Assembly (NCBI GenBank): GCA_026125895.1
Contig: JAHCKG010000006.1
Location: 1 to 64,000 of the forward strand
From: Pseudolabrys sp.
GTDB taxonomy: Bacteria; Pseudomonadota; Alphaproteobacteria; Rhizobiales; Xanthobacteraceae
Length of the DNA: 64,000 nt
Reading direction: 5' to 3'
Below are positions 1-64,000 of this stretch, piece after piece; position 1 is the first letter of the stretch, and the number at the start of each line of letters is the position of its first letter. The position numbers were made by a program, and so were the translations under genes. Below the pieces are notes generated by a model. It worked only from the letters and a program-made list of their open reading frames with translations, had not been told where the DNA came from and did no database searches.

Positions 1-17
1 ACCGAAAGGACAGACCC

Positions 18-320
18 ATGAAGAAAAAATTGCAACACATCGTCGTCGCCACGCTGGTTAGTGCTCTCCTCACATCGGCGAGCTGGGCGCAAGGCGCGCT
101 GATCGACGGCACCGTGACCAAGGTCGACACTGCGGCGAGCAAGATCACCATCAAGCACGGGCCGATCAAGAAATTCGACATGGACGAGGGCATGACCATG
201 GTCTTCGCCGTGAAGGACAAGAACCTGCTCGGCAAGGCGAAGGCCGGCGACAAGATCAAGTTCGACGCCGACAACGTCAACGGCCAGTTCGTCGTGACGA
301 CGATCGAAAAGGCCAAATAA
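18..320 (+). CDS. CusF-like periplasmic copper/silver-binding protein
   Basis: A 100-aa secreted protein. Residues 1-25 form a signal peptide (KKK n-region, hydrophobic core, cleavage near SWAQG). The remainder matches the small beta-barrel CusF fold (CusF_Ec family), which carries Cu(I)/Ag(I) in the periplasm to CusB-type efflux proteins. The metal-site region is visible: His47 (KHGPIKKF), Met59 and Met61 (GMTM). The tryptophan that caps the metal in E. coli CusF aligns with Met55, and one glycine is inserted before the MTM segment, so the site may be all His/Met. An AAAGGA ribosome site precedes the ATG. The upstream context is cut by the window edge, so a partner efflux system cannot be seen. 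Confidence 0.8.
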   Translation: MKKKLQHIVVATLVSALLTSASWAQGALIDGTVTKVDTAASKITIKHGPIKKFDMDEGMTMVFAVKDKNLLGKAKAGDKIKFDADNVNGQFVVTTIEKAK

Positions 321-401
321 TCCGGGCTTGCCGCCGCCGCCGGGCGCACTTACAAGGCTCGGCGGCGACGATTTTGTCGGTTACCCGAGGAGCTTCGATC
401 C

Positions 402-1121
402 ATGCGACCCAGCCAGCGCAAGCCCGATGAAATGCGAGCCGTGTCGCTGGAGCGCAGCGTCGTCAAATACGCCGAAGGCTCCTGCTTCGTGAAATTCGGC
501 GAAACCCACGTGCTGGTCACCGCCAGCCTGGAGGAGCGCCTGCCGCCGTGGCTCAAGGGCCAGGGCCGCGGCTGGGTCACCGCGGAATACGGCATGCTGC
601 CGCGCGCCACCCACAGCCGCACCCGCCGCGAAGCCGCCTCCGGCAAGCAGGGCGGCCGCACCGTCGAGATCCAGCGCCTGATCGGCCGCTCGGTGCGCAC
701 CATCGTCGATCTGCAGGCGCTCGGCGAGCGCCAGATCACCATCGACTGCGACGTCATCCAGGCCGACGGCGGCACGCGCACCGCCTCGATCACCGGCGCC
801 TGGGTGGCGCTGGCCGATTGCCTCGCCTGGATGAAGGCGCGCGACATGTTCAAGACCGACGCCAAGGTGCTGCGCGACCACGTCGCTGCGGTGTCGTGCG
901 GCGTGTTCCGCGGCACCGCCGTGCTCGATCTCGATTACGCCGAGGATTCGGAAGCCGACACCGACGCCAATTTCGTCATGACCGGCTCGGGCAACATCAT
1001 CGAGGTGCAGGGCACCGCCGAGAAGGAGCCGTTCAGCGAGGAGCAATTGCTGGCTTTGCTCGCGCTCGCACGCAAGGGCACCGGCAAGCTCATCGAACTG
1101 CAGAAGATGGCGATCGGCTAG
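402..1121 (+). CDS. rph: Ribonuclease PH
   Basis: A 239-aa phosphorolytic 3'-to-5' exoribonuclease that trims tRNA 3' ends. The start is the ATG after CGAGGAG. Family landmarks are clear: the N-terminal [12 protein letters not shown], the [18 protein letters not shown] segment, RxQGRT-type phosphate site ([14 protein letters not shown]), the [19 protein letters not shown] core, and [19 protein letters not shown] near the C-terminus. The length is normal for the family. It overlaps rdgB by one base, and the rph-rdgB-hemW order is widespread in alphaproteobacteria, implying one transcript. Confidence 0.97.
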
Positions 1122-1756
1122 TGGCGCATCGCCAGCTCACCGGCTCGGTCGTCATCGCCACGCATAATCCCGGCAAGCTCGCCGAGATGCGCGAGCTGCT
1201 GGCGCCCTACAATATCGCGGCGACGTCCGCGGCCGAACTCAATCTCCCGGAGCCGGACGAGACCGGCACGACCTTCGCCGCCAATGCGCGCATCAAGGCG
1301 ATGGCGGCGGCGAAGGCGACCGGTCGTGCCGCGTTTGCCGATGATTCCGGTCTTTCCGTCGATGCCCTCGCCGGCGATCCCGGCATCTACTCGGCGCGCT
1401 GGGCCGGACCCGACAAGGATTTCCGCGGCGCGATGAATCAGATCCAGACGCTGCTCATCGAGAAGGGCGCAACGACGCCGGAACAGCGCCGAGCGCATTT
1501 CATCGCCGCGTTGTGCATCGCCTGGCCCGACGGCCACGTCGAGGAAGTCGAAGGTCGCGTCGATGGTCGTATAGTTTGGCCACCGCTTGGCAACAAAGGC
1601 TTCGGCTACGACCCATTGTTCCTTCCGGATGGTCATGAACGCACCTTCGGCGAGATGACGGCCGACGAAAAGCATGGTTTGCCGCCGAAAGGCATGGGCC
1701 TGTCGCATCGCGCGCGGGCTTTCGTGAAGCTGGCGGCCGCGTGCCTGCGCGCGTGA
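1121..1756 (+). CDS. rdgB: dITP/XTP pyrophosphatase (RdgB/HAM1)
   Basis: A 211-aa house-cleaning nucleotide pyrophosphatase that hydrolyses dITP, XTP and ITP to monophosphates and so keeps deaminated purines out of DNA and RNA. The GTG start shares its first base with the rph TAG stop. The frame stays open far upstream inside rph, but similarity begins only at [14 protein letters not shown]. Diagnostic motifs are THNPGK (triphosphate site), [12 protein letters not shown] (metal-binding acidic residues), [11 protein letters not shown] and LSHRARAF. Size is typical. Translation is probably coupled to rph. Confidence 0.95.
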
Positions 1757-1840
1757 ATTGATTACAATTTTAAGTACTTCTCCGCAGCGAAAATGCGTCT
1801 TTGCTGGCGGGAACCGGCTCACGCGCCTATAGTCCTTAAC

Positions 1841-3010
1841 ATGTCATTTACCAATACCGTCGCGCCGCATCAGGACTTCGCTGTCTACGTCCACTGGCCG
1901 TTCTGCCTGTCGAAGTGTCCATATTGCGACTTCAACAGCCACGTCCGCCACGGCGGCTATGACGAGACGCGCTATTTGCGCGCCATCGAAAACGAGATCG
2001 CCGCCACCGCATCGCGTATCGGACCGCGCACCGTGTCGTCGGTGTTCTTCGGCGGCGGCACGCCGTCGCTGATGCAGCCTTCGACCGTCGAAGCCATCAT
2101 CAACGCCATCGGCAGACACTGGACGCTCAGGAACGACGCCGAGATTTCGCTCGAAGCCAATCCGACCAGCGTCGAGGCAACGCGCTTCCGCGGCTATCGC
2201 TCAGCCGGCGTCAACCGCGTGTCGCTCGGCGTGCAGGCGCTCGACGATCAATCGCTGAAAGAACTCGGCCGTCTGCATACCGCCGACGAAGCGCTCGCCG
2301 CCATCGCCGTGGCGCGCTCGATCTTCGATCGCTACTCGTTCGATCTCATTTACACGCGACCGCGGCAGACGCTCGCCGAATGGGCGATCGAGCTCAACCG
2401 CGCCATTGGCGAGGCCGCCGAACATCTATCGCTTTATCAACTCACCATCGAGCCCGGCACGCCGTTCTTCGGCCTGCACAAGGCCGGCAAGCTGGTGATG
2501 CCCGAGGAAGGTCTGGCGCGCGATCTTTACGATTTGACGCAACAGATCTGCGCCGATGCCGGTTTGCCGGCGTATGAAGTGAGCAATCACGCCCGCCGCG
2601 GCGCTGAGTGCCGGCACAATCTCGTTTACTGGCGCGGCCACGAGTATGCCGGCGTCGGCCCTGGCGCGCATGGCCGTCTCAATGTCGATGGCCGCCGCTA
2701 CGCCACCGAGACCGAGCGCAAGCCGGAAGCCTGGCTCGATCTGATCGACGCCAATGGCATCGGGATCACCGTCGATGAAGCCTTGCAACCCGGCGAAGTC
2801 GCCGACGAATTCCTGCTGATGGGGCTGCGCCTCACCGAGGGCATCGACCCGCAGCGTTTCGCGGCACTCTCCGGGCGCACGCTCGATCCGAAGCGGCTGG
2901 CGTTCCTGATGGATGGCGGCGCCGTCGAAACCATGGACAACGGTCGCCTGCGCGTGACGGCGTCGGGCTTCCCGCTGCTCGATGCGGTGGTCGCGGATCT
3001 CGCCGCTTGA
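1841..3010 (+). CDS. hemW: Radical SAM protein HemW (heme chaperone)
   Basis: A 389-aa radical SAM protein of the HemN-like family. HemW binds a 4Fe-4S cluster and heme and delivers heme to target proteins; it is often mislabelled as oxygen-independent coproporphyrinogen oxidase. The cluster motif C-x3-C-x2-C is seen in HWPFCLSKCPYCDFNSH, where the fourth cysteine of true HemN is replaced by Phe, as in HemW. FFGGGTPSL and SLGVQALDD follow. The ATG at 1841 is chosen because similarity starts directly after it; an upstream in-frame start at 1793 would add 16 unconserved residues. A palindromic repeat follows the stop. Confidence 0.93.
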   Translation: MSFTNTVAPHQDFAVYVHWPFCLSKCPYCDFNSHVRHGGYDETRYLRAIENEIAATASRIGPRTVSSVFFGGGTPSLMQPSTVEAIINAIGRHWTLRNDAEISLEANPTSVEATRFRGYRSAGVNRVSLGVQALDDQSLKELGRLHTADEALAAIAVARSIFDRYSFDLIYTRPRQTLAEWAIELNRAIGEAAEHLSLYQLTIEPGTPFFGLHKAGKLVMPEEGLARDLYDLTQQICADAGLPAYEVSNHARRGAECRHNLVYWRGHEYAGVGPGAHGRLNVDGRRYATETERKPEAWLDLIDANGIGITVDEALQPGEVADEFLLMGLRLTEGIDPQRFAALSGRTLDPKRLAFLMDGGAVETMDNGRLRVTASGFPLLDAVVADLAA

Positions 3011-3121
3011 CCCGTCACCCTGAGGTGCGAGCGCAGCGAGCCTCGAAGGGCGACGGCCCGTGATTCATCGCCCGTCGTGCTTCGAGGCTCGGCCTTCGGC
3101 CGAGCACCTCAGGATGACGGA
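3011..3121. repeat. Intergenic palindromic repeat, family A, copy 1
   Basis: The stretch begins CGTCACCCTGAGGTGC and ends with the near inverse GCACCTCAGGATGACGG. It also carries the internal inverse pair AGCCTCGAAG / CTTCGAGGCT. It fills the space between the convergent hemW and LppC-like genes. The same family recurs at 5883-6014 and, in pieces, at 44254-44373. It can fold as a long hairpin and may serve as a transcription barrier. Confidence 0.85.
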
Positions 3122-4321
3122 TCAGAACGCCTTCGGCGCGGGGCTCACAACCTGGCCGCCGCCGGGCGCGACACGCAGGACGGCAAGGCCGCGCTCATTC
3201 GTGCCATCGCTCTTGAAGCGGAACACGCCATCGATGCCGGCGAAACCCGAACCGTTGGTGAGGATCTGCTCGCTGAAGCGCTGCGCGCCCTGCGTCTTCA
3301 CCAGCGCGGCGACCAGCGCCACCGCGTCGTAAGCGAGCGTCGCCGTGCGCACCGGGTCCTGGCCGTAGCGTCCGCGATAGCGCTGCGCGAAGCTGCGGAA
3401 GCCCGCGGCATCCGGGGCGGCGTACCAGCCACCGGCAAGCGCCGGCGTCTGAAAAATGCGCGGCTCTTCCCAAAGTCCGGTGCCGAGCAATTGCAACCGC
3501 TTCAGGTTGACGCGATTCGCTTCAAGTTGGGCCACCACCTGCGGCACGGCATCGGCGCCATCAGGAATGAACAGCGCATCGGCGCCGCCTGCGGCTTGCG
3601 CGACACGGCGCACCGCCTCACCCATCCGCGACGGATCGAGCGGATACTTCTCCAACGCCACGACGCGACCGCCGCGCCTCGCCACTTCCTGCTGGAACGC
3701 GGCCTCGACGACCGTGCCATAGGCGTTGTCCGGCAGCAGAGCCGCGAAAGAACGTTTGCCGCGCGACACGGCAAAATCGACGATGCGCTTGACGTCCGAT
3801 TCCGGCAAGAAGCTGAGGAGATAAACACCGCGGCTTGCCACGCTGGAGTCCGTCGAGAACGCGATCACAGGAATGTTGCGGCCGCGCGCTACGGCGCCGA
3901 CCGCGCTGACCGACTGGGCGAACAGGGGGCCGATGATGATCTCGGCGCCTTCCGACAGCGCCTGCTGCGCCGCAGCCTGCGCGCCCTGCGGCGAGCCGCC
4001 GTCGTCCTTCACCAGGAGCTGAATGTTCGGCTCCTTGAATTCGGCGAGCGCCATCTCGGCGGCGTTCTTCATCGACTGCGCCGCCACGCCGGCATTGCCT
4101 TGCGCTGACAGCGGCAGGATGAGGCCGACGCGGATCTGTCCGCTGCCGATTTGCGATGGCTGCGCCGGGGCGCCTGGCGGCTGCTGCGGCTGATCGGGCG
4201 TATCCAGCCGGTCGAGAGCGCCGCTCGTGCAGCCGGCCAGCGCTACCGATGCAGCGGCAAAACCGCCGACGATGATGAGACGGCGGCGGGTGACGCCCTG
4301 CCTGTCAGATCGAATGCGCAA
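3122..4321 (-). CDS. LppC/LpoA-like periplasmic-binding-fold lipoprotein
   Basis: A 399-aa probable outer-membrane or periplasmic lipoprotein with a Leu/Ile/Val-binding-protein (Peripla_BP_6) fold, annotated in this order as penicillin-binding protein activator. The N-terminus has paired arginines (TRRRLI), a hydrophobic stretch and the lipobox ALAGC, so Cys30 would be lipidated; the RR could mark a Tat signal. RVGLILPLSAQGNAG opens the binding fold, and the IIGPLFAQSVSAV and DALFIPDGADAVPQVV segments follow. The start is TTG at 4321; no ATG occurs before the lipobox. It is divergent from rsmI, as in E. coli where lpoA neighbours rsmI and yraN. Whether it activates a PBP here is inference. 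Confidence 0.85.
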   Translation of the reverse strand: MRIRSDRQGVTRRRLIIVGGFAAASVALAGCTSGALDRLDTPDQPQQPPGAPAQPSQIGSGQIRVGLILPLSAQGNAGVAAQSMKNAAEMALAEFKEPNIQLLVKDDGGSPQGAQAAAQQALSEGAEIIIGPLFAQSVSAVGAVARGRNIPVIAFSTDSSVASRGVYLLSFLPESDVKRIVDFAVSRGKRSFAALLPDNAYGTVVEAAFQQEVARRGGRVVALEKYPLDPSRMGEAVRRVAQAAGGADALFIPDGADAVPQVVAQLEANRVNLKRLQLLGTGLWEEPRIFQTPALAGGWYAAPDAAGFRSFAQRYRGRYGQDPVRTATLAYDAVALVAALVKTQGAQRFSEQILTNGSGFAGIDGVFRFKSDGTNERGLAVLRVAPGGGQVVSPAPKAF

Positions 4322-4533
4322 TAACCCCGTTCCCTCGTCCGCGCGGCCCCCGAGCCAGTCCTAGCCGCTAAAGATCATTTTGTCCCGCAAAAGTTAAGAT
4401 GATGAATACATGGAGGAATTTTAAGTTTTTGCGAGCCCCGGACAAGCTCGGCCGGTCATTGCGGCGGCCCGGTTTGGCGCAAAAACGGCGCACAAAAACG
4501 CGCGGCGGCGCACCAAGGCGCTAGAGTGGCCCC

Positions 4534-5436
4534 ATGAGCGACCGAAAAGCCAGCCGCCAATACGCCCCGATGGGCACCATGATCGAAGCGCCCGCCCTCG
4601 ACGCCGGGCTCTATCTGGTGGCGACGCCGATCGGCAATCTCGGCGACGTCAGTCTGCGCGGGCTGGCCACTTTGGCGGCCGCGGACGTCATCGCCTGCGA
4701 GGATACCCGCGTCACCCGCAAGCTGACCGAGCGCTACGGCGTCGGCGCGCCGCTGACCGCCTATCACGAGCACAATTCCGACGAGGCACTGCCGAAGATC
4801 ATGGCCCGGCTGGCCGAGGGTCAGGCCATCGCCCTGGTGTCGGACGCCGGCACGCCGCTGGTGTCCGACCCGGGCTACCGGCTGGTGCGCGCCGCCGTCG
4901 ATGCCGGCTATCCCGTCACCGCCGTCCCCGGCGCATCATCGGTTTTGACAGCGCTGTCGCTCGCGGGTCTGCCGACCGATCGTTTCTTCTTTGAAGGCTT
5001 CCTGCCGCCGAAGCAGCTGGCGCGGCAGCAGCGGATTGCGCAACTGGCGGCCATTCCGGCGACGCTCGTCCTGTTCGAGACCGGTCCGCGGGTCGCAGCA
5101 TCGCTAGCCGATCTGGCGGCGGGGCTCGGACCGCGGCAGGCATCGGTGTGCCGCGAACTGACCAAGCTGCACGAGGAAGTTCGCCGCGGCGATCTGGCCA
5201 CGCTGGCGCAGGACTATGCCGAAGGCGCTGAAAGCCGCGGCGAGTTTGTCCTGGTCATCGCGCCGCCGGCCGAGCAGAAAACGGCGGACAGCGACATCGA
5301 TGCGATGCTCCGCGATGCGCTCTCGCGCGTGTCGGTGAAGGACGCCGTCGGCGAAGTCGCCTCCGCCACGGGGCGCGCGCGCCGCGAAGTCTATCAACGC
5401 GCGCTCGAGCTCGCCAAAGGCGGCGACGGGGATTGA
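4534..5436 (+). CDS. rsmI: 16S rRNA (cytidine-1402-2'-O)-methyltransferase
   Basis: A 300-aa tetrapyrrole-methylase-fold enzyme that methylates the 2'-O of C1402 in 16S rRNA with SAM. Key signatures are [59 protein letters not shown] and [16 protein letters not shown]. The C-terminal part ends with a positively charged helical region. The ATG at 4534 leaves about 20 unconserved residues before the motif; a second ATG lies shortly downstream. It is followed at once by yraN, probably in one transcript. Confidence 0.96.
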
Positions 5437-5438
5437 GC

Positions 5439-5882
5439 ATGGCGAAAGACGACAGCCCGCTGCCGCCGCTCCCGCGCAGCCCGCGCGTTCCCGGCCTGCG
5501 CCCGAAAGCACAGAAAACGGAAGCCGATCCGGACCGTCAGGCGGCTTTCAATCGCGGCATCTCGGCCGAAAGCCTCGCTGCCGCGTGGCTGATCGGCAAA
5601 GGCTATCGCATTCTGGCGCGGCGCTTCCGCTCCGGCGCCGGCGAGATCGACATCGTCGCCGGACGACGCCACACCATCATCTTCGTCGAGGTGAAGGCGC
5701 GCGCCTCGCTGGACGAGGCTGCGGAATCCGTGACGCCGCGTCAGCGCATGCGAATCGCCACCGCCGCCGAAATCTGGCTGGGGCAAAACCCGCAGGTGAC
5801 GTTCAGGGACTTGCGCTTCGACGCCATCCTCATCGCGCCCGGCAAGTTGCCGCGGCATATTCAAGGCGCGTTTGAAACGTAA
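5439..5882 (+). CDS. yraN: YraN family (UPF0102) endonuclease-like protein
   Basis: A 147-aa protein of the UPF0102 family, a Holliday-junction-resolvase-like restriction-endonuclease fold of unknown cellular role. The fold signature is seen: [17 protein letters not shown], then [11 protein letters not shown] and IIFVEVKAR, giving the E..D..ExK catalytic triad. The ATG at 5439 lies just after the rsmI stop; an in-frame TTG at 5433 that overlaps this stop is possible. The first 30 residues are proline-rich and not conserved. The rsmI-yraN pairing is usual. Confidence 0.93.
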
Positions 5883-6014
5883 TCCGTCATCCTGAGGTGC
5901 TAGCCATAGCGCGCAGCGCGCCTATGGCGAGCCTCGAAGGATCGACGGCCCGAGAATCATTGCCCGTCGCCCTTCGAGGCTCGTCGCATTGCGCCGAGCA
6001 CCTCAGGGTGACGG
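5883..6014. repeat. Intergenic palindromic repeat, family A, copy 2
   Basis: Same family as 3011-3121: it opens with CCGTCATCCTGAGGTGC and closes with GCACCTCAGGGTGACGGAT, with inner AGCCTCGAAG and CTTCGAGGCT arms. An extra palindromic segment (around TAGCGCGCAGCGCGCCTA) is inserted in the left arm. It lies between the convergent yraN and a chemoreceptor gene. Confidence 0.85.
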
Positions 6015-6015
6015 A

Positions 6016-7710
6016 TTACGCACTCAACCGTTCGAAGAACTGATCGACCTGACCGCGGATGCGCGAGGCGACCTGGCCGAGATCGTCGGCGACGCTCTTC
6101 ACCGTGCCGGCGCTGGTGCGCGTGTCGGCCGTAGCGTTGCCGACGAGCCCGACTTCCTTGGCGGTTTCGATCGTGCGCAGCGCCGCGGTCTCGACACTGC
6201 GGGCGATCTCGCCGGTCGCTGCGCCTTGTTCGGTGACGGCGGCGGCGATCGCGCCGGATATGTTGCCGATTTCGCGGATCGTACGTTCGATCGCGTTGAT
6301 GGCCTCGATCGAGGTCGCGGTGGCGCGCTGCATCCCGGCGATCTGCGCGCTGATCTCTTCGGTGGCGCGGCTGGTCTGGCCCGCCAGCGCCTTGACCTCG
6401 CCGGCGACGACGGCAAAGCCGCGGCCGGCTTCGCCCGCGCGCGCCGCCTCGATCGTGGCGTTGAGCGCCAGGAGATTGGTCTGTTCGGCAATGTCGGTGA
6501 TCAGCTTCACGACGTCACCGATGCGGGTCGCCGCCTCGCCGAGCTCCTTCACCGCGCGATTGGTCTGCCCCGCCTCGCTGACCGCCTTGGAGGCGATGGC
6601 GTTCGACTGCGACACCTGCCGATCGATCTCGTTGACCGACGCCGACAGTTCATCGGCCGCCGAAGCAATATCGCGGACGTTAGCCGACGCCTCGGACGAC
6701 GCCTGCTCGGCGCGCGTCGTCTGCATCGACGCCACATCTGCCGCGCCGGCGAGCCTGGTAGAAGCGGCCAGCATCAGATCCGAAATCTGTCCGAGTTCCG
6801 ACAAGGTCGCTTCGACTTCCGCGGAGAACCGGGCGATCTCGTTATTGATCTCGCGCTGGCGGACGGCGCGCTGCTCGGCTTCTTCCAGGACGGTCTGGTT
6901 GAGTTCGCGGTTGTGCGTCATCGCGCGATGGAAGACCTCGATCGAACGCGCCATCGCGCCTATCTCGTCGTGACGATCGCTGTAGGGTATCGAGGCGACT
7001 TGCGAGCCACTGGCCACCGACTCCGTCACCCGCGTGATCGCCGTCAACGGCTTGACGATGCCGCGCGCGATGAACAGCAGCGCCGTGGTCGCGAGCGCCG
7101 CCAGTGCCGCGAAGACGGCGAGCCAGCGCACGCCTTGATCGATGTTGCCGTTGATGTCGGTAAAGGCGATTTCGGCGCGCTTGGAATATTGATCGGTCAG
7201 GGCCTTCAGATCGGCATTGAGCTCCTTGCGTTCGCCGCGGCTGGCCTCGCCCCAGTTCCGCGCCGCCTCAGGCCCCTGTTCGGTGGCAAGCCGCGCCAGC
7301 TCGCGCCGATAGGAAATGAACGCGGCGACTCGCTTCGAGAACTTGTCGAACAGGACGGCGTCGTCGGCGTGAATGGTCTTCTTCCACTCGACCATCAGCG
7401 CTTCGATGCGGTCGAGGAAGACATTGATGCCGTCGATGAACTGCTGGCGGTTGGCCCTGTCGTTCGGCAGATAGATGCCGCGCGATTCGGCGACCACGGC
7501 ATAGATCAAACCGTTGATGCGCTCGATGTTCTTCATACCCGAATTGGCCGACCCGTAGTCCGTCGTCAGCACGGCGTAGTGGCGCGCGTTGATGACGGCC
7601 GAGCCGGACAGCGCCAGCGCGGTCATGGCCATGAGGGCAAAGATGGCATAAAGCTTGGCGGCAATCGAAAGCTTCGGCAATGACACTTGCAGCCCCATCC
7701 AGCGCGGCAT
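6016..7710 (-). CDS. Methyl-accepting chemotaxis protein, periplasmic helical sensor
   Basis: A 564-aa classical transmembrane chemoreceptor. TM1 lies near residues 17-40 and TM2 near 194-218, enclosing a periplasmic domain of about 150 mostly helical residues (four-helix-bundle type). A HAMP linker and the cytoplasmic signalling domain follow. The CheA/CheW-contact hairpin is intact: [20 protein letters not shown], then [16 protein letters not shown]. The start is the ATG at 7710 because similarity to TM1 begins shortly after; an open frame to 7854 would run into the divergent gshB promoter. No CheR/CheB pentapeptide tether is visible at the C-terminus. The ligand is unknown. Confidence 0.93.
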
Positions 7711-7801
7711 AAATCCAAGTTCCCCAGTTTCACCTGAATACGTTAACGATCTGTTTTCCTTAACCTTTGGCCCTTCGCCGCTGACCGCCGGAAAAGCCCC
7801 C

Positions 7802-8746
7802 ATGAGCCTGAAAGTCGCCGTGCAGATGGATCCGATCGAGCGGATCAACATCAAGGGGGATTCGACCTTCGCCCTGCTGCTCGAAGCCCAGGCGCGAGGC
7901 CATGCGCTGAGCTACTACACCCCGGACCGCATGGCCCAGGTCGGTGGCCATCTTTATGCCCGGACCGAATCGCTGACGGTTCGCGACGAGCTCGGCAACC
8001 ACTTCAAGCTCGGCGAGCCGGCGCGCGTCGCGCTCGACAGCTTCGACGTCATCCTGCTGCGGCAGGACCCGCCGTTCGACCTTTCCTACATCACCACGAC
8101 CCATATGCTGGAGCGCATCCACCCCAAGACTTTGGTGGTGAACGACCCGGCCGAGGTGCGCGACGCGCCCGAGAAGATCCTGGTGACCTCGTTCCCCGAC
8201 CTGATGCCGCCGACGCTGATCACGCGCGACCTCGCCGAGATCAAGGCATTCCGCGCCGAGCACAAGGACATCGTCATGAAGCCGCTCTACGGCCATGGCG
8301 GCGGCGGCGTCTTCCGCGTGACGCGCGAGGATCTCAATTTCGGCTCGCTCTACGACATGTTCGCCGCAACGTTCCGCGAGCCCTGGGTGGTGCAGTCGTT
8401 CCTGCCCGCCGTGAAGGACGGCGACAAGCGTATCCTGCTGGTCAACGGCGAATTCGCCGGCGCGGTCAACCGCGTGCCGGCGGCGGATGATCTGCGCTCC
8501 AACATGGTGCGCGGCGGCTCGCCCAAGGCGACCGATCTGACGCCGCGCGAGCGGGAAATCATCGCCCGGCTGAAGCCCGTGCTGATCGAGCGCGGCATGA
8601 TCTTCGTCGGCATCGACGTGATCGGCGACATGCTCACGGAGATCAACGTCACCTCGCCGACCGGCATCCGTGCCGTGAAGAACCTCGGCGGCCCCGATGC
8701 CGCGGCGATGGTGTGGGACGTGATCGAAAAGAAGCGCCGCGGCTAG
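7802..8746 (+). CDS. gshB: Glutathione synthetase
   Basis: A 314-aa ATP-grasp enzyme that joins glycine to gamma-glutamylcysteine, the last step of glutathione synthesis. Motifs include [22 protein letters not shown] at the N-terminus, [46 protein letters not shown] (ATP-grasp loop) and [11 protein letters not shown]. The ATG at 7802 begins exactly at the conserved N-terminus. It is divergent from the chemoreceptor and its last four bases overlap the end of the convergent GGDEF-EAL gene. Confidence 0.97.
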
Positions 8747-10596
8747 GCGATCGACGCCCGTCTTTTTTCGACGGCCGAAGTCTCGCCCGCGGCGCCGCTT
8801 GTCAGGATGAACCGCGTGGTCGCGGCGGCATCGACCGGCCGGCCGAAGAAATAGCCCTGGCCGAACTGACAGCCGAGCTCCATCAGCCAGTCGGCCTGCG
8901 CGCGAGTCTCGATGCCTTCGGCGACGACGCGCATCTCCAGCTTGCGCGACAGGTCGAGCAGCAATTCGACGATCAGGCGGCTCGGACGATCGACCAGCAT
9001 GCGGTCGACGAACGACCGGTCGATCTTGATGATATCGACCGGGAAGCGGACCAGATGCGTCAGCGACGCGAAGCCGGTGCCGAAATCGTCGAGCGCCACG
9101 ACGACGCCTTTCTTGCGCAGCCGCTCGAGCACGCCGACGACCTTGGCATCGGGACCGTCGAGGAACACCGTCTCGGTCACTTCCAGAACGAGATGCTTGA
9201 GCGGCACGCCGCTCGCCTCGAAGGCATCGGACAGGCGCCGCTCCAGGTCGCTGCGGTGGAAGTCGGCGGTCGAGAGATTGATGCCGATATGCTTGATGCC
9301 GAGGCCGCGGTCCATCCAGCCCCGCATGTCCACGGCGATCTGCTTGAGCATCTGGTCCGTCAGGCGAAAAGCGATGCTCGGATCGGACAGCGCCGCCTGC
9401 ACCTGGCCCGCCGCAACGATGTCGCCATTGTCGAGACGGATTCGCGCCAGCGACTCGAAACCCTCGATCGACCGGTCGGCGATGCTCATGACCGGCTGAT
9501 AGTACGGCATGACCCGTCCGTCGATCAGCGCCTGATCGACGGTGCGGATCTTCGACATGCGCAGCGCGATCGACGTGCGCAGGTTCTTCTCGAACGGAAC
9601 GTAGCCGCCGCGCTTGATCTCCTTGGCGTGATACAGCGCGAAGTCGGCGTTCTGACGCAGGAAGTCGGCGTTCTTGCCGTCGACGCCGTAGACCACGCCG
9701 CCCATCGTGATTTGCGGGATGATGGTGTAGCCGTCGCAGTCGAACGGCTCGCGCATCGTCCGGCTGATCGCCTCGGCGACGACGCCGAGGTCGGCATGGC
9801 TGCGGCAGTCATCGACCAGCACGGCGAACTCGTCGCCGCCGAGGCGGCACGCCGCGTTCGGCACGACGGTGGCGAGACGGCCGGCGACTTCCTGAATGAG
9901 ACCATCGCCGACGACGTGGCCCATCGTGTCGTTGGCGATTTTCAGGTTGTCGATATCGATCACCAGCAGACCGAACGCGGGCTTAATGGCGACGATACGT
10001 TCGAAGATCATGTCGTCGAAGCTGCGCCGGTTCGGCAGCCCGCTGAGCTGATCGTAGTAAGCGAGCGCATGATTGCGCTTTTGAACTTCGTCGTGTTCGA
10101 TCGCGATCGAGAACAGATGCACACAAGTATTGACGATGGCGCGCTCGAGATCGGTCGGGCCGCGCTTGTCGCGATAGTAAAAACCGAAGGTGGCCGCGAC
10201 CCGGCCGTCGCGGGTTTTGATCGGACTCGACCAGCAGGCCAGAAGACCGAGGGGCAGGATCAGTTCCTTGTACGGCGCCCACAGCGGATCGGTCGAGATG
10301 TCATCGACCTCCACCGGCTCGCCGAGATAGGCGGCAGTGCCGCAGGAGCCGACATTCGGCCCGATCGCGAGACCGGTGATGGCCTGCGAGTAATGTTGCG
10401 GCAGGCTGGGCGCCGCTACGGTGGCGAGCCTGCCGTCCGGCGTGATGGCGACGATGGAACAAACAACTCCGGGAGCCAGCTCTTCGGCGCGCCGGCAGAG
10501 CAGTTCGGCAATGGCTTCGAAGCGCTCGCCCATGACCAGCGCTTCGAGAATCTCGGTCTGCAGGGCGTGGAGCGGAAAGCTCTGCTGGGGAGGCAC
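8743..10596 (-). CDS. GAF-GGDEF-EAL cyclic-di-GMP signalling protein
   Basis: A 617-aa soluble protein with an N-terminal GAF sensor (about 15-165), a GGDEF domain (about 185-340) and an EAL domain (about 355-600). The cyclase active site is intact ([12 protein letters not shown]), but no RxxD inhibitory site precedes it. The phosphodiesterase residues are mostly present: ESLAR in place of EALxR, INLS, EVTET, DDFGTG, IKID, AEGIE and QGYFFGRP. It could therefore make, break, or only bind c-di-GMP. No membrane segment is visible. The apparent start is GTG with no strong ribosome site; an ATG 21 codons later is an alternative. Confidence 0.92.
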
Positions 10597-10775
10597 GGGT
10601 CACTCGCGTTGCAATTGCATACGCGAATAGACACCGACTCTCTTAATTCCCCGAAAATTTAGACGCTCAATTGCGTTATTCAAACAACCCTACGCGGCCA
10701 GCCCTGATCGCGCGAGGCTTCACCCAAAGCCGAATGCGGCGGGCTAAATCCCGCCTGACAGGCTTTTGACCGGCG
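10597..10775. other. Intergenic, no gene seen
   Basis: 179 bases between the GGDEF-EAL start and the end of the 57-aa minus-strand gene. It must hold the promoter of the GGDEF-EAL gene. I see no repeat, operator or terminator that stands out. Confidence 0.4.
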
Positions 10776-10949
10776 TCAGGCGGCTTCCTGTTCGAAGCCG
10801 GCAATCGAAAAAACAACGCGCTGGCGGCCGAGCTGGACGTGCTGCAGCTCCCAGATCAATTCCTCGACGTCGTGATTGGCGGCTTCGGCCTCTTCGCGGG
10901 CGCGACGGGCCTGGATCAGGTCGTTCTGCATGGCTTGGCGGTCGATCAT
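10776..10949 (-). CDS. Small 57-aa protein under a LexA box, function unknown
   Basis: A short gene with ATG at 10949, preceded by GGGAGG eight bases upstream, and TGA at 10776. The product starts MIDRQAMQNDLIQARRAREE and ends FSIAGFEQEAA. Residues 5-42 look like one charged helix (many R, E, Q, A; EEAEAANHDVEEL), with no membrane segment or signal peptide. I do not recognise a family. Upstream lie a LexA-type box (10996-11010) and a matching promoter: TTGCAG, 16 bases, TACGAT. This strongly suggests a DNA-damage-induced small protein, by analogy in setting only with the unrelated SOS division inhibitors of Caulobacter. The coding call rests on the ribosome site, promoter and composition. Confidence 0.6.
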   Translation of the reverse strand: MIDRQAMQNDLIQARRAREEAEAANHDVEELIWELQHVQLGRQRVVFSIAGFEQEAA

Positions 10950-10995
10950 GGCGAGCCTCCCTCATGTCACTAACGCATCGTAAACGAAAAAGTTT

Positions 10996-11010
10996 GTTCT
11001 GCAAATGTTC
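10996..11010 (-). promoter_or_regulatory. LexA (SOS) box, GTTC-N7-GTTC
   Basis: GTTC, seven bases (TGCAAAT), GTTC on the plus strand: the alphaproteobacterial LexA direct-repeat operator. It lies 47-61 bases upstream of the 57-aa minus-strand gene and overlaps its likely -35 element (TTGCAG). The only other neighbour is the 3' end of the MFS gene, so the small gene is the evident target. It shares an extended sequence with the box at 13123. Confidence 0.75.
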
Positions 11011-11089
11011 TCTTTGCCATCCACAGCCGAGGGGGCCCGGCCGGAGGGAATGGCGCGGCTCGGGCCCCGGCCCGGGCAATGACGGGGGG

Positions 11090-12394
11090 TCAGGCCCCCG
11101 CCGCGGCCGCCTGTCCGGTGGGAAGCCGCAGACCGCGGCTGATGAAAAGGACCAGCACCGCCGCGATCAGGCATAGCGCCCCGGCGGTGAAGAATGCCGG
11201 CACGTAAGTGCCGAATTCTGTGCGGGTCAGCCCCGCGCCATAGGCGGCGAAGGCGGCCCCGATCTGATGGCCCGCGAAAACCCAGCCGAACACCAGGCCG
11301 GCCTTCTCGCGGCCGAAGCGGTCGGCGGTGAGCTTCACCGTCGGCGGCACCGTGGCGATCCAGTCGAGACCGTAGAACACCGCGAACAGCGACAGGCCGT
11401 AGAAGGTGAAGTCGGTGAACGGCAAGAAAAGCAGCGACAGGCCACGCAGGCCGTAATACCAGGCGAGCAGATAGCGGCTGTCGAAGCGGTCGGACAGCCA
11501 GCCGGAGCCGATGGTGCCGACGAAGTCGAACATGCCCATCATCGCCAGCACGCCCGCCGCGGTTACGGCGGCGAGGCCGTAGTCGCCGCAGAACGTGACG
11601 AAATGCGTCTGGATCAGGCCGTTGGTGCTGCAGCCGCAAACGAAGAAGGTGGCGAACAGGATCCAGAATGTGCCGGTGCGCGAAGCATCCTTCAGCACCA
11701 CCAGCGGCGACATCATCAGCGACCACAGCCCCTGGGCCTGCGCCGGCGCCGGCGTGACCTGCGTCTCGCCGTAGACCGGCAACGCCAGATCGGCCGGCCG
11801 GTCGCGCATGAGGGCCAGGGTGACGAGCGCCGTTGCGGCCAGCATCACGCACATGAAGGCGAGCGCCGTGCGCCAGCCATATTCCGTGGTAAGCGATGCA
11901 ATCAGCGGCAGGAACACGAGCTGTCCGGTCGCCGAGCTGGCGGCAAGCAAGCCAACGACGAGACCGCGCCGCTTGTTGAACCAGCGCGTCGCCACCGTCG
12001 CCGCCAGCACCATCGCGGTCAGCCCGGTGCCGACGCCGACAACGACGCCCCACAGCATCATGAGTTGCCAGAGTCCGGTCATCTGCAGCGAGCCGAGAAA
12101 CCCGGCGCAGATCAGCGCCAGCGCCGTGAGCACGACGCGGCGCACGCCGAAGCGGTTCATGAAGGCGGCGGCGAACGGACCGAGCAGCCCGTACAGGAGA
12201 ATGCGCAGCGCCAGCGCCGCGGAGATCTCCGATGTCGTCCAGCCGAATTCCTTTTCCAGCGGTACGATCAGCACGCCGGGCGCGCCCATGGCGGCGGCCG
12301 TGACCAGCATGGTGAGAAAGGTGCTCCCGGCCACCACCCATCCATAATGCACGTTGCGGCGCGCGAGCGTGGCGGCGAGAGCATTGGAAAACAT
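11090..12394 (-). CDS. Major facilitator superfamily transporter
   Basis: A 434-aa MFS permease with about 12 hydrophobic helices in two halves of six. The N-terminus HYGWVVAGSTFLTML and the early PLEKEFGWTTSEISAAL segment are typical of the monocarboxylate / oxalate-formate (MCT/OFA-like) branch, and the loop 2-3 motif appears as NRFGVRRV. The ATG at 12394 is preferred over an in-frame TTG at 12400. The substrate is not predictable. A TetR-family gene is divergent with two palindromes between, so the transporter is probably repressed until an inducer, perhaps its substrate, appears. Confidence 0.88.
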   Translation of the reverse strand: MFSNALAATLARRNVHYGWVVAGSTFLTMLVTAAAMGAPGVLIVPLEKEFGWTTSEISAALALRILLYGLLGPFAAAFMNRFGVRRVVLTALALICAGFLGSLQMTGLWQLMMLWGVVVGVGTGLTAMVLAATVATRWFNKRRGLVVGLLAASSATGQLVFLPLIASLTTEYGWRTALAFMCVMLAATALVTLALMRDRPADLALPVYGETQVTPAPAQAQGLWSLMMSPLVVLKDASRTGTFWILFATFFVCGCSTNGLIQTHFVTFCGDYGLAAVTAAGVLAMMGMFDFVGTIGSGWLSDRFDSRYLLAWYYGLRGLSLLFLPFTDFTFYGLSLFAVFYGLDWIATVPPTVKLTADRFGREKAGLVFGWVFAGHQIGAAFAAYGAGLTRTEFGTYVPAFFTAGALCLIAAVLVLFISRGLRLPTGQAAAAGA

Positions 12395-12442
12395 CGGCAA
12401 CTGTCCCGGTTCGGCCTGCGGCGCGTGGCCGCGGCCCGTTAA

Positions 12443-12482
12443 ATGATGCTCATCATCTATTGAATTAGATGACGGATGTCAT
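12443..12482. promoter_or_regulatory. Two operator-like palindromes between MFS and tetR
   Basis: Two dyads sit in the divergent promoter region: ATGATG-CT-CATCAT (12443-12456) and ATGAC-GGAT-GTCAT (12469-12482), both perfect in their arms. Their placement between divergently transcribed pump and TetR genes is the usual arrangement for a TetR operator that controls both. The second dyad would lie inside the coding region if the TetR start at 12476 were used, which supports the later start. Confidence 0.65.
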
Positions 12483-12517
12483 ATAAGTTGTCAAGCGGTG
12501 CTGAGAGGGAGCGGCGG

Positions 12518-13087
12518 ATGCGGGTCAGTCGGGAAAAGGCGGCGGAAAACCGCGAGCGGATCATCGCCGTGGCCAGCACCTTGCTGCGCGAAAAAGGCTT
12601 CGACGGCATCGGCGTCGCCGATATCATGAAAGCCGCCGAACTGACGCATGGCGGATTTTACGGACACTTCGAATCGAAGGACGACCTCGCGGCGCAGGCC
12701 TGCCATGCGGCCCTGACCAAATCCGCCGAGCGCTGGACCGAGGTTCGCGACAAGGCCGGCGACGGCGCCTTCGCGGCGATGATCTCGCATTATCTGTCGC
12801 CACGGCAGTACGACAGCTCCGGTCGCGGCTGCGCGCTGGTGGCGCTGGGCGCCGACGCGCCGCGGCAGGCCCGCTCCGTGCGCACCGTGTTTCGTGACGG
12901 GCTGATGCGCCTGGTCGAGGTGCTGATGGCGACGCTGCCCGGCACCAAGGCCGCGCGGCGGCGCGAGGCGCTTGCGGTGATGGCGCAACTGGTCGGCGCC
13001 GGTGTGCTGGCGCGGGCGGTCAATGACGGCGCGCTCGCCGAGGAAATCCTCGAGGCCACCAAGCGCGACCTGCTGGCGCGCCGGTAG
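12518..13087 (+). CDS. TetR/AcrR family transcriptional regulator
   Basis: A 189-aa one-component repressor. The N-terminal HTH is seen in ENRERIIAVASTLLREKGF, then GVADIMKAAELTHGGFYGHF and SKDDLAAQA; the GGFYGHF version is typical of the NemR/YcdC-like branch. The C-terminal ligand domain is not assignable. The ATG at 12518 follows GGGAG at good spacing; the ATG at 12476 lies within an operator palindrome. Its target is most likely the divergent MFS pump and itself. Confidence 0.9.
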   Translation: MRVSREKAAENRERIIAVASTLLREKGFDGIGVADIMKAAELTHGGFYGHFESKDDLAAQACHAALTKSAERWTEVRDKAGDGAFAAMISHYLSPRQYDSSGRGCALVALGADAPRQARSVRTVFRDGLMRLVEVLMATLPGTKAARRREALAVMAQLVGAGVLARAVNDGALAEEILEATKRDLLARR

Positions 13088-13122
13088 ACGGCGCCGGAGC
13101 TCGATTTCAACCACGCGTATTT

Positions 13123-13137
13123 GTTCTCTAAATGTTC
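13123..13137 (+). promoter_or_regulatory. LexA (SOS) box, GTTC-N7-GTTC
   Basis: GTTC, seven bases (TCTAAAT), GTTC. With the box at 10996 it shares TTTGTTCT, two variable bases, then AAATGTTCT. It overlaps a possible -10 (TAAATG). It lies 110 bases before the plus-strand membrane-protein gene at 13247, its likeliest target. Confidence 0.7.
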
Positions 13138-13246
13138 TTGTCGTCGGCCGGTGGTGGGTCCAAATGAATAAGGCGGGACGCCGCGCCGCGCGGGCTTCCG
13201 CAGGAGCCCCGACCGGGCTTATTAGGCTCCGGGCGGAGGAAGCACC

Positions 13247-14185
13247 ATGTGGGCCGGGTCGATATGGGGATTCTTTGGCGTTGCAGTTTCGCTTGGGCTG
13301 GCAATGCTGAGTCTGCCGGACCGGTGGCTATGGCTTCAGCCCTGGTTTGCGGGCGCGGCCATTGTGTCGCTATTGGCCAGCGTCGCTATACTTAGCTGGC
13401 CGCTGTTTGATCATGAGCAGCGAGCCGTAGCCCTTGTTAAACTTGAGCACCCGATAAAATGGATTCGGCATTTGATCGAACCAGTACATATTATTGCGAT
13501 TGGCTTACTGATTGCACTCGCTGGTGCGGTTATGCAATGGCGAAAGGAAACGGGAGAACCATCTATAGCGTCGCTGCGATCTGAAATTTCGGCATTGCGA
13601 AATCAGATAAATACTACACAGAACTATAAGCCAGCCCAGCCGGCGATGGCATCACCTCCTTCAGATGAGCAGCGACTGTCACCGCGAGCCGTAAGAGAGC
13701 TTCTAGACGCGATGAAAGAAGCGCAGTCTATGTATGACGAAAAATTGCTGCCAACCATATCAGGCATAGCGGTATTTTCTGTTAATTGGCGAGGTGAAAT
13801 GAGGAATAGTCCGGCGGCGGTAGCCGCTCGACTAGAGCAGTTTGGCACAAGTCTTCAAAAAGATGTTTGGGCCGCCGTGGACGTGTTTATCAACCATCGC
13901 AAAGAATATCGAAGCACTTTAGAGAACGTATTTGTGCTTGATAATGAGGCGGCCAAAAACGGCCTTGGTCGTAAGATCAGCGATGTCACTGCCGCCGTAA
14001 AGCGTTTCCCAAAGGAGTCACCTCCAGAAATGGACGAGTTACTTGTAAGAGACTTTAAGGAGTTGGCGGATCAGGCCGACATCGCATATCAATGGCTCCT
14101 TGAAATTCGGAAAAGAATTCCCGCAGTCAAGGAAAACCTTGAAAAAAGAGGCACAACTGGACTTGCTGCCAATTCAGGCCGCTAG
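13247..14185 (+). CDS. Hypothetical membrane protein, probably SOS-regulated
   Basis: A 312-aa protein of unknown function. Two hydrophobic helices lie at about residues 5-22 and 33-52, and a third at about 80-96 (VHIIAIGLLIALAGAVM). Residues 105-125 form a short coiled coil (SLRSEISALRNQI), and the rest is a soluble helical domain (about 145-300). A GGAGGAAG ribosome site precedes the ATG. Base composition is visibly more AT-rich than the flanking housekeeping genes, suggesting transfer. A LexA box upstream suggests induction by DNA damage. Its last 12 bases overlap the end of the convergent transposase gene. No family recognised. Confidence 0.75.
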   Translation: MWAGSIWGFFGVAVSLGLAMLSLPDRWLWLQPWFAGAAIVSLLASVAILSWPLFDHEQRAVALVKLEHPIKWIRHLIEPVHIIAIGLLIALAGAVMQWRKETGEPSIASLRSEISALRNQINTTQNYKPAQPAMASPPSDEQRLSPRAVRELLDAMKEAQSMYDEKLLPTISGIAVFSVNWRGEMRNSPAAVAARLEQFGTSLQKDVWAAVDVFINHRKEYRSTLENVFVLDNEAAKNGLGRKISDVTAAVKRFPKESPPEMDELLVRDFKELADQADIAYQWLLEIRKRIPAVKENLEKRGTTGLAANSGR

Positions 14186-15040
14186 CCGTGTTTGCCGCAC
14201 CTGTCGCGCTTCCCAAGCGTCAACCAAATCCACGATATCGGTCATTTCCCAGCGGCGCTTAGTCACGCCAGCCGCCATCGCTGGCGTCATTTTCAAAGTC
14301 TGATGCACCCGCACGAAATTGTAGAACATCGCGTGCAGCGAGATCGCGCAAACGTGGTTCTCTAGCTTTTTGCTGAAAGCGTTGGTCAGTCGCGTAAAAC
14401 GGCGCATGTGCATCCGCATGGTGAGATTGGCGCGCTCGGCAAACGACGTGCTGATGTTATCCGGGTCGGGATTGCCTGTTATCGTTTTCCTTTCCGCGCC
14501 GATGCACACCGCCGGGCTGTAACGCTTTTCGCCGCTCGGTTCGTTGCCATACAATTTCACAAGCATCGCGTAATCCACTTCTTCTCCAAAATGCTCCTGC
14601 ACCGCCTTGAGATAGGCGCGGTGGCCGTCGCTGGTCAGTTGAACCCGATTAGCAAGCCTGTCTTTCAGATCGCCAATGAAGGCGCTCGCGCAGCCGTAAC
14701 CACGGTCGCCAATGTAGAAGCTCGCCAGAAGCTTGGTATCGGCGCAGATCGCGGTCCACGTCCAAACGTCGCCAGCGGTGCCCGGAGGGGTTTTCGCTGA
14801 GCCAACGTGCGCCTGCTTGGCGTAGACGAAGGACCAGATTTCATCGACCTGCACGCGCTCACACGGCAGGTTGCGAAGCACTCGGTCCTGATAGGCGGCG
14901 CAAGCTACGCCCGCGTCGATCAGCAGCCGGGCCACGGTGTTTTTACCAACCCCAAGGACGCGGGTGATTGCCCTGATGCTCATGCCTTCGCAGAGCAATT
15001 GGAGGATTTTGGCGCGGGTGTCTCGGTCAAGTTTGTTCAT
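14174..15040 (-). CDS. IS1-family-type transposase (single-frame)
   Basis: A 288-aa DDE recombinase resembling IS1 InsB-like proteins but encoded without a frameshift. The N-terminal HTH is CEGMSIRAITRVLGVGKNTV; catalytic segments are VQVDEIWSFVYAK (D), LTSDGHRAYL (D) and FAERANLTMRMHMRRF (E). The ATG at 15040 starts the conserved region. A promoter-like pair lies upstream on the minus strand (TTGACC at 15070-15075 and a -10 near 15045-15054). I found no terminal inverted repeats or target duplication around it, and its 3' end overlaps the neighbouring membrane gene, so it may be a stranded or domesticated copy. Confidence 0.85.
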   Translation of the reverse strand: MNKLDRDTRAKILQLLCEGMSIRAITRVLGVGKNTVARLLIDAGVACAAYQDRVLRNLPCERVQVDEIWSFVYAKQAHVGSAKTPPGTAGDVWTWTAICADTKLLASFYIGDRGYGCASAFIGDLKDRLANRVQLTSDGHRAYLKAVQEHFGEEVDYAMLVKLYGNEPSGEKRYSPAVCIGAERKTITGNPDPDNISTSFAERANLTMRMHMRRFTRLTNAFSKKLENHVCAISLHAMFYNFVRVHQTLKMTPAMAAGVTKRRWEMTDIVDLVDAWEARQVRQTRLAA

Positions 15041-15514
15041 GGTCGTATTAGATACAAAAATGCTTGAGCGGTCAAGCATGAATTTTGACAATATGCTAAG
15101 TGATTCTAACCTAAGCCCTTTTTGAATCAGGAGAATTTTGTAGACAGTCAATCGGATTTGTGGTACGAACCGCAACAGATCGGGGCCAGGCAGCGCCTGA
15201 CCCCGTATCCGCGAGCGGATCGGTACTGTTAACAGTAGGGCACCGCCCTACTGCTTATAATGTCCGGGCCGCGAGCCACACAGCGCACCTCCTGCGGGCC
15301 TTTCACCCGCTCGACCGCTGTTAAGATGCCCCGGACGCCACATCCTAGGGATTTTCGACGCCCGCTACCGGAAACGGATAGCGGGCGTTGCCGTCTGTCG
15401 GTTAACCATCCGGCGTTTCAGTTGTATCATCTGTATGGATTTTGGCAACAGGATTCTTGCGTCGATTCAGACGCGCGCGTATATTCAGACCGTAGGAACG
15501 GGTGGAGAACGGCT
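15041..15514. other. Intergenic region with several perfect palindromes
   Basis: 474 bases without a convincing gene. It holds: CTTGA-GCGG-TCAAG at the transposase promoter (15063-15076); TACTGTT-AACAGTA (15224-15237) overlapping CAGTAGGGC-ACC-GCCCTACTG (15233-15253); and ACGCCCGCTA paired with TAGCGGGCGT (15358-15367 / 15379-15388). A longer pair GTCCGGG near 15260 and CCCGGAC near 15330 could close a structured RNA. No poly-T tract follows any stem. It could hold a small RNA, the remains of an element end, or terminators for both flanks. Confidence 0.5.
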
Positions 15515-16027
15515 GTGTCAGATGCAGCGCTGAAGAATGCAATCGCCAAGCGCGACGAAATCGCATCGCAAATCAATAAGTTGCAGTCGCAAATTGACGA
15601 GTTGCGTCGTCTGATGGCGCGGACCGAACAGTTCATCAGCGACTGGCAAATGTTCGCAACTGGGGCGGACAAAGAGGATGATGGCGGTGCCGAAGATGAC
15701 AATTCCCCGGCTCGAAATATCGATAAATTGGAGGTCGGGAATTATGCGGCCGAGTTTCTTGAGGAGGCCTGCAAGCCACTAAAGCGAAAAGAACTGATGC
15801 GACGCCTGAATGAAATGGGCATCCACATCTACGGTAAAAATCCGGATATGGTTCTCAGCACCATGATGTGGCGGATGCAGGATCGGTTTGTCCGCATTCC
15901 GGGATTTGGCTACTGGTTTAGGGACAAGCCTTACGCTCCAGCCAAATACACGCCCGGTTCAATTCCAAACACTTTGAAAAAAGAGGACGCCGAACAGCAG
16001 GAGCAAATGGAGGAGTTGCTGGAGTAG
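15515..16027 (+). CDS. Coiled-coil plus winged-helix-like protein, unknown function
   Basis: A 170-aa protein. Residues 1-50 form a coiled coil (SQINKLQSQIDELRRLMAR), then an acidic linker, then at about 75-145 a winged-helix-like domain (FLEEACKPLKRKELMRRLNE ... MVLSTMMWRMQDRFVRIPGF GYWF) of the HARE/restriction-associated type. The C-terminus is acidic and glutamine-rich. It may bind DNA as a dimer. The GTG at 15515 is preferred because GGTGGAG precedes it and composition changes there; the frame is open upstream to 15260. It is convergent with the small basic-protein gene, the stops being adjacent. Confidence 0.75.
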   Translation: MSDAALKNAIAKRDEIASQINKLQSQIDELRRLMARTEQFISDWQMFATGADKEDDGGAEDDNSPARNIDKLEVGNYAAEFLEEACKPLKRKELMRRLNEMGIHIYGKNPDMVLSTMMWRMQDRFVRIPGFGYWFRDKPYAPAKYTPGSIPNTLKKEDAEQQEQMEELLE

Positions 16028-16234
16028 CTAGTTCTTTTTCCACCGCGCCGCCGCCGCCTTCCGGGCAATCTCGGCCCGCTCCTCTGCCGATAGCTTCTCG
16101 GCTCTGGCCTTCCCACCTTTAAGCCCTCCGCGCCGTCCCAGGGCGACGGCAAACGGGTTCTTTTCGACGTTCGCAGCTGCTTCGTCGATTATCTGTTTTG
16201 CGAGCCTATTAGGGTCTGTAGGGCGTTTTTTCAT
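16028..16234 (-). CDS. Small basic 68-aa protein with GG-rich/LSAEERAEIARKAA motif
   Basis: A 68-aa protein starting MKKRPTDPNRLAKQIIDEAA. It has a glycine/lysine-rich turn (GRRGGLKGGKARAEKL) followed by SAEERAEIARKAAAARWKKN. This tail motif recurs in many short bacterial proteins of unknown function, sometimes described as nucleic-acid binding or linked to plasmids and antitoxins. A perfect 21-bp palindrome sits just upstream of the start, so autoregulation is likely. The gene is convergent with the coiled-coil/winged-helix gene. Confidence 0.75.
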   Translation of the reverse strand: MKKRPTDPNRLAKQIIDEAAANVEKNPFAVALGRRGGLKGGKARAEKLSAEERAEIARKAAAARWKKN

Positions 16235-16247
16235 GTGCCTGCGCTTG

Positions 16248-16303
16248 TAACTATTCCGAATAGTTACCGTTCGTTAACGATTGATACTTGAGCGGTCAGG
16301 CAT
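16248..16303 (-). promoter_or_regulatory. Operator palindromes before the 68-aa gene
   Basis: GTAACTATTC-C-GAATAGTTAC (16248-16268) is a perfect 10-bp-arm palindrome. TCGTTAACGA (16271-16280) is a second, shorter one. CTTGAGCGGTCAGGCAT (16287-16303) matches, with one mismatch, the segment at the transposase promoter (15063-15079). Read on the minus strand this segment carries a -35-like CTGACC or TTGACC. The two genes may thus share a regulator or promoter module. Confidence 0.55.
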
Positions 16304-16451
16304 CCAATATGCGCTCTATTTTCCACTTTCGCCACCCCAGTCCCCGCTATTCAACTGCCGGACGATTGTACTACTGTTCTTGATTTGTTCTTTATGGGGC
16401 ATGACGCGCGGCGATCAGCTTTATTACTCACTGTGCTTTGCTCTTTGCCGG

Positions 16452-16601
16452 ATGAAAATTCAGGGCCGGAAGGGCGTCCTAACCGACGCCGATCGAGACC
16501 AGATCGCCAGGACGGTGATCGAGCGGCTGCGCCTGTATGGCGATCGCTGGGGGCTAGATGAGGAGGTGATAGTCGAGCACAGATCGCCGCCGGCCTATTG
16601 A
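16452..16601 (+). CDS. Possible small 49-aa protein
   Basis: A 49-aa reading frame from the ATG at 16452 (MKIQGRKGVLTDADRDQIAR, ending EVIVEHRSPPAY) that looks like a compact charged helical protein. The frame is open to 16281 with another ATG at 16401, but the upstream part is composed unlike coding sequence. No clear ribosome site is seen. No family recognised. It may be spurious. Confidence 0.35.
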   Translation: MKIQGRKGVLTDADRDQIARTVIERLRLYGDRWGLDEEVIVEHRSPPAY

Positions 16602-16611
16602 TCGCACGCAC

Positions 16612-16824
16612 CTATTCAAAGCCGTAACGCTTTTTAGCTTTGGCGACGATGACGGTCCGCTGCTCCTCTGTGAGAGTATGAGGCAATGGAATATCGATAG
16701 GCGGCGTAGTGCAGCTGAAATACAAGACGTTTCCGCCGCCACCCCAGCCTGATGGGTTATCAATTGACCCGTTAAAATTGTGAAGCAGGCGGGAAAAATA
16801 CGCCATATATTCGGCTTCAGTCAT
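16612..16824 (-). CDS. Hypothetical 70-aa protein
   Basis: A 70-aa product beginning MTEAEYMAYFSRLLHNFNGS with a glycine-rich turn (SGWGGGGNVLYF) and a C-terminal helix (TLTEEQRTVIVAKAKKRYGF). No signal peptide or membrane helix. I do not recognise it. Ribosome site is weak (GGCGGG about five bases before ATG). Lies in the lower-GC accessory patch. Confidence 0.5.
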   Translation of the reverse strand: MTEAEYMAYFSRLLHNFNGSIDNPSGWGGGGNVLYFSCTTPPIDIPLPHTLTEEQRTVIVAKAKKRYGFE

Positions 16825-16866
16825 AACCCGCCGCCGTTTCTTATTTAGCCCACCATGGGCGGGCCG

Positions 16867-17175
16867 TTATGCGGCAGGAACCACTCGAACCATCGCCCCA
16901 ATTTGGGGGCCTGAAATGCTGCCGTTCGTATAAACAGAAACCTCTCGGCCTTCCTTGCAGAAGGCGTTCCGAAGGCCGCGGTCTATCGCCGGACGAATCT
17001 CATCGTCCGACGTGACCGCCAAAAACAATTCGGGGAGTTCGTCGCAGGTCATGAAAATCACGCCCGCTTCGTTTTCACGAATCAGGGTAATGGGGACCGA
17101 CTTGCCAGAGAAATTCGATTCCAGAATTCGCTCGGCGCTGTCCAGCGTAGACACTTTTGCTGTCCCGTAAGTCAT
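16867..17175 (-). CDS. Hypothetical 102-aa protein
   Basis: A 102-aa soluble alpha/beta-looking protein (MTYGTAKVSTLDSAERILES, later AGVIFMTCDELPELFLAVTS and RPAIDRGLRNAFCKEGREVS). The ATG at 17175 is chosen; a GTG at 17205 would add ten basic residues. No family recognised; the alternation of strands and the middle helix could fit a small regulator or immunity-type protein, but nothing supports a function. It is read in the same direction as the gene at 16612, which lies 42 bases further on. Confidence 0.55.
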   Translation of the reverse strand: MTYGTAKVSTLDSAERILESNFSGKSVPITLIRENEAGVIFMTCDELPELFLAVTSDDEIRPAIDRGLRNAFCKEGREVSVYTNGSISGPQIGAMVRVVPAA

Positions 17176-17503
17176 TTTGCGGATTCGTCTTTTCGTTAAA
17201 ACCACAAATGCGAAGCCGCTGCAACACTGATTCGCAGCGACAGATTAACCCAACGCGCCTTACATGGTTCCGAGCGGAACCATAATCCATAACCCTTACA
17301 ATAACTTAATGTGATAACGAGAAATCCGCTCGGCCCACACTTTTTTCGCGACTGATGCGCCCCACCCGGCACCAACGCCCGCGCCCTGATTTGCAGGCAC
17401 CTGCAAATTGGAAGGGGGCAGCCGGCGACCACAATCAAATGGACCCACCACCCGTCGGCCGCGGCCTCGGCTACACTCTCAGGTAGAGCTGAGGGAGCAA
17501 GGC
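17176..17503. other. Intergenic region upstream of comM with two palindromes
   Basis: 328 bases. It carries the perfect dyads ATGGTTCCG-AG-CGGAACCAT (17264-17283) and ATTTGCAGG-CA-CCTGCAAAT (17389-17408), plus an AT-richer stretch between. The lower-GC accessory patch appears to end here, since composition returns to high GC at about 17340. The comM promoter must lie in the last 100 bases. No gene seen. Confidence 0.5.
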
Positions 17504-19042
17504 ATGGTCCAGCGGGTGGCGACGGTCGCCTTTGAGGGCATCGATGCCCGCATCGTCGACGTCCAGGTGCAGGTCGCGCCGGGACTGCCGGCATTCAATA
17601 TCGTCGGCTTGCCCGACAAGGCGGTGTCCGAGGCGAAGGAGCGCGTGCGCGCCGCGCTCATCGCGTCGGGCCTCGCGCTGCCGGCCCGCCGCATCACCGT
17701 CAACCTTGCGCCGGCCGACCTGCCGAAGGAAGGCAGCCATTACGACCTGCCGATCGCGCTCGGCCTCATGGCGGCGATCGGCGCCGTGCCGCCGGACGCG
17801 CTGGCCGGCTTCACCGTGCTCGGCGAACTCGGGCTCGACGGCTCGATCGCGCCAGTCGCCGGCGTTCTGCCGGCGGCCATCGGCGCCAATGCCAATGGCT
17901 ACGGTCTGATCTGTCCGGAGCTTTGCGGGCCGGAAGCAGCCTGGGCGAGCCCCGAGATCGAAATCATCGCCGCGCGCTCGTTGATCCAGCTCGCCAATCA
18001 TTTCCGCGGCACGCAGGTGCTGACGCGCCCGGTGCCGAGGATTCGCGAGCTCGATGGCGTGCCGCTCGACCTCGCCGACATCAAGGGGCAGGAAAGCGCC
18101 AAGCGCGCGCTCGAAGTTGCCGCCGCCGGCGGCCACAATCTCCTGATGATCGGGCCGCCCGGCTCCGGCAAGTCGATGCTGGCGGCGCGTCTGCCGTCGA
18201 TCCTGCCGCCGCTGTCGCCGGCGGAATTGCTCGAAGTGTCGATGATTGCCTCGGTGGCCGGCGAGATCGAGGGCGGTGCGCTCACCAACCGCCGGCCGTT
18301 TCGCGCGCCGCATCATTCGGCATCGATGCCGGCTCTGGTCGGCGGCGGCCTGCGCGCGCGGCCCGGCGAAATCTCGCTGGCGCATAACGGCGTGCTGTTT
18401 CTCGACGAGATGCCGGAGTTCTCCGGCCAGGTGCTCGACTCGCTGCGCCAGCCGCTGGAGACCGGGGAGGTCGCGATTGCCCGCGCCAATCATCGCGTCA
18501 CCTATCCAGCGCGCTTCATGCTGGTCGGCGCCATGAACCCGTGCCGCTGCGGCCGCGCCAACGACCCGGGCTTCGCCTGCAATCGCGCGCCGAATGTGCG
18601 CTGCGCCGCCGATTATCAGGGCCGGCTGTCAGGCCCGCTGATCGATCGCATCGATCTGCACATCGAAGTGCCCGCCGTCACCGCCGCCGATCTCATCCTG
18701 CCGCCGCCCACCGAGGGCAGCCGCGAAGTGGCGACGCGGGTTGCCCGCGCTCGCGACATCCAGATCGAGCGCTACGCCGCGCGCGGCGCCGCCCACATTC
18801 GATGCAATGCGCAGGCCTCGGGCCCGCTGCTGGAGGAAGTCGCCCGCGCCGACAATGCCGGGCAGAAGCTGCTGCGCGATGCCGCCGACCGGATGCAGCT
18901 CTCGGCGCGCGGCTATCACCGGGTGCTGCGCGTCGCCCGCACCCTGGCCGATCTCGATGGCGCCGAAACAGTCGGTCGCGTCCACTTGGCTGAGGCCCTG
19001 TCCTACCGCGCGCTGGCCGACGACATGCGGCGCGCGGCGTGA
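17504..19042 (+). CDS. comM: YifB/ComM family Mg-chelatase-like AAA ATPase
   Basis: A 512-aa hexameric AAA+ ATPase. In Vibrio and Acinetobacter, ComM is a branch-migration helicase that helps integrate DNA taken up by transformation; the family is also present in bacteria not known to be competent. The N-terminal ChlI domain (IVDVQVQVAPGLPAFNIVGL) is followed by Walker A (GPPGSGKSML), Walker B (GVLFLDEMPEF) and a C-terminal lid with a four-cysteine cluster (NPCRCGRANDPGFACN). The ATG at 17504 follows GAGGGAG. The frame is open upstream to 17408 without similarity. Confidence 0.93.
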   Translation: MVQRVATVAFEGIDARIVDVQVQVAPGLPAFNIVGLPDKAVSEAKERVRAALIASGLALPARRITVNLAPADLPKEGSHYDLPIALGLMAAIGAVPPDALAGFTVLGELGLDGSIAPVAGVLPAAIGANANGYGLICPELCGPEAAWASPEIEIIAARSLIQLANHFRGTQVLTRPVPRIRELDGVPLDLADIKGQESAKRALEVAAAGGHNLLMIGPPGSGKSMLAARLPSILPPLSPAELLEVSMIASVAGEIEGGALTNRRPFRAPHHSASMPALVGGGLRARPGEISLAHNGVLFLDEMPEFSGQVLDSLRQPLETGEVAIARANHRVTYPARFMLVGAMNPCRCGRANDPGFACNRAPNVRCAADYQGRLSGPLIDRIDLHIEVPAVTAADLILPPPTEGSREVATRVARARDIQIERYAARGAAHIRCNAQASGPLLEEVARADNAGQKLLRDAADRMQLSARGYHRVLRVARTLADLDGAETVGRVHLAEALSYRALADDMRRAA

Positions 19043-19057
19043 CACCGACGTTGCGGC

Positions 19058-20704
19058 TCAGGCCGCGCGTGCGATCGAGAGCGGAGCGGACGCCGGGGAT
19101 TGCGCCGGCCGCGGCGCCGCGGCCGCAGCGGCGTCTTCGACATTGAAGAAATCGACCTGTTCGTCCATCGCCCGCGCCTGATCTTCGAGCGTCTTCGCGG
19201 TCGCGGCATTCTCCTCGACCAGCGCCGAGTTCTGCTGCGTCACTTCATCCATCTGCGTCAGCGCCTTGTTGATCTGCTCGATGCCGGAGGCCTGTTCGGC
19301 GCTGGCATTGGCGATATCGGCGGCAATGACGGCAACATCCTTGATCGAGGCAACGATGTCGCCGAGCGAGGCGCCGGCGCGGTTGACCAGATCGACGCCG
19401 TCTTTGACCTCGACCGACGAGTTGGTGATCAGGTCCTTGATGTCCTTGGCCGCCTGCGAGGAGCGCTGCGCCAGGCTGCGCACTTCCGACGCCACCACCG
19501 CGAAGCCGCGGCCCGCTTCTCCGGCGCGCGCCGCTTCGACCGAGGCATTGAGCGCCAGAAGATTGGTCTGCCGTGCGATCTCGTCGATGACGCCGATGAT
19601 GTCGGCGATCTTGCGCGAAGATTCCTCGATCCGCGCCATGGCATCGACCGCCTTGGCGACAACCTCACCGCCGCGGCCGGCGACATCCTGCGTCGCCTTG
19701 GCGGAGTCGGCGGCGCGCCGGGCATTGTCTGCATTCGACTTCACGATCGAGGAGATTTCCTCCATCGACGCGGATGTCTGTTCGAGCGTCGCCGCCTGCT
19801 CTTCGGTGCGTTGCGACAGGTCGGTCGTGCTGGTCGAGATTTCCGCAGAGGCGCTGGTGACGTCGCGTGCCGAGCGTTTGACCGAACCGATCACGGCGTT
19901 GAGCTTGTCGATGGCGCTGTTGAGGTTACTCTGAAGTTGCGTGTACTCGGGCGGCATCTTCTGCATGATGCGGGTCGTGAGATTGCCGCTCGCCAGATGC
20001 GCCAGTCCCTCGCCGAGAACGGCGATCGGACTGACCAGCCGGCGGATGATCGCAACGATGCCGATCACCAGAAGCAGGAACAGCGCGGCGTCGACTGCGG
20101 CGACCGACCAGATCGCAGTACGGCCCAGGCTCGACGATTCGGCCTCGACCTTCTCGCCCAGCGCATTGGCCGCGGTCACGATCTGATCGATCACCTCGCG
20201 GTGGCCGTGATAGGCCGCGGACAATTCGGCATACGCGGCTTTCGCCGCCGCCTCATCCTGCTTCTCCAGCGCCGGGAGAAGCTTGCCGTCGAATGCCGCC
20301 CAGAATTTCGCGACATGCGCGTGTGACGCTTCCGTCAGCTTGTTGCGGATGCCGTCGTCGAGATTCGATGCCTGCCAATAGGCGCGGCGCGTATCGTAGT
20401 CCTTGCGCAACTCGGCCATGCGCTTCTTGACGTCGGCGACCGGCGTCTCGAAATGCGCGGCGCGCGTCGCTTCGAGATAGGCTTCGATGATGTAGAGCGG
20501 CGGCGGCAGGATGTCGGCGACCAGATCCTTGGTCTGCACGATGCGGTCATACGTGGCGCCGCCGATCCGGATCTTGGTCATGGAATAAGCGCTGATGGCG
20601 ACGGCGATGGCGATGCCGGCCGCCATCGTGGCGCCGAAGACCAGCAAGGTGGCCATCGACTTGATACTGCGCCGCCGCGCTCCGCTGCCGATTGCTTGCG
20701 CCAT
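19058..20704 (-). CDS. Methyl-accepting chemotaxis protein
   Basis: A 548-aa transmembrane chemoreceptor. TM1 lies near residues 17-40, a periplasmic helical domain of about 160 residues follows, then TM2 ([19 protein letters not shown]), a HAMP (SGNLTTRI region) and the signalling domain with [19 protein letters not shown] and [19 protein letters not shown]. The C-terminus is an alanine/proline tail without an evident methylation-enzyme tether. The ATG at 20704 follows AAGGGCGG. It is convergent with comM. Confidence 0.92.
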
Positions 20705-21015
20705 GTGTCCGCCCTTCTGTGCCGAAGCGCCACGGCGAACCGCCACGCGCTTATTGGGTTACCAATTTGTATTACACATAAAGTGACGGTTATTTGTTAA
20801 GGAAGCATTCAAGATTGCGGTTGTGAGCATTAAGAGCTGCAAATCATACGATAAATGCAGACGTTTTCGACGCACGCGCATGCGATACCGGTCGCGTTAT
20901 AAACAACCGCAACGGCCGATCGTACTTAACGCTGCTTTCACTACGTCTGCACGCAGCGGCGCCACACGGCTTTACCGCCACCGAATGGCAAGACTTGGCG
21001 CGCACAACGTCCGCC
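20705..21015. other. Divergent promoter region between chemoreceptor and hybrid kinase
   Basis: 311 bases with an AT-rich core (about 20757-20900, e.g. TACCAATTTGTATTACAC). It must hold both promoters. No clear operator palindrome or additional gene is visible. Confidence 0.4.
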
Positions 21016-23232
21016 ATGTCTGATCGTTCACGCCAGCCGCAGCCACATTCGCGCAACGTCGCGGCGCTGATCCTGTTCGGACGCTCGGCCGTCATCACAC
21101 TGTCGGTTATTTCCGCCGCGTTCGGCTTCCTCGCCGGCATCCAGGCGTCGCGGCCCGACTATGATCCGCACGCCTTCGCGCTCGGCTCGGCGGCGCTGTT
21201 CGCCGTTGCCTGCGGCGTCATCGCCTGGCTACTGATGCAGCGGCGCTCTGCCAAAGCGGCGCATCGCCAGATCGAAATGCGCATCGAAGAGCTATCGGAT
21301 CGCAACTGGGAACTGCGCGAAGCCGAAGTGCGCGCCCGCGGTCTGCTCGAGGCGCAAGGCGATCTCATCGTCCGGCGCGACGCCGCGGGGCTTCTTACTT
21401 ATGCCAATGATGCCTATTGCCAGCTTGCCGGGCAAAGCCGCAGCGAGCTGCTTGGCCGCGCCGCCACCTTGCCTGTTCTGGCGCAAAGCGAGGTCGCGGT
21501 GTTGCCGGATGGCACGCGCACGCACGACCAGCAGATCGGCGCCGAGACCGGCGCGCGCTGGATCGCCTGGCGTGAAGTCACCGTGCGCGGCGATGACGGC
21601 AACGAGATTCAGAGCGTCGGCCGCGACGTCACCGATCGCGTCGAAGCGCGCAGCCTCGCCGAAGCCGCCAACCAGGCGAAGTCGCGCTTTCTGGCCACCG
21701 TCAGCCACGAGATCCGCACGCCGCTCAATGGCCTCATCGGCATGACCGACCTGCTGCTCGATACGTCGCTGACGCCCGAGCAGCTCAATTATGCGAAGGC
21801 CGCGAAAAACTCCGGCGCGACATTGCTGGCGCTGATCGAGGAACTGCTCGATCTCTCCAAGATCGAGGCCGGCAAGCTTGCACTCGATCCGCAGCTGTTC
21901 GCCTTGCTGCCGCTGGTCGAGGAGGCGATCGAACTGCTCGCGCCGCGCGCCCAGGCCAAGGGCATCGACATCAGTTCTTTCGTCGATGAGCGTTTGCCGG
22001 CGGCCGTCGTCGGCGATGCCGCGCGGCTGCGCCAGGTGCTGCTCAACCTCGCCGGCAACGCCGTGAAGTTCACGGAAGTCGGCGGCGTCACTGTCATGGT
22101 CGAACCTTCGGGCGGCGATGGCGATCGCGCCATTCGCTTCAGCGTCCGCGACACCGGCATCGGGCTGGCGCCGGAGGATCAGGCGCGCATCTTCCGCGAC
22201 TTCGAGCAGGCCGATGCCTCATCGACTCGCCAGTTCGGCGGCACGGGGCTGGGGCTCGCCATTTCCAAGCGCATCGTCGAAGGTATGCACGGTTCGATCA
22301 CGCTCGACAGCGCACCCGGCCACGGCGCCACCTTCGCCTTCACCGTCACGCTGCCACCGGCCGACGACGCCGTGCGGCCGTTCACGCCGCCGGATCTGTC
22401 GGGCCAGTCCGTGCTCATCGTGTCACGCACGCAGACCGCCGCCGAAATCCTGGCGCGCCGCCTCGACGCTTGGGGTGCGGCGACGCAGATCGAGATCGGC
22501 GAAGCGCAGGATGCTGCGCGTCATTTGCAGGCCGAGCCGTTCGACGCCTTGCTGATCGATGCGCCGCTGGTCGCACCGGTCATCGCGGCCGACGCGACGT
22601 TTGCCGCGATCACGCACCGCATCGCCCTGATCAACCCGAGCGAACGCTCGGACTTGCCGGCGCTCAAGCAAGCCGGCTTCACCGGCTATCTGGTCAAGCC
22701 GGTGCGCGCGGGCTCGCTGGCGGCGCGTTTTGCCGACCGGGAAACCTTCGAAGCCGACAAACCGGCCGAACCCGCCGATGGGGCCGAAGTCGCGCCGGCG
22801 CCGGGGGCGGCGCTGTCCGTCCTGCTCGCCGAAGACAATCCGATCAACGTCATGCTGACGCAGGCCCTGCTCACCCGTTTCGGCCACCGCGTCACCGTCG
22901 TCGGCGACGGCGGCGGCGCCGTCCTGGCCTGGAGCAGCGCGCTGGAGGCCGGCGCGCCCTTCGACCTCGTCATGATGGATGTTCAGATGCCGGGCATGGA
23001 CGGCCTCGAAGCCACCCGCCGCATCCGCATGCGCGAGAGCGAGATCAGGGAGATCGACCCCGCCGGTTTCCATGCCACCCGCATTGTCGCGCTGACCGCC
23101 AACGCCTACGCCGAAGATCGCGCCGCCTGTCTGGCGGCCGGCATGGACGCCATGTTGACCAAACCCCTTGACCGCGAACGCCTGCGTGACGAGCTAAGCA
23201 GGGTTGCGGGTGCCCCATCGATTGCCGCCTGA
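21016..23232 (+). CDS. Hybrid sensor histidine kinase with two receiver-like domains
   Basis: A 738-aa membrane kinase. Two TM helices lie at about residues 16-43 and 53-75. A PAS-like region ([19 protein letters not shown]), HisKA with the phospho-acceptor His231 ([12 protein letters not shown]), and HATPase_c ([29 protein letters not shown]) follow. The first receiver-like domain ([14 protein letters not shown]) lacks the acidic pocket and is probably a pseudo-receiver. The second is complete ([26 protein letters not shown]). The ATG at 21016 is preferred to an in-frame TTG at 20995. Target response unknown. Confidence 0.93.
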
Positions 23233-23385
23233 TTTGGGCTTCCCCAAACTGTCATAATTCCGTATCCCTGCCATGGTGTAGGGGTGCGGCGGCGCCGCCA
23301 GCGTCGATTCGTCAGGTCTCGAATGGCGTGAAAGCCGCGTATTCTCCCGGAAAATGATGCCGAAAAGCTCCAAAGGGCTCCTTTT

Positions 23386-24327
23386 ATGGCACGCGACGTC
23401 AGCGTGAATCAGACGCGTAACCTGTTCGGCCGCCGGCGCGCGGTTCCCGCGGCACCCGGCCTGATTTCGTCGCTGCAGGCCTATGGCGGGCTGCAGGCCT
23501 GGGCGGCACGCGCCCATCGCCCCGTGCAAAGCCTCGGCCGCATGGGTTCGCTCGAAGTGCGGCTCGCCCAGACCGCCGCCGAAGTGCGCCAGGCACAGAA
23601 ACTCCGCTACCGCGTTTTCTATCAGGAAGGCGCCGCCATCCCGAACCCGGGCCGGCTGTTCGCGCGCCGCGACGTCGACGGCTATGACGCCATCTGCGAT
23701 CACCTGCTGGTGCTCGATCACGCCGCGCGCGAAGGCGCGCCGGGCAACCGTCCCACCGTCGTCGGCACCTATCGGCTGCTGCGCCAGGCGCTCGCCGAAG
23801 AGCACGGCGGCTTCTACACCTCCGGCGAGTTCGACATCGGCGGCTTGGTCGCACGGCACAGCCGGCTGCAATTTCTCGAGCTCGGCCGCTCCTGCGTGCT
23901 GGCGCCGTACCGTAACAAGCGCACCGTCGAACTGCTGTGGCATGGTATCCACGCCTACATCACGCAGAACCGCTGCGACGTGATGATCGGCTGCGCCAGC
24001 CTCGACGGTACCGAGCCGAAGCGGCTCGCGCTGCCGCTGTCATTCCTGCATCACTACGCCCGCGCGCCGGAAGAATGGCGGGCGCAAGCGCTGCCCGAGC
24101 GTTATGTGGAGATGAACCGCATCTCCAAGGAAGCCATCGATCCGAAGGAAGCGCTGCGGCTCCTGCCGCCGCTGGTGAAGGGCTATCTGCGGCTGGGCGC
24201 CTATATCGGCGACGGTGCCGTGGTGGATCACGAGTTCGGCACCACCGATGTACTGATCGTGTTGCCGGTGGCCGCGATCAAGCAGCGCTACATGGAGCAC
24301 TTCGACTCCAGCCGCAGGGCGGCGTAG
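23386..24327 (+). CDS. olsB: L-ornithine N-alpha-acyltransferase
   Basis: A 313-aa GNAT-fold acyltransferase that puts a 3-hydroxyacyl group from ACP on ornithine, giving lyso-ornithine lipid, the first step of phosphorus-free membrane lipids. Family signs: VRLAQTAAEVRQAQKLRYRV FYQE, DAICDHLLVLD, VVGTYRLLRQ, FLELGRSCVLAPYRNKRTVE and LPPLVKGYLRLGAYIGDGAV. The ATG at 23386 follows a CTCC/TTTT stretch; the first 45 residues are variable. The second gene (olsA) is not in view. In related bacteria olsB is often induced by phosphate limitation, but I see no clear Pho box. Confidence 0.9.
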   Translation: MARDVSVNQTRNLFGRRRAVPAAPGLISSLQAYGGLQAWAARAHRPVQSLGRMGSLEVRLAQTAAEVRQAQKLRYRVFYQEGAAIPNPGRLFARRDVDGYDAICDHLLVLDHAAREGAPGNRPTVVGTYRLLRQALAEEHGGFYTSGEFDIGGLVARHSRLQFLELGRSCVLAPYRNKRTVELLWHGIHAYITQNRCDVMIGCASLDGTEPKRLALPLSFLHHYARAPEEWRAQALPERYVEMNRISKEAIDPKEALRLLPPLVKGYLRLGAYIGDGAVVDHEFGTTDVLIVLPVAAIKQRYMEHFDSSRRAA

Positions 24328-24337
24328 GGCAACCAAA

Positions 24338-24437
24338 GTGTCGTCCCCGCGAAGGCGGGGACCCATACTCACAATCTTATCGATAGCACACGGCTTATGG
24401 GTCCCGGGTCTCGCTGACGCTCGCCCGGGACGACGGA
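24338..24437. repeat. Intergenic palindromic repeat, family B
   Basis: Opens GTCGTCCCCGCGAAGGCGGGGACCCAT and ends with GGGTCCCGGG ... GCCCGGGACGAC, so the ends are near inverses and each end is itself a hairpin. It fills the convergent olsB-coaA gap. Related copies lie at 25752, 41265, 53423 and 55568. Confidence 0.8.
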
Positions 24438-24440
24438 GAG

Positions 24441-25394
24441 TTACAGCCTCCGCAGCGACACCTTCTCGATCTTGTGCGTCGCGCTCTTCTTCAGAATGAG
24501 GTCGGCGCGCTGCCGTGTCGGCAGGATGTTCTCGTGCAGGTTCACGAGATTGATGCGCTCCCAGATCGATACCGCGGTCGCGACCGCTTCGTCATCCGAC
24601 AATTCGGAATAGCGGTGGAAGTAGGACTTCGGATCGCGGAACGACGTGCCGCGCAATGTCAGGAAGCGGTCAACATACCAGCTCTTCAGCACGTCTTCCT
24701 CGGCATCGATATAGACCGAGAAATCGAAGAAATCCGAGACGAACGGGATGGCCTTGCCGTCCTTCGGCAGCCGCCCGGTTTGCAGGACGTTGAGGCCTTC
24801 GACGATGAGGATGTCCGGCCGATCGACCTCGACCCACTGGTTCGGCACCACGTCGTAGATCAGATGCGAGTAGATCGGCGCGCGCGCCGGCCGCCGCCCG
24901 GCTTTGATGTCCGAGAGAAAGCGCAGCAAGGTCGCCAGATCGTAGCTTTCCGGAAAGCCCTTCTTTTCCATGAGGCCTTCGCGTTCGAGCACCGCGTTCG
25001 GAAACAGGAACCCGTCGGTGGTGACGAGATCGACTTTCGGCGAGTTCGGCCAGCGCGCCAGCAGCGCCTGCAGCACGCGCGCAGTGGTCGATTTGCCGAC
25101 CGCCACCGAACCGGCGACGCCGATGATGAACGGCATCTTCTCGTCGGTGACGTTAAGGAAGCGCTCCTGCGCGCGGAACAGCCGCTGCGTCGCCGTGACA
25201 TAGAGCGACAGCAGGCGCGACAGCGGCAGGTAGATGTCCTCGACTTCCTTGATGTCGAGACGATCGTGCAGCGAGCGCAGCCGCAACACCTCGTCCGAGG
25301 TCAGCGTCATCGGCGCGTCTTCGCGCAGCGCCGCCCAGTCCGCGCGCGAGAAGCTGCGGTAGGGCGATAGATTCTGTTCGATGCGCTGTTCCAT
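24441..25394 (-). CDS. coaA: Type I pantothenate kinase
   Basis: A 317-aa P-loop kinase that phosphorylates pantothenate, the first and controlling step of coenzyme A synthesis. Walker A is [32 protein letters not shown] and [10 protein letters not shown] are CoaA signatures. The ATG at 25394 is used rather than the TTG just upstream. It starts six bases after the hisE stop, and is read with the his genes, as in other Hyphomicrobiales. Confidence 0.96.
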
Positions 25395-25400
25395 CAACGA

Positions 25401-25721
25401 TCAGCCCTTCGGCCGCGCGGCCTTTTCGGCGTGGCCGGATTGCGCGGTGCGCCGGTCGAGCTCGGCTTCGACCTCGGCGAGCGATACGCCGCGCGCCTTC
25501 ATCAGCACCAACAGATGATAGATCAGATCGGCCGCTTCCGACACAAGCCGGCCTTTGTCTTCCTGCACGGCGGCGATCGCAGTTTCGAACGCCTCCTCGC
25601 CCATCTTCTTGGCGCAATGCGCCGGGCCCTTTTCCAACAGGCTGCGCGTATAGGACTGCTCGGCGCCGGCGCGCGAACGCTCGTCGATACGCTTCTCCAG
25701 ATCGGCGAGGGTGAAGCTCAT
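25401..25721 (-). CDS. hisE: Phosphoribosyl-ATP pyrophosphatase
   Basis: A 106-aa MazG-like all-helical enzyme for step 2 of histidine synthesis (PR-ATP to PR-AMP). The motif SLLEKGPAHCAKKMGEEAFE with the EExxE metal site, and VSEAADLIYHLLVL, are characteristic. HisI is not fused to it. It precedes coaA closely. A palindromic repeat separates it from hisF. Confidence 0.95.
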   Translation of the reverse strand: MSFTLADLEKRIDERSRAGAEQSYTRSLLEKGPAHCAKKMGEEAFETAIAAVQEDKGRLVSEAADLIYHLLVLMKARGVSLAEVEAELDRRTAQSGHAEKAARPKG

Positions 25722-25751
25722 GCGGCCTCCTTAACATTTCTCTCTGGCGCC

Positions 25752-25858
25752 GTCATTCCGGGGCGCGGACGAAGTCCGCGAGCCCGGAATCCATAATCCC
25801 AGCGCTGCGGCGTATGGATTCCGGGCCCGCTCGCTTTGCTCGCGTCCCGGAATGACAA
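25752..25858. repeat. Intergenic palindromic repeat, family B-like
   Basis: Starts GTCATTCCGGG and ends CCCGGAATGAC, with inner pairs such as GCGGACGAAGTCCGC and GCGAGCCCGGAATCCATA against its inverse TATGGATTCCGGGCCCGC. It sits inside the his operon between hisF and hisE and could act as an mRNA processing or stability element. Confidence 0.8.
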
Positions 25859-25863
25859 GAACC

Positions 25864-26640
25864 CTACGGATCCAGCCGCATCGGCAGCCCGGCCTGCGCC
25901 ATGTAGTCCTTGGCCTGGCGCACCGAATATTCGCCGAAATGGAAGATCGATGCGGCCAGCACAGCCGTGGCATGTCCGCCGCGAATACCATCCACCAGGT
26001 GGTCGAGATTGCCGACGCCGCCGGAGGCGATGACCGGCACCGGCACCGCATCGGCCACGGCGCGGGTCAGCGCGATATCGAAGCCGGAACGGGTACCGTC
26101 TCGATCCATGGAGGTCAGCAGGATCTCACCGGCGCCGAGCGACACGACTTCGCGCGCATAATCGATGGCGTCGAGGCCGGTCGGCTTGCGGCCGCCATGG
26201 GTGAAGATCTCCCAGCGCGGCGGCTCGCCGTCCTTGGACACGCGCTTGGCGTCGATGGCGACGACGATGCACTGGTCGCCGAATTTTTCCGCCGCTTCCT
26301 TGACGAAGGCGCGGTTGTTCACTGCGGCGGTGTTGATCGAGACCTTGTCGGCGCCGCAGGTGAGCAGCTTGCGGATGTCTTCGACGGTGCGCACGCCGCC
26401 GCCGACGGTGAGCGGCATGAAGCAGGCTTCCGCGGTGCGCGTCACAACGTCGAAGATGGTGTCGCGGTTCTCGTGGCTCGCGGTGATGTCGAGGAAGCAC
26501 AGCTCGTCGGCCCCGGCGGCGTCATAGGCCACCGCTGCCTCGACCGGATCGCCGGCGTCGCGCAGGTTGACGAAGTTGACGCCCTTGACGACGCGGCCGT
26601 CCTTCACATCGAGGCAGGGAATGACGCGGACCTTGAACAT
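25864..26640 (-). CDS. hisF: Imidazole glycerol phosphate synthase, cyclase subunit
   Basis: A 258-aa TIM barrel that joins ammonia from HisH to PRFAR, giving IGP and AICAR. Typical segments: [67 protein letters not shown] and [14 protein letters not shown]. The catalytic aspartates are in LDVKDGR and MDRDGT. The start overlaps the hisA stop by one base (TGATG), implying coupled translation. Confidence 0.97.
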
Positions 26641-27392
26641 CAGCGCTCTTTCCCCGCATTGGCCTCTGCTTCGCGGATCATCTTCAGCGCTTCCGCCACG
26701 TCGAGCCGGCCGTCATAGATGGCTCGGCCGGCAATGGCGCCCTGCAGTTTGCGCGCGCGCGGCTCGAGCAGCGCGCGGATATCGTCCATCGACGCGAAAC
26801 CGCCGGAAGCGATCACAGGGATGGAAATGGCTTCGGCGAGCGCAATGGTCGCATCCCAGTTGATGCCCTGGAGCATGCCGTCGCGAGCAATATCGGTGTA
26901 GATGATCGCCGACACGCCGGCATCCTCGAAGCGCCGCGCGATGTCGAGCACGGTCAGTTCGGACGCTTCGGCCCAGCCTTGAACCGCCACCTTGCCGTCG
27001 CGGGCATCCAGACCGACGGCCACGCGGCCGTGATAATTCTTCGCCGCTTCCTTGACGAATTGCGGATCGCGCACCGCCGCAGTGCCGATGATGACGCGAT
27101 CGACGCCCTTGCCGAGCCAGCCTTCGACGGTCGCCATGTCGCGCACGCCGCCCCCGAGCTGTACGGGGATGCCGATGGTTTCGAGAATACGATCGACCGC
27201 ATCGGCATTCACCGGCTTGCCCGCGAAGGCGCCGTCGAGATCGACGATATGCAGATAGCGAAAGCCCTGCTCTTCGAAAGCACGCGCCTGCGCCGCCGGG
27301 TCGCGATGAAACACGGTGGCGCGCGCCATGTCGCCTTGCTCAAGGCGGACGGCGAGGCCTTCCTTGAGGTCGATGGCAGGGAAGAGGATCAT
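26640..27392 (-). CDS. hisA: ProFAR isomerase
   Basis: A 250-aa TIM barrel that isomerises ProFAR to PRFAR in histidine synthesis. Motifs: [51 protein letters not shown] and [14 protein letters not shown]. The ATG at 27392 forms an ATGA overlap with the hisH stop and matches the family N-terminus; an in-frame ATG nine bases upstream is less likely. Confidence 0.97.
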
Positions 27393-28039
27393 GGGGTCCA
27401 TTTCAGAAAATTCGCGATCAGCCGCAGCCCGAGTCTTTGGCTCTTCTCGGGATGAAACTGCGTGCCGACGATGTTGTCACGGCCAACGATGGCGGTGAGC
27501 GGCCCGCCGTAATCGGTCTGCGCGACAAGGTCGTCCTTGTGCGCGGTCTTGAAGTGATAGGAGTGCACGAAATAAGCGTGCAGCCCGTCCGGCCCGAGAG
27601 GGATCTCGTCGAGCAGCGGATGCATCGTCTTCAGATCGAGCGTGTTCCAGCCCATATGCGGGATTTTCAACTCCGGATCGGACGGCGTGATCTTGACGAC
27701 TTCGCCGTCGATCCAGCCGAGGCCCGGCGTCACCTGATATTCAAGGCCGCGCTCGGCGAGCAACTGCATGCCGACGCAGATGCCGAAGAACGGCCGGCCC
27801 TTCTTGCGCACGGTGTCTTCGAGCGCGTCGATCATGCCCGGCACGGCGACCAGTCCGCGCTTGCAATCGGCATAGGCGCCGACGCCCGGCAGCACGATGC
27901 GATCGGCCTTGGCGACGTCGTCCGGATTCGAGGTGACGATGACCGGCTGATCGTGACCGCACTCGCGCGCGGCGCGCTCGAAGGCCTTGGCCGCCGAGTG
28001 CAGGTTGCCGGAGCCATAATCGACAATGGCGACGCTCAT
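27389..28039 (-). CDS. hisH: Imidazole glycerol phosphate synthase, glutaminase subunit
   Basis: A 216-aa class I glutamine amidotransferase that feeds ammonia to HisF. The triad is visible: Cys in [11 protein letters not shown], His and Glu in [10 protein letters not shown]. The oxyanion strand is [11 protein letters not shown]. The start forms an ATGA overlap with the DUF2628 stop upstream, and its stop overlaps hisA the same way. Confidence 0.97.
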
Positions 28040-28548
28040 CGACCGGCTCCCGGCTCGGGAAAGAGACCGATGACGTCCGAACCCGACGGCGGGCCGCGGC
28101 GCACCGGCGCCGAGTAGACCGGCGTTGCCTCGGCCGGCGGCGGCGCGCCTTGGGGCGTCGCCCCGCGCGGCGTCCAGGCGCCGAAGAAGCGCCGTTCGGC
28201 GAGTTCGGCATCTTCAGCGACGACGAAGCCGAGTGTCTTCCACTTGCGCCGTTGCAGCGTCCAGCGCTGGATGGTCGCCGCCTCGAGGCCGATCACGATG
28301 CCGAGCATCAGTTCGACGACGATGCGCCAGCCCGACGGCACCTTGGCCCAGCTCATGCCGAATTCGAGCGCCACCGAGACGATGACATAGAGAATCAGCG
28401 CCACCCACAGGCGACGGAACAGGAACCACAGCGGCGGCAGCAGAAATGCCCAGAAGTGGAATCCGTCGCGCACGAAGACGAAGCGTTCGGGGCTCGCAAC
28501 GCTTTCGTTCTTCCGCAGCGGCGGTTCATGCACGGTGAAAGTGGGCAT
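28036..28548 (-). CDS. DUF2628 membrane protein in the his operon
   Basis: A 170-aa protein of the DUF2628 family, unknown function. After [10 protein letters not shown] and [20 protein letters not shown] it has about three hydrophobic helices (28-45, 48-65, 75-92), then a soluble tail with proline/alanine-rich stretches and a conserved RRFFGAW. It is coupled to hisH by a four-base overlap. This gene is often found between hisB and hisH in Hyphomicrobiales, but a role in histidine synthesis is not established. Confidence 0.85.
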
Positions 28549-28555
28549 TGGTTCT

Positions 28556-28719
28556 TCTCTTTACCCTCCCCCTTGTGCGGAGGGTCGCTTGCCGAGTGCA
28601 AGCGAGGCAAGCGGGGTGGGGGTCGTTCGATGAATCAGACTCTCTACTCCCACCCCCACCCGCTCGCGACTTTCAGTCGCTCGCCGCCCTCCCCACAAGG
28701 GGGAGGGCAAGAGCGACAA
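28556..28719. repeat. Intergenic palindromic repeat, family C
   Basis: Begins CCCTCCCCCTTGTGCGGAGGG and ends with the inverse CCCTCCCCACAAGGGGGAGGG. Inside are GGGTGGGGGTCG and its inverse CCCACCCCCACCC. It can fold as one long hairpin between hisB and DUF2628 in the his operon. Confidence 0.85.
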
Positions 28720-29313
28720 CTAATTCCCCAGCGTTCCCTTGGTCGACGGCACTTCGTCTTTGGTGCGCTCGTCGATGGCAACGGCGACGCGCAGGCAGCG
28801 CGCCAGACCCTTGAAGCACGATTCCGAAATATGATGGTCGTTGGTGCCGTACAGGCACTCGACATGCAGCGTCACGCCGGCGTTCATGGCGAAAGCCTGG
28901 AACCATTCCTGCACCAGTTCCGTGTCGAAGGTGCCGACCTTGTCGCGGCCGAAGGTCGCCTTGAACACCAGGAACGGACGGCCGGAGATGTCGAGCGCGA
29001 CGCGGGTCAGCGTCTCGTCCATCGGCATGTGGACGTCGGCATAGCGGCCGATGCCCTTCATGTCGCCGAGCGCCTGCTTGACCGCCTGGCCGAGCGCGAT
29101 GCCGACGTCTTCCGCGGTGTGGTGGAAATCGATGTGCAGGTCGCCGACCGCCTTGACGGTCATGTCGATCCGCGAATGCCGCGCCAGCAGATCGAGCATA
29201 TGATCGAGGAAGCCGATACCGGTCGCGACCTGCGACCGGCCCTTGCCGTCGAGATCGACGCTGACCTCGATGTCGGTTTCCTTGGTCTTGCGCTTGATGG
29301 TGGCGGTGCGCAT
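28720..29313 (-). CDS. hisB: Imidazoleglycerol-phosphate dehydratase
   Basis: A 197-aa monofunctional IGPD that dehydrates IGP to imidazole acetol phosphate. Metal-binding motifs: [42 protein letters not shown] and [17 protein letters not shown]. The ATG at 29313 follows GAGGAA. The phosphatase half of the enteric bifunctional enzyme is absent, as usual in alphaproteobacteria. Confidence 0.97.
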
Positions 29314-29360
29314 CGGAGCTAATTCCTCGTTTCGGCGGCCTTTTATCAGGGGTTGCGGGC

Positions 29361-29771
29361 TTATGCCACAGCCCCGACATCCCCGACCCGCAGGACGGTC
29401 AACGACCGCCAGGCCCCGGTCGGGGTCTCCCATTCGATCGATTGCCCCACGGACAGGCCGATCAGCGCCGCGCCGACCGGCGACAGCACCGACAGCCGGC
29501 CGCCGTCGAGGTCCGCCTCGCCGGGGTAAACGAGGTTAACCGTGCGCGAGCGGCCGGTGGCGTCGTCGCGGAATTCGACCTCCGATCCCATGGTCACGAC
29601 ACCGCGCAGCAGGAAGCCGGACGGCACGATGGTGGCGCGCGCCATCTCCCGCGCCAGGAAATCGGCGGCGCGCGAGTCCGGGCCGGCGGCGGCCGCCAGC
29701 CGCTCGAGGCGGTCGAAGTCGATGCCGCTGACGACGATCGGCGGCAATTCCTTGCGCAGCATTGAAGGCAT
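29361..29771 (-). CDS. rnk: Nucleoside diphosphate kinase regulator (Rnk/GreA-C-like)
   Basis: A 136-aa protein with a small N-terminal coiled coil ([20 protein letters not shown]) and a GreA/GreB C-terminal FKBP-like domain ([53 protein letters not shown]). In E. coli Rnk binds RNA polymerase and competes with Gre factors. Length equals E. coli Rnk. The ATG at 29771 starts MPSMLRKEL; upstream residues are not conserved. Confidence 0.88.
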
Positions 29772-30137
29772 GACGGGACTCCCAGCGTTCGTTAAGCCGC
29801 CGGCCACACATGGGGGCAGCGGCGGGGCTCGCACAGCGATGCCCGCGAACGGACGGCTGGCGACGATTGAATGTGATGATTTGAGCGGAGGAAGAAAAAA
29901 GGTCGACGAGCCCGGGACGACAGACAGCCGTCGCCCGGGTTACCTGCCTGCGTGCAGATGACCGGCGCGCGAAAAGCGGCGTGCAGTGTGGCGCAACAAA
30001 GACCTCATGGTGCCGAATGTAGGATCGCACCGCGCATTGTCAACGCGGCGGATCGGCGCGACATGAAGGCCGGGCCGCGGCGGTTTGCAAACGCCGCCCG
30101 GCGTGCCTAGATGACCGAAATTGCAGGGGTAAAGCGT
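29772..30137. other. Divergent region between rnk and hslV
   Basis: 366 bases holding both promoters. A GC-rich imperfect stem (29911-29939, CCCGGGACGAC against GTCGCCCGGG) is followed on the minus strand, after an 11-base gap, by six T (29895-29900). This could be a weak terminator or attenuator in the rnk leader. A GCCGGGCCGCGGCGG ... CCGCCCGGCG dyad lies near 30070-30105 just before hslV. No gene is convincing. Confidence 0.35.
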
Positions 30138-30695
30138 ATGTCCTCCAACGAATTGCCGTCCTGGCACGGCACCACCATCCTGACCGTGCGCAAAGGCGGC
30201 ACGGTGGTGATCGGCGGCGACGGCCAGGTCTCGATCGGCCAGACCATCGTCAAGGCCAATGCCAGGAAGGTGCGCAAGCTCGGCAAGGGTGACGTCATCG
30301 GCGGCTTCGCCGGCGCCACCGCGGACGCCTTCACCTTGTTCGAACGGCTGGAATCCAAGCTCGAGCAGTATCCCGGACAGTTGCTGCGCGCCGCGGTCGA
30401 ACTCGCCAAGGACTGGCGCACCGACCGCTATCTGCGCCGCCTCGAAGCGATGATGATCGTCGCCGACGCCCAGGTGTCGCTGGTGCTGACCGGCAACGGC
30501 GATGTGCTCGAACCGGAAGCCGGCGTCGCCGGCATCGGTTCCGGCGGCAACTATGCGCTGGCCTCCGCGCGCGCGCTGCTCGACACCGAGGCCGACGCCG
30601 AGGCGATCGTGCGCAAGTCGCTCGATATCGCCGCCGACATCTGCGTCTACACCAACCGCAACGTCACGATCGAATCGCTCAAGACGGCCGGATGA
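30138..30695 (+). CDS. hslV: ATP-dependent protease subunit HslV
   Basis: The 185-aa peptidase of the HslVU (ClpQY) proteasome-like protease. The N-terminal threonine nucleophile is exposed after removal of a propeptide: [11 protein letters not shown] then [10 protein letters not shown], so Thr12 is catalytic. [20 protein letters not shown] and [14 protein letters not shown] are conserved. The ATG at 30138 follows AGGGGT; an in-frame ATG at 30111 would lengthen the propeptide by nine residues. It overlaps the GNAT gene by ATGA. Confidence 0.96.
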
Positions 30696-31177
30696 CGCCA
30701 GCGCCCTATCAGTTTCGACCGATGACCGCCGGCGATCTGCCGCTGGTGCGTGACTGGCTAAGCGTGCCGCATGTCGCCGAGTGGTGGCACGATGCCGACG
30801 ACTTCGAATTCGTCAGCGGCGATCTCGACCATCACGATATGGGCCAATTCATCGTCTCGCATGCCGATCGGCCGTTCGCCTATCTGCAATGCTATCGCAT
30901 CGGCGACTGGCATGAGGGGTTCGGCCCGCAGCCGGCCGGCACGCGCGGGCTCGATCAATTCATCGCCGACAGCGATATGCTCGGCTGCGGCCATGGCTCG
31001 GCCTTCATTCGCGCCTTTAGCGACAGCCTATTGCAGGCCCGCACTCCCCGCATCGTTCTCGATCCCCAGCCCGGCAACGCCCGTGCGATCCGGGCCTATG
31101 AAAAGGCCGGTTTCACGCGCACGCATGAAATCGATACCCCCGACGGCCGCGCTCTTTTGATGGTACGTGACGCATGA
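30692..31177 (+). CDS. GNAT acetyltransferase between hslV and hslU
   Basis: A 161-aa GNAT of the AAC(6')/siderophore-type (Acetyltransf_8) group: [60 protein letters not shown] (acetyl-CoA loop region) and [13 protein letters not shown] near the C-terminus. Overlaps of four bases at both ends couple its translation to hslV and hslU. The substrate is unknown: it could be a small molecule or an N-terminus. Its retention inside a protease operon is notable, but a link to HslVU is inference. Confidence 0.88.
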
Positions 31178-32481
31178 CCGACTTTTCTCCGCGTGAAATC
31201 GTTTCCGAACTCGACCGCTTCATCGTCGGCCAGCACGACGCCAAGCGCGCCGTCGCCATCGCGCTGCGCAACCGCTGGCGACGCCAGCAGCTCGATGAAA
31301 AGCTGCGCGAAGAGGTGCTGCCGAAGAACATCCTGATGATCGGGCCGACCGGCGTCGGCAAGACGGAAATCTCGCGGCGTCTCGCCAAGCTCGCCGGCGC
31401 GCCGTTTTTGAAGGTCGAGGCCACGAAGTTCACGGAGGTCGGCTATGTCGGCCGCGACGTCGAGCAGATCATCCGCGACCTCGTCGAGATCGCGATAGCA
31501 CTGACCCGCGACAAGCGCCGCAAGGACGTGCAGGTGCGGGCCGAACAGGCCGCCGAGGAGCGCGTGCTCGATGCGCTGGTTGGGCCCGGCTCGGGACCGT
31601 CGACGCGCGAAAGCTTCCGCAAGAAGCTGCGCAGCGGCGAACTCAACGACAAGGAGATCGAGATCGACGTGCAGGCCGGCAATCAGGGCATGCCGATGTT
31701 CGAAATCCCCGGCATGCCCGGTGCGCAAATGGGCGCCATCAATATCGGCGACATCTTCGGCAAGATGGGCGGCGGCCGCACCAAGACCCGGCGCGTCACG
31801 GTCGAAGAATCGCATTCGATCCTGCTCAACGAGGAGAGCGACAAGCTGCTCGACAACGAGCAGCTTGTTCAGGAGGCGGTACGCGCCGTCGAGCAGAACG
31901 GCATCGTGTTCCTCGACGAGATCGACAAGATTGCCGGCAGCGAGCGCCGCGGCGGCGCGGACGTGTCGCGCGAAGGCGTGCAGCGCGATCTGCTGCCGCT
32001 GATCGAAGGCACCACCGTCAACACCAAGCACGGCCCGGTGAAGACCGACCACATCCTGTTCATTGCCTCCGGCGCCTTTCATATTTCGAAGCCGTCGGAT
32101 CTGCTGCCTGAATTGCAGGGCCGCCTGCCGATCCGCGTCGAACTCAAGGCGCTGTCGCGCGACGACTTCCGCCGCATCCTGACCGAGCCGGAGGCGTCGC
32201 TTATCAAGCAGTACGTCGCCTTGCTGGCGACCGAAGGCGTGACGCTCGATTTCTCCGAGGACGCCATCGATGCCATCGCCAATATCGCCGTGTCCGTGAA
32301 CTCCTCGATCGAGAATATCGGCGCCCGCCGCTTGCAGACCGTGATGGAACGCATCCTCGACGACATTTCCTTTGCCGCCACCGACCGCGCCGGCGCGACC
32401 GTTCGCGTCGATGCCGCCTATGTCGAGAAGCACATCGGCGACCTGGCCAAGAACGCCGACCTGTCCCGCTTCATCCTGTAG
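31174..32481 (+). CDS. hslU: ATP-dependent protease ATPase subunit HslU
   Basis: A 435-aa AAA+ unfoldase that feeds substrates to Hsl[21 protein letters not shown] opens the N-domain; Walker A is GPTGVGKTE; an intermediate (I) domain of about 120 residues follows; Walker B is [12 protein letters not shown]; the sensor-2 region is [16 protein letters not shown]. The C-terminal tail DLSRFIL inserts in HslV pockets. Start overlaps the GNAT stop by four bases. Confidence 0.97.
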
Positions 32482-32513
32482 TCCGGCCGCCTGTCGATGG
32501 CGCGAACCATACT

Positions 32514-32536
32514 GGCGCTTCCCTTTGGGAGGCGCC
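32514..32536 (+). terminator. Hairpin after hslU
   Basis: GGCGCTTCCC-TTT-GGGAGGCGCC, ten pairs with one G-T, 33 bases after the hslU stop. No U-tract follows, so it may be a 3' stabilising or Rho-assisted end. Confidence 0.45.
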
Positions 32537-32562
32537 GGCGCGGTGCGATGTGTTTAATTTAT

Positions 32563-32629
32563 CGCTACAATTAGCGGTTGCGGTAGCACCGAACCTTTAC
32601 GGAGCATCGCGTAGGAATAAATTGTAGCG
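32563..32629 (+). promoter_or_regulatory. Operator-like dyads before the HTH/dCTP-deaminase-like gene
   Basis: CGCTA-CAAT-TAGCG (32563-32576) is a perfect dyad. The ten-base CGCTACAATT (32563-32572) recurs inverted as AATTGTAGCG (32620-32629), 13 bases before the gene. The arrangement fits autoregulation by an HTH protein binding two sites with looping. Confidence 0.55.
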
Positions 32630-32641
32630 GGGAGCGAGGCC

Positions 32642-33394
32642 ATGGCCGCGGCCAGCCGGGGCAAGAAGGACACCAATTCGACGACCGAGCGCAGCTCACC
32701 AGGCGCGCATCTCAGGGCCGTGCTCAGGCGCCTTGGGCTAGACCAGGTGGCCGTCAGCAAGGCGACCGGCGTGTCGCGCCAGTCCATCAACAACATCGTC
32801 AACGGCCGGCAGCCGATCTCGCGGGCCATGGCCGGCAAGCTCGGCCGCTTGACCGGCCACAGCTCGGACTACTGGCTCAGCGAATCCTTCGGTCAGCAAC
32901 GTGCGCCGGAACGACCGCGAGCTGCCGCCCCGCTGGTCAATCATGAGATCGACCGCGCGATCCGCCAAGGCGTCATCGCCATAAAGCCTTTCGTCATCGG
33001 CCATTTGCGTGCAGCCTCGATCGATCTGACGCTCGGCAGCGAGGTGTTCGCCGACGGCGAGACCATCGACCTCGGCCGCCGCAAGCTTTTCGATCTCAAA
33101 CCGGGCTGCGCCTTGCATGCCGTGACAGGGGAGATCGTCGAACTGCCCAACGATTATCTCGGACGCTTCGGCGCCACCGCCAGGCTGACCGCCGGCTGCG
33201 TCATTCTCTCCGGCGCTCTGCATGTCGAACCGGGTTTCAAGGGTGCCGTGCGTTTCGTGCTGTTCAATGCCGGCCCCACCCCTTTTTCACTGCGGCGGGG
33301 CGACACCATCGGCATGCTGGAACTTCTGTCTCTTGCCACGGCTGCCGAGCCGGACCGCTCGGGCAGTGACAAGCGGAATATAAAATTATCTTGA
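32642..33394 (+). CDS. XRE/HigA-type HTH fused to a dCTP deaminase/dUTPase-like domain
   Basis: A 250-aa two-domain protein. Residues 22-80 form an XRE/HigA-type HTH (LGLDQVAVSKATGVSRQSIN NIVNGRQPIS). Residues about 100-235 match the trimeric dCTP deaminase/dUTPase fold: IKPFVIGHLRAASIDLTLGS, LGRFGATARLTAG, LHVEPGFKGAVRFVLFNAG and LRRGDTIGMLELL. In active Dcd the RSS triplet and the catalytic Glu (in VLEF) are required; here these positions read ATA and VLF, so catalysis is unlikely. I infer a regulator that senses a (deoxy)nucleotide, known for the families only by fold. Operator-like dyads lie upstream. Confidence 0.8.
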   Translation: MAAASRGKKDTNSTTERSSPGAHLRAVLRRLGLDQVAVSKATGVSRQSINNIVNGRQPISRAMAGKLGRLTGHSSDYWLSESFGQQRAPERPRAAAPLVNHEIDRAIRQGVIAIKPFVIGHLRAASIDLTLGSEVFADGETIDLGRRKLFDLKPGCALHAVTGEIVELPNDYLGRFGATARLTAGCVILSGALHVEPGFKGAVRFVLFNAGPTPFSLRRGDTIGMLELLSLATAAEPDRSGSDKRNIKLS

Positions 33395-33446
33395 CAGCGG
33401 CGGCACCCCTTCGGATATACTTAAGGTTGTAAACTTTAAAACAACC
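33391..33446 (+). promoter_or_regulatory. Promoter with overlapping operator dyad
   Basis: TTGACA (33391-33396), a 19-base spacer, TATACT (33416-33421), then GGTTGT-N10-ACAACC (33425-33446). The dyad would cover the transcription start. It lies at the end of the HTH/dCTP-deaminase-like gene and before the 76-aa gene. Confidence 0.55.
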
Positions 33447-33469
33447 AACCAGATGGGGGATCCGGCGCG

Positions 33470-33700
33470 ATGCGGGTGTACAGGCGTGACAAGAGAAAGA
33501 TCCTCGTGCCGGCCCTCGACGGCGCCGCCCGGCGTCGGGAGGTCGAGGCCGACGTCCTCGCGATGTGGATCGTGGCGTCGCGGCTCCTGGGACGGCTTAC
33601 GGAATCAGGCCAACCGTCCCTCAGCCGCAAGGCGCGGCCGCGCGGCAGAAGCCTCCGGGCAATGAAGACCGAAGCGACGCGCTCTGCGCTTATTCCTTGA
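33470..33700 (+). CDS. Hypothetical 76-aa protein
   Basis: A basic protein starting MRVYRRDKRKILVPALDGAA, with a hydrophobic helix (VLAMWIVASRLLGRL) and an arginine-rich tail. No family recognised. A good promoter with an operator dyad lies just upstream, which favours a real gene, although the ribosome site is weak. It converges on, and overlaps by 11 bases, the lysine-rich gene. The upstream HTH/dCTP-deaminase-like regulator is a plausible controller. Confidence 0.45.
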   Translation: MRVYRRDKRKILVPALDGAARRREVEADVLAMWIVASRLLGRLTESGQPSLSRKARPRGRSLRAMKTEATRSALIP

Positions 33701-33995
33701 TTGTCGTCGTTGGATCAGTCAGCGCCACCGGGTCCGAGGCCGGGAAAGTTTCAATCAAGCCCTCGTCCAACTCGCGCTCGATGAGTGCTTTTCGCGCCGG
33801 CTTGCTGGTCGGAGGGCGGCGACTTGTTCTCTTCGCAGCCTGCTTCGCCGCCTTTTTGGCTGCCGGATGCTTCACGCTCTTGGTGCGTCCGGTCTTCCTG
33901 ACGCGCTTTACCGACTTCTTCCGCGCTGCCGGCCTCTTCGCTTTGGATTTGACTTTGGATTTTGCTTTCGCCTTGCGCTTCGCCTTCTTGGCCAT
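33690..33995 (-). CDS. Lysine/alanine-rich histone-like protein
   Basis: A 101-aa protein. Residues 1-70 are Lys/Ala/Arg-rich (MAKKAKRKAKAKSKVKSKAK ... HPAAKKAAKQAAKR), like the tail of histone H1 or bacterial H1-like proteins, so it likely binds nucleic acid. The C-terminal LIETFPASDPVALTDPTTTI contains TFPASDP, a motif common in short alphaproteobacterial proteins of unknown role. Function not known. Confidence 0.75.
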   Translation of the reverse strand: MAKKAKRKAKAKSKVKSKAKRPAARKKSVKRVRKTGRTKSVKHPAAKKAAKQAAKRTSRRPPTSKPARKALIERELDEGLIETFPASDPVALTDPTTTIKE

Positions 33996-34051
33996 GGACG
34001 CCCCCTTGCCTTGCCGCCGTTAGTCGTGCCCGCGTTCAGTCTTGCGCGCGT

Positions 34052-34624
34052 TCAATCTTTGACGCGGCGGATGCGGACGTAGAGCGCACCCTCGCCGCCA
34101 TGCGCGATGTGGGCATCCTCGAAGCCGATAACATACGCGCGAAACTCGGGAAGCGACAGCCACTGCGGCACCTGACGGCGCAGCACGCCGCGCTCGCGGC
34201 CGCTGTCGTCGAAATGAGAGGTTCGCGCCACACCTTTACCGGTGATCACCAGCACGAGACGGGCGCCCCGCGCGCTGGCCGAACGCAGGAATCGCAGCAG
34301 CACATCGTGGGCTTCGCTTTGCGTGAGACCATGCAGATCGAGCCGCGCGTCGATGTCCTGTTTGCCGCGCGCGAGGCCACGCTTGGCGCGGCGCGTTAGC
34401 GGCGGTGCGATCGGCGCCGGCTTTGGCGGCGGCGGCGCGACTGCGGCTTTGGGTTCGGCAGGCTTGGCCCGCGCCCGCGGTCTCGGCGCCGGGATGTCAG
34501 CTTTGTCCTCGGCTTCGACGGCCGCGGCTTCGCCGGGCCGCAACGGCTTCATCGTCTTCGTGATCGTCGACCAGAGAACGCGTTCGTCGTAGCTGAGAAC
34601 GCGGCGTTTGCCGTCACGGCTCAT
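34052..34624 (-). CDS. Smr-domain protein
   Basis: A 190-aa protein with an unstructured Pro/Ala linker (about 30-80) and a C-terminal Smr (MutS2-related) domain: ARLDLHGLTQSEAHDVLLRF, VLVITGKG, and HIAHGGEGALYVRIRR. Smr domains nick or cleave DNA or RNA; the DLHGL and GKG motifs are intact. It is not fused to MutS2. It lies immediately after mltA in the same direction, an arrangement common in this order. Confidence 0.92.
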   Translation of the reverse strand: MSRDGKRRVLSYDERVLWSTITKTMKPLRPGEAAAVEAEDKADIPAPRPRARAKPAEPKAAVAPPPPKPAPIAPPLTRRAKRGLARGKQDIDARLDLHGLTQSEAHDVLLRFLRSASARGARLVLVITGKGVARTSHFDDSGRERGVLRRQVPQWLSLPEFRAYVIGFEDAHIAHGGEGALYVRIRRVKD

Positions 34625-34636
34625 GGCCTTAAACCG

Positions 34637-35896
34637 TCAGAGCCGCGACGTGCCGTCGGCAACAACGGACTTCGGACGCGGCTTGGGCAGCGGCACGCCG
34701 GCGGCGACTTCAGTGTCGCCTTTGACCGTCACGTCCTTGGGCACCAGCATGACGAACTTGCCGAACTGCTTGATGCGGCCGGCGATCGACGGAATATCCG
34801 GGCCGTGGCCGAAATAGATGTCGGCGCGCGCCGCGCCGCGGATGGCCGAGCCGGTGTCCTGCGCGATCATCAGCCGCTGAAACGAATCTTCCGGCGCTTC
34901 GCTTTTCAGCGGCAGCTTGGCGTCGATCCACACCGGCGTGCCGTAGACATGCATCGACGGATCGACCGCGATCGAACGCCCCGGCGTCAACTGAATGCCC
35001 TGGGCGCCAAGGCATTCCTCATGGGGTTCCAAGGTCGTCTTGGAGAAGAACACATAGGAGCGATTCTTTTCGCGCAGCGCCTGCCCTTCGTCGGGATTGG
35101 CTTCCATGTAGTCGCGAATCTTGTCCATCGACATTTCTTGCGGCGTGAACACGCCCTTGTCGATGAGGATGCGGCCGACCGGCGTGTACGGCTTGCCGTT
35201 GCTGGCGATGTAGTTGAGGCGCATCAGCGCGCCGTCGGTCAGCTTGACGCGCGTCGATCCCTGGATCTGCGCGAAGAAGGCATCGACCGGATTCTTCACC
35301 CAGCAGATTTCGAGGCCCTTGCCCTCGAGCGCGCCCTTCTCGATGTCGGTGCGGTCGTACTGCCCGAACACCGTGCTCTTCTTGCCGGCGAACTTGGCCG
35401 GGACGCCGTAGATCGGCACCGAATATTCGGCGGTCTTCACGCGCGAGCCGAGCACTTCCGGCTCGTAATAGCCGGTGTAGAAGCCGTCGGCGCCGGTGTA
35501 ATAGCCGTAGGTTTTCATCTCCGGCAGGATGCGGACCGGCTTGAAATTGTCCTCGAAGAACTTGCGTGCCGTCTCGGCATCGACGCTGCCGCCGGCGGCA
35601 ACCACGGTCGCGTTGCGGCAGGCATTGTACAGCCCGCCATAGACCGGGCGCGCTTTGCGCATTGCCGGGGTCGCATTGAGAATGGCGCCGCAGCTTTTCA
35701 GATAAGCGCCAAAGGCGGCCGACTGGTTATCGTCGCTCCAGCCGTCGAGCTTGGCGAAGGTCAGCGCTTCAACCTGGGCATTGCGAAACTTCATCGGCTG
35801 CGCCGTTGCCGGAGCGGCTGCAGTCGCCATCAGACCGAGCGAAAAACCAAACGCAACAAGACAGTGGGATCGACTTGCCGCGGTGTTTCGCGCCAT
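34637..35896 (-). CDS. mltA: Membrane-bound lytic murein transglycosylase A
   Basis: A 419-aa peptidoglycan lyase that cleaves MurNAc-GlcNAc bonds to 1,6-anhydro products. A signal peptide spans residues 1-33 (ATAAAPATAQ cleavage region) without a lipobox cysteine, so it is probably soluble in the periplasm. The MltA barrel shows DGFYTGYYEPEVLGS, VKLTDGALMRLNYIASNGKP, SYVFFSK and a C-terminal 3D domain with MIAQDTGSAIRGAARADIYFG (catalytic Asp). It starts just after the Tim44-domain gene. Confidence 0.94.
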   Translation of the reverse strand: MARNTAASRSHCLVAFGFSLGLMATAAAPATAQPMKFRNAQVEALTFAKLDGWSDDNQSAAFGAYLKSCGAILNATPAMRKARPVYGGLYNACRNATVVAAGGSVDAETARKFFEDNFKPVRILPEMKTYGYYTGADGFYTGYYEPEVLGSRVKTAEYSVPIYGVPAKFAGKKSTVFGQYDRTDIEKGALEGKGLEICWVKNPVDAFFAQIQGSTRVKLTDGALMRLNYIASNGKPYTPVGRILIDKGVFTPQEMSMDKIRDYMEANPDEGQALREKNRSYVFFSKTTLEPHEECLGAQGIQLTPGRSIAVDPSMHVYGTPVWIDAKLPLKSEAPEDSFQRLMIAQDTGSAIRGAARADIYFGHGPDIPSIAGRIKQFGKFVMLVPKDVTVKGDTEVAAGVPLPKPRPKSVVADGTSRL

Positions 35897-35899
35897 GCG

Positions 35900-36616
35900 T
35901 TATTGTCCGGCTTCGGTGGCGACCAGTTTCCAGTTCGGATCGCGCGACGACACATCGCGCGCAAACGTCCAGACGTCGGTGACGTCGGTGACACTCTCGG
36001 CATTGCCGTCGATCACCTCGCCAGCCTTGTTGCGCGTGACCGACACCAGCTTCGAGAGGAAGCGGACGGTGACCTGCGCGCTGCGGCCGCGGACCTCGGC
36101 ATTGGTGATGGTCGCCTTGTCGATCGAGACGAATCGGCTCTCGACGGTGTCGCCGCGCTTCTCGCGCTCGCCGATGGCGCCGTCGAAGCCGTCATAGACT
36201 TCGCGCGACAGCAGGTTGCGCAAGCTGCGGCGGTCGCCCTCGGCATAGGCGGTCACGATCATCTCGTAGGCGGCGCGGGCGCCGGTCAGGAAGTGGTTCG
36301 CGTCGAAATTGCGGTCGGCGGCGACGACGGCGTCGAGACCCGCGGCGAGCGGCGTGCCGGCTTCGGCAATGCCCTTCCAGCGCTCGGCCGGCGTCGTCTC
36401 GGAAGCCTCGTCGGTCTTGCGGGCGGCCTCGGCGGGCCGGTTCGGAATCTGCACGACGTTGTCGCCCGCCGGCCGGGCGGGTTCGCGCGCGGCATAGGGA
36501 TCGTAAGGCGGCCGTTCGCGGCCGGTGCGCTGACCCAGCACGCTGCGCAACCGCAGGAAGATGAACACCGCGAGTGCCAGAAAGATAATGGTGTAGATGT
36601 CGAACACGTCTTGCAT
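35900..36616 (-). CDS. Tim44/TimA-domain membrane-anchored protein
   Basis: A 238-aa protein with one N-terminal TM helix (about 6-24, IYTIIFLALAVFIFLRL), a proline-rich linker and a C-terminal Tim44-like domain (LTGARAAYEMIVTAYAEGDR; LSREVYDGFDGAIGER; VTDVTDVWTFARDVSS). Alphaproteobacterial TimA proteins are relatives of mitochondrial Tim44; the bacterial role is uncertain, perhaps at the inner membrane with lipoprotein or protein export. The ATG at 36616 starts MQDVFDIY; upstream codons are not conserved. It is in a unit with mltA and the smr gene, and divergent from fxsA-secB. Confidence 0.9.
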   Translation of the reverse strand: MQDVFDIYTIIFLALAVFIFLRLRSVLGQRTGRERPPYDPYAAREPARPAGDNVVQIPNRPAEAARKTDEASETTPAERWKGIAEAGTPLAAGLDAVVAADRNFDANHFLTGARAAYEMIVTAYAEGDRRSLRNLLSREVYDGFDGAIGEREKRGDTVESRFVSIDKATITNAEVRGRSAQVTVRFLSKLVSVTRNKAGEVIDGNAESVTDVTDVWTFARDVSSRDPNWKLVATEAGQ

Positions 36617-36833
36617 ACTTTCGGCTACCGTACCGGAGGGGCTTCGGATCCGGCCTCTGGGGTCGGAATAACCCACGAGACGGCGTAGCGGTTGGTCCCA
36701 CCCACCCTATTTAAGCTGACGGATGCGCCGATCCAATGGCTTAGCGCCGCATGATCGGCGCGGGTCGGACCGCGCAAACCTTAGACGATCGGCCCGCACA
36801 GGCCAATATCGTCGGCCCGCCGGAGGAATCCCG

Positions 36834-37322
36834 ATGAATGTGGCAAAATGGCTGTTGCTCGGCCTCCTGGCGTTGCCGCTGGCCGAATTGGCGGCTTTTA
36901 TTGCCGTTGCGGCGGCCTATGGCTTCGCCCTGGCGCTGCTGCTGCTGATTGCCGGTTCGGTCGCGGGCGGGCTGATTTTGCGCCGCGCCGGTGGCCAGCA
37001 CATCGCGCGGATGCGGGTCGCCATGCAGGACGGCTTCAACCAGAACAATTTCACGGCGTTACGTGCTGACGGCGTCGGCGGCCTCACCCTTCTGGGCGGG
37101 TTTCTGCTGGCGGTACCGGGGTTTATCACCGACGTGATCGGCCTTATGGTGCTCGCGGTTCCGCTCTGGGCGCGGCTCGGTGAGGCGCTTGGCCGCAGGC
37201 CGTCGCCGCCGCCGCGCGCCGACGGCGTCGTCGATCTCGAGCCGGAGCAGTGGCGCCGGGTCGATGATCCGGTGCTGCCGCATCGCCGCCCCGACGACCC
37301 GGCGGGCGAGGTCCGTCACTGA
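36834..37322 (+). CDS. fxsA: FxsA family membrane protein
   Basis: A 162-aa inner-membrane protein with about three hydrophobic helices: WLLLGLLALPLAELAAFIAV, a second (ALALLLLIAGSVAGGLIL) and a third (GGLTLLGGFLLAVPGFITDV). In E. coli FxsA (SuzA) eases phage T7 exclusion by the F plasmid; its normal role is unknown. The ATG at 36834 follows GGAGGAAT. The C-terminal tail is soluble and basic. Confidence 0.92.
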   Translation: MNVAKWLLLGLLALPLAELAAFIAVAAAYGFALALLLLIAGSVAGGLILRRAGGQHIARMRVAMQDGFNQNNFTALRADGVGGLTLLGGFLLAVPGFITDVIGLMVLAVPLWARLGEALGRRPSPPPRADGVVDLEPEQWRRVDDPVLPHRRPDDPAGEVRH

Positions 37323-37467
37323 CCCGACATTGAAGCGCCGCAACGTCCACGGCGCATTTACGATACCGCAAGACGCGGACCGCGCCGCACAACCACGGCT
37401 GCCGTTGTTCTTGTTCACCCAAAATGGCCGTGTTAGCCAACCGCCGCGTACACAGGGGATATAGTTC

Positions 37468-37950
37468 ATGACGACCACCAACGGCGGGCAATCTCAGGAT
37501 TTCAACCCGGAGCAGGCACCGCAACTCAATGTGGTGGCGCAGTACATCAAGGACTTCTCCTTCGAGAACCCGAATGCACCGAAGTCGCTTGTCGGCGGCG
37601 AGCAGCCGCAGATCGGCATTCAGATCAACGTCAACGCCGCGCCGATTTCCGACACCGACACCGAGGTGGTGCTGCAACTGAGCGGAAAGGCGGAGACCGG
37701 CGGAAGTTTGATGTTCTCCTTCGACCTCGCCTTCGGCGGCGTCTTCCGCATCCGCAACGTGCCGCAGGAAAGCATGAACGCCGTCGTGCTGATCGAATGC
37801 CCGCGGCTGCTGTTTCCCTTCGCGCGCGAGATCATCGCCACGACCGTACGCAATGGCGGCTTCCCGCCGCTGCTGCTCGACCCGGTGGACTTCGTGGCGC
37901 TCTATCGCCAGAAGATGGCCCAGCTCGGCGAACAATCGCCGGCCCAATAG
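37468..37950 (+). CDS. secB: Protein-export chaperone SecB
   Basis: A 160-aa tetrameric chaperone that holds preproteins unfolded and passes them to SecA. Conserved: [71 protein letters not shown]. Its place near dnaQ-coaE-maf at the origin is the usual alphaproteobacterial layout. Confidence 0.97.
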
Positions 37951-37964
37951 GCCGGCTTGATGCG

Positions 37965-37987
37965 GCGGGGAACGGGTCGTTCCCCGC
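37965..37987 (+). terminator. Hairpin after secB
   Basis: GCGGGGAAC-GGGTC-GTTCCCCGC, nine perfect pairs, 14 bases after the stop. No T-run follows, so termination may need Rho. Confidence 0.5.
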
Positions 37988-38061
37988 GGTATTCACATAC
38001 ATAATGGTTTATTAATACGAAACCATTACCAGCAGCGGAGTACCACAGGCTCCGCTCAGCT

Positions 38062-38415
38062 TTGACCGCGATTCCCGCACGCACCGGCCGAATTGCCGAA
38101 ATCGCCATATTCGCCGTCCTGTCGCTTGCGGCATTGGTGGCGAGCGCGCGAATCGGCCTTGTGCCGGCGAATTCCGAGAACGGCGTCGCGGTCATCTTTG
38201 CGCCCTGGACCTCGGCGCAAACCAGCATCGAACGGGCCACGGCCGACGGCAGCCGCTTCGTCCGCTTCGGCGGCCTCACCTCCATCGCCGTGGTGATACC
38301 CGCCGCCGCCGATTATGCCGGGCGGATGCTCGACAACGGCGCTTGGCTCGTGGTCGATCCGAAGGTGCTCGCCGCTTGTTCCGCCGCGATCTCAATCCTC
38401 GGTACCAAGCAATGA
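38062..38415 (+). CDS. Small membrane-anchored protein coupled to a chemoreceptor
   Basis: A 117-aa product with a TTG start, one N-terminal TM helix ([20 protein letters not shown], a signal anchor) and a small soluble part with [20 protein letters not shown] and [20 protein letters not shown]. The stop overlaps the chemoreceptor start by ATGA, so the two are translated together. I do not recognise a family. The topology puts the soluble part in the periplasm, where it could present a ligand or act as an accessory of the receptor; this is inference. The start is uncertain since no strong ribosome site is seen. Confidence 0.65.
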
Positions 38416-39872
38416 CCAGCCTCGATGAGCTGCGAAAAACCGTCGCCATCGCACAGGTTGCGCTGACGCTCGTCCTGGTGCCGATCCTGAGCCTGGTCGC
38501 GCTGTGGCTCGGCAAACCGGTTTTCTCGACGGCCGCGGTCGCCGCGATCCTTGCGCTCGTCCCGTTCGCCGGCGTCGTGTTCAAGCGGCCCTTGCGCTTT
38601 ACTGCCTTCGCGCTGGCGGTGGCGCTGGTCGGCCAGACATCTCTGCTGGTCGTGCTTTTCACCGGCCATCCCTGGCAGGTCGAAATGCACTTCTATTACT
38701 TCGCGGTGCTGGCGATGCTGTCCGGACTCTGTGACGCCGCGGTCCTGATCACCGCGGCGACACTGATCGCACTTCATCACCTGAGCCTGAATTACCTGCT
38801 CCCGTCGGCCATCGTTCCCGGCGGCACCGACCTGCTGCGCGTCATCGTCCACGCCATCGCCGTCGTGCTCGAAACCGCCATGCTGGTCGCTTTCACCATG
38901 GCCATCCGCGCGACCTTCGCCGGCGCCGGCAAGGCGCAAAAGGCGTCCGAGGATGCGGCAGCCGAACTGTCGCAGATCGGCAAGCGCCGCGAACAGGAGC
39001 TTGCCGCCACGACGCGGCGCGCCGAGCACATGCGCGCTCTGCTCAACAACTTCAAGAACGCCATTGAAGGATCGACATCGATCCTGCATGCCGCATCGCA
39101 GACCTTGCAAAGCGACGCCGAGAACCTCGACCGCGCTGCGACGCAGGCCAGTGCGCAATCCGGCAAGGCCTCGTCTTCGGCGCAAAAGGCGACGCAAATG
39201 GTCCAGGCCGCTGCCGCCTCCGGCGAGCAACTCGCCCATTCAATCGCCGAGGTCGGGCGGAATGCCATGCGCTCCTCCGAACTCGCCGGCGCTGCCGTCA
39301 GGGAAACCATCCGCACGCGAACGATCATCGACAAGCTGGCGGCCGCCACCGGTGACATCGGCAAGGTCACCGACCTGATCAACGCCATCGCCGCGCAAAC
39401 CAATCTGCTGGCGCTCAATGCCACGATCGAGGCGGCGCGCGCCGGCGAAGCCGGACGCGGCTTTGCCGTGGTCGCCCAGGAAGTCAAAACGCTGGCCAGC
39501 CAGACGACGCGTGCCACCGAAGAGATCGCCCGCTCGGTGGAAGCCATGCGCGCCGAAACAGAACTGTCAGTGGCGGCAATTTCAGCCATTTCAGAAACTA
39601 TTCGCGAGCTCGACGAATTTTCGACGCGCATCGCCGGCGCCGTCGAGGAGCAGGCCGCCACATCCCAGCAGATCGCCAGCAGCGGCAATGCCGTGACCGA
39701 CAGCGTCGGTCAGGTCGGCAGCGCCATCGTGGAGATTGAAGGCGTCGCGGTCGAAGCGTCGCGCGCGGCAACCAAGGTCAACACGGCGGCGATCGGCGTC
39801 ACCGATCAGACCCAGGTAATCCGCCAGCAGGTCCACCGGCTGGCGGACGAGATCCAGGCGATCCCGGCCTGA
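38412..39872 (+). CDS. Chemoreceptor with polytopic membrane sensor
   Basis: A 486-aa MCP whose first 170 residues are about six TM helices without a large periplasmic loop ([57 protein letters not shown]). The HPWQ-EMHFYYF and ALHHLxLNYLLP pattern is a recurring integral-membrane sensor. A coiled coil and the MA domain follow, with [19 protein letters not shown] and [17 protein letters not shown]. No HAMP is evident. Membrane sensors of this kind may read energy state, lipids or small hydrophobic ligands. Coupled to the 117-aa gene. Confidence 0.9.
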
Positions 39873-39875
39873 CGC

Positions 39876-40580
39876 TTACGCGCCCCCACCGTTATAATTG
39901 TTCCAGATGGGTGCTTCGCCCAAAGTCGCGACGAAGTCGCGGTGCGCAGCGAGCTCGGCATCAGTGAGACGCGGCTTGAGCGGCGCCGGCCGGGTGCGTA
40001 CGGCACCGCCGCCACCGACGAGGATGGCCGCGGGCGACACCGTTTCGGTGAGGCCGAGCGAAGCCTGCCGGCCGCCCAGCAGTTCGAGATAGACCTCAGC
40101 GAGAATCTCGGCATCGAGCAGCGCGCCGTGCTTGGTGCGGCGGGAATTGTCGATGCCGTAGCGGCTACACAACGCGTCGAGGCTATAGGGCCCGGCGGAA
40201 TGTTTGCGCCGCGCCAGCGCCAGCGTATCGACGAGGCGCTCGCGCGCGATCAAGGCGCGCTTGGCCAGTTTGAGTTCGGCGCAGAGGAATTTGTGATCGA
40301 ACTCCGCGTTGTGAATGACCAGCGGCGTGTCGTCGCCGATGAAGGCGATGAATTCGTCGACGACCTCGTGAAAGCGCTTGTGCTGGCTGAGGAACTCCGC
40401 CGACAGGCCATGAACGTTAAAGGCCTCGAACGGCATGTCACGTTCCGGATTGACGTAGGCGTGGAACGTCAGTCCGGTCGGAATGCGGTTCAGAAGCTCG
40501 ACGCAGCCGACTTCGACCAGGCGATGGCCCTGGTTGGGATCGAGGCCGGTGGTTTCGGTATCGAGAACGATTTCGCGCAT
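39876..40580 (-). CDS. dnaQ: DNA polymerase III epsilon subunit (proofreading exonuclease)
   Basis: A 234-aa DEDDh 3'-5' exonuclease. Exo I is IVLDTETTGLDP; Exo II contains VIHNAEFDHKFL; Exo III is in HGALLDAEILAEVYLEL. The C-terminus that binds the alpha subunit is present. It is convergent with the chemoreceptor (three-base gap) and read with coaE and maf toward lower coordinates. Confidence 0.96.
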   Translation of the reverse strand: MREIVLDTETTGLDPNQGHRLVEVGCVELLNRIPTGLTFHAYVNPERDMPFEAFNVHGLSAEFLSQHKRFHEVVDEFIAFIGDDTPLVIHNAEFDHKFLCAELKLAKRALIARERLVDTLALARRKHSAGPYSLDALCSRYGIDNSRRTKHGALLDAEILAEVYLELLGGRQASLGLTETVSPAAILVGGGGAVRTRPAPLKPRLTDAELAAHRDFVATLGEAPIWNNYNGGGA

Positions 40581-40651
40581 GGTTCTATCTAGCAGGCCGT
40601 GGTGCCTGTCATCATCCGCGAACGCGGGTCATGACACGCCCGGGAGACGAC

Positions 40652-41251
40652 TCAGTCGGCGTCTTTCCGCATTCTACGCACCTGCGCAAGGATTTCACGC
40701 ACCTGTTGTCGGGCGGTGTCGAAACCGTGCGAGGTGTCCACGATGAAATCGGCGCGGCGGCGCTTTTCGGTATCCGGTATCTGCTTGGCCAGGATTGCGA
40801 GAAAGCGCTCCTCGGTCATGCCGGGCCGGCCCAGTACCCGCTCGCGCTGCACCTCGGCCGGCGCCGAAACCACCACAACGGCGTCGCAGCGCTTTTCCCC
40901 GCCGGTTTCATAGAGCAGCGGGATGTCGAGCACGGCGACGTCGGCTCCGTCTTGTTTCGATTCGGCCAGGAACTTGTCGCGCTGCTGCGCCACCAGCGGA
41001 TGAACGATCTGTTCAAGCCGTTTGATCGCTTCCGGCTTGCCGATGACGAGCGCGCCTAGCTTGACGCGGTCGACCTTGCCGCCGGCGGTCGTACCGGGAA
41101 AGGCCGCTTCGATCAGTGGCGTCGCCTCGCCTTCATACAAGGAGTGGACCACCGCGTCGGCGTCCTGCACAGGCACGCCTTCCTCGGCGAACATCTTGGC
41201 GGTCGCCGACTTTCCCATGCCGATCGAGCCGGTCAGGCCGAGGATGAACAT
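40652..41251 (-). CDS. coaE: Dephospho-CoA kinase
   Basis: A 199-aa P-loop kinase for the last step of CoA synthesis. Walker A is [34 protein letters not shown] and [11 protein letters not shown] are signatures. Two CoA genes (coaA, coaE) are in this window but far apart. Confidence 0.95.
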
Positions 41252-41390
41252 TGAGCCGTCCCTTGTCCCGGACGCGGTGCGTCACGCAGTGATGCACCGC
41301 AGAGCCGGGACCTTAAAAACACCGGTGCTTATGGCGATCCCGGGTCAGCATCGCAACATTCACAGTTGCGCTGCGCCCGGGACAAGAACC
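41252..41390. repeat. Intergenic palindromic repeat, family B-like
   Basis: Between coaE and maf: CCCGGACGCGGTGCGTCACGC with the inverse GTGATGCACCGC, then GATCCCGGGTCAGC ... GCGCCCGGGACAAG. Two hairpins flank a short non-palindromic centre (ACACCGGTGCTTATGGCGAT). Confidence 0.7.
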
Positions 41391-41999
41391 TCAACCGTCC
41401 ACATAACCGTTGTCGCGCAGATATTTGAGCAACGGCAGCATCGGCAGGCCGAGAATGGTGAAATAATCACCCTCGACCCGCTCGAACAGATGAATGCCGA
41501 TGCCCTCGAGCTGATAGGCGCCGACGCTGCTCAATGCGGCGCCGCCGGTCATGTCCAGATAATCATCGAGGAAACGATCGGAGAAGTCGCGCATCGTCAG
41601 CCGCGCCGTATCGACCATCTCGAACAGCACCTCGCCGTCGCGCACCAGGGCAAAACCCGAATGCAGTTCGTGCGTCCGGCCGCGCAACATGCGCAATTGC
41701 GCCGCGGCATCGTCGCGGCTGGCCGGCTTGGTCAGGCGGATGTCGCCCTGCGCCAAAGTCTGATCGGCGCCCAGCACGATGTGCCCGGCCATCTGCGCCG
41801 ACACCGCCTGCGCCTTGGCCTCGGCCAGCAGCCGCGCCGCCGCCTGCGCATCGACGACCTTGGCGTCGCGCTCCACCGCGCGCTCGTCGATCTGCGCCGC
41901 ACGGATGCCGAAGCGCAGCCCGGATGCGGCGAGCAGCTTGCCGCGAATATCGCTTTTCGAGGCGAGCACCAATGGATGAGGTGCAATCCACAAAGGCAT
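41391..41999 (-). CDS. maf: Maf-like nucleoside triphosphate pyrophosphatase
   Basis: A 202-aa Maf/HAM1-fold pyrophosphatase. Landmarks: PLVLASKSDIRGKLLAASGL, IDERAVERD, and VLGADQTLAQGD. The DQ pair (rather than DT) resembles the YceF subgroup, which in E. coli prefers m7GTP; true Maf/YhdE prefers dTTP/UTP. So m7GTP pyrophosphatase is likely but unproved. The ATG at 41999 lies 14 bases after the ppsR stop. Confidence 0.9.
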   Translation of the reverse strand: MPLWIAPHPLVLASKSDIRGKLLAASGLRFGIRAAQIDERAVERDAKVVDAQAAARLLAEAKAQAVSAQMAGHIVLGADQTLAQGDIRLTKPASRDDAAAQLRMLRGRTHELHSGFALVRDGEVLFEMVDTARLTMRDFSDRFLDDYLDMTGGAALSSVGAYQLEGIGIHLFERVEGDYFTILGLPMLPLLKYLRDNGYVDG

Positions 42000-42013
42000 G
42001 CGGGATTGTCTTT

Positions 42014-42847
42014 CTATGTGGCCGGACGGCGGCGGCGTTCCATCAACAGCTTCATCACCGCCGCGGCCGTCTCTTCGATCGAGCGTCGCGTGACGTCGAT
42101 CAGCGGCCAGCCGTGCTTGTTGCACAGCCGTCGTGAGAACGCGATCTCCTCGGCGACGGCCGCTTTGTCGATATAGAGATCGTCGTCGCGATGCGCCTTG
42201 AGGCCGAGCAGCCGGTTCTCGCGAATCTGCACGATGCGTTCGGGACTGGCAAAAAGCCCGACCACCAGCGGCCGCGTCAGCCTGTCGACCTCCGGCGCCA
42301 GCGGCACACCCGGCACCAGCGGCACATTGCCGGTCTTGACGCCACGGTTTGCGAGATAGATTGAAGTCGGCGTCTTCGAGGTGCGCGACACGCCGATCAG
42401 CACCACATCGGCCTCCTCGAGGCCGGCGACGTGCTGGCCGTCGTCATGCATCATCGTGTAGTTCAGCGCATCGATGCGGTGGAAGTATTCGGCATTGAGC
42501 ACGTGCTGCGCGCCGGCGCGATGAATGGTTTCGGCGCCGAGGAAAGACTGGAACAACCGCAGGATCGGACCGAGCACCGACATGCAGGGCAGACCCAGGT
42601 CGCGACATTTGTCTTCCAGAAGCTGAATCAGGTCTTCTTCCAGCAGAGTGTAAAGGACCAGGCCAGGCGCCTCGGAAATTTCCGCCAGCACATGGTCGAG
42701 CTGCTTCTTGGAGCGCACCATCGGGTAAAGGTGCTCGACCGGCGCCACATTGGCGTATTGCGCGGCCGCCGCGCGGGCGACCGTGATCAGGGTTTCGCCG
42801 GTCGCGTCGGAAACCAGATGCAGGTGAAAGTAGCCTGTGTCAGACAT
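42014..42847 (-). CDS. ppsR: PPDK/PEP synthase regulatory kinase-phosphorylase (DUF299)
   Basis: A 277-aa bifunctional regulator that phosphorylates (ADP-dependent) and dephosphorylates pyruvate phosphate dikinase or PEP synthase. [20 protein letters not shown] opens the protein; ADP-loop [20 protein letters not shown] is complete. This gene abuts the origin in Caulobacter and other alphaproteobacteria, opposite hemE, as it does here. Confidence 0.93.
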
Positions 42848-43210
42848 CGGGACAGCGACCGCACGGGATGTGGATTGACGGGGATGAATCCAGCCCCGGA
42901 ACCGTCATGTAAGCGGGCGCGGCTGGACAGGTCAATTTTTGTCCACACCGCTCCGAATGGGACAGGATTTGGCACGTTGCCGAAGCGGTGGACGGTGATG
43001 TGAACAGCGGTCTGGGGATAGAAGGGGATAACGTGCGAATTGGGGCGAAAGCCAGCGTTTCGGTGGGGACAGGCGCGCCCGTGAATCGAATGGAAATCTG
43101 GAAGAAGGCGGGCCCGGCGGTGGACAGATTGTTGACCGGGAGTCATGAGTCTAATCGACAGCGTAATAATAACTACAAACGATCTTTTAAGAGTCTTTAG
43201 GAAGAGCGCC
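42848..43210. other. Probable chromosomal origin of replication (oriC)
   Basis: 363 bases between divergent ppsR and hemE, the position of oriC in Caulobacter and many alphaproteobacteria. DnaA-box-like sites, none perfect: TTGTCCACA (42939-42947, one mismatch to TTATCCACA), TGTGGATTG (42869-42877, inverse), and CTGGGGATA and GGGGATAAC (about 43012-43031, inverse, two mismatches each). Five GANTC (CcrM) sites cluster at 42886, 43083, 43140, 43147 and 43191. An AT-rich stretch (43150-43200) would be the unwinding element. TTAAGAGTCTTTAG (43188 onward) is a half-matching CtrA site. Confidence 0.65.
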
Positions 43211-44248
43211 GTGACGGAAGACACCGTGGGGACAAAACCCCTCTTGCGCGTGCTGGAAGGCCGCCGAGAAGAGATTCCACCGATCTGGATGATGCGGCAG
43301 GCTGGCCGGTATCTTCCCGAATACCGTCAGGTCCGCGAGAAGGCCGGTGGTTTTCTCGATCTCTGCTTCAATCCCGAACTCGCCGCCGAAGTAACGCTGC
43401 AACCGGTGCGCCGGTTCGGCTTCGATGCCGCGATTTTGTTCTCCGACATCCTGGTGATGCCGCTGGCGCTCGGCCGCAAGGTCGAGTTTCTCACTGGCGA
43501 AGGGCCAAAGCTCGAACCGATGAGCGACGCTGCGGCGCTGTCGGGGATGCGCGATCGGATCGACCCCGACGTGCTGGCGCCGGTCTACGAGACCGTCCGC
43601 CGCGTCAAGGCGCAGCTCGACGGCAAGACCACGCTGATCGGCTTCTGCGGTGCTCCCTGGACCGTGGCGACCTACATGGTCGCCGGTGAAGGGACGTCCG
43701 ATCAGGCTCCCGCCCGCTTGTTCGCCTATCGCGATCCGGAGAACTTCAAACGTCTCATCGATCGCCTGGTGCTGGGTTCGATCGAATATCTGGTCGGCCA
43801 GCTCAAAGCCGGCGCCGATTGCGTGCAGATTTTCGACACCTGGGCCGGCATCCTGCCGCCGGAACAGTTCGACCGCTGGTGCATGGAGCCGACCGAGCGC
43901 ATCGTCTCCGGCGTTCGGGCGCAGGTTCCCGGTGCCAAGATCATCGGCTTCCCGCGTGGCGCCGGCGCGATGGCGCTGCCTTACGTCGAGATCACCGGCG
44001 TCGATGCCATCGGCCTCGACTGGTCGTTTCCGCGCAGTCTGGCGCACGATATCCTGCAGCCGCGGGTTCCCGTTCAGGGCAATGTCGATCCGCTGGCGCT
44101 GCTCGCCGGCGGTGACGCGCTCGATCGCGAGGTCGATGACCTTCTGACGCTCGCGGACCGGCCGCTGATCTTCAACCTCGGCCACGGCATCCTGCCGGCG
44201 ACGCCGATCGCGCATGTCGAGCAGATGCTGAAACGGGTGCGGGGATAA
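43211..44248 (+). CDS. hemE: Uroporphyrinogen decarboxylase
   Basis: A 345-aa TIM-barrel enzyme that converts uroporphyrinogen III to coproporphyrinogen III in heme synthesis. [20 protein letters not shown] is the family signature; [18 protein letters not shown] and [13 protein letters not shown] follow, and the substrate Asp lies in LFSDIL. The GTG at 43211 follows AGGAAGAG; an ATG at 43145 would put 22 unconserved residues inside the AT-rich part of the presumed origin. Confidence 0.95.
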
Positions 44249-44253
44249 CGGGG

Positions 44254-44373
44254 GCTGTCATCCGTCGAGGGCGGCTTCGCCGCCACCTCAGGATGACGTT
44301 CCGGCTCCGTTGCGCTAGAGCCAACCCACCTCATCCTGAGGTGCGAGGGCGAAGCCCGAGCCTCGAAGGATGG
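44254..44373. repeat. Palindromic repeat fragments, family A
   Basis: Two partial units: TGTCATCC ... ACCTCAGGATGACG (44257-44297) and CCTCATCCTGAGGTGCGA ... AGCCTCGAAGGATGG (44331-44373). They match the ends of the repeats at 3011 and 5883. They lie between hemE and hemJ. Confidence 0.75.
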
Positions 44374-44393
44374 CGTGGCCGAAGGATCAGCCC

Positions 44394-44816
44394 ATGTATC
44401 TCTGGATCAAAGCCCTGCACATCATCGCCGTCATCTCGTGGATGGCCGGGATGCTCTATCTGCCGCGGCTGTACGTCTATCACGTCGCCGCCGAGCCGGG
44501 CTCGCAGCAGGCCAAGACCTTCGAGACGATGGAATATCGCCTGCTGCACTACATCATGACGCCGGCGATGGCGGTGAGTTGGCTCGCCGGTATCGCCCTG
44601 ATCATCCAGGGCGGCTGGCTGACCTCGGGCTGGCTGCACGCCAAGCTCGCCGCAGTCCTCGTCATGAGCGGCCTGCACGGTTTCCTCGGCCGCTGCCAGC
44701 GCGACTTCGCCGCCGGGCAGAACCGGCGCGACGCCAAATTCTTCCGGATTATCAATGAAGTACCGACGCTTCTGATGATCTTCATCGTCATCATGGTGGT
44801 GGTGAAGCCGTTCTAG
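44394..44816 (+). CDS. hemJ: Protoporphyrinogen oxidase HemJ
   Basis: A 140-aa four-helix integral membrane protein. HemJ oxidises protoporphyrinogen IX to protoporphyrin IX in bacteria lacking HemG and HemY. Conserved: KALHIIAVISWMAGMLYLPR LYVYH, YRLLHYIMTPAM, LTSGWLHAKLAAVLVMSGLH G and NEVPTLLMIFIVIMVVVKPF. His in LHIIA and HAKL may ligate heme. The ATG at 44394 follows AAGGAT; an ATG at 44370 lies in the repeat. It stands with hemE, as expected. Confidence 0.93.
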   Translation: MYLWIKALHIIAVISWMAGMLYLPRLYVYHVAAEPGSQQAKTFETMEYRLLHYIMTPAMAVSWLAGIALIIQGGWLTSGWLHAKLAAVLVMSGLHGFLGRCQRDFAAGQNRRDAKFFRIINEVPTLLMIFIVIMVVVKPF

Positions 44817-45095
44817 GGCGCTTAACCAGCCGGAAGCGATAGCAAGGCAACGGCCGTAGCGCCTCTTGCGCGAATTCCCGCGCTCCCCTATCTTATTTTC
44901 CATCCCACCGAACGCAGGCGGATGCAGTCGCGTTACCGGTCCCGAGACGTTCGGAACCGTAGCAGCCTCGGGCCCCCGGGACCTCTTCCTAAAAAGCCCC
45001 GCGCCTCTCCAAACCTGCGATCTCACTCCCACTATCGGCCAGCTCCAGCCCGTATTCTCAAAGGGTGAGATGGCCTCCCAAGGATACATACCCGC
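44817..45095 (+). other. rho leader region
   Basis: 279 bases with no gene, probably the promoter and long untranslated leader of rho. It is pyrimidine-rich (for example 44985-45060) with few G runs, as expected for a Rho-utilisation site that would allow autoregulation by Rho. This role is inference. Confidence 0.4.
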
Positions 45096-46361
45096 ATGCG
45101 GGAAATGAAACTCCAGGACCTCAAGTCCAAAACTCCCGCCGAACTCCTCTCCTTCGCGGAAGAGCACCAGGTCGAGAACGCGTCCACGCTGCGCAAGCAG
45201 GAACTGATGTTCGCGATTCTGAAGCAGCTCGCCGCCCAGGAGATCGAGATCATCGGCGAAGGCGTCGTCGAAGTCCTGTCCGACGGCTTCGGCTTCCTGC
45301 GCTCGCCGGAATCGAACTACCTGTCCGGCCCTGACGACATTTACGTCTCGCCCTCGCAGATCCGCCGCTTCGGCCTGCGCACCGGCGACACCGTCGAAGG
45401 CCAGATCCGCTCGCCGAAGGAAGGCGAACGCTACTTTGCGCTGCTCAAGGTCAACACGATCAATTTCGAAGACCCCGAGAAGGCGCGCCACAAGATCAAC
45501 TTCGACAACCTGACGCCGCTCTATCCCGACGAGCGGCTGAAGATGGAACACGACGATCCGACCAAGAAGGATCTGTCGGCCCGCGTCATCGACATCGTCT
45601 CGCCGATCGGCAAGGGCCAGCGCGCCCTCGTCGTCGCGCCGCCGCGCACGGGTAAAACCGTGCTGCTGCAGAACATCGCCCACGCCATCACGGCGAACCA
45701 CCCGGAATGCTATCTGATCGTTCTCCTGATCGACGAGCGTCCGGAAGAAGTCACCGACATGCAGCGCTCGGTGAAGGGCGAGGTCGTGTCCTCGACCTTC
45801 GACGAACCGGCAACCCGCCACGTCGCCGTGGCCGAAATGGTCATCGAGAAGGCCAAGCGCCTCGTTGAACACGGCCGCGACGTCGTCATCCTGCTCGACT
45901 CGATCACCCGCCTCGGCCGCGCCTACAACACCGTTGTGCCGTCATCCGGCAAGGTGCTGACCGGCGGTGTCGATGCCAACGCGTTGCAGCGGCCGAAGCG
46001 CTTCTTCGGCGCCGCGCGAAACATCGAGGAAGGCGGTTCGCTGACCATCATCGCCACGGCACTGATCGACACCGGCAGCCGCATGGACGAAGTCATCTTC
46101 GAAGAATTCAAGGGCACCGGTAACTCCGAACTCATCCTCGACCGCAAGGTCGCGGACAAGCGCACCTTCCCGGCGATCGATATCACCCGCTCGGGCACGC
46201 GCAAGGAAGAGCTGCTGGTCGAACCGGCCGTGCTCAAGAAGATGTACGTGCTGCGCCGTATCCTCAACCCGATGGGCACGATGGATGCGATCGACTTCCT
46301 GCTCGACAAGCTGCGCAACACCAAGAGCAACGGCGAGTTCTTCGAAAGCATGAACACCTAA
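45096..46361 (+). CDS. rho: Transcription termination factor Rho
   Basis: A 421-aa hexameric RNA helicase. The N-terminal [20 protein letters not shown] is typical of Hyphomicrobiales Rho; the cold-shock-like RNA-binding domain has [14 protein letters not shown]; Walker A is [26 protein letters not shown] and the Q-loop region [20 protein letters not shown] follow. AAGGA precedes the start. Position next to hemE-hemJ and mnmE agrees with the alphaproteobacterial origin region. Confidence 0.97.
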
Positions 46362-46387
46362 AGCCGCCGCGCAACACACGAATGCAA

Positions 46388-46421
46388 AAACGGCCGGGCC
46401 AACGCCCGGCCGTTTTCTTTT
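46388..46421 (+). terminator. Intrinsic terminator of rho
   Basis: AAACGGCCGGGC-CAAC-GCCCGGCCGTTT then TCTTTT, twelve perfect pairs with a four-base loop and a T-rich tail. Confidence 0.9.
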
Positions 46422-46570
46422 GCGGCTGACACAAGGAAAAAGGAGACCGCCCGCGGCAGGGCGGGCGATCTCCATGAACGGCCGATCGGAGGGGATCACA
46501 GCCGGCCGAAACTCTTGCTTTGTCGCGTTTCCGGACGGCGAACCGGTCTCCACTTCGCCTGGAAACGCTC

Positions 46571-46804
46571 TTAGCGCCGCGTCATCCACTGGCCGTCGAG
46601 CATGCGGTCGCCGATTTCGCGCTCGACGCTGTCGGTCAGGCGATAGCCGCGGCGGGCGATATAGGCATCGACATTGCGCTGGGCGTGCCGCTCACGCGAT
46701 GCAGACACGGCATCGAAGAGACGGCTGAACAGGCCCGGCTTGCGCGCCGTTTCGGCGGCGGGCACGGCGATGATCTGAAAGCCGGCGGGGTGGGCGATGG
46801 TCAT
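46571..46804 (-). CDS. Hypothetical 77-aa protein
   Basis: A 77-aa basic protein, MTIAHPAGFQIIAVPAAETA, then KPGLFSRLFDAVSASRERHA QRNVDAYIARRGYRLTDSVE and a C-terminal GQWMTRR. The layout (hydrophobic start, basic amphipathic helix, RRGYRLTD) recalls short DUF1127-like proteins but no clear match is seen. The ATG at 46804 follows GGGAG at 11 bases. Convergent with rho. Confidence 0.65.
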   Translation of the reverse strand: MTIAHPAGFQIIAVPAAETARKPGLFSRLFDAVSASRERHAQRNVDAYIARRGYRLTDSVEREIGDRMLDGQWMTRR

Positions 46805-46921
46805 GGTGGCGGTCTCCCGGTTGCGGGCCAGAACTTGAACTGGCCTCATCCATGACGCCAACATGGGCCGGGAAATGCGCTCCGACAAAGGATAAGGTCT
46901 CAGGCGACGCTTGAGGAAAAC

Positions 46922-48247
46922 TCAACTTAGCCGGTCACCCTGCCCGGCAAAACGTTTCTCCATCGCCCGCCGCGTCGCCATGGTCTCGTCCTTCTCGTCG
47001 ATCGACACATCGGCCCAGGTCAGCACGGCGCCATGCGGCACGGCGCGCACCAGCTTCAAGTGATGCGCCAGTCCGATCGGCACGGCGCCAAGGGCAAGGC
47101 TCTTTGCCGCCGGCATCAGCCGTCCCCACACCGTGTAGCCGCCTTCGCCGTCGAGCACATCGCCAACGCGCAGATCGCGCTTGGCCACCGCGACAGCATC
47201 GCCGCGGAATGAGAGCGGCTGGCCGGTGGCCTCGCCGCGCAACGCCGCCGACAGCACCGAGATGTTCAGTTCGAGTCCGATCAGGTGATACGGCTTGTAC
47301 ATCGCCGCGTAGCGCCCGGAGGCGTCGGTCTTCAACCCGTATTGCCGGAAGCATGCGGCGGCATAATCGTTCGGCGCCTCGAGCACGACATAGACGCCCC
47401 AGCGCAGATCGCGAAACACCGGACGGCCGTCGCGCTCGACCGACGACACGACTTCGACCATGCCCGGCCGCTTCAGGATGCCGCCGGCGCTGGCGGGCCG
47501 CAGCACATGCGGCAGGTCATCGACGCCGCACGGCGGAAAGGCGAGCCCCTCGTCCGGCACATCGAGGCCGGTCGCGTTCGCGATCGCCGCCATTTCGATG
47601 GCCGACTTTGTGCCGTCGAGAAACGAATTGAACATCTGCGGATTCATGCCGGCGGCCTGCGCCTCCTGCGGCGTCAGGCCGTAATGGCTCCACACATCGT
47701 CCGGCGTCACGTCGTGATAGGCCGGCAGATACTTCGTGCCCTTCCCGGCGGCGACGACGTGGAAGCCGGTGGCGCGCGCCCAGTCCACCATCTCGGCGGT
47801 GAGCGCCGGCTGGTCGCCATAGGCGAGCGAATAGACAACGCCGGCGCTTCGCGCTTCCTCGGCGAGCAGCGCGCCGGCCAGCACATCGGCCTCGACATTG
47901 ACCATGACGATGTGCCGGCCCGCCGCGATGGCGGCACGCGCATGGCGGATGCCGGCCGCCGGATGGCCGGTGGCTTCGATCACCACCTCGGCTTGCGTCT
48001 TGCCAATGGCGCCGATGCCGTCGTCGGTGAACGAGGTTGCCGCAATCCGGTCTTCGCTCCAGCCGACAGCGCGGCAGGCCTCGCGCGCGCGATCCGGTGA
48101 CAGATCGGCAATCGCCGCCACTTCGAGGCCGGGTGTGTGCGGCACCTGCGACAGGAACATGGAGCCGAACTTGCCGGCGCCGATCAGCACCACGCGGACG
48201 GGACGTCCCTCCGCGTGGCGGCGGTTCAACAACTGATGCAGGTTCAT
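46922..48247 (-). CDS. NAD(P)-binding homoserine-dehydrogenase-like protein with SAF domain
   Basis: A 441-aa probable oxidoreductase. Residues 15-160 form a Rossmann domain (VRVVLIGAGKFGSMFLSQV; VVIEATGHPAAG; VMVNVEADVLAG), then a catalytic-type middle domain (KGTKYLPAYHDVTPDDVW), and a C-terminal SAF-like domain (GDAVAVAKRDLRVGDVLDGE). The family is seen with dioxygenases and sugar-acid or amine catabolic genes, but the substrate is unknown. It is last in an operon after the GntR and PhyH genes, with a six-base gap to PhyH. Confidence 0.82.
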   Translation of the reverse strand: MNLHQLLNRRHAEGRPVRVVLIGAGKFGSMFLSQVPHTPGLEVAAIADLSPDRAREACRAVGWSEDRIAATSFTDDGIGAIGKTQAEVVIEATGHPAAGIRHARAAIAAGRHIVMVNVEADVLAGALLAEEARSAGVVYSLAYGDQPALTAEMVDWARATGFHVVAAGKGTKYLPAYHDVTPDDVWSHYGLTPQEAQAAGMNPQMFNSFLDGTKSAIEMAAIANATGLDVPDEGLAFPPCGVDDLPHVLRPASAGGILKRPGMVEVVSSVERDGRPVFRDLRWGVYVVLEAPNDYAAACFRQYGLKTDASGRYAAMYKPYHLIGLELNISVLSAALRGEATGQPLSFRGDAVAVAKRDLRVGDVLDGEGGYTVWGRLMPAAKSLALGAVPIGLAHHLKLVRAVPHGAVLTWADVSIDEKDETMATRRAMEKRFAGQGDRLS

Positions 48248-48253
48248 GAGTGT

Positions 48254-49051
48254 CTACGCCGCCTGCTTCTGCGCGCGGGCGAGACGGACCAGCGCGTCGT
48301 CATCGACCGTCTCGATCGGCGCGAAGTCCTGATGCGCGATGAACTCCGGCCGCGTCGGTATGCGGATGTAATTGGAGACGGCATTGAGCGTCAGATAGAC
48401 GATCTTGCGCGGGTACGGCGTGATGTTGCCGGCCGAGCCATGCACCAGATTGCCGTGGAACATGAGCATGCTGCCCGGCTTGCCGGTCGGCGCGACGATG
48501 CCGCCTTCGTTGACGAGGCGCGTCACCGTTTCTTCGTCGAGCGTCCACAGTGGGTAGGACGTTGTCTCGAGATCGTGCGAGGCCTGAAGATCGCCGGCGA
48601 GGTGGCTTCGCGGCACCAGCATCAGCGGGCCGTTGATTGGCATCACCTCGTCGAGAAAGATCGAGATGTTCATGGCGCGGGGCTCGGGCATGCCGTCGTC
48701 GCGCTTCCAGGTGCCGTAGTCCTGATGCCACTGCCACACCGCGCCGGTGAAGGCTGATTTGGCGTTGATCTTGTACTGATGCATGTAGACGCGCTCGCCG
48801 AACACCTGTTCGACGGGATTGATCATGCGCGGATGCGCGCCGAGCAGGCGGAATGCTTCGTTGTACTTGTGGGCGGCGAAGGCGGTGCGTGGCGCGCCGC
48901 TTTTCTCGCGCCAGACCTCGGGGCGGTTTTCGTCGTAGATCGAAACCGCTTCGCGCCGCAGGAGATCGACCTCCTCGGGCGTGAACAGTTCGGGCAGCAG
49001 CAACCAGCCTTCGGTATGGAATTGATCGATCTGCGCCTGGGTCAGCTTCAT
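48254..49051 (-). CDS. Phytanoyl-CoA dioxygenase (PhyH) family, EctD-like
   Basis: A 265-aa Fe(II)/2-oxoglutarate dioxygenase. The facial triad is in QWHQDYGTW (His and Asp) and FHGNLVHGSAGN (distal His). The QWHQDYGTWKRDDGMPEPRA stretch resembles the ectoine hydroxylase signature, but no ectoine genes are present, so the substrate is open. The ATG at 49051 follows AAGGAGGAAAC. Operon with the SAF dehydrogenase-like gene. Confidence 0.87.
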   Translation of the reverse strand: MKLTQAQIDQFHTEGWLLLPELFTPEEVDLLRREAVSIYDENRPEVWREKSGAPRTAFAAHKYNEAFRLLGAHPRMINPVEQVFGERVYMHQYKINAKSAFTGAVWQWHQDYGTWKRDDGMPEPRAMNISIFLDEVMPINGPLMLVPRSHLAGDLQASHDLETTSYPLWTLDEETVTRLVNEGGIVAPTGKPGSMLMFHGNLVHGSAGNITPYPRKIVYLTLNAVSNYIRIPTRPEFIAHQDFAPIETVDDDALVRLARAQKQAA

Positions 49052-49082
49052 CGTTTCCTCCTTGGTTTTGGTTGTTATCAAG

Positions 49083-49757
49083 TCAGGCCGCCCGTTCGAG
49101 CGACCTCAGCCTTTCCTCCGTGGTGCGCCCGGCGGCGAGCGCATGCGCTTGGGCGGCGGCTTCGGCGTCGCCGCCTGAGCCGGCCAGAACATGTTTGGCG
49201 ATGGTGCGGTGTTCGGCCCAGGCGCGCGTGCGATAGTCGGCGTCGGTGAGCACCGCCGCCATCGAGCGGCGCAGATGCGGCCATTGCGGCGACGCCATTT
49301 CCTCGATCGCCGGATTGCCGGACAGGCGATAGAGCGCCCGGTGAAAGTCGAGATCGAGGGCGATGAGGTCGCTGAGCTGCGTTTGCGCATCGATCTTGTC
49401 GCCGGCGGCCAGTGCGGCTTCGAACACGCCGCGGCTCGCGGCATCGAGCATGACGCGTTCCGCCGCCAGCTTCGCCGCCAGCGCATCGAGCGCGCCGCGC
49501 ACTTCATAGAGCTGGCGGATGCGCACGGCATCGAGCGGCGTGACCTGGAAACCCTTGCGGCCGCTTTCGACGACCAGGCCCTGCCGGTGCAGCAGGTGCA
49601 AAGCATGGCTGACCGGCTGGCGCGACACGCCGAGCTTTTCGGCCAGCGCCTGCTGCCGGATGCGATGGCCCGGCTCCAGCGAGTGATCGACGATCGACTC
49701 GAGTATCCGGTCATAGACCTGTTGGATGAGGTTCGGAGCGACGGTCAGCGGGATCAT
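49083..49757 (-). CDS. GntR (FadR subfamily) regulator
   Basis: A 224-aa regulator with a winged HTH (LAEKLGVSRQPVSHALHLLH RQGLV) and a C-terminal FCD ligand domain (VRGALDALAAKLAAERVMLD; DLDFHRALYRLSGNPAIEEM; AEHRTIAKHVLAG with metal-binding His). It is first in a unit with the PhyH and SAF-domain genes, 31 bases ahead, so it likely controls their catabolic operon in response to a small acid. The ATG at 49757 is used; a GTG directly before it is possible. Confidence 0.9.
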   Translation of the reverse strand: MIPLTVAPNLIQQVYDRILESIVDHSLEPGHRIRQQALAEKLGVSRQPVSHALHLLHRQGLVVESGRKGFQVTPLDAVRIRQLYEVRGALDALAAKLAAERVMLDAASRGVFEAALAAGDKIDAQTQLSDLIALDLDFHRALYRLSGNPAIEEMASPQWPHLRRSMAAVLTDADYRTRAWAEHRTIAKHVLAGSGGDAEAAAQAHALAAGRTTEERLRSLERAA

Positions 49758-49955
49758 CACGAGCTGCCAGTTTTGGAATTCCGAATTCCGAAAGACTGCG
49801 CCCTTGGATACCGCCTGTCAAATGGCCTCAAGGCGCCCCCAGGATGCGCTCGGGCGATATCGTAACGGCGATTGAGCGATCCTCGTCCGGGGTTAGTAGC
49901 TTCGCATTGTTGACAAAGCACAATTCCCGGGCGGACACTTGAGCGAGGTTCAACC

Positions 49956-50930
49956 ATGGCCATGCCCCCGCTGTCCGCCTTGCGCGCCTTCGAGGCCGCC
50001 GCCCGCCATCTCAGCCTGACGCTGGCGGCCGGCGAATTGAACGTGACGCCCGGCGCGCTGAGCCATCAGATCCGCGGCCTCGAGGACATGCTCGGCGTCA
50101 AGCTGTTCGAGCGGCGCGTGCGCTCGATCGCGCTGACTGCCGCGGGCCAGCAACTCTATCCCGGCCTTCAGGCCGGCTTCGGCCACATCCGCGACGCGGT
50201 GGCGAATTTGCAAGCGCGGAATAATTCGCAGGTGCTGGTGCTCAGCACGTCGCCCGGCCTGACGGCCAAATGGCTGGTGCCTCGCCTCTATCGCTTCGCC
50301 GCCGCCTATCCCGACATCGACGTGCGCATTTCGGCGACAGCGACCAACGCCAATTTCGTCAATGACGGCGTGGACATGGCATTGCGCAACATGGCCGACC
50401 CGCCGCAAATCGACGCAACGCTCGAAGCCGAGAAACTGATCGATGTCTTCTATGTGCCGGTGTGCAGCCCGCGGCTTCTGGAAAAGAGCGGGCCGATCCG
50501 CAATCCGGCCGAGCTCGCGCAACTGCGGTTGATCCATGACGACTCGCTGATCGCCCGCAAGGCGCGGCCGGACTGGAGCGAATGGTTCAATGTCGCCGGC
50601 GTCGGTGACGTCGATCTGCAGCGCGGCCTGCGTTTCAACAGCGCCGATCATGCGCTCGACGCCGCCTGCGAAGGCGCCGGCGTGCTGCTGTCCTATGATT
50701 TGCTCGCCTATGACGATCTGCGCAGCGGCCAGCTCGTGATGCCGTTTCCGCTGGCGCTGCCGTCGGGCCGCGCGTTCTTCCTGGTGCGGCCGAAGGCGCG
50801 CAAACCGCCCGCGGCCGCCGAAGCCTTCCGCACATGGATCCACGCGGAAGCGCAAGCGCTCGACTGGGGGACAATCCGCGGCGATGCGCCGGTCAAAGAC
50901 AGTCGCGCCGCGGTCAGGCGTCGCAAATAG
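49956..50930 (+). CDS. LysR-family regulator (GcvA-like)
   Basis: A 324-aa LysR protein. HTH: PPLSALRAFEAAARHLSLTL AAGELNVTPGALSHQIRGLE; the substrate domain has KWLVPRLYRFAAAYPDIDVR ISAT. This GcvA-type N-terminus is common. It is divergent from the GntR operon with about 200 bases between, so it may co-regulate it or an unseen target. An alternative ATG is two codons later. Confidence 0.92.
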   Translation: MAMPPLSALRAFEAAARHLSLTLAAGELNVTPGALSHQIRGLEDMLGVKLFERRVRSIALTAAGQQLYPGLQAGFGHIRDAVANLQARNNSQVLVLSTSPGLTAKWLVPRLYRFAAAYPDIDVRISATATNANFVNDGVDMALRNMADPPQIDATLEAEKLIDVFYVPVCSPRLLEKSGPIRNPAELAQLRLIHDDSLIARKARPDWSEWFNVAGVGDVDLQRGLRFNSADHALDAACEGAGVLLSYDLLAYDDLRSGQLVMPFPLALPSGRAFFLVRPKARKPPAAAEAFRTWIHAEAQALDWGTIRGDAPVKDSRAAVRRRK

Positions 50931-51067
50931 ATTCGCAAGCCAGCGAGCGCCCAAAACTTGGGCGCATTTGCCGATAATTGATGCGGCGTTATCGCAACTG
51001 CGAAAAGGAATTTGAAACCATATCGGGCGAGTTTGATGGCGAGATTATTTCTCCATCCGAGCCCGGA

Positions 51068-53401
51068 ATGTCAGCCCGCAGCCGCTCTCGATTGCCGCGA
51101 CCCGCATTGTGGATCGCGGCGCCGGTGTTTTTTGTCTGCGCCGCCGGCATCGGGGTGTTTCATATTTTTCAGTCATCCTTGGCCGCTTTCGCCGTCGGGC
51201 TGATCGGCGCGCTGCTGGTCGGCCTCTATGCCGACCGCCGCCTGTCGTCGGCAATCGGCGCCATCAGTGCCATTGCCGGCGGCGATCGTTACACCAGCCT
51301 GCCGGAGATGATCGGCGATGGCGCCATGCAGAACTTCGGCGAGACCGCCGACCGCATCCGCACCGCGCTGATCGAGGCCGACACGTTGTCGGTCGATCAG
51401 AACCGGCGCGAGACCGAAGCGCGGCTGCATCACGCCGGCCGTCATTTCTTCACCGGCAACTTCCGCCGCGCCATCGAGGACGTCGTCAGCGCCTTCACCC
51501 AGGCCGGCGAGCGCATCCGCGGCACCGCCGGCGAACTGACCAAGACCAACCGGCTGATGGCGCAGCAGGTGACGGCGTCGTCCGACGCCGCGGCGCGTGC
51601 GGCCGAGGAAGTCGCCGGCGTTGCCGCCGCGGCGCAGGACGTGCAGGCGCTGACGGTCGATTCGGCGCGCCAGGTCGAGGCGGCGCGCGCCGCCACGCAT
51701 CGCACCGTGTCGGAGCTGACGCGCGCCGACGAGACCATGCGCAATCTCGGCCTCGCCGCCGGCCGCATCGAGCAGGTCATCAAGCTCATCCAGGCGATCG
51801 CCGGCCAGACCTCGCTGCTGGCGCTCAACGCCACCATCGAAGCGGCGCGCGCCGGCGAATCCGGACGCGGCTTCGCGGTGGTTGCCGCCGAGGTGAAGGA
51901 GCTGTCGCGCCGCACGCAGCAGGCGACGCACGAAGTCTCGACCCAGGTGCACGACATCCAGGCCGCGGTGGACGAAGCGGCGCAGGCCATCGTCGCCGTC
52001 GATCAAAGCGTCGCCGCCATGAGCCACGTCAACGAGACCGTGACACGGCTGATGGAGCAGCAGATCGTCAAGCTCGACCGCATCGGCACCGACGCGCGCA
52101 AGGTCGCCGCGACGGTGAACGAGGCATTGCCAAGCATCCGCACCGTGGTCGCCGATGTCGCCGACGCCGGCGACGCCGTGCTCGCCACCGCCGACGACCT
52201 GATGACGCGGGCGCAGTCGCTCACCGCGTCGGTCAGCCGCTACTTCGCCGATCTCGATCACGGTTCTATCAAGGTTGGCGTGCTGCATTCGCTGTCCGGC
52301 ACGCTCACGGCCAGCGAGCGGCCGCTGCAGCAGATGCTGGTGATGCTGATCGAGAAGCTCAACGAGGCCGGTGGCCTGCTCGGCCGCCCGGTTGAAGCCG
52401 CGATCATGGATCCGCGCTCCGACACGGAAGCCTATGCCGGCCAGGCCGAAGCGCTCCTGAGCGAGCACAAGGTCGCGGCGATCTTCGGCTGCTGGACCTC
52501 GGCGTCACGCAAGGCGGTGCTGCCGGTGCTGGCCGCGCACGATGCGCTGCTGTTCTATCCGAGCCAGTACGAAGGCGAGGAGCAGTCGCCGCATGTCGTC
52601 TACACCGGCGCGACGCCGCAGCAGCAGGCCCTGCCCGCGGTCGATCATCTCATCGGCCTCGGCCGCCGCCGCTTCTTCCTCGTCGGCACCGACTACGTCT
52701 ATCCCCGCACCACCAACGCCATTGTCCGCAACTATCTCGAAGGCGCGCACGGCATCGGCGCCGATGCGATCGATGAGCTCTACACGCCGTTCGATGAAAC
52801 CAGCTGGCGCGACACCGTTCATCGCATCCGCCGCTTCTGCGGCAAGGACGGCGCCATCGTCGCTACGCTGTCGGGCGACTCCAACGTGCATTTCTTCCGC
52901 GAGCGCGCGCGCCAGGGCCTCGATGCCGACATTCTGCCGGTGATGAGCCTGTCGCTCGGCGAAGCCGAAATGCCGGCGCTGCACGAGCGCAATCTCGTCG
53001 GTCACATGGTGGCGTGGAATTACCTGCACACGCTCGACACGCCGGAGAATCGCGCCTTCATCGCCGAGTGGCGGCGCTTCACCGGCGATGCCAATGCCAT
53101 CACCAACGATCCGATGGAGGCGACCTGGATCGGCTTCCAGCTGTGGACGCAAGCGGTGACCGCCGCCGGCACCACCGAGCCGCGCGCCGTGCGCGCGGCG
53201 CTCGCCGGCCGCTCGATCCGCGCGCCGTCGGGCTTCGACGTGCGGCTCGATCCGGTGAACCAGCATCTGCATAAGCCGTCGGTGATCGGCCGCATGGATG
53301 AAAAGAACGTCATCTGGCCGGTGCGCGTCAGCGACGGCCTGATCGCGCCGGCGCCGTGGAGTGAGTGGCTGGCGAAGCAGACCTTGAAGCGCGCCAGCTG
53401 A
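51068..53401 (+). CDS. MCP signalling domain fused to a UrtA-like binding domain
   Basis: A 777-aa chimera. Two TM helices lie at about residues 13-55 ([34 protein letters not shown]), with no room for a periplasmic domain. A linker and an MCP domain follow ([37 protein letters not shown], about 250-300). From about residue 400 to the end is a type I periplasmic-binding fold very like the urea/short-amide receptor UrtA/Fmd[69 protein letters not shown]. With a TM hairpin the UrtA part should be cytoplasmic. The start is ATG 51068; codons between 50981 and 51068 look non-coding. Confidence 0.85.
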
Positions 53402-53422
53402 TGGGCTGTGCGCACCTCCACA

Positions 53423-53490
53423 CTCCGCTCGTCCCCGCGCAGGCGGGGACCCAGTCTTTTGCTTTCTGGATTCCCGCTTTCGCGGGAAAG
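53423..53490. repeat. Palindromic repeat fragment, family B
   Basis: CGTCCCCGCGCAGGCGGGGAC followed by GGATTCCCGCTTTCGCGGGAA, two hairpins back to back, between convergent genes. Confidence 0.75.
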
Positions 53491-53504
53491 AGCGGAGTAA
53501 ATGG

Positions 53505-55550
53505 TCAGCTCATCGCCTTGATCGCTTCCGCGATCTTCCCCGGCTCCATCACCGGCAGCGAGCAGCGCTCGCCGACGCAGACGAAGGCGGCGCTGCCCGA
53601 CACCGCTTTCACCTTATCCTGCGCCGGATGCGACGGCGGCAGTGCTTCCGGTGACGATGCGCGCAAAACAATTCGAGAAAGATGCGGCAACTTCAGCGCC
53701 TCCTGCGCGAACGCTTCCGCGTCCGGTCCGACGCACACGACCTCCGCGGCGCGCAGCCGGAAGTCGAGCGCATTGAGCAGCGCGACGTGGCCGAACAGGT
53801 TCTGCGCCGCCGTGGCGAGAATATTCTCGAGCAGCCGGTCGGCCTGCGCGCGCCACTTGTCGTCGCCGGTCAGCGCCGCGAGCCGCACCAGGTTCTCGGC
53901 GGCAACCGAATTGGGGTTCGGCGTCGCGTCGTCATTGGTCGCGGCCGGGCGCACCACCAGCCCTTCCGCATCGTCGGCGGTGAGGAAATAGCCGCCATTG
54001 CCGGGATTGGCGTAATGGCGGTCGAGCGCCGCCTGCCAGACCAGCGCCTGATGCAGATAGGCGGCGTCGCCGGTCGCCTCGTTGAGCGCCAGCGCCGCGC
54101 GGATCATGCCGGTAAAATCCGACGCCAGACCGGGAAACAGCAGCTTGCCGCCACGATAGGAGTGCCCGAGACGGTCGCCCTTCGTCATATTATTGGTAAT
54201 GAAATCATAGGCTTGCCGCGCAATATCGAGCCATTTCGGCTCGTCGAAGGCGCTGGCGGCATGCGCCAGGGCGGCGATCATCAGCCCGTTCCAGTCGGCC
54301 AGCACCTTGTCGTCGAGGCCGGGTCGAATTCGTTTCTCTCGTTCTGTCAACAACTTACCGCGCAACATGACCAGCCGCGCCTCATCGGCCGGGGGCGACC
54401 CCTCGGCTCCCATGTTGCGCGGTAAGTGCTTGAGGCGATTGAGGATGTTGTGCCCTTCGAAGTTGCCTTCTTCGGTCACATCGTATTGCGCTGCAAAATA
54501 GTCGGCATCCGGCCCCAGCAGCTCGCGGATTTGCCGCAGCGACCAGACATAGAACTTGCCCTCCTCGCCCTCGGAATCGGCGTCGAGCGATGACGAGAAG
54601 GCCTTGGTTTCGTTGGTCATTTCCCGCTGGAGCCAGCCGACCGTCTCGGCGGCGCGGGCGCGGTAGAGCGGGTTTTTGCTGCGGGTCCAGGCTGCAGCAA
54701 TCAGGTCGAGAAGCTGGGCGTTGTCGTACAGCATCTTCTCGAAATGCGGCACCAGCCAGTGCTCATCGACCGAGTAGCGGGCAAAGCCGCCGCCGAGGTG
54801 GTCGTAGATGCCGCCTTCGCAAATATGGGTCAGCGTGAAGTCGGCGAGGTCGAAGAAACGCGGATCGCCGCCGCGGTCCCCCGCCCGCCACAGCATCTCG
54901 TAGAGCGAGGTTTGCGGAAATTTCGGCGCGCCGCGCAGGCCGCCATTGCCGGTGTCGAAGGCGTTGCCGAGCTGCTTGGCGGCAGCATCGAGCTCCTTGA
55001 GCCCGATCGTGACCTGGCCTTCGGGCCGCGCCGCTTGGCCGAGGCGCGCCAGGAGCGCGGCGCGGTTCTGCTCGATCTTAGCCGGCTCCTCGCGGAACAG
55101 CCGCGACACCTCGCGCAGGATGTCGGTGAAGGCCGGCCGGCCGAATTTCGATTCTTTCGGAAAATAAGTGCCGCCCCACACCGGCTCGCCGGCCGGCGTC
55201 AGGAACATGGTGAGCGGCCAGCCGCCCTGCTCGCCGAGCAGATGCAGCGCGTTCATGTAGATCTGGTCGATGTCGGGGCGCTCCTCGCGATCGACTTTGA
55301 TGTTGACGAACAGCTCGTTCATCACGCGCGCGGTGGCTTCGTCCTCGAAGCTCTCATGCGCCATCACATGGCACCAGTGACAGGCCGCATAGCCGACCGA
55401 CAGCAGGATCGGCCGGTTCGAACGCTTGGCTTCGGCGAGCGCTTCCGGCCCCCACAGCCACCAGTCCACCGGATTGTGCTGGTGTTGCAGCAGATAAGGC
55501 GACGTCGCGTCGCTGAGGCGGTTGGTGTGCGTGGAGTTACCTGCTGTCAT
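53505..55550 (-). CDS. Thioredoxin-domain protein, YyaL/SPATA20 family (DUF255)
   Basis: A 681-aa soluble protein. An N-terminal thioredoxin-like DUF255 domain ([38 protein letters not shown], with CHWC) is followed by an alpha/alpha-barrel glycosidase-like region ([36 protein letters not shown]). It is widespread and related to mammalian SPATA20; the biochemical role is unsettled. Length is normal. The ATG at 55550 starts [12 protein letters not shown]. Confidence 0.9.
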
Positions 55551-55567
55551 CGCAATCACTCTGCTGT

Positions 55568-55676
55568 CGTCCCGGCCAGGCGCCACGCGGCGCGCGAGCC
55601 GGGGCTTATATCCACTAACGTCTCGGGTAACGGAAAGACAGGGGATATGGGTCCCCGGTTTCGTGGCGCGACAAAG
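55568..55676. repeat. Palindromic repeat, family B-like
   Basis: GTCGTCCCGGCC and GGGGCTTATATCC on one side, GGGATATGGGTCCCCGG and GGCGCGAC on the other. A degenerate copy of the family, between the thioredoxin-domain and LssY_C genes. Confidence 0.6.
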
Positions 55677-55677
55677 A

Positions 55678-56565
55678 CTACTTCGCCCCTGGCGGTGGCG
55701 TTCCGTCATCCGTGCCGGCCAGCAGTGCCGGCCCGATCAGGCCGATGATCGCTTTCCAGGTCTGGTTCTTGAGTTCGACCAGCGGCGGATTCGCCAGTTC
55801 CGCAACGGTGGCCGCGGTGGCCTCGCATCCCGTCACCAGCCGCGCGATCTTCACTTCGCCGTCGGTGTAATAGCGGTCGCCGCCGCCGTTCCATGCCAGC
55901 AGTGTCGGGCCGATGCCGGTGACCTCATAGATCGCCTCGACCACTTGCGCCTGTTTGAGGTCGTCGGTCAGGCCGTCACGTTCGGCGTCGATGTCGGGCG
56001 CGATGTGATGCGTGATCTGGCCGGTGTAATGGCTGATGCCGACACTGCGGTCGAACGTCACGGCGCCGAGCCAGACCGGGCGCCCTTCCTCACCCTGCGC
56101 CAGCACCTGCCAGTAACGCACGTGGTGGCGGCGGTCGGCGCTGTTGCCTGCGGGCTTTTCGAAAGCAAGGTCCTCGCGGCGCCCGTCGTAGTAAAGGTTG
56201 CTCACCGGCGCGTCGCGATACGGGCGGTGCATGACGACGCTGCCGATGATGTCGATGCTCGAGCGCAAGGTGATCGGGTCGGCCGGAAACCAGCCGGCTT
56301 TGTGCATGGCGCAAAGCACATCCTCCTTTCCGCCCACCAGCCCGGCATTGATGGCGTCGCCGGGAATGCCCTGCGCGGTGCGCGTGATCATCGACAGTCC
56401 GGCCAGTTTCTTTTGATGCTCGTAGTGCGTCTAGGCAAAGGGCAGCAACACATAGGCGACGGCCACGTAGAGCATGACGGCCGCGGCGACGGCATAGGCT
56501 GTCCTGACGGTGGCGCGGCGATGACGCATGCGCATAAGACTAGGCGCGGCATGCCGCGCTGTCAT
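55678..56565 (-). pseudogene. LssY_C-domain protein interrupted by an amber codon
   Basis: A frame from the ATG at 56565 (other starts at 56535 and 56529) encodes a TM anchor (TAYAVAAAVMLYVAVAYVLL PFA), then TAG at 56433-56431, then continues THYEHQKKLAGLSMITRT and the full LssY C-terminal domain (AINAGLVGGKEDVLCAMHKA GWFPADPITLRSS). In this family the anchor runs straight into a Trp-x-HYEHQ segment, so TGG probably mutated to TAG. No frameshift is needed. The part after the stop could start at the ATG at 56391 and lack the anchor. The role of LssY_C proteins is unknown. Confidence 0.75.
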
Positions 56566-56592
56566 GGACTCCGTGGACAGCGCAAAACCGGC

Positions 56593-56961
56593 TTACCTGA
56601 CGCGCTGCCAGGTCTCGCTGCGGCAAAGCATGAGGGAATTGCAGGCTTTCAGGCTGAGCGTGTCACGGCTCTGAATAGTGACAATGCCGGTGAGCATCTC
56701 GCCGCTTTCAAGATCGAGTACCGGGCCCTCCCACATGTTGTGAGCGGTCTTGGCGGCGTTGTTGAGCAGCATCTTGCCGTTGCTGTTTCGGAGCTTGGAC
56801 GCGGTGATGCGCGCGCACAGTCTGTCGCCGCACGCGTAGAAGCGTGCTTCGATCTGCGCATCGGCGCGCTGCCAGGGTCCGACCGGCGTCATCGCCGGCG
56901 AGGGTCCCGTCAGCAACCCGGTAAAGACGGCGACAATGCTGGAGACGAGGAGATCGATCAT
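56593..56961 (-). CDS. DUF2147-like secreted protein
   Basis: A 122-aa protein with an N-terminal hydrophobic signal (about 3-22) and a lipocalin-like DUF2147 pattern: PVGPWQRADAQIEARFYACG DRLCARI, MWEGPVLDLESGEMLTGIVT, LSLKACNSLMLCRSETWQRV. Four or five cysteines may form disulfides. Function unknown. Read with the LssY_C frame in the same direction, with 28 bases between. Confidence 0.75.
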   Translation of the reverse strand: MIDLLVSSIVAVFTGLLTGPSPAMTPVGPWQRADAQIEARFYACGDRLCARITASKLRNSNGKMLLNNAAKTAHNMWEGPVLDLESGEMLTGIVTIQSRDTLSLKACNSLMLCRSETWQRVR

Positions 56962-57062
56962 CGATACCGATCGTGGTTAGTGGGGCGGGCGAGGTACGCT
57001 ATCATGCCGTCGCGCCGTTTGACATTGACGCGACGGAGCCGTGGCGCATGGAGGAGAAACGC

Positions 57063-57452
57063 GTGCGATTCATCAATTCACCGGCATCGCGGGGGCTGAA
57101 GCTGCCGTTCAGTCAGGCGGTTCAGGTTGGCGATGTGCTTTATCTGTCGGGCCAACTTGGCAACAGGCCGGGCACGCTCGAGCTGGTACCGGGCGGCATG
57201 GAAGCCGAGGCGCGGCAGACCATGGAAAACATCGGCGCGGTGCTGAAGGAGAACGGCCTGTCCTTCGCCGACGTCTTCAAGGTGACCGTGATGATGGCCG
57301 ACATGGCGAAGTGGGCAGACTTCAACAAGGTCTATGTCACTTATTTCGATGCGGACCGCCTGCCCGCGCGTTCGGCCTTCGGCTGCAACGGTCTGGCGCT
57401 CGGCGCGCAGCTCGAGCTCGAATGCATGGCGTATGTGGGCGGGGCTCGATAG
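57063..57452 (+). CDS. RidA (YjgF/UK114) family protein
   Basis: A 129-aa trimeric enamine/imine deaminase-family protein. Similarity: RGLKLPFSQAVQVGDVLYLS GQLGNRPGTLELVPGG, AEARQTMENIGAVLKENGLS, VKVTVMMADM-type segment and PARSAFGCNGLALGAQLELE (the canonical Arg is in PARSAF). The GTG at 57063 has GGAGGAG eight bases ahead; the ATG at 57048, which overlaps this ribosome site, would add five residues. Substrate class (2-aminoacrylate or other) is not certain. Confidence 0.85.
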   Translation: MRFINSPASRGLKLPFSQAVQVGDVLYLSGQLGNRPGTLELVPGGMEAEARQTMENIGAVLKENGLSFADVFKVTVMMADMAKWADFNKVYVTYFDADRLPARSAFGCNGLALGAQLELECMAYVGGAR

Positions 57453-57521
57453 GCGCGTTGCATGATCCGATCATCGCGGCGGCCTTGACCTGAGCCGCCG
57501 TTGGGCGTTTGCCTGCGCCTC

Positions 57522-59147
57522 ATGTCCGACGGCAAGCCAGCGACCATCTTCGCCCTCTCCTCCGGCCGGCCGCCGGCCGCCATCGCGGTGATCCGCATAT
57601 CCGGCCCGCGCGCCGGCGCCGCGCTCGAAGCGCTCGGGGTCAAGGTGCCGCCGCCGCGGCAGGCCAAGCTCGCGCGCATGCGCGATCCGCGCAGCGGCGA
57701 GATCATCGACGAAGCGCTGGCGCTGTGGTTTCCCGGGCCGAACAGCGAGACCGGCGAGGACGTCGCCGAATTGCAGGGTCATGGCGGGCCGGCGGTGATC
57801 GCCGCCATTCTCGATGCGCTGGGTTCGATCGACGGCCTGCGCATGGCCGAGCCGGGCGAATACACGCGGCGCGGCTTCGAGAACGGCAAGCTCGACCTGA
57901 CCGCGGTGGAAGGGCTGGCCGATCTGGTTGCGGCCGAAACCGAGGGCCAGCGCCGTCAGGCGTTCCGGCAGATGAAGGGTCTGCTCGGCGATCGCGCCGA
58001 GACGTGGCGCAAACGGCTGATCCAGGCTTTGGCGCTGGTCGAAGCCCGTATCGATTTTTCCGACGAAGCCGATGTGCCGGAAGATCTGCTCGGCCCGGCG
58101 CTCGCCATTGTGCAGGAACTGCGCGACGAGATCGGCACGGCGCTGGCCGATGGCGGGCGCGGCGAACGGTTGCGCGAAGGACTGGTGGTAGCGATCGCCG
58201 GGCCGCCGAACGCCGGCAAGTCGACCTTGCTCAATCGCCTGGCGCAACGCGAAGCGGCGATTGTTTCGCCGCACGCCGGCACGACGCGCGACGTGATCGA
58301 GGTGCATCTCGATCTCGGCGGTTTTCCGATGACGCTGCTCGATACCGCCGGCATTCGCGAGACCTCCGATCCGGTCGAGATGGAAGGGGTGCGCCGGGCG
58401 CGCGCCCGGGCGGCGGCTGCGGACCTGGTTCTGTGGGTGACGGATGCGACGGGGTCCGGCGATCCCGGCCCCGATCTGGGGGCGGAGGGCGGCCGCCACG
58501 TGCCGATCTGGCGGATTGCCACCAAGATCGACCTGCTGGACGCCGGTTCCGCGGCTTTGCTGCGCAGCAAGGAGGCGCAGCATCGAGCTGCCGAGGCTTC
58601 CATGCTGCGCAGCAAAGAGCGCGAACCGGGGTCGGTCAGCCAAAACAGCTCTCGAGGCTCCGGCCCAGCGACGCGTGGCCGGGAGCCCGGGCGTTCGGTC
58701 GGTCCGGACACCGGTACAAGGGTACTCAGAAAGAGTGAATCGGAGTCCACCGAAGCGCCGGGCGGGAATCTGGCTATTACGGCAGCGAATTATAGAAGTG
58801 AACATAAAAACCCATCTTTGGCCGAATTAAGGTTCACTTTATCGGGCCAATTCGGCGACGGTGTTGATCGCCTGGTCACCGCGCTGTTCCGCTTTGCCGA
58901 ATCGCAGCTCGCAGGCGCCGAACAGGCTTTGGTGACGCGGCAGCGCCACCGTCAAAGTCTTGCTGCGGTGCAGCAAATCTTGAACGAGGCGCTGGCTCGT
59001 TTCGGCGGTTCCCGTGGTGAGGGGCAGGAGGAACTGTTCGCCGAAGAACTCCGTCGTGCCGCTGTGGAATTCGGCCGCCTGACGGGACGGGTGGACGTCG
59101 AGGACATTCTCGACGTCATTTTCCGGGACTTCTGTATCGGCAAGTGA
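57522..59147 (+). CDS. mnmE: tRNA modification GTPase MnmE with in-frame insertion
   Basis: A 541-aa K+-activated GTPase that with MnmG makes cmnm5U34 in tRNA. The N-terminal folate domain ([20 protein letters not shown]) and helical domain are normal; G1 is [10 protein letters not shown]2 GTTRDV, G3 DTAGIRET; the C-terminus is DFCIGK. Bacterial MnmE is about 440-455 aa; here about 80 extra residues lie between the G4-like TKID (residues 334-337, N changed to T) and [14 protein letters not shown] (about 438, the G5 region). The insert is low-complexity, has a 45-base internal repeat and ends in low-GC sequence. The ATG at 57522 fits the family start. Confidence 0.93.
58557..58614 (+). repeat. 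Palindrome repeated at 45-base spacing inside mnmE
   Basis: TTGCTGCGCAGCAA (58557-58570) is a perfect 14-bp palindrome; TGCTGCGCAGCA recurs at 58603-58614, exactly 45 bases later, so both encode LRSKE in the same frame. They start the inserted segment of mnmE. Confidence 0.8.
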
Positions 59148-59189
59148 CGGGACGTCCCGATGTTTCACGTGAAACATCGGGACGTCCCG
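59148..59189. promoter_or_regulatory. parS site 1 in a 42-bp perfect palindrome
   Basis: TGTTTCAC-GTGAAACA (59161-59176) is a perfect parS, the ParB-binding site. The symmetry runs on without a mismatch to 59148 and 59189, with GGGACGTCCC on both flanks, each itself palindromic. It begins at the base after the mnmE stop and lies in the mnmG leader. Confidence 0.95.
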
Positions 59190-59231
59190 AACCTTTTGAC
59201 CGGGTCCGGCCGGTCCGGTAAAGGGACGTCC

Positions 59232-61118
59232 ATGTCCGAGTTTCAGGCTCATTTCGACGTCGTCGTGATCGGCGGCGGCCACGCCGGCTGTGAGGCCGCG
59301 GCCGCTGCGGCGCGTATGGGCGTGCGGACGGCCCTCGTGACCCACAAGTTCGCCACCATCGGCGCCATGTCCTGCAATCCCGCCATCGGCGGGCTCGGCA
59401 AGGGGCATCTCGTGCGCGAGATCGACGCCCTCGACGGCCTGATGGGCCGGGTCGCCGACCAGGGCGGCATCCAGTTTCGCGTCCTCAATCGCCGCAAGGG
59501 CCCGGCCGTGCGCGGCCCGCGGGCCCAGGCGGACCGCAAGCTCTACGCCGCCGCGATGCAGGCCGCGATCCGTACGACCGCCAATCTCGAGGTCATCGAG
59601 GCCGAAGCCGACGATCTGGTTGTCAAAGACGGCCGGGTGGCGGGAGTTCGGTTCGCGGATGGCCGCGAGATCGGCTGCGGGGCGGTGGTTCTGACCACCG
59701 GGACGTTCCTGCGCGGCCTCATTCACATCGGCGAGAAGCAGATTCCGGCCGGCCGGGTCGGGGAGGCGCCGGCTCTGGGCCTGTCTGGGACGCTTGAGCG
59801 GGCCGGTCTGGCCCTCGGCCGGCTCAAGACCGGGACCCCGCCGCGTCTCGATGGCTCGACCATCGACTGGCAGGCGCTCGAAATGCAGCCGGGCGACGAT
59901 CCGCCGGAGCCGTTCTCGGTCCTGACCGACCGGATCACGACCCCGCAGATCGAATGCGGCATCACCCGGACGACGTCGACGACTCATGAGGTCATCCGCG
60001 CCAACGTCCATCGCTCGCCGATGTATTCGGGCCAGATCGCCTCGACCGGTCCCCGGTACTGCCCGTCGATCGAGGACAAGATCGTCCGTTTCGGTGAGCG
60101 CGACGGGCACCAGATCTTCCTGGAGCCGGAAGGCCTCGACGATTCAACGGTTTATCCCAACGGCATCTCGACCTCGCTGCCGGAGGACGTCCAGGCCGCG
60201 ATCGTGACGTCCATTCCGGGGCTCGAAAAGACCCGGATCGTGCGTCCCGGTTATGCCATCGAGTACGATTTCGTCGATCCGCGTGAGCTCAAGCTCACTT
60301 TGGAGACCAAGAAGCTCGCCGGCCTGTTCCTGGCGGGGCAGATCAACGGCACCACGGGCTATGAAGAGGCCGCGGCGCAGGGGCTTCTGGCCGGTCTGAA
60401 CGCTGCCGCGCTGGCATCTAGCTCACCGGAGATCACCTTCGACCGCGCCGAGTCCTATCTCGGCGTCATGGTCGATGACCTCACGACCCGCGGCGTCAAC
60501 GAGCCGTACCGGATGTTCACCTCCCGCGCCGAATATCGCTTGCGGCTGCGGGCTGACAACGCCGACCAGCGGCTGACCGATAAGGGCATCGCCATCGGCT
60601 GCGTCGGGCAGGAGCGGGCGGCCTATCACCGAACCAAGCAGGACGCGCTCGATGCGGTCCGAAGCTTCGCCAAGTCGGTGTCTCTGACCCCGAAGGAGGC
60701 CGAGAAGCACGGCCTCACCCTGAACCAGGATGGCCAGCGCCGCACGGCGTTCGAGCTGCTCAGCTATCCGGCCATCTCCATCGCCGACCTGGCGCGGATC
60801 TGGCCGCAGCTCGGCGAGCTGGAGCCCAATATCGCCGAGCAGGTCGAGATCGACGCCAAGTATGATGTGTATCTCAGCCGGCAGAATGCCGATATCGAGG
60901 CCTATCGCCGGGATGAAGGCTTCGCGCTGCCGGAAACGATCGATTATGCCTCGCTCCCCGGGCTCTCGAACGAGGCCAAGCAGAAGCTGCTGCTTCACAA
61001 GCCGCGCACCATCGGCCATGCCGCAAAAATTGACGGCATCACCCCGGCAGCGCTCACCCTTCTCGTCGCTCATGTGAAGCGCGGCCGCGGCAAGAAGCCG
61101 TCGGTCCAATCGGCGTGA
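59232..61118 (+). CDS. mnmG: tRNA uridine-5-carboxymethylaminomethyl modification enzyme MnmG
   Basis: A 628-aa FAD-dependent partner of MnmE. The FAD site is [45 protein letters not shown] and [22 protein letters not shown] follow; the C-terminal MnmE-binding helices are present ([33 protein letters not shown]). The ATG at 59232 follows AAGGGA; the frame is open to 59160 across the parS palindrome but those codons are non-conserved. Overlaps rsmG by four bases. Confidence 0.96.
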
Positions 61119-61774
61119 GCAAGCCGGGGCAGGGCGCGCCTGACCTCGCGGCCGACAAGGCCCGCGCGCTGGCGCTCACGCCTGTTTCACGTGAAACACT
61201 TGCGAAGCTGGAGCAGTTTGTGGCGCTGCTGCTGAAGTGGCAGCAGACGACCAACCTCATCGCGCCGTCCACGATTCCGCAAATCTGGACCCGGCACGTC
61301 GCGGACTCGCTGCAATTAACCGAACTGGTCCCGGACGCAACGACCTGGATCGATCTCGGCTCCGGCGGCGGCTTCCCGGCCATCCCGGTCGCCTGCGTGC
61401 TCGCCGGCAAGCCCGGCGCCATGGTCCACCTCGTCGAGAGCAACGGCAAGAAGGCTGCGTTTCTCCGCGAGGCCATCCGCGCAACCGGGGTGCCGGCGCA
61501 AGTGCATGCCGAGCGAATCGAAAAATTTGTCGCTACCACTGTGAACAGCGTGGATGTGGTGAGCGCCCGGGCGCTCGCCCCATTGAAAACCCTGTGCGAT
61601 CAAGCGTTTGCTCTGATCGAGCGGGGGGCCATTGGCCTCTTCGCCAAAGGACTAGATGTAGAGGCTGAATTGACCGAAGCCTCTAAATATTGGAAAATCG
61701 ACGCGACCACAGTGCCGAGCAAGACGAGTCCCGATGGCTGTATCGTCGTCGTTCGCCACCTGGCCGCGCGCTGA
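61115..61774 (+). CDS. rsmG: 16S rRNA (guanine-527-N7)-methyltransferase
   Basis: A 219-aa SAM methyltransferase (GidB) that makes m7G527 in 16S rRNA; loss gives low-level streptomycin resistance in several bacteria. SAM motif: [43 protein letters not shown]. The GTG start overlaps the mnmG TGA (GTGA). Residues [12 protein letters not shown] are encoded across a second parS. Confidence 0.95.
61183..61198. promoter_or_regulatory. parS site 2, inside rsmG
   Basis: TGTTTCACGTGAAACA, a perfect 16-bp parS in the coding region of rsmG, where it encodes part of PVSRET. About 2.0 kb from parS site 1 and 0.6 kb before parA. Confidence 0.95.
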
Positions 61775-61812
61775 ACATGATCGAGGGCCATCACGGCCGC
61801 AGGACTAAGCCA

Positions 61813-62712
61813 ATGACCGACACGTCCGATCCCATCCACCCGAGCGCCCCGCCGGTTGCCAGCGACCCGCAGGTGGTGCCGTTCGAAAAGCCGGTCGCGC
61901 CTGACACGCCGCGGCCGGGCCCGCGCGTCATCGCCATCGCCAACCAGAAGGGCGGCGTCGGCAAGACCACCACGGCGATCAATCTCGGCACCGCCCTCGC
62001 CGCCATCGGCGAGCATGTGCTGATCGTCGATCTCGATCCGCAGGGCAACGCCTCGACCGGGCTGGGCATCCAGCACAAGGAGCGCGGCGTCTCGACCTAC
62101 GACGTGCTCGCCGGCCAGGCGCCGATGCGCGACGCCGTCATCCCGACCGCGGTGCCGAAGCTGCACCTCGCGCCCTCGACCATGGACCTGTCCGGCCTCG
62201 AGCTCGAGATCGGCCAGCAGCGCGACCGCGCTTTCCGTCTGCGCACCGCGCTCAACAACATCAACAACGGCTCGCCCGCTTTCGACTTCACTTACGTGCT
62301 GGTCGATTGCCCGCCGTCGCTCAACCTGATCACCGTCAACGCCATGGCGGCGGCGAATTCGATTCTCGTGCCGATGCAGTGCGAGTTCTTCGCGCTCGAA
62401 GGTCTGTCGCAGCTTCTCAAGACCGTCGAGGAAGTGAAGAAGAATCTGAACCCGACATTGTCGATCCACGGCATCGTCATGACGATGTACGACTCGCGCA
62501 ACAACCTCGCCAATCAGGTCGTCGCCGACGTGCGCCAGTTCATGGGCAAGCAGGTGTACGACACCGTGATCCCGCGCAACGTGCGCATTTCGGAAGCGCC
62601 GTCCTATGGCAAGCCGGTGCTGGTTTACGATCTCAAATGTGTCGGCAGCGAAGCGTATTTGCGTCTCGCCACCGAGATCATTCAGCGCGAGCGCGCATTG
62701 AAGGCGGGCTAA
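61813..62712 (+). CDS. parA: Chromosome-partitioning ATPase ParA (Soj)
   Basis: A 299-aa deviant-Walker ATPase that forms a gradient on the nucleoid and moves ParB-parS complexes. Walker A: ANQKGGVGKTTTAINLGTAL; Walker B area: YVLVDCPPSLNLITVNAM; DLDPQGNASTGLGI. The ATG at 61813 follows AGGA; an ATG at 61777 adds 12 residues. About 38 N-terminal residues before the core are proline-rich. Confidence 0.96.
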   Translation: MTDTSDPIHPSAPPVASDPQVVPFEKPVAPDTPRPGPRVIAIANQKGGVGKTTTAINLGTALAAIGEHVLIVDLDPQGNASTGLGIQHKERGVSTYDVLAGQAPMRDAVIPTAVPKLHLAPSTMDLSGLELEIGQQRDRAFRLRTALNNINNGSPAFDFTYVLVDCPPSLNLITVNAMAAANSILVPMQCEFFALEGLSQLLKTVEEVKKNLNPTLSIHGIVMTMYDSRNNLANQVVADVRQFMGKQVYDTVIPRNVRISEAPSYGKPVLVYDLKCVGSEAYLRLATEIIQRERALKAG

Positions 62713-62889
62713 GTGCTGCGACGAACCTTGCCGCGCGAAATCGCGGCGTCCGCGCATCTCGACGGCATGAGCATCTCGGAGCGGATGGACCGGCTCCACG
62801 ATCGCGTGCGCCGTCAGGATGACGGCCAACCAAGTGACGACAAGAAGAAACGGCGTGAGGACGAGTTGATGGCATCAGGAGCGGCGTCG

Positions 62890-63780
62890 ATGGCGGATCA
62901 TTCGCGACTGGGTCGAGGCCTTGCCTCGCTGATGGGGGAGGTGGCGCAGGAAGCGCCGGCGGCCGCCAACGCGCCGCGCAAACCGCGCAAGGCGCCGGTC
63001 GAGAAGCTGCATCCCAATCCGCGCAATCCGCGCCGCGATTTCACCGAAGCGCAGCTCGCCGAGTTGTCCGACTCGATCAAGGAGCGCGGCATCATCCAGC
63101 CGATCGTCGTGCGGCAGTTGCCGGACAACGAATACGAGATCATCGCCGGCGAGCGCCGCTGGCGCGCAGCGCAGCGCGCCGGGCTGCATGAGGTGCCGAT
63201 CGCCATCGTCGATGCGACCGATGTGCAGTCGCTCGAATTCGCCATCATCGAGAACGTGCAACGCGCCGACCTCAATGCCATCGAGGAAGCCGCCGGTTAC
63301 GTCGCGCTGATGGAGCAGTGCAATCATACGCAGGAGCAAGTGGCGCAGATCGTCGGCAAGAGCCGGCCTTACATCGCCAACCTGGTGCGCCTGCTGAAGC
63401 TGCCCGATCCGGTCAAGCGCATGGTGCGCGACGGCAAGCTGTCGGCCGGTCATGCGCGTCTGCTCGTCGGCCATATCAACGCGCAGGTGCTGGCCGAGAT
63501 GGCGGTGGACGAAGGCTTCAGCGTCCGTCAGCTCGAGGAGTGGGTGCGCGAGGACAACGCCAAGCCCGGCGATGCGACGATGGATCTTCAGATGAAGAAG
63601 ATCGCGTCCGGCCTTGCCAAGCAGAAGGATCCCGACACGCGCGCGCTGGAGCGGCGGCTGACCGACGCGCTCGGGCTTGAAGTAACGATCGACGGCAAGG
63701 GCGAGAAGGGCACCTTGCACATCAAGTACAAGGACCTCGACCAGCTCGACGGCGTGTTGCGCAAGCTGGGTGCGGGCTAG
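62890..63780 (+). CDS. parB: Chromosome-partitioning CTPase ParB (Spo0J)
   Basis: A 296-aa parS-binding CTP-dependent clamp. N-terminus SRLGRGLASLMGE; CTP-binding box RPIV-type IIQPIVVRQLPDNEYEIIAG ERRWRAAQRAG (GERRWRA); HTH TQEQVAQIVGKSRPYIANLV; C-terminal dimer domain ending LDGVLRKLGAG. The ATG at 62890 follows AGGAG; the frame is open all the way back to the parA stop, and an in-frame ATG at 62869 is possible. Confidence 0.96.
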   Translation: MADHSRLGRGLASLMGEVAQEAPAAANAPRKPRKAPVEKLHPNPRNPRRDFTEAQLAELSDSIKERGIIQPIVVRQLPDNEYEIIAGERRWRAAQRAGLHEVPIAIVDATDVQSLEFAIIENVQRADLNAIEEAAGYVALMEQCNHTQEQVAQIVGKSRPYIANLVRLLKLPDPVKRMVRDGKLSAGHARLLVGHINAQVLAEMAVDEGFSVRQLEEWVREDNAKPGDATMDLQMKKIASGLAKQKDPDTRALERRLTDALGLEVTIDGKGEKGTLHIKYKDLDQLDGVLRKLGAG

Positions 63781-64000
63781 GGCCTGGCGCAACCGCTTTC
63801 ACGTCGAATCTGAAAAGTCTCTGTCATGGCCGGGCCGCCCGAAGGGCGAGACCCGGCCATCTCGTTTAGGTGGGCACGGGTTTTGTTTCACGCCTCACCT
63901 CCCTAAGCGGGATCACCGGGTCACGCGCCTTCGGCGCGGCCCGGTGACGACACCGCAGTTGTTTCAGGACAGACTATCGCCGTGTCATGGCCGGGCTTGT
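63781..64000. repeat. Intergenic palindromic repeats after parB, cut by window end
   Basis: Units: TCATGGCCGGGCCGCCCGAAG ... GACCCGGCCAT (63825-63861); TCACCGGGTCACGCGCCTTC ... GGCGCGGCCCGGTGAC (63911-63947); and another TCATGGCCGGGCTTGT at the end. They are hairpins of the same general kind as the other intergenic repeats. TTTTGTTTCACGCC near 63882 is half of a parS only. No gene seen. Confidence 0.7.

Follow-up and report, generated by a model that had tools for sequence, protein, structure and literature searches.

Most chemoreceptors (MCPs) report conditions outside the cell. The periplasmic urea binder UrtA (8tg1, 7s6e, 8hic, 7s6f) resembles the sensor of the receptor described here over the full length of its fold, and AmiC, the amide sensor of the Pseudomonas amidase operon (1pea, 1qnl, 1qo0), has the same fold. 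MCPs with a C-terminal PilZ domain, such as Azospirillum Tlp1 and Aer, likewise carry an intracellular ligand domain after the MCP domain, and in A. brasilense these PilZ domains matter for receptor function, according to the accessible text of the source (PMC6406031). In a chemoreceptor census, Table 3 gives one ligand-domain cluster with one Peripla_BP_5 sequence; in the accessible part of that paper it is listed without sequence, topology, ligand or discussion, and it may or may not belong to the same family (PMC8547431). Apart from this single table entry, a combination of an MCP with a UrtA-like domain was not found among the top literature matches, which included few subscription papers. 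UrtA, AmiC and MCPs that carry a cytoplasmic domain at the C-terminus are each familiar, while their combination was encountered in these sources only as an unexplained census line.

The receptor analyzed here lies in the window, a 64,000-nucleotide stretch of a Pseudolabrys genome whose assembly is 82% complete and comprises 50 contigs. Unlike UrtA, its sensor is fused to an MCP, lacks an export signal, has Ser in place of Asn246 and is encoded away from transporter genes. AmiC, which shares 32% identity with the sensor, has no MCP and acts on AmiR rather than CheA, and PilZ binds c-di-GMP, whereas the C-terminal domain of this receptor is a recruited periplasmic-type binding protein. We read the protein, with a probability of roughly two in three, as a membrane-anchored chemoreceptor with an intracellular UrtA-fold sensor for a small amide- or urea-type ligand, the pocket of which has changed. 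The gene and its surroundings comprise the following features.

45096..46361, + strand: rho, a conserved chromosomal neighbor (Pfam Rho domains, synteny)
49956..50930, + strand: LysR regulator (GcvA-type), upstream; adjoins the receptor in loci L065, L067 and L079
51068..53401, + strand: the whole receptor gene, 777 residues, with orthologues in relatives
51098..51235, + strand: transmembrane hairpin, residues ~11-34 and ~37-56, with a very short outside loop (hydropathy in 32 orthologues, AlphaFold)
51236..51472, + strand: putative HAMP-like or linker segment, residues ~57-135, assigned by position
51683..52162, + strand: MCPsignal domain, residues 206-365, tip at ~259 (Pfam PF00015, tip motif intact)
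52232..52270, + strand: junction, residues 389-401, with invariant residues and no hydrophobic stretch
52268..53368, + strand: UrtA-like Venus-flytrap sensor, residues 401-767
52493..52573, + strand: pocket segment with W476, S478, Y497, Q500 and E502, all as in UrtA by alignment
52871..52873, + strand: Ser602 codon, aligned with the urea-contacting Asn246 of UrtA
53505..55709, - strand: Thioredox_DsbH (DUF255) gene, downstream, a conserved neighbor

The open reading frame runs from an ATG at 51068 to a stop at 53401. The Pfam scan places MCPsignal (PF00015) at residues 206-365 with 98.9 bits (cut-off 34.6) and Peripla_BP_5 at residues 401-767 with 432.8 bits (cut-off 27), the latter covering profile positions 1-360 of 363. 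Together with hydropathy, these results bear out the order given in the earlier note, namely a transmembrane hairpin, an MCP domain and a complete UrtA-like fold, including its coordinates. Pfam HAMP gave no match in the receptor at E 0.001, and residues ~57-105 may represent a diverged HAMP domain. The MCP hairpin tip is intact and closely resembles those of 18 other MCP frames printed from the same genome, in which six CheW-domain matches were also found. The NCBIfam UrtA model TIGR03407 spans the sensor at all positions (1-361 of 361) with 416.5 bits, under its cut-off of 492.75; the free UrtA of the same genome scores 558, the fused Azospirillum sensor 504.6 and the fused sensor of genome G619 457.4. 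The nearest solved structures to the sensor are urea-binding proteins and AmiC. Of the label "UrtA/FmdD-like" in the earlier note, the first half stands and the second does not: the sensor has free UrtA as its sister group, and the Azospirillum proteins linked to formamidase form a separate branch.

The genome contains 20 MCPsignal matches, and three more MCP genes lie in the window at 6016-7854 (-), 19058-20746 (-) and 38343-39872 (+). Locus L033 (contig C12, ~225193) encodes a second C-terminally extended receptor, with MCPsignal followed by PilZ at 327-415 (45.5 bits) and residues continuing to 594. The architecture, called striking by the earlier note, is indeed so, but a layout with a domain after the MCP domain has a precedent in this very genome.

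The binding pocket carries most of the information on the ligand. In the accessible text on Prochlorococcus UrtA (PMC10392092), nine residues are described near urea, of which Ser122, Gln144, Tyr190 and Asn246 form hydrogen bonds with it; mutating any of these four reduced or abolished binding, and mutation of Phe192 had little effect. By alignment, the corresponding residues of the window sensor are Trp476, Ser478, Tyr497, Gln500, Glu502, Tyr543, Tyr545, Ser602 and Ser629, seven of which are identical to the UrtA residues described there. Phe192 is replaced by Tyr, which also occupies this position in 48 of 49 proteins classed as free. Among the eight positions that mattered in that work, the sole departure is therefore Asn246, replaced by Ser602, while the other three hydrogen-bonding residues are present. 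Loss of key ligand residues, which the earlier note had held would refute its reading, has thus occurred in part, confined within this set of four to Asn246.

Across the 41 distinct fused sensors, the window's included, W120, S122, Y141, E146 and S274 are kept in all, Gln144 in 38 and the urea contact Tyr190 in 34. Ser occupies position 602 in 37 of 40 members of the window's clade and in 0 of 45 free UrtAs, all 45 of which have Asn, and 17 positions switch between the two groups at 90% or more, including 479, 499 and 628, which adjoin pocket residues (in this contrast L077 and L092, pieces of fused genes listed as free, were counted with the fused clade, and the distant free proteins L161_2324 and L128_2612 and three fused Azospirillum proteins were set aside). 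Asn is kept by the fused proteins L156 (G619) and L159 (Methyloligella), in the latter case even though it is not basal, and genome G622 has Gly. AmiC has Val at this place, so that the window pocket differs both from AmiC and from UrtA. Given the Asn-to-Ser change, the sensor probably favors a compound related to urea, as opposed to urea itself at UrtA's affinity. The ligand class that would best fit the alignments is urea or a short amide, bound in a pocket that has changed; the general class proposed by the earlier note is retained, and strict urea specificity is weakened.

A cytoplasmic receptor for urea itself, in which Ser602 would still accept a urea NH and which would read the imported urea pool before urease, is possible but unlikely. 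Such a receptor would fit the seven shared residues, the Tyr common to nearly all proteins listed as free and the Asn kept in L156 and L159. The genome further encodes a UrtA on contig C16, followed by genes that look like the remainder of a urt operon, as well as urease alpha, which is weak support because UrtA-like matches turn up widely across the order. The strong reduction or loss of urea binding on Asn246 mutation in the Prochlorococcus protein, as described in the accessible text, argues against it, as do the prevalence of Ser in the clade and the switched positions next to pocket residues. Two weak FmdA_AmdA relatives were found in the genome as well (C34 ~22900 and C11 ~35263), whose frames of 338 and 332 codons fall short of the 407-residue formamidase model.

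The pocket could alternatively have lost its small molecule altogether, with the sensor serving as a docking platform for a protein in the way AmiC holds AmiR. The AmiC-AmiR complex (1qo0) shows that the fold can bind a partner, and the loss of Asn246 would be in keeping with this. We regard it as improbable, since five pocket residues are kept in all 41 fused sensors, the sensor evolves about as slowly as the MCP half, and no AmiR-like gene occurs among the ten scanned neighbors of the receptor. More specifically, dN/dS in five comparisons of close relatives was 0.10-0.22 for the MCP part, 0.13-0.23 for the sensor and 0.31-0.58 for the first 60 residues. Purifying selection acts on both halves, and the hairpin is the fastest-changing part of the gene; given its very short loop as well, it looks like an anchor, not a sensor.

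The ten scanned neighbors likewise include no urea, amide or transporter gene, and the amide context of a small-ligand sensor of this kind therefore comes solely from a separate fusion in Azospirillum. Plasmid genes with the same domain order were found in A. brasilense MTCC4039, A. argentinense Az39 and Azospirillum sp. TSH58. In MTCC4039, the sole one with neighbors scanned, the fused gene lies 3′ of UrtA/B/C/D/E-type genes (552.5, 394.6, 445.3, 376.5 and 333.2 bits, all above cut-off) and 5′ of the formamidase gene fmdA (778.3 bits, cut-off 500). Its sensor equals that of the free neighbor at all nine pocket columns and groups with this free binding protein of the same operon with support of 100/100. 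The linker aligns with the signal region of the free protein, with RR kept and the hydrophobic core gone (best 15-residue hydropathy 0.71, versus 2.02 in the free neighbor), and resembles a decayed export signal. The strongest hint that receptors of this design act on short amides or urea comes from this operon. Azospirillum-type sensor matches occur in 13 of 289 genomes of the class, none of which stood out as fused. Downstream of the Azospirillum formamidase, at 12000-17490 of locus L161, a GntR-type regulator and a second branched-chain amino acid-type ABC transporter with its own binding protein were labeled from reading the sequence.

A single origin of all fused sensors was rejected in the sensor tree (p-AU 2.56e-05), computed on 25 rows chosen from 39, which had been thinned at 88% identity from 90, with the very long L128 and L155 left out. 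In this tree the window's clade has support of 99/98 and its remainder without L156 (G619), which is basal, 96/95. In the 39-row tree, which includes L128 and L155, the fork between the window's clade and free UrtA has support of 94/98, and the label "fused" needs three changes (2-3 in bootstraps). The MCP tree places the Azospirillum pair outside a clade of 17 (100/100), with deep forks open and L155 (G622) not in the tree; group statistics on the label were disregarded, as L082_3489 and L083_13381, other MCPs of the same loci, were labeled "fused". The Azospirillum fusion was made separately from that of the window, giving two origins, a result subject to long branches and a modest sample. 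In its ancestral form the fused sensor was probably urea-like, with Asn246 changing to Ser in this Xanthobacteraceae lineage; the simplest history that the sequences suggest is that a urea sensor was captured and then shifted in specificity. The order of events may have been different, because the MCP tree nests L156 within the clade, at a modest 80/90.

The location of the sensor was addressed by hydropathy, charge and structure prediction. The best 19-residue Kyte-Doolittle means of the two N-terminal helices are 2.21 and 2.13 in the window protein, and both helices, each measured separately in 32 orthologues, exceed 1.4 in 31 of them. AlphaFold places helices at 11-34 and 37-70. With cuts at fixed positions in the 32 orthologues, mean net charge is +2.38 for the N-tail, -0.12 for the loop and +1.31 after TM2. 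The window protein has no strongly hydrophobic stretch after residue 100, where no 19-residue window exceeds 1.25, in agreement with the earlier note, which saw no second export signal, and none was detected by hydropathy between the MCP domain and the sensor. According to Pfam, hydropathy and the model, the receptor has the layout of the class with a C-terminal cytoplasmic sensor, with a ligand domain C-terminal to the MCP domain and no further transmembrane helix.

The MCP C-terminus comes back to the membrane-proximal end of the bundle. The distance from the tip to the start of the sensor is 141 residues, and the unfused MCPs L026, L028, L030 and L032 of the same genome end at 142. Among the 18 other MCP frames printed, four measure 142, L031 143 and L027 145, and the remaining frames, of other kinds, range from 92 to 210, with L033 at 411. 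This correspondence indicates that the sensor was added at the natural MCP C-terminus. At the junction, V389, R391, Y392, F393, L396 and I401 are invariant in all 26 aligned orthologues. A structure model of the junction, suggested by the earlier note, gave a near-continuous passage in which a helix at 326-399 runs up to a strand at 401-406, but no firm geometry, with pLDDT below 50 at 388-397.

Since it starts at the usual MCP end without an export signal in between, the sensor should be cytoplasmic. The two transmembrane helices, the positive N-tail and post-TM2 region, a CheA/CheW-type tip that works inside and the lack of any later hydrophobic stretch all point this way, as does the independent Azospirillum fusion, in which the core of the signal peptide was apparently lost; the cytoplasmic location proposed by the earlier note is supported to this extent. 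An unusual topology with the sensor outside, like ordinary binding proteins, is very improbable. It would agree with the export of UrtA in known cases and with alanine-rich stretches after residue 100 that reach 1.4-1.6 in 6 of 32 orthologues, but the window protein itself stays at or below 1.25 there, the tip has to meet CheA/CheW inside, the charge bias puts both ends inside, and the Azospirillum linker lacks a hydrophobic core.

A search for the same architecture in other genomes, also proposed by the earlier note, was successful. Near full-length matches occur in 19 of 198 sampled genomes of the family, the receptor's own included, and two more are in pieces. In the order sample of 397 genomes, which includes the own genome and 18 others listed as of its family, three further carriers were found, all in one other family. 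Within the genus, searched with the MCP half only, an orthologue is present in 22 of 43 genomes (E 1e-80), in 20 of these 22 within open frames of at least 779 codons. The MCP-half match is absent from the other 21 genomes, and from 13 of the 28 of good quality, which implies that the receptor is dispensable. Among the carriers are Pseudolabrys sp. Root1462 and Methyloligella sp. GL2; their records and that of A. brasilense MTCC4039, none marked as a MAG, suggest cultured carriers, which would open the receptor to experimental test. In a phylum-wide search of 398 genomes at E 1e-105, a limit that would miss distant fusions, only G622 among the matches listed, besides the own gene, began before query position 44 (the sensor starts at ~79). 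The open frame in G622, 821 codons when counted from the preceding stop, contains both domains and terminates close to the usual position; it was treated as an intact fusion despite one in-match stop reported by the search. An MCP-half search of 385 genomes of the class led to 19 fetched loci (L126-L144), of which one, L126 in G619, encodes the sensor in frame with the MCP half.

Comparison of Pseudolabrys, Pseudorhodoplanes and Methyloligella loci shows the receptor after rho, in the hemE-rho region, and before the Thioredox_DsbH gene. The LysR gene between rho and the receptor was not found in L078, L082, L083 and L089, and in L085, L087 and L156 no other neighbor matched the window. The conserved neighborhood points to vertical descent with losses. 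In this species, a small cluster on the minus strand at 46925-49760, between rho and the receptor, encodes a DRL-type oxidoreductase, a PhyH dioxygenase and a GntR regulator; the dioxygenase matches an ectoine hydroxylase model below its cut-off. A chance fusion, assembly error or decaying gene, which the incomplete assembly and a few relatives split into two frames or pieces might have suggested, is refuted by 41 distinct fused sensors, a conserved position and purifying selection.

For the small-ligand sensor inside the cell, a mechanism can be sketched on the computed architecture, conservation, retained pocket frame, Asn-to-Ser change and two fusion origins, from which we infer topology, ligand class, signal direction and effect on movement. 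The transmembrane hairpin would only anchor the protein. The MCP hairpin would project into the cytoplasm, with its C-terminus back at the membrane-proximal end and the UrtA-fold flytrap joined to it almost without a linker. The flytrap would close on a small amide- or urea-type molecule already inside the cell, and its closure would shift the membrane-proximal end of the MCP bundle and thereby change CheA activity, a step proposed by analogy with receptors that end in a PilZ domain and with AmiC, which senses amides in the cytoplasm through the same fold.

We lean slightly toward a wider reading, a class of intracellular metabolite chemoreceptors with at least two origins in Alphaproteobacteria, in which a secreted urea or amide binder was joined to the MCP C-terminus, lost its export signal and came to steer cells by an internal pool, with the Xanthobacteraceae sensor retuned to another ligand. 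As a whole, the two captures of one protein family onto the same MCP end make up a natural experiment in sensor recruitment, one of which, in Azospirillum, comes with an apparent remnant of an export signal and an operon that suggests the ligand. The receptor would report a nitrogen compound after uptake, so that movement would be tied to what the cell has taken in. Related genomes have kept the layout of this soil-bacterium receptor, and in some bacteria movement may be guided by urea or amide already inside the cell.
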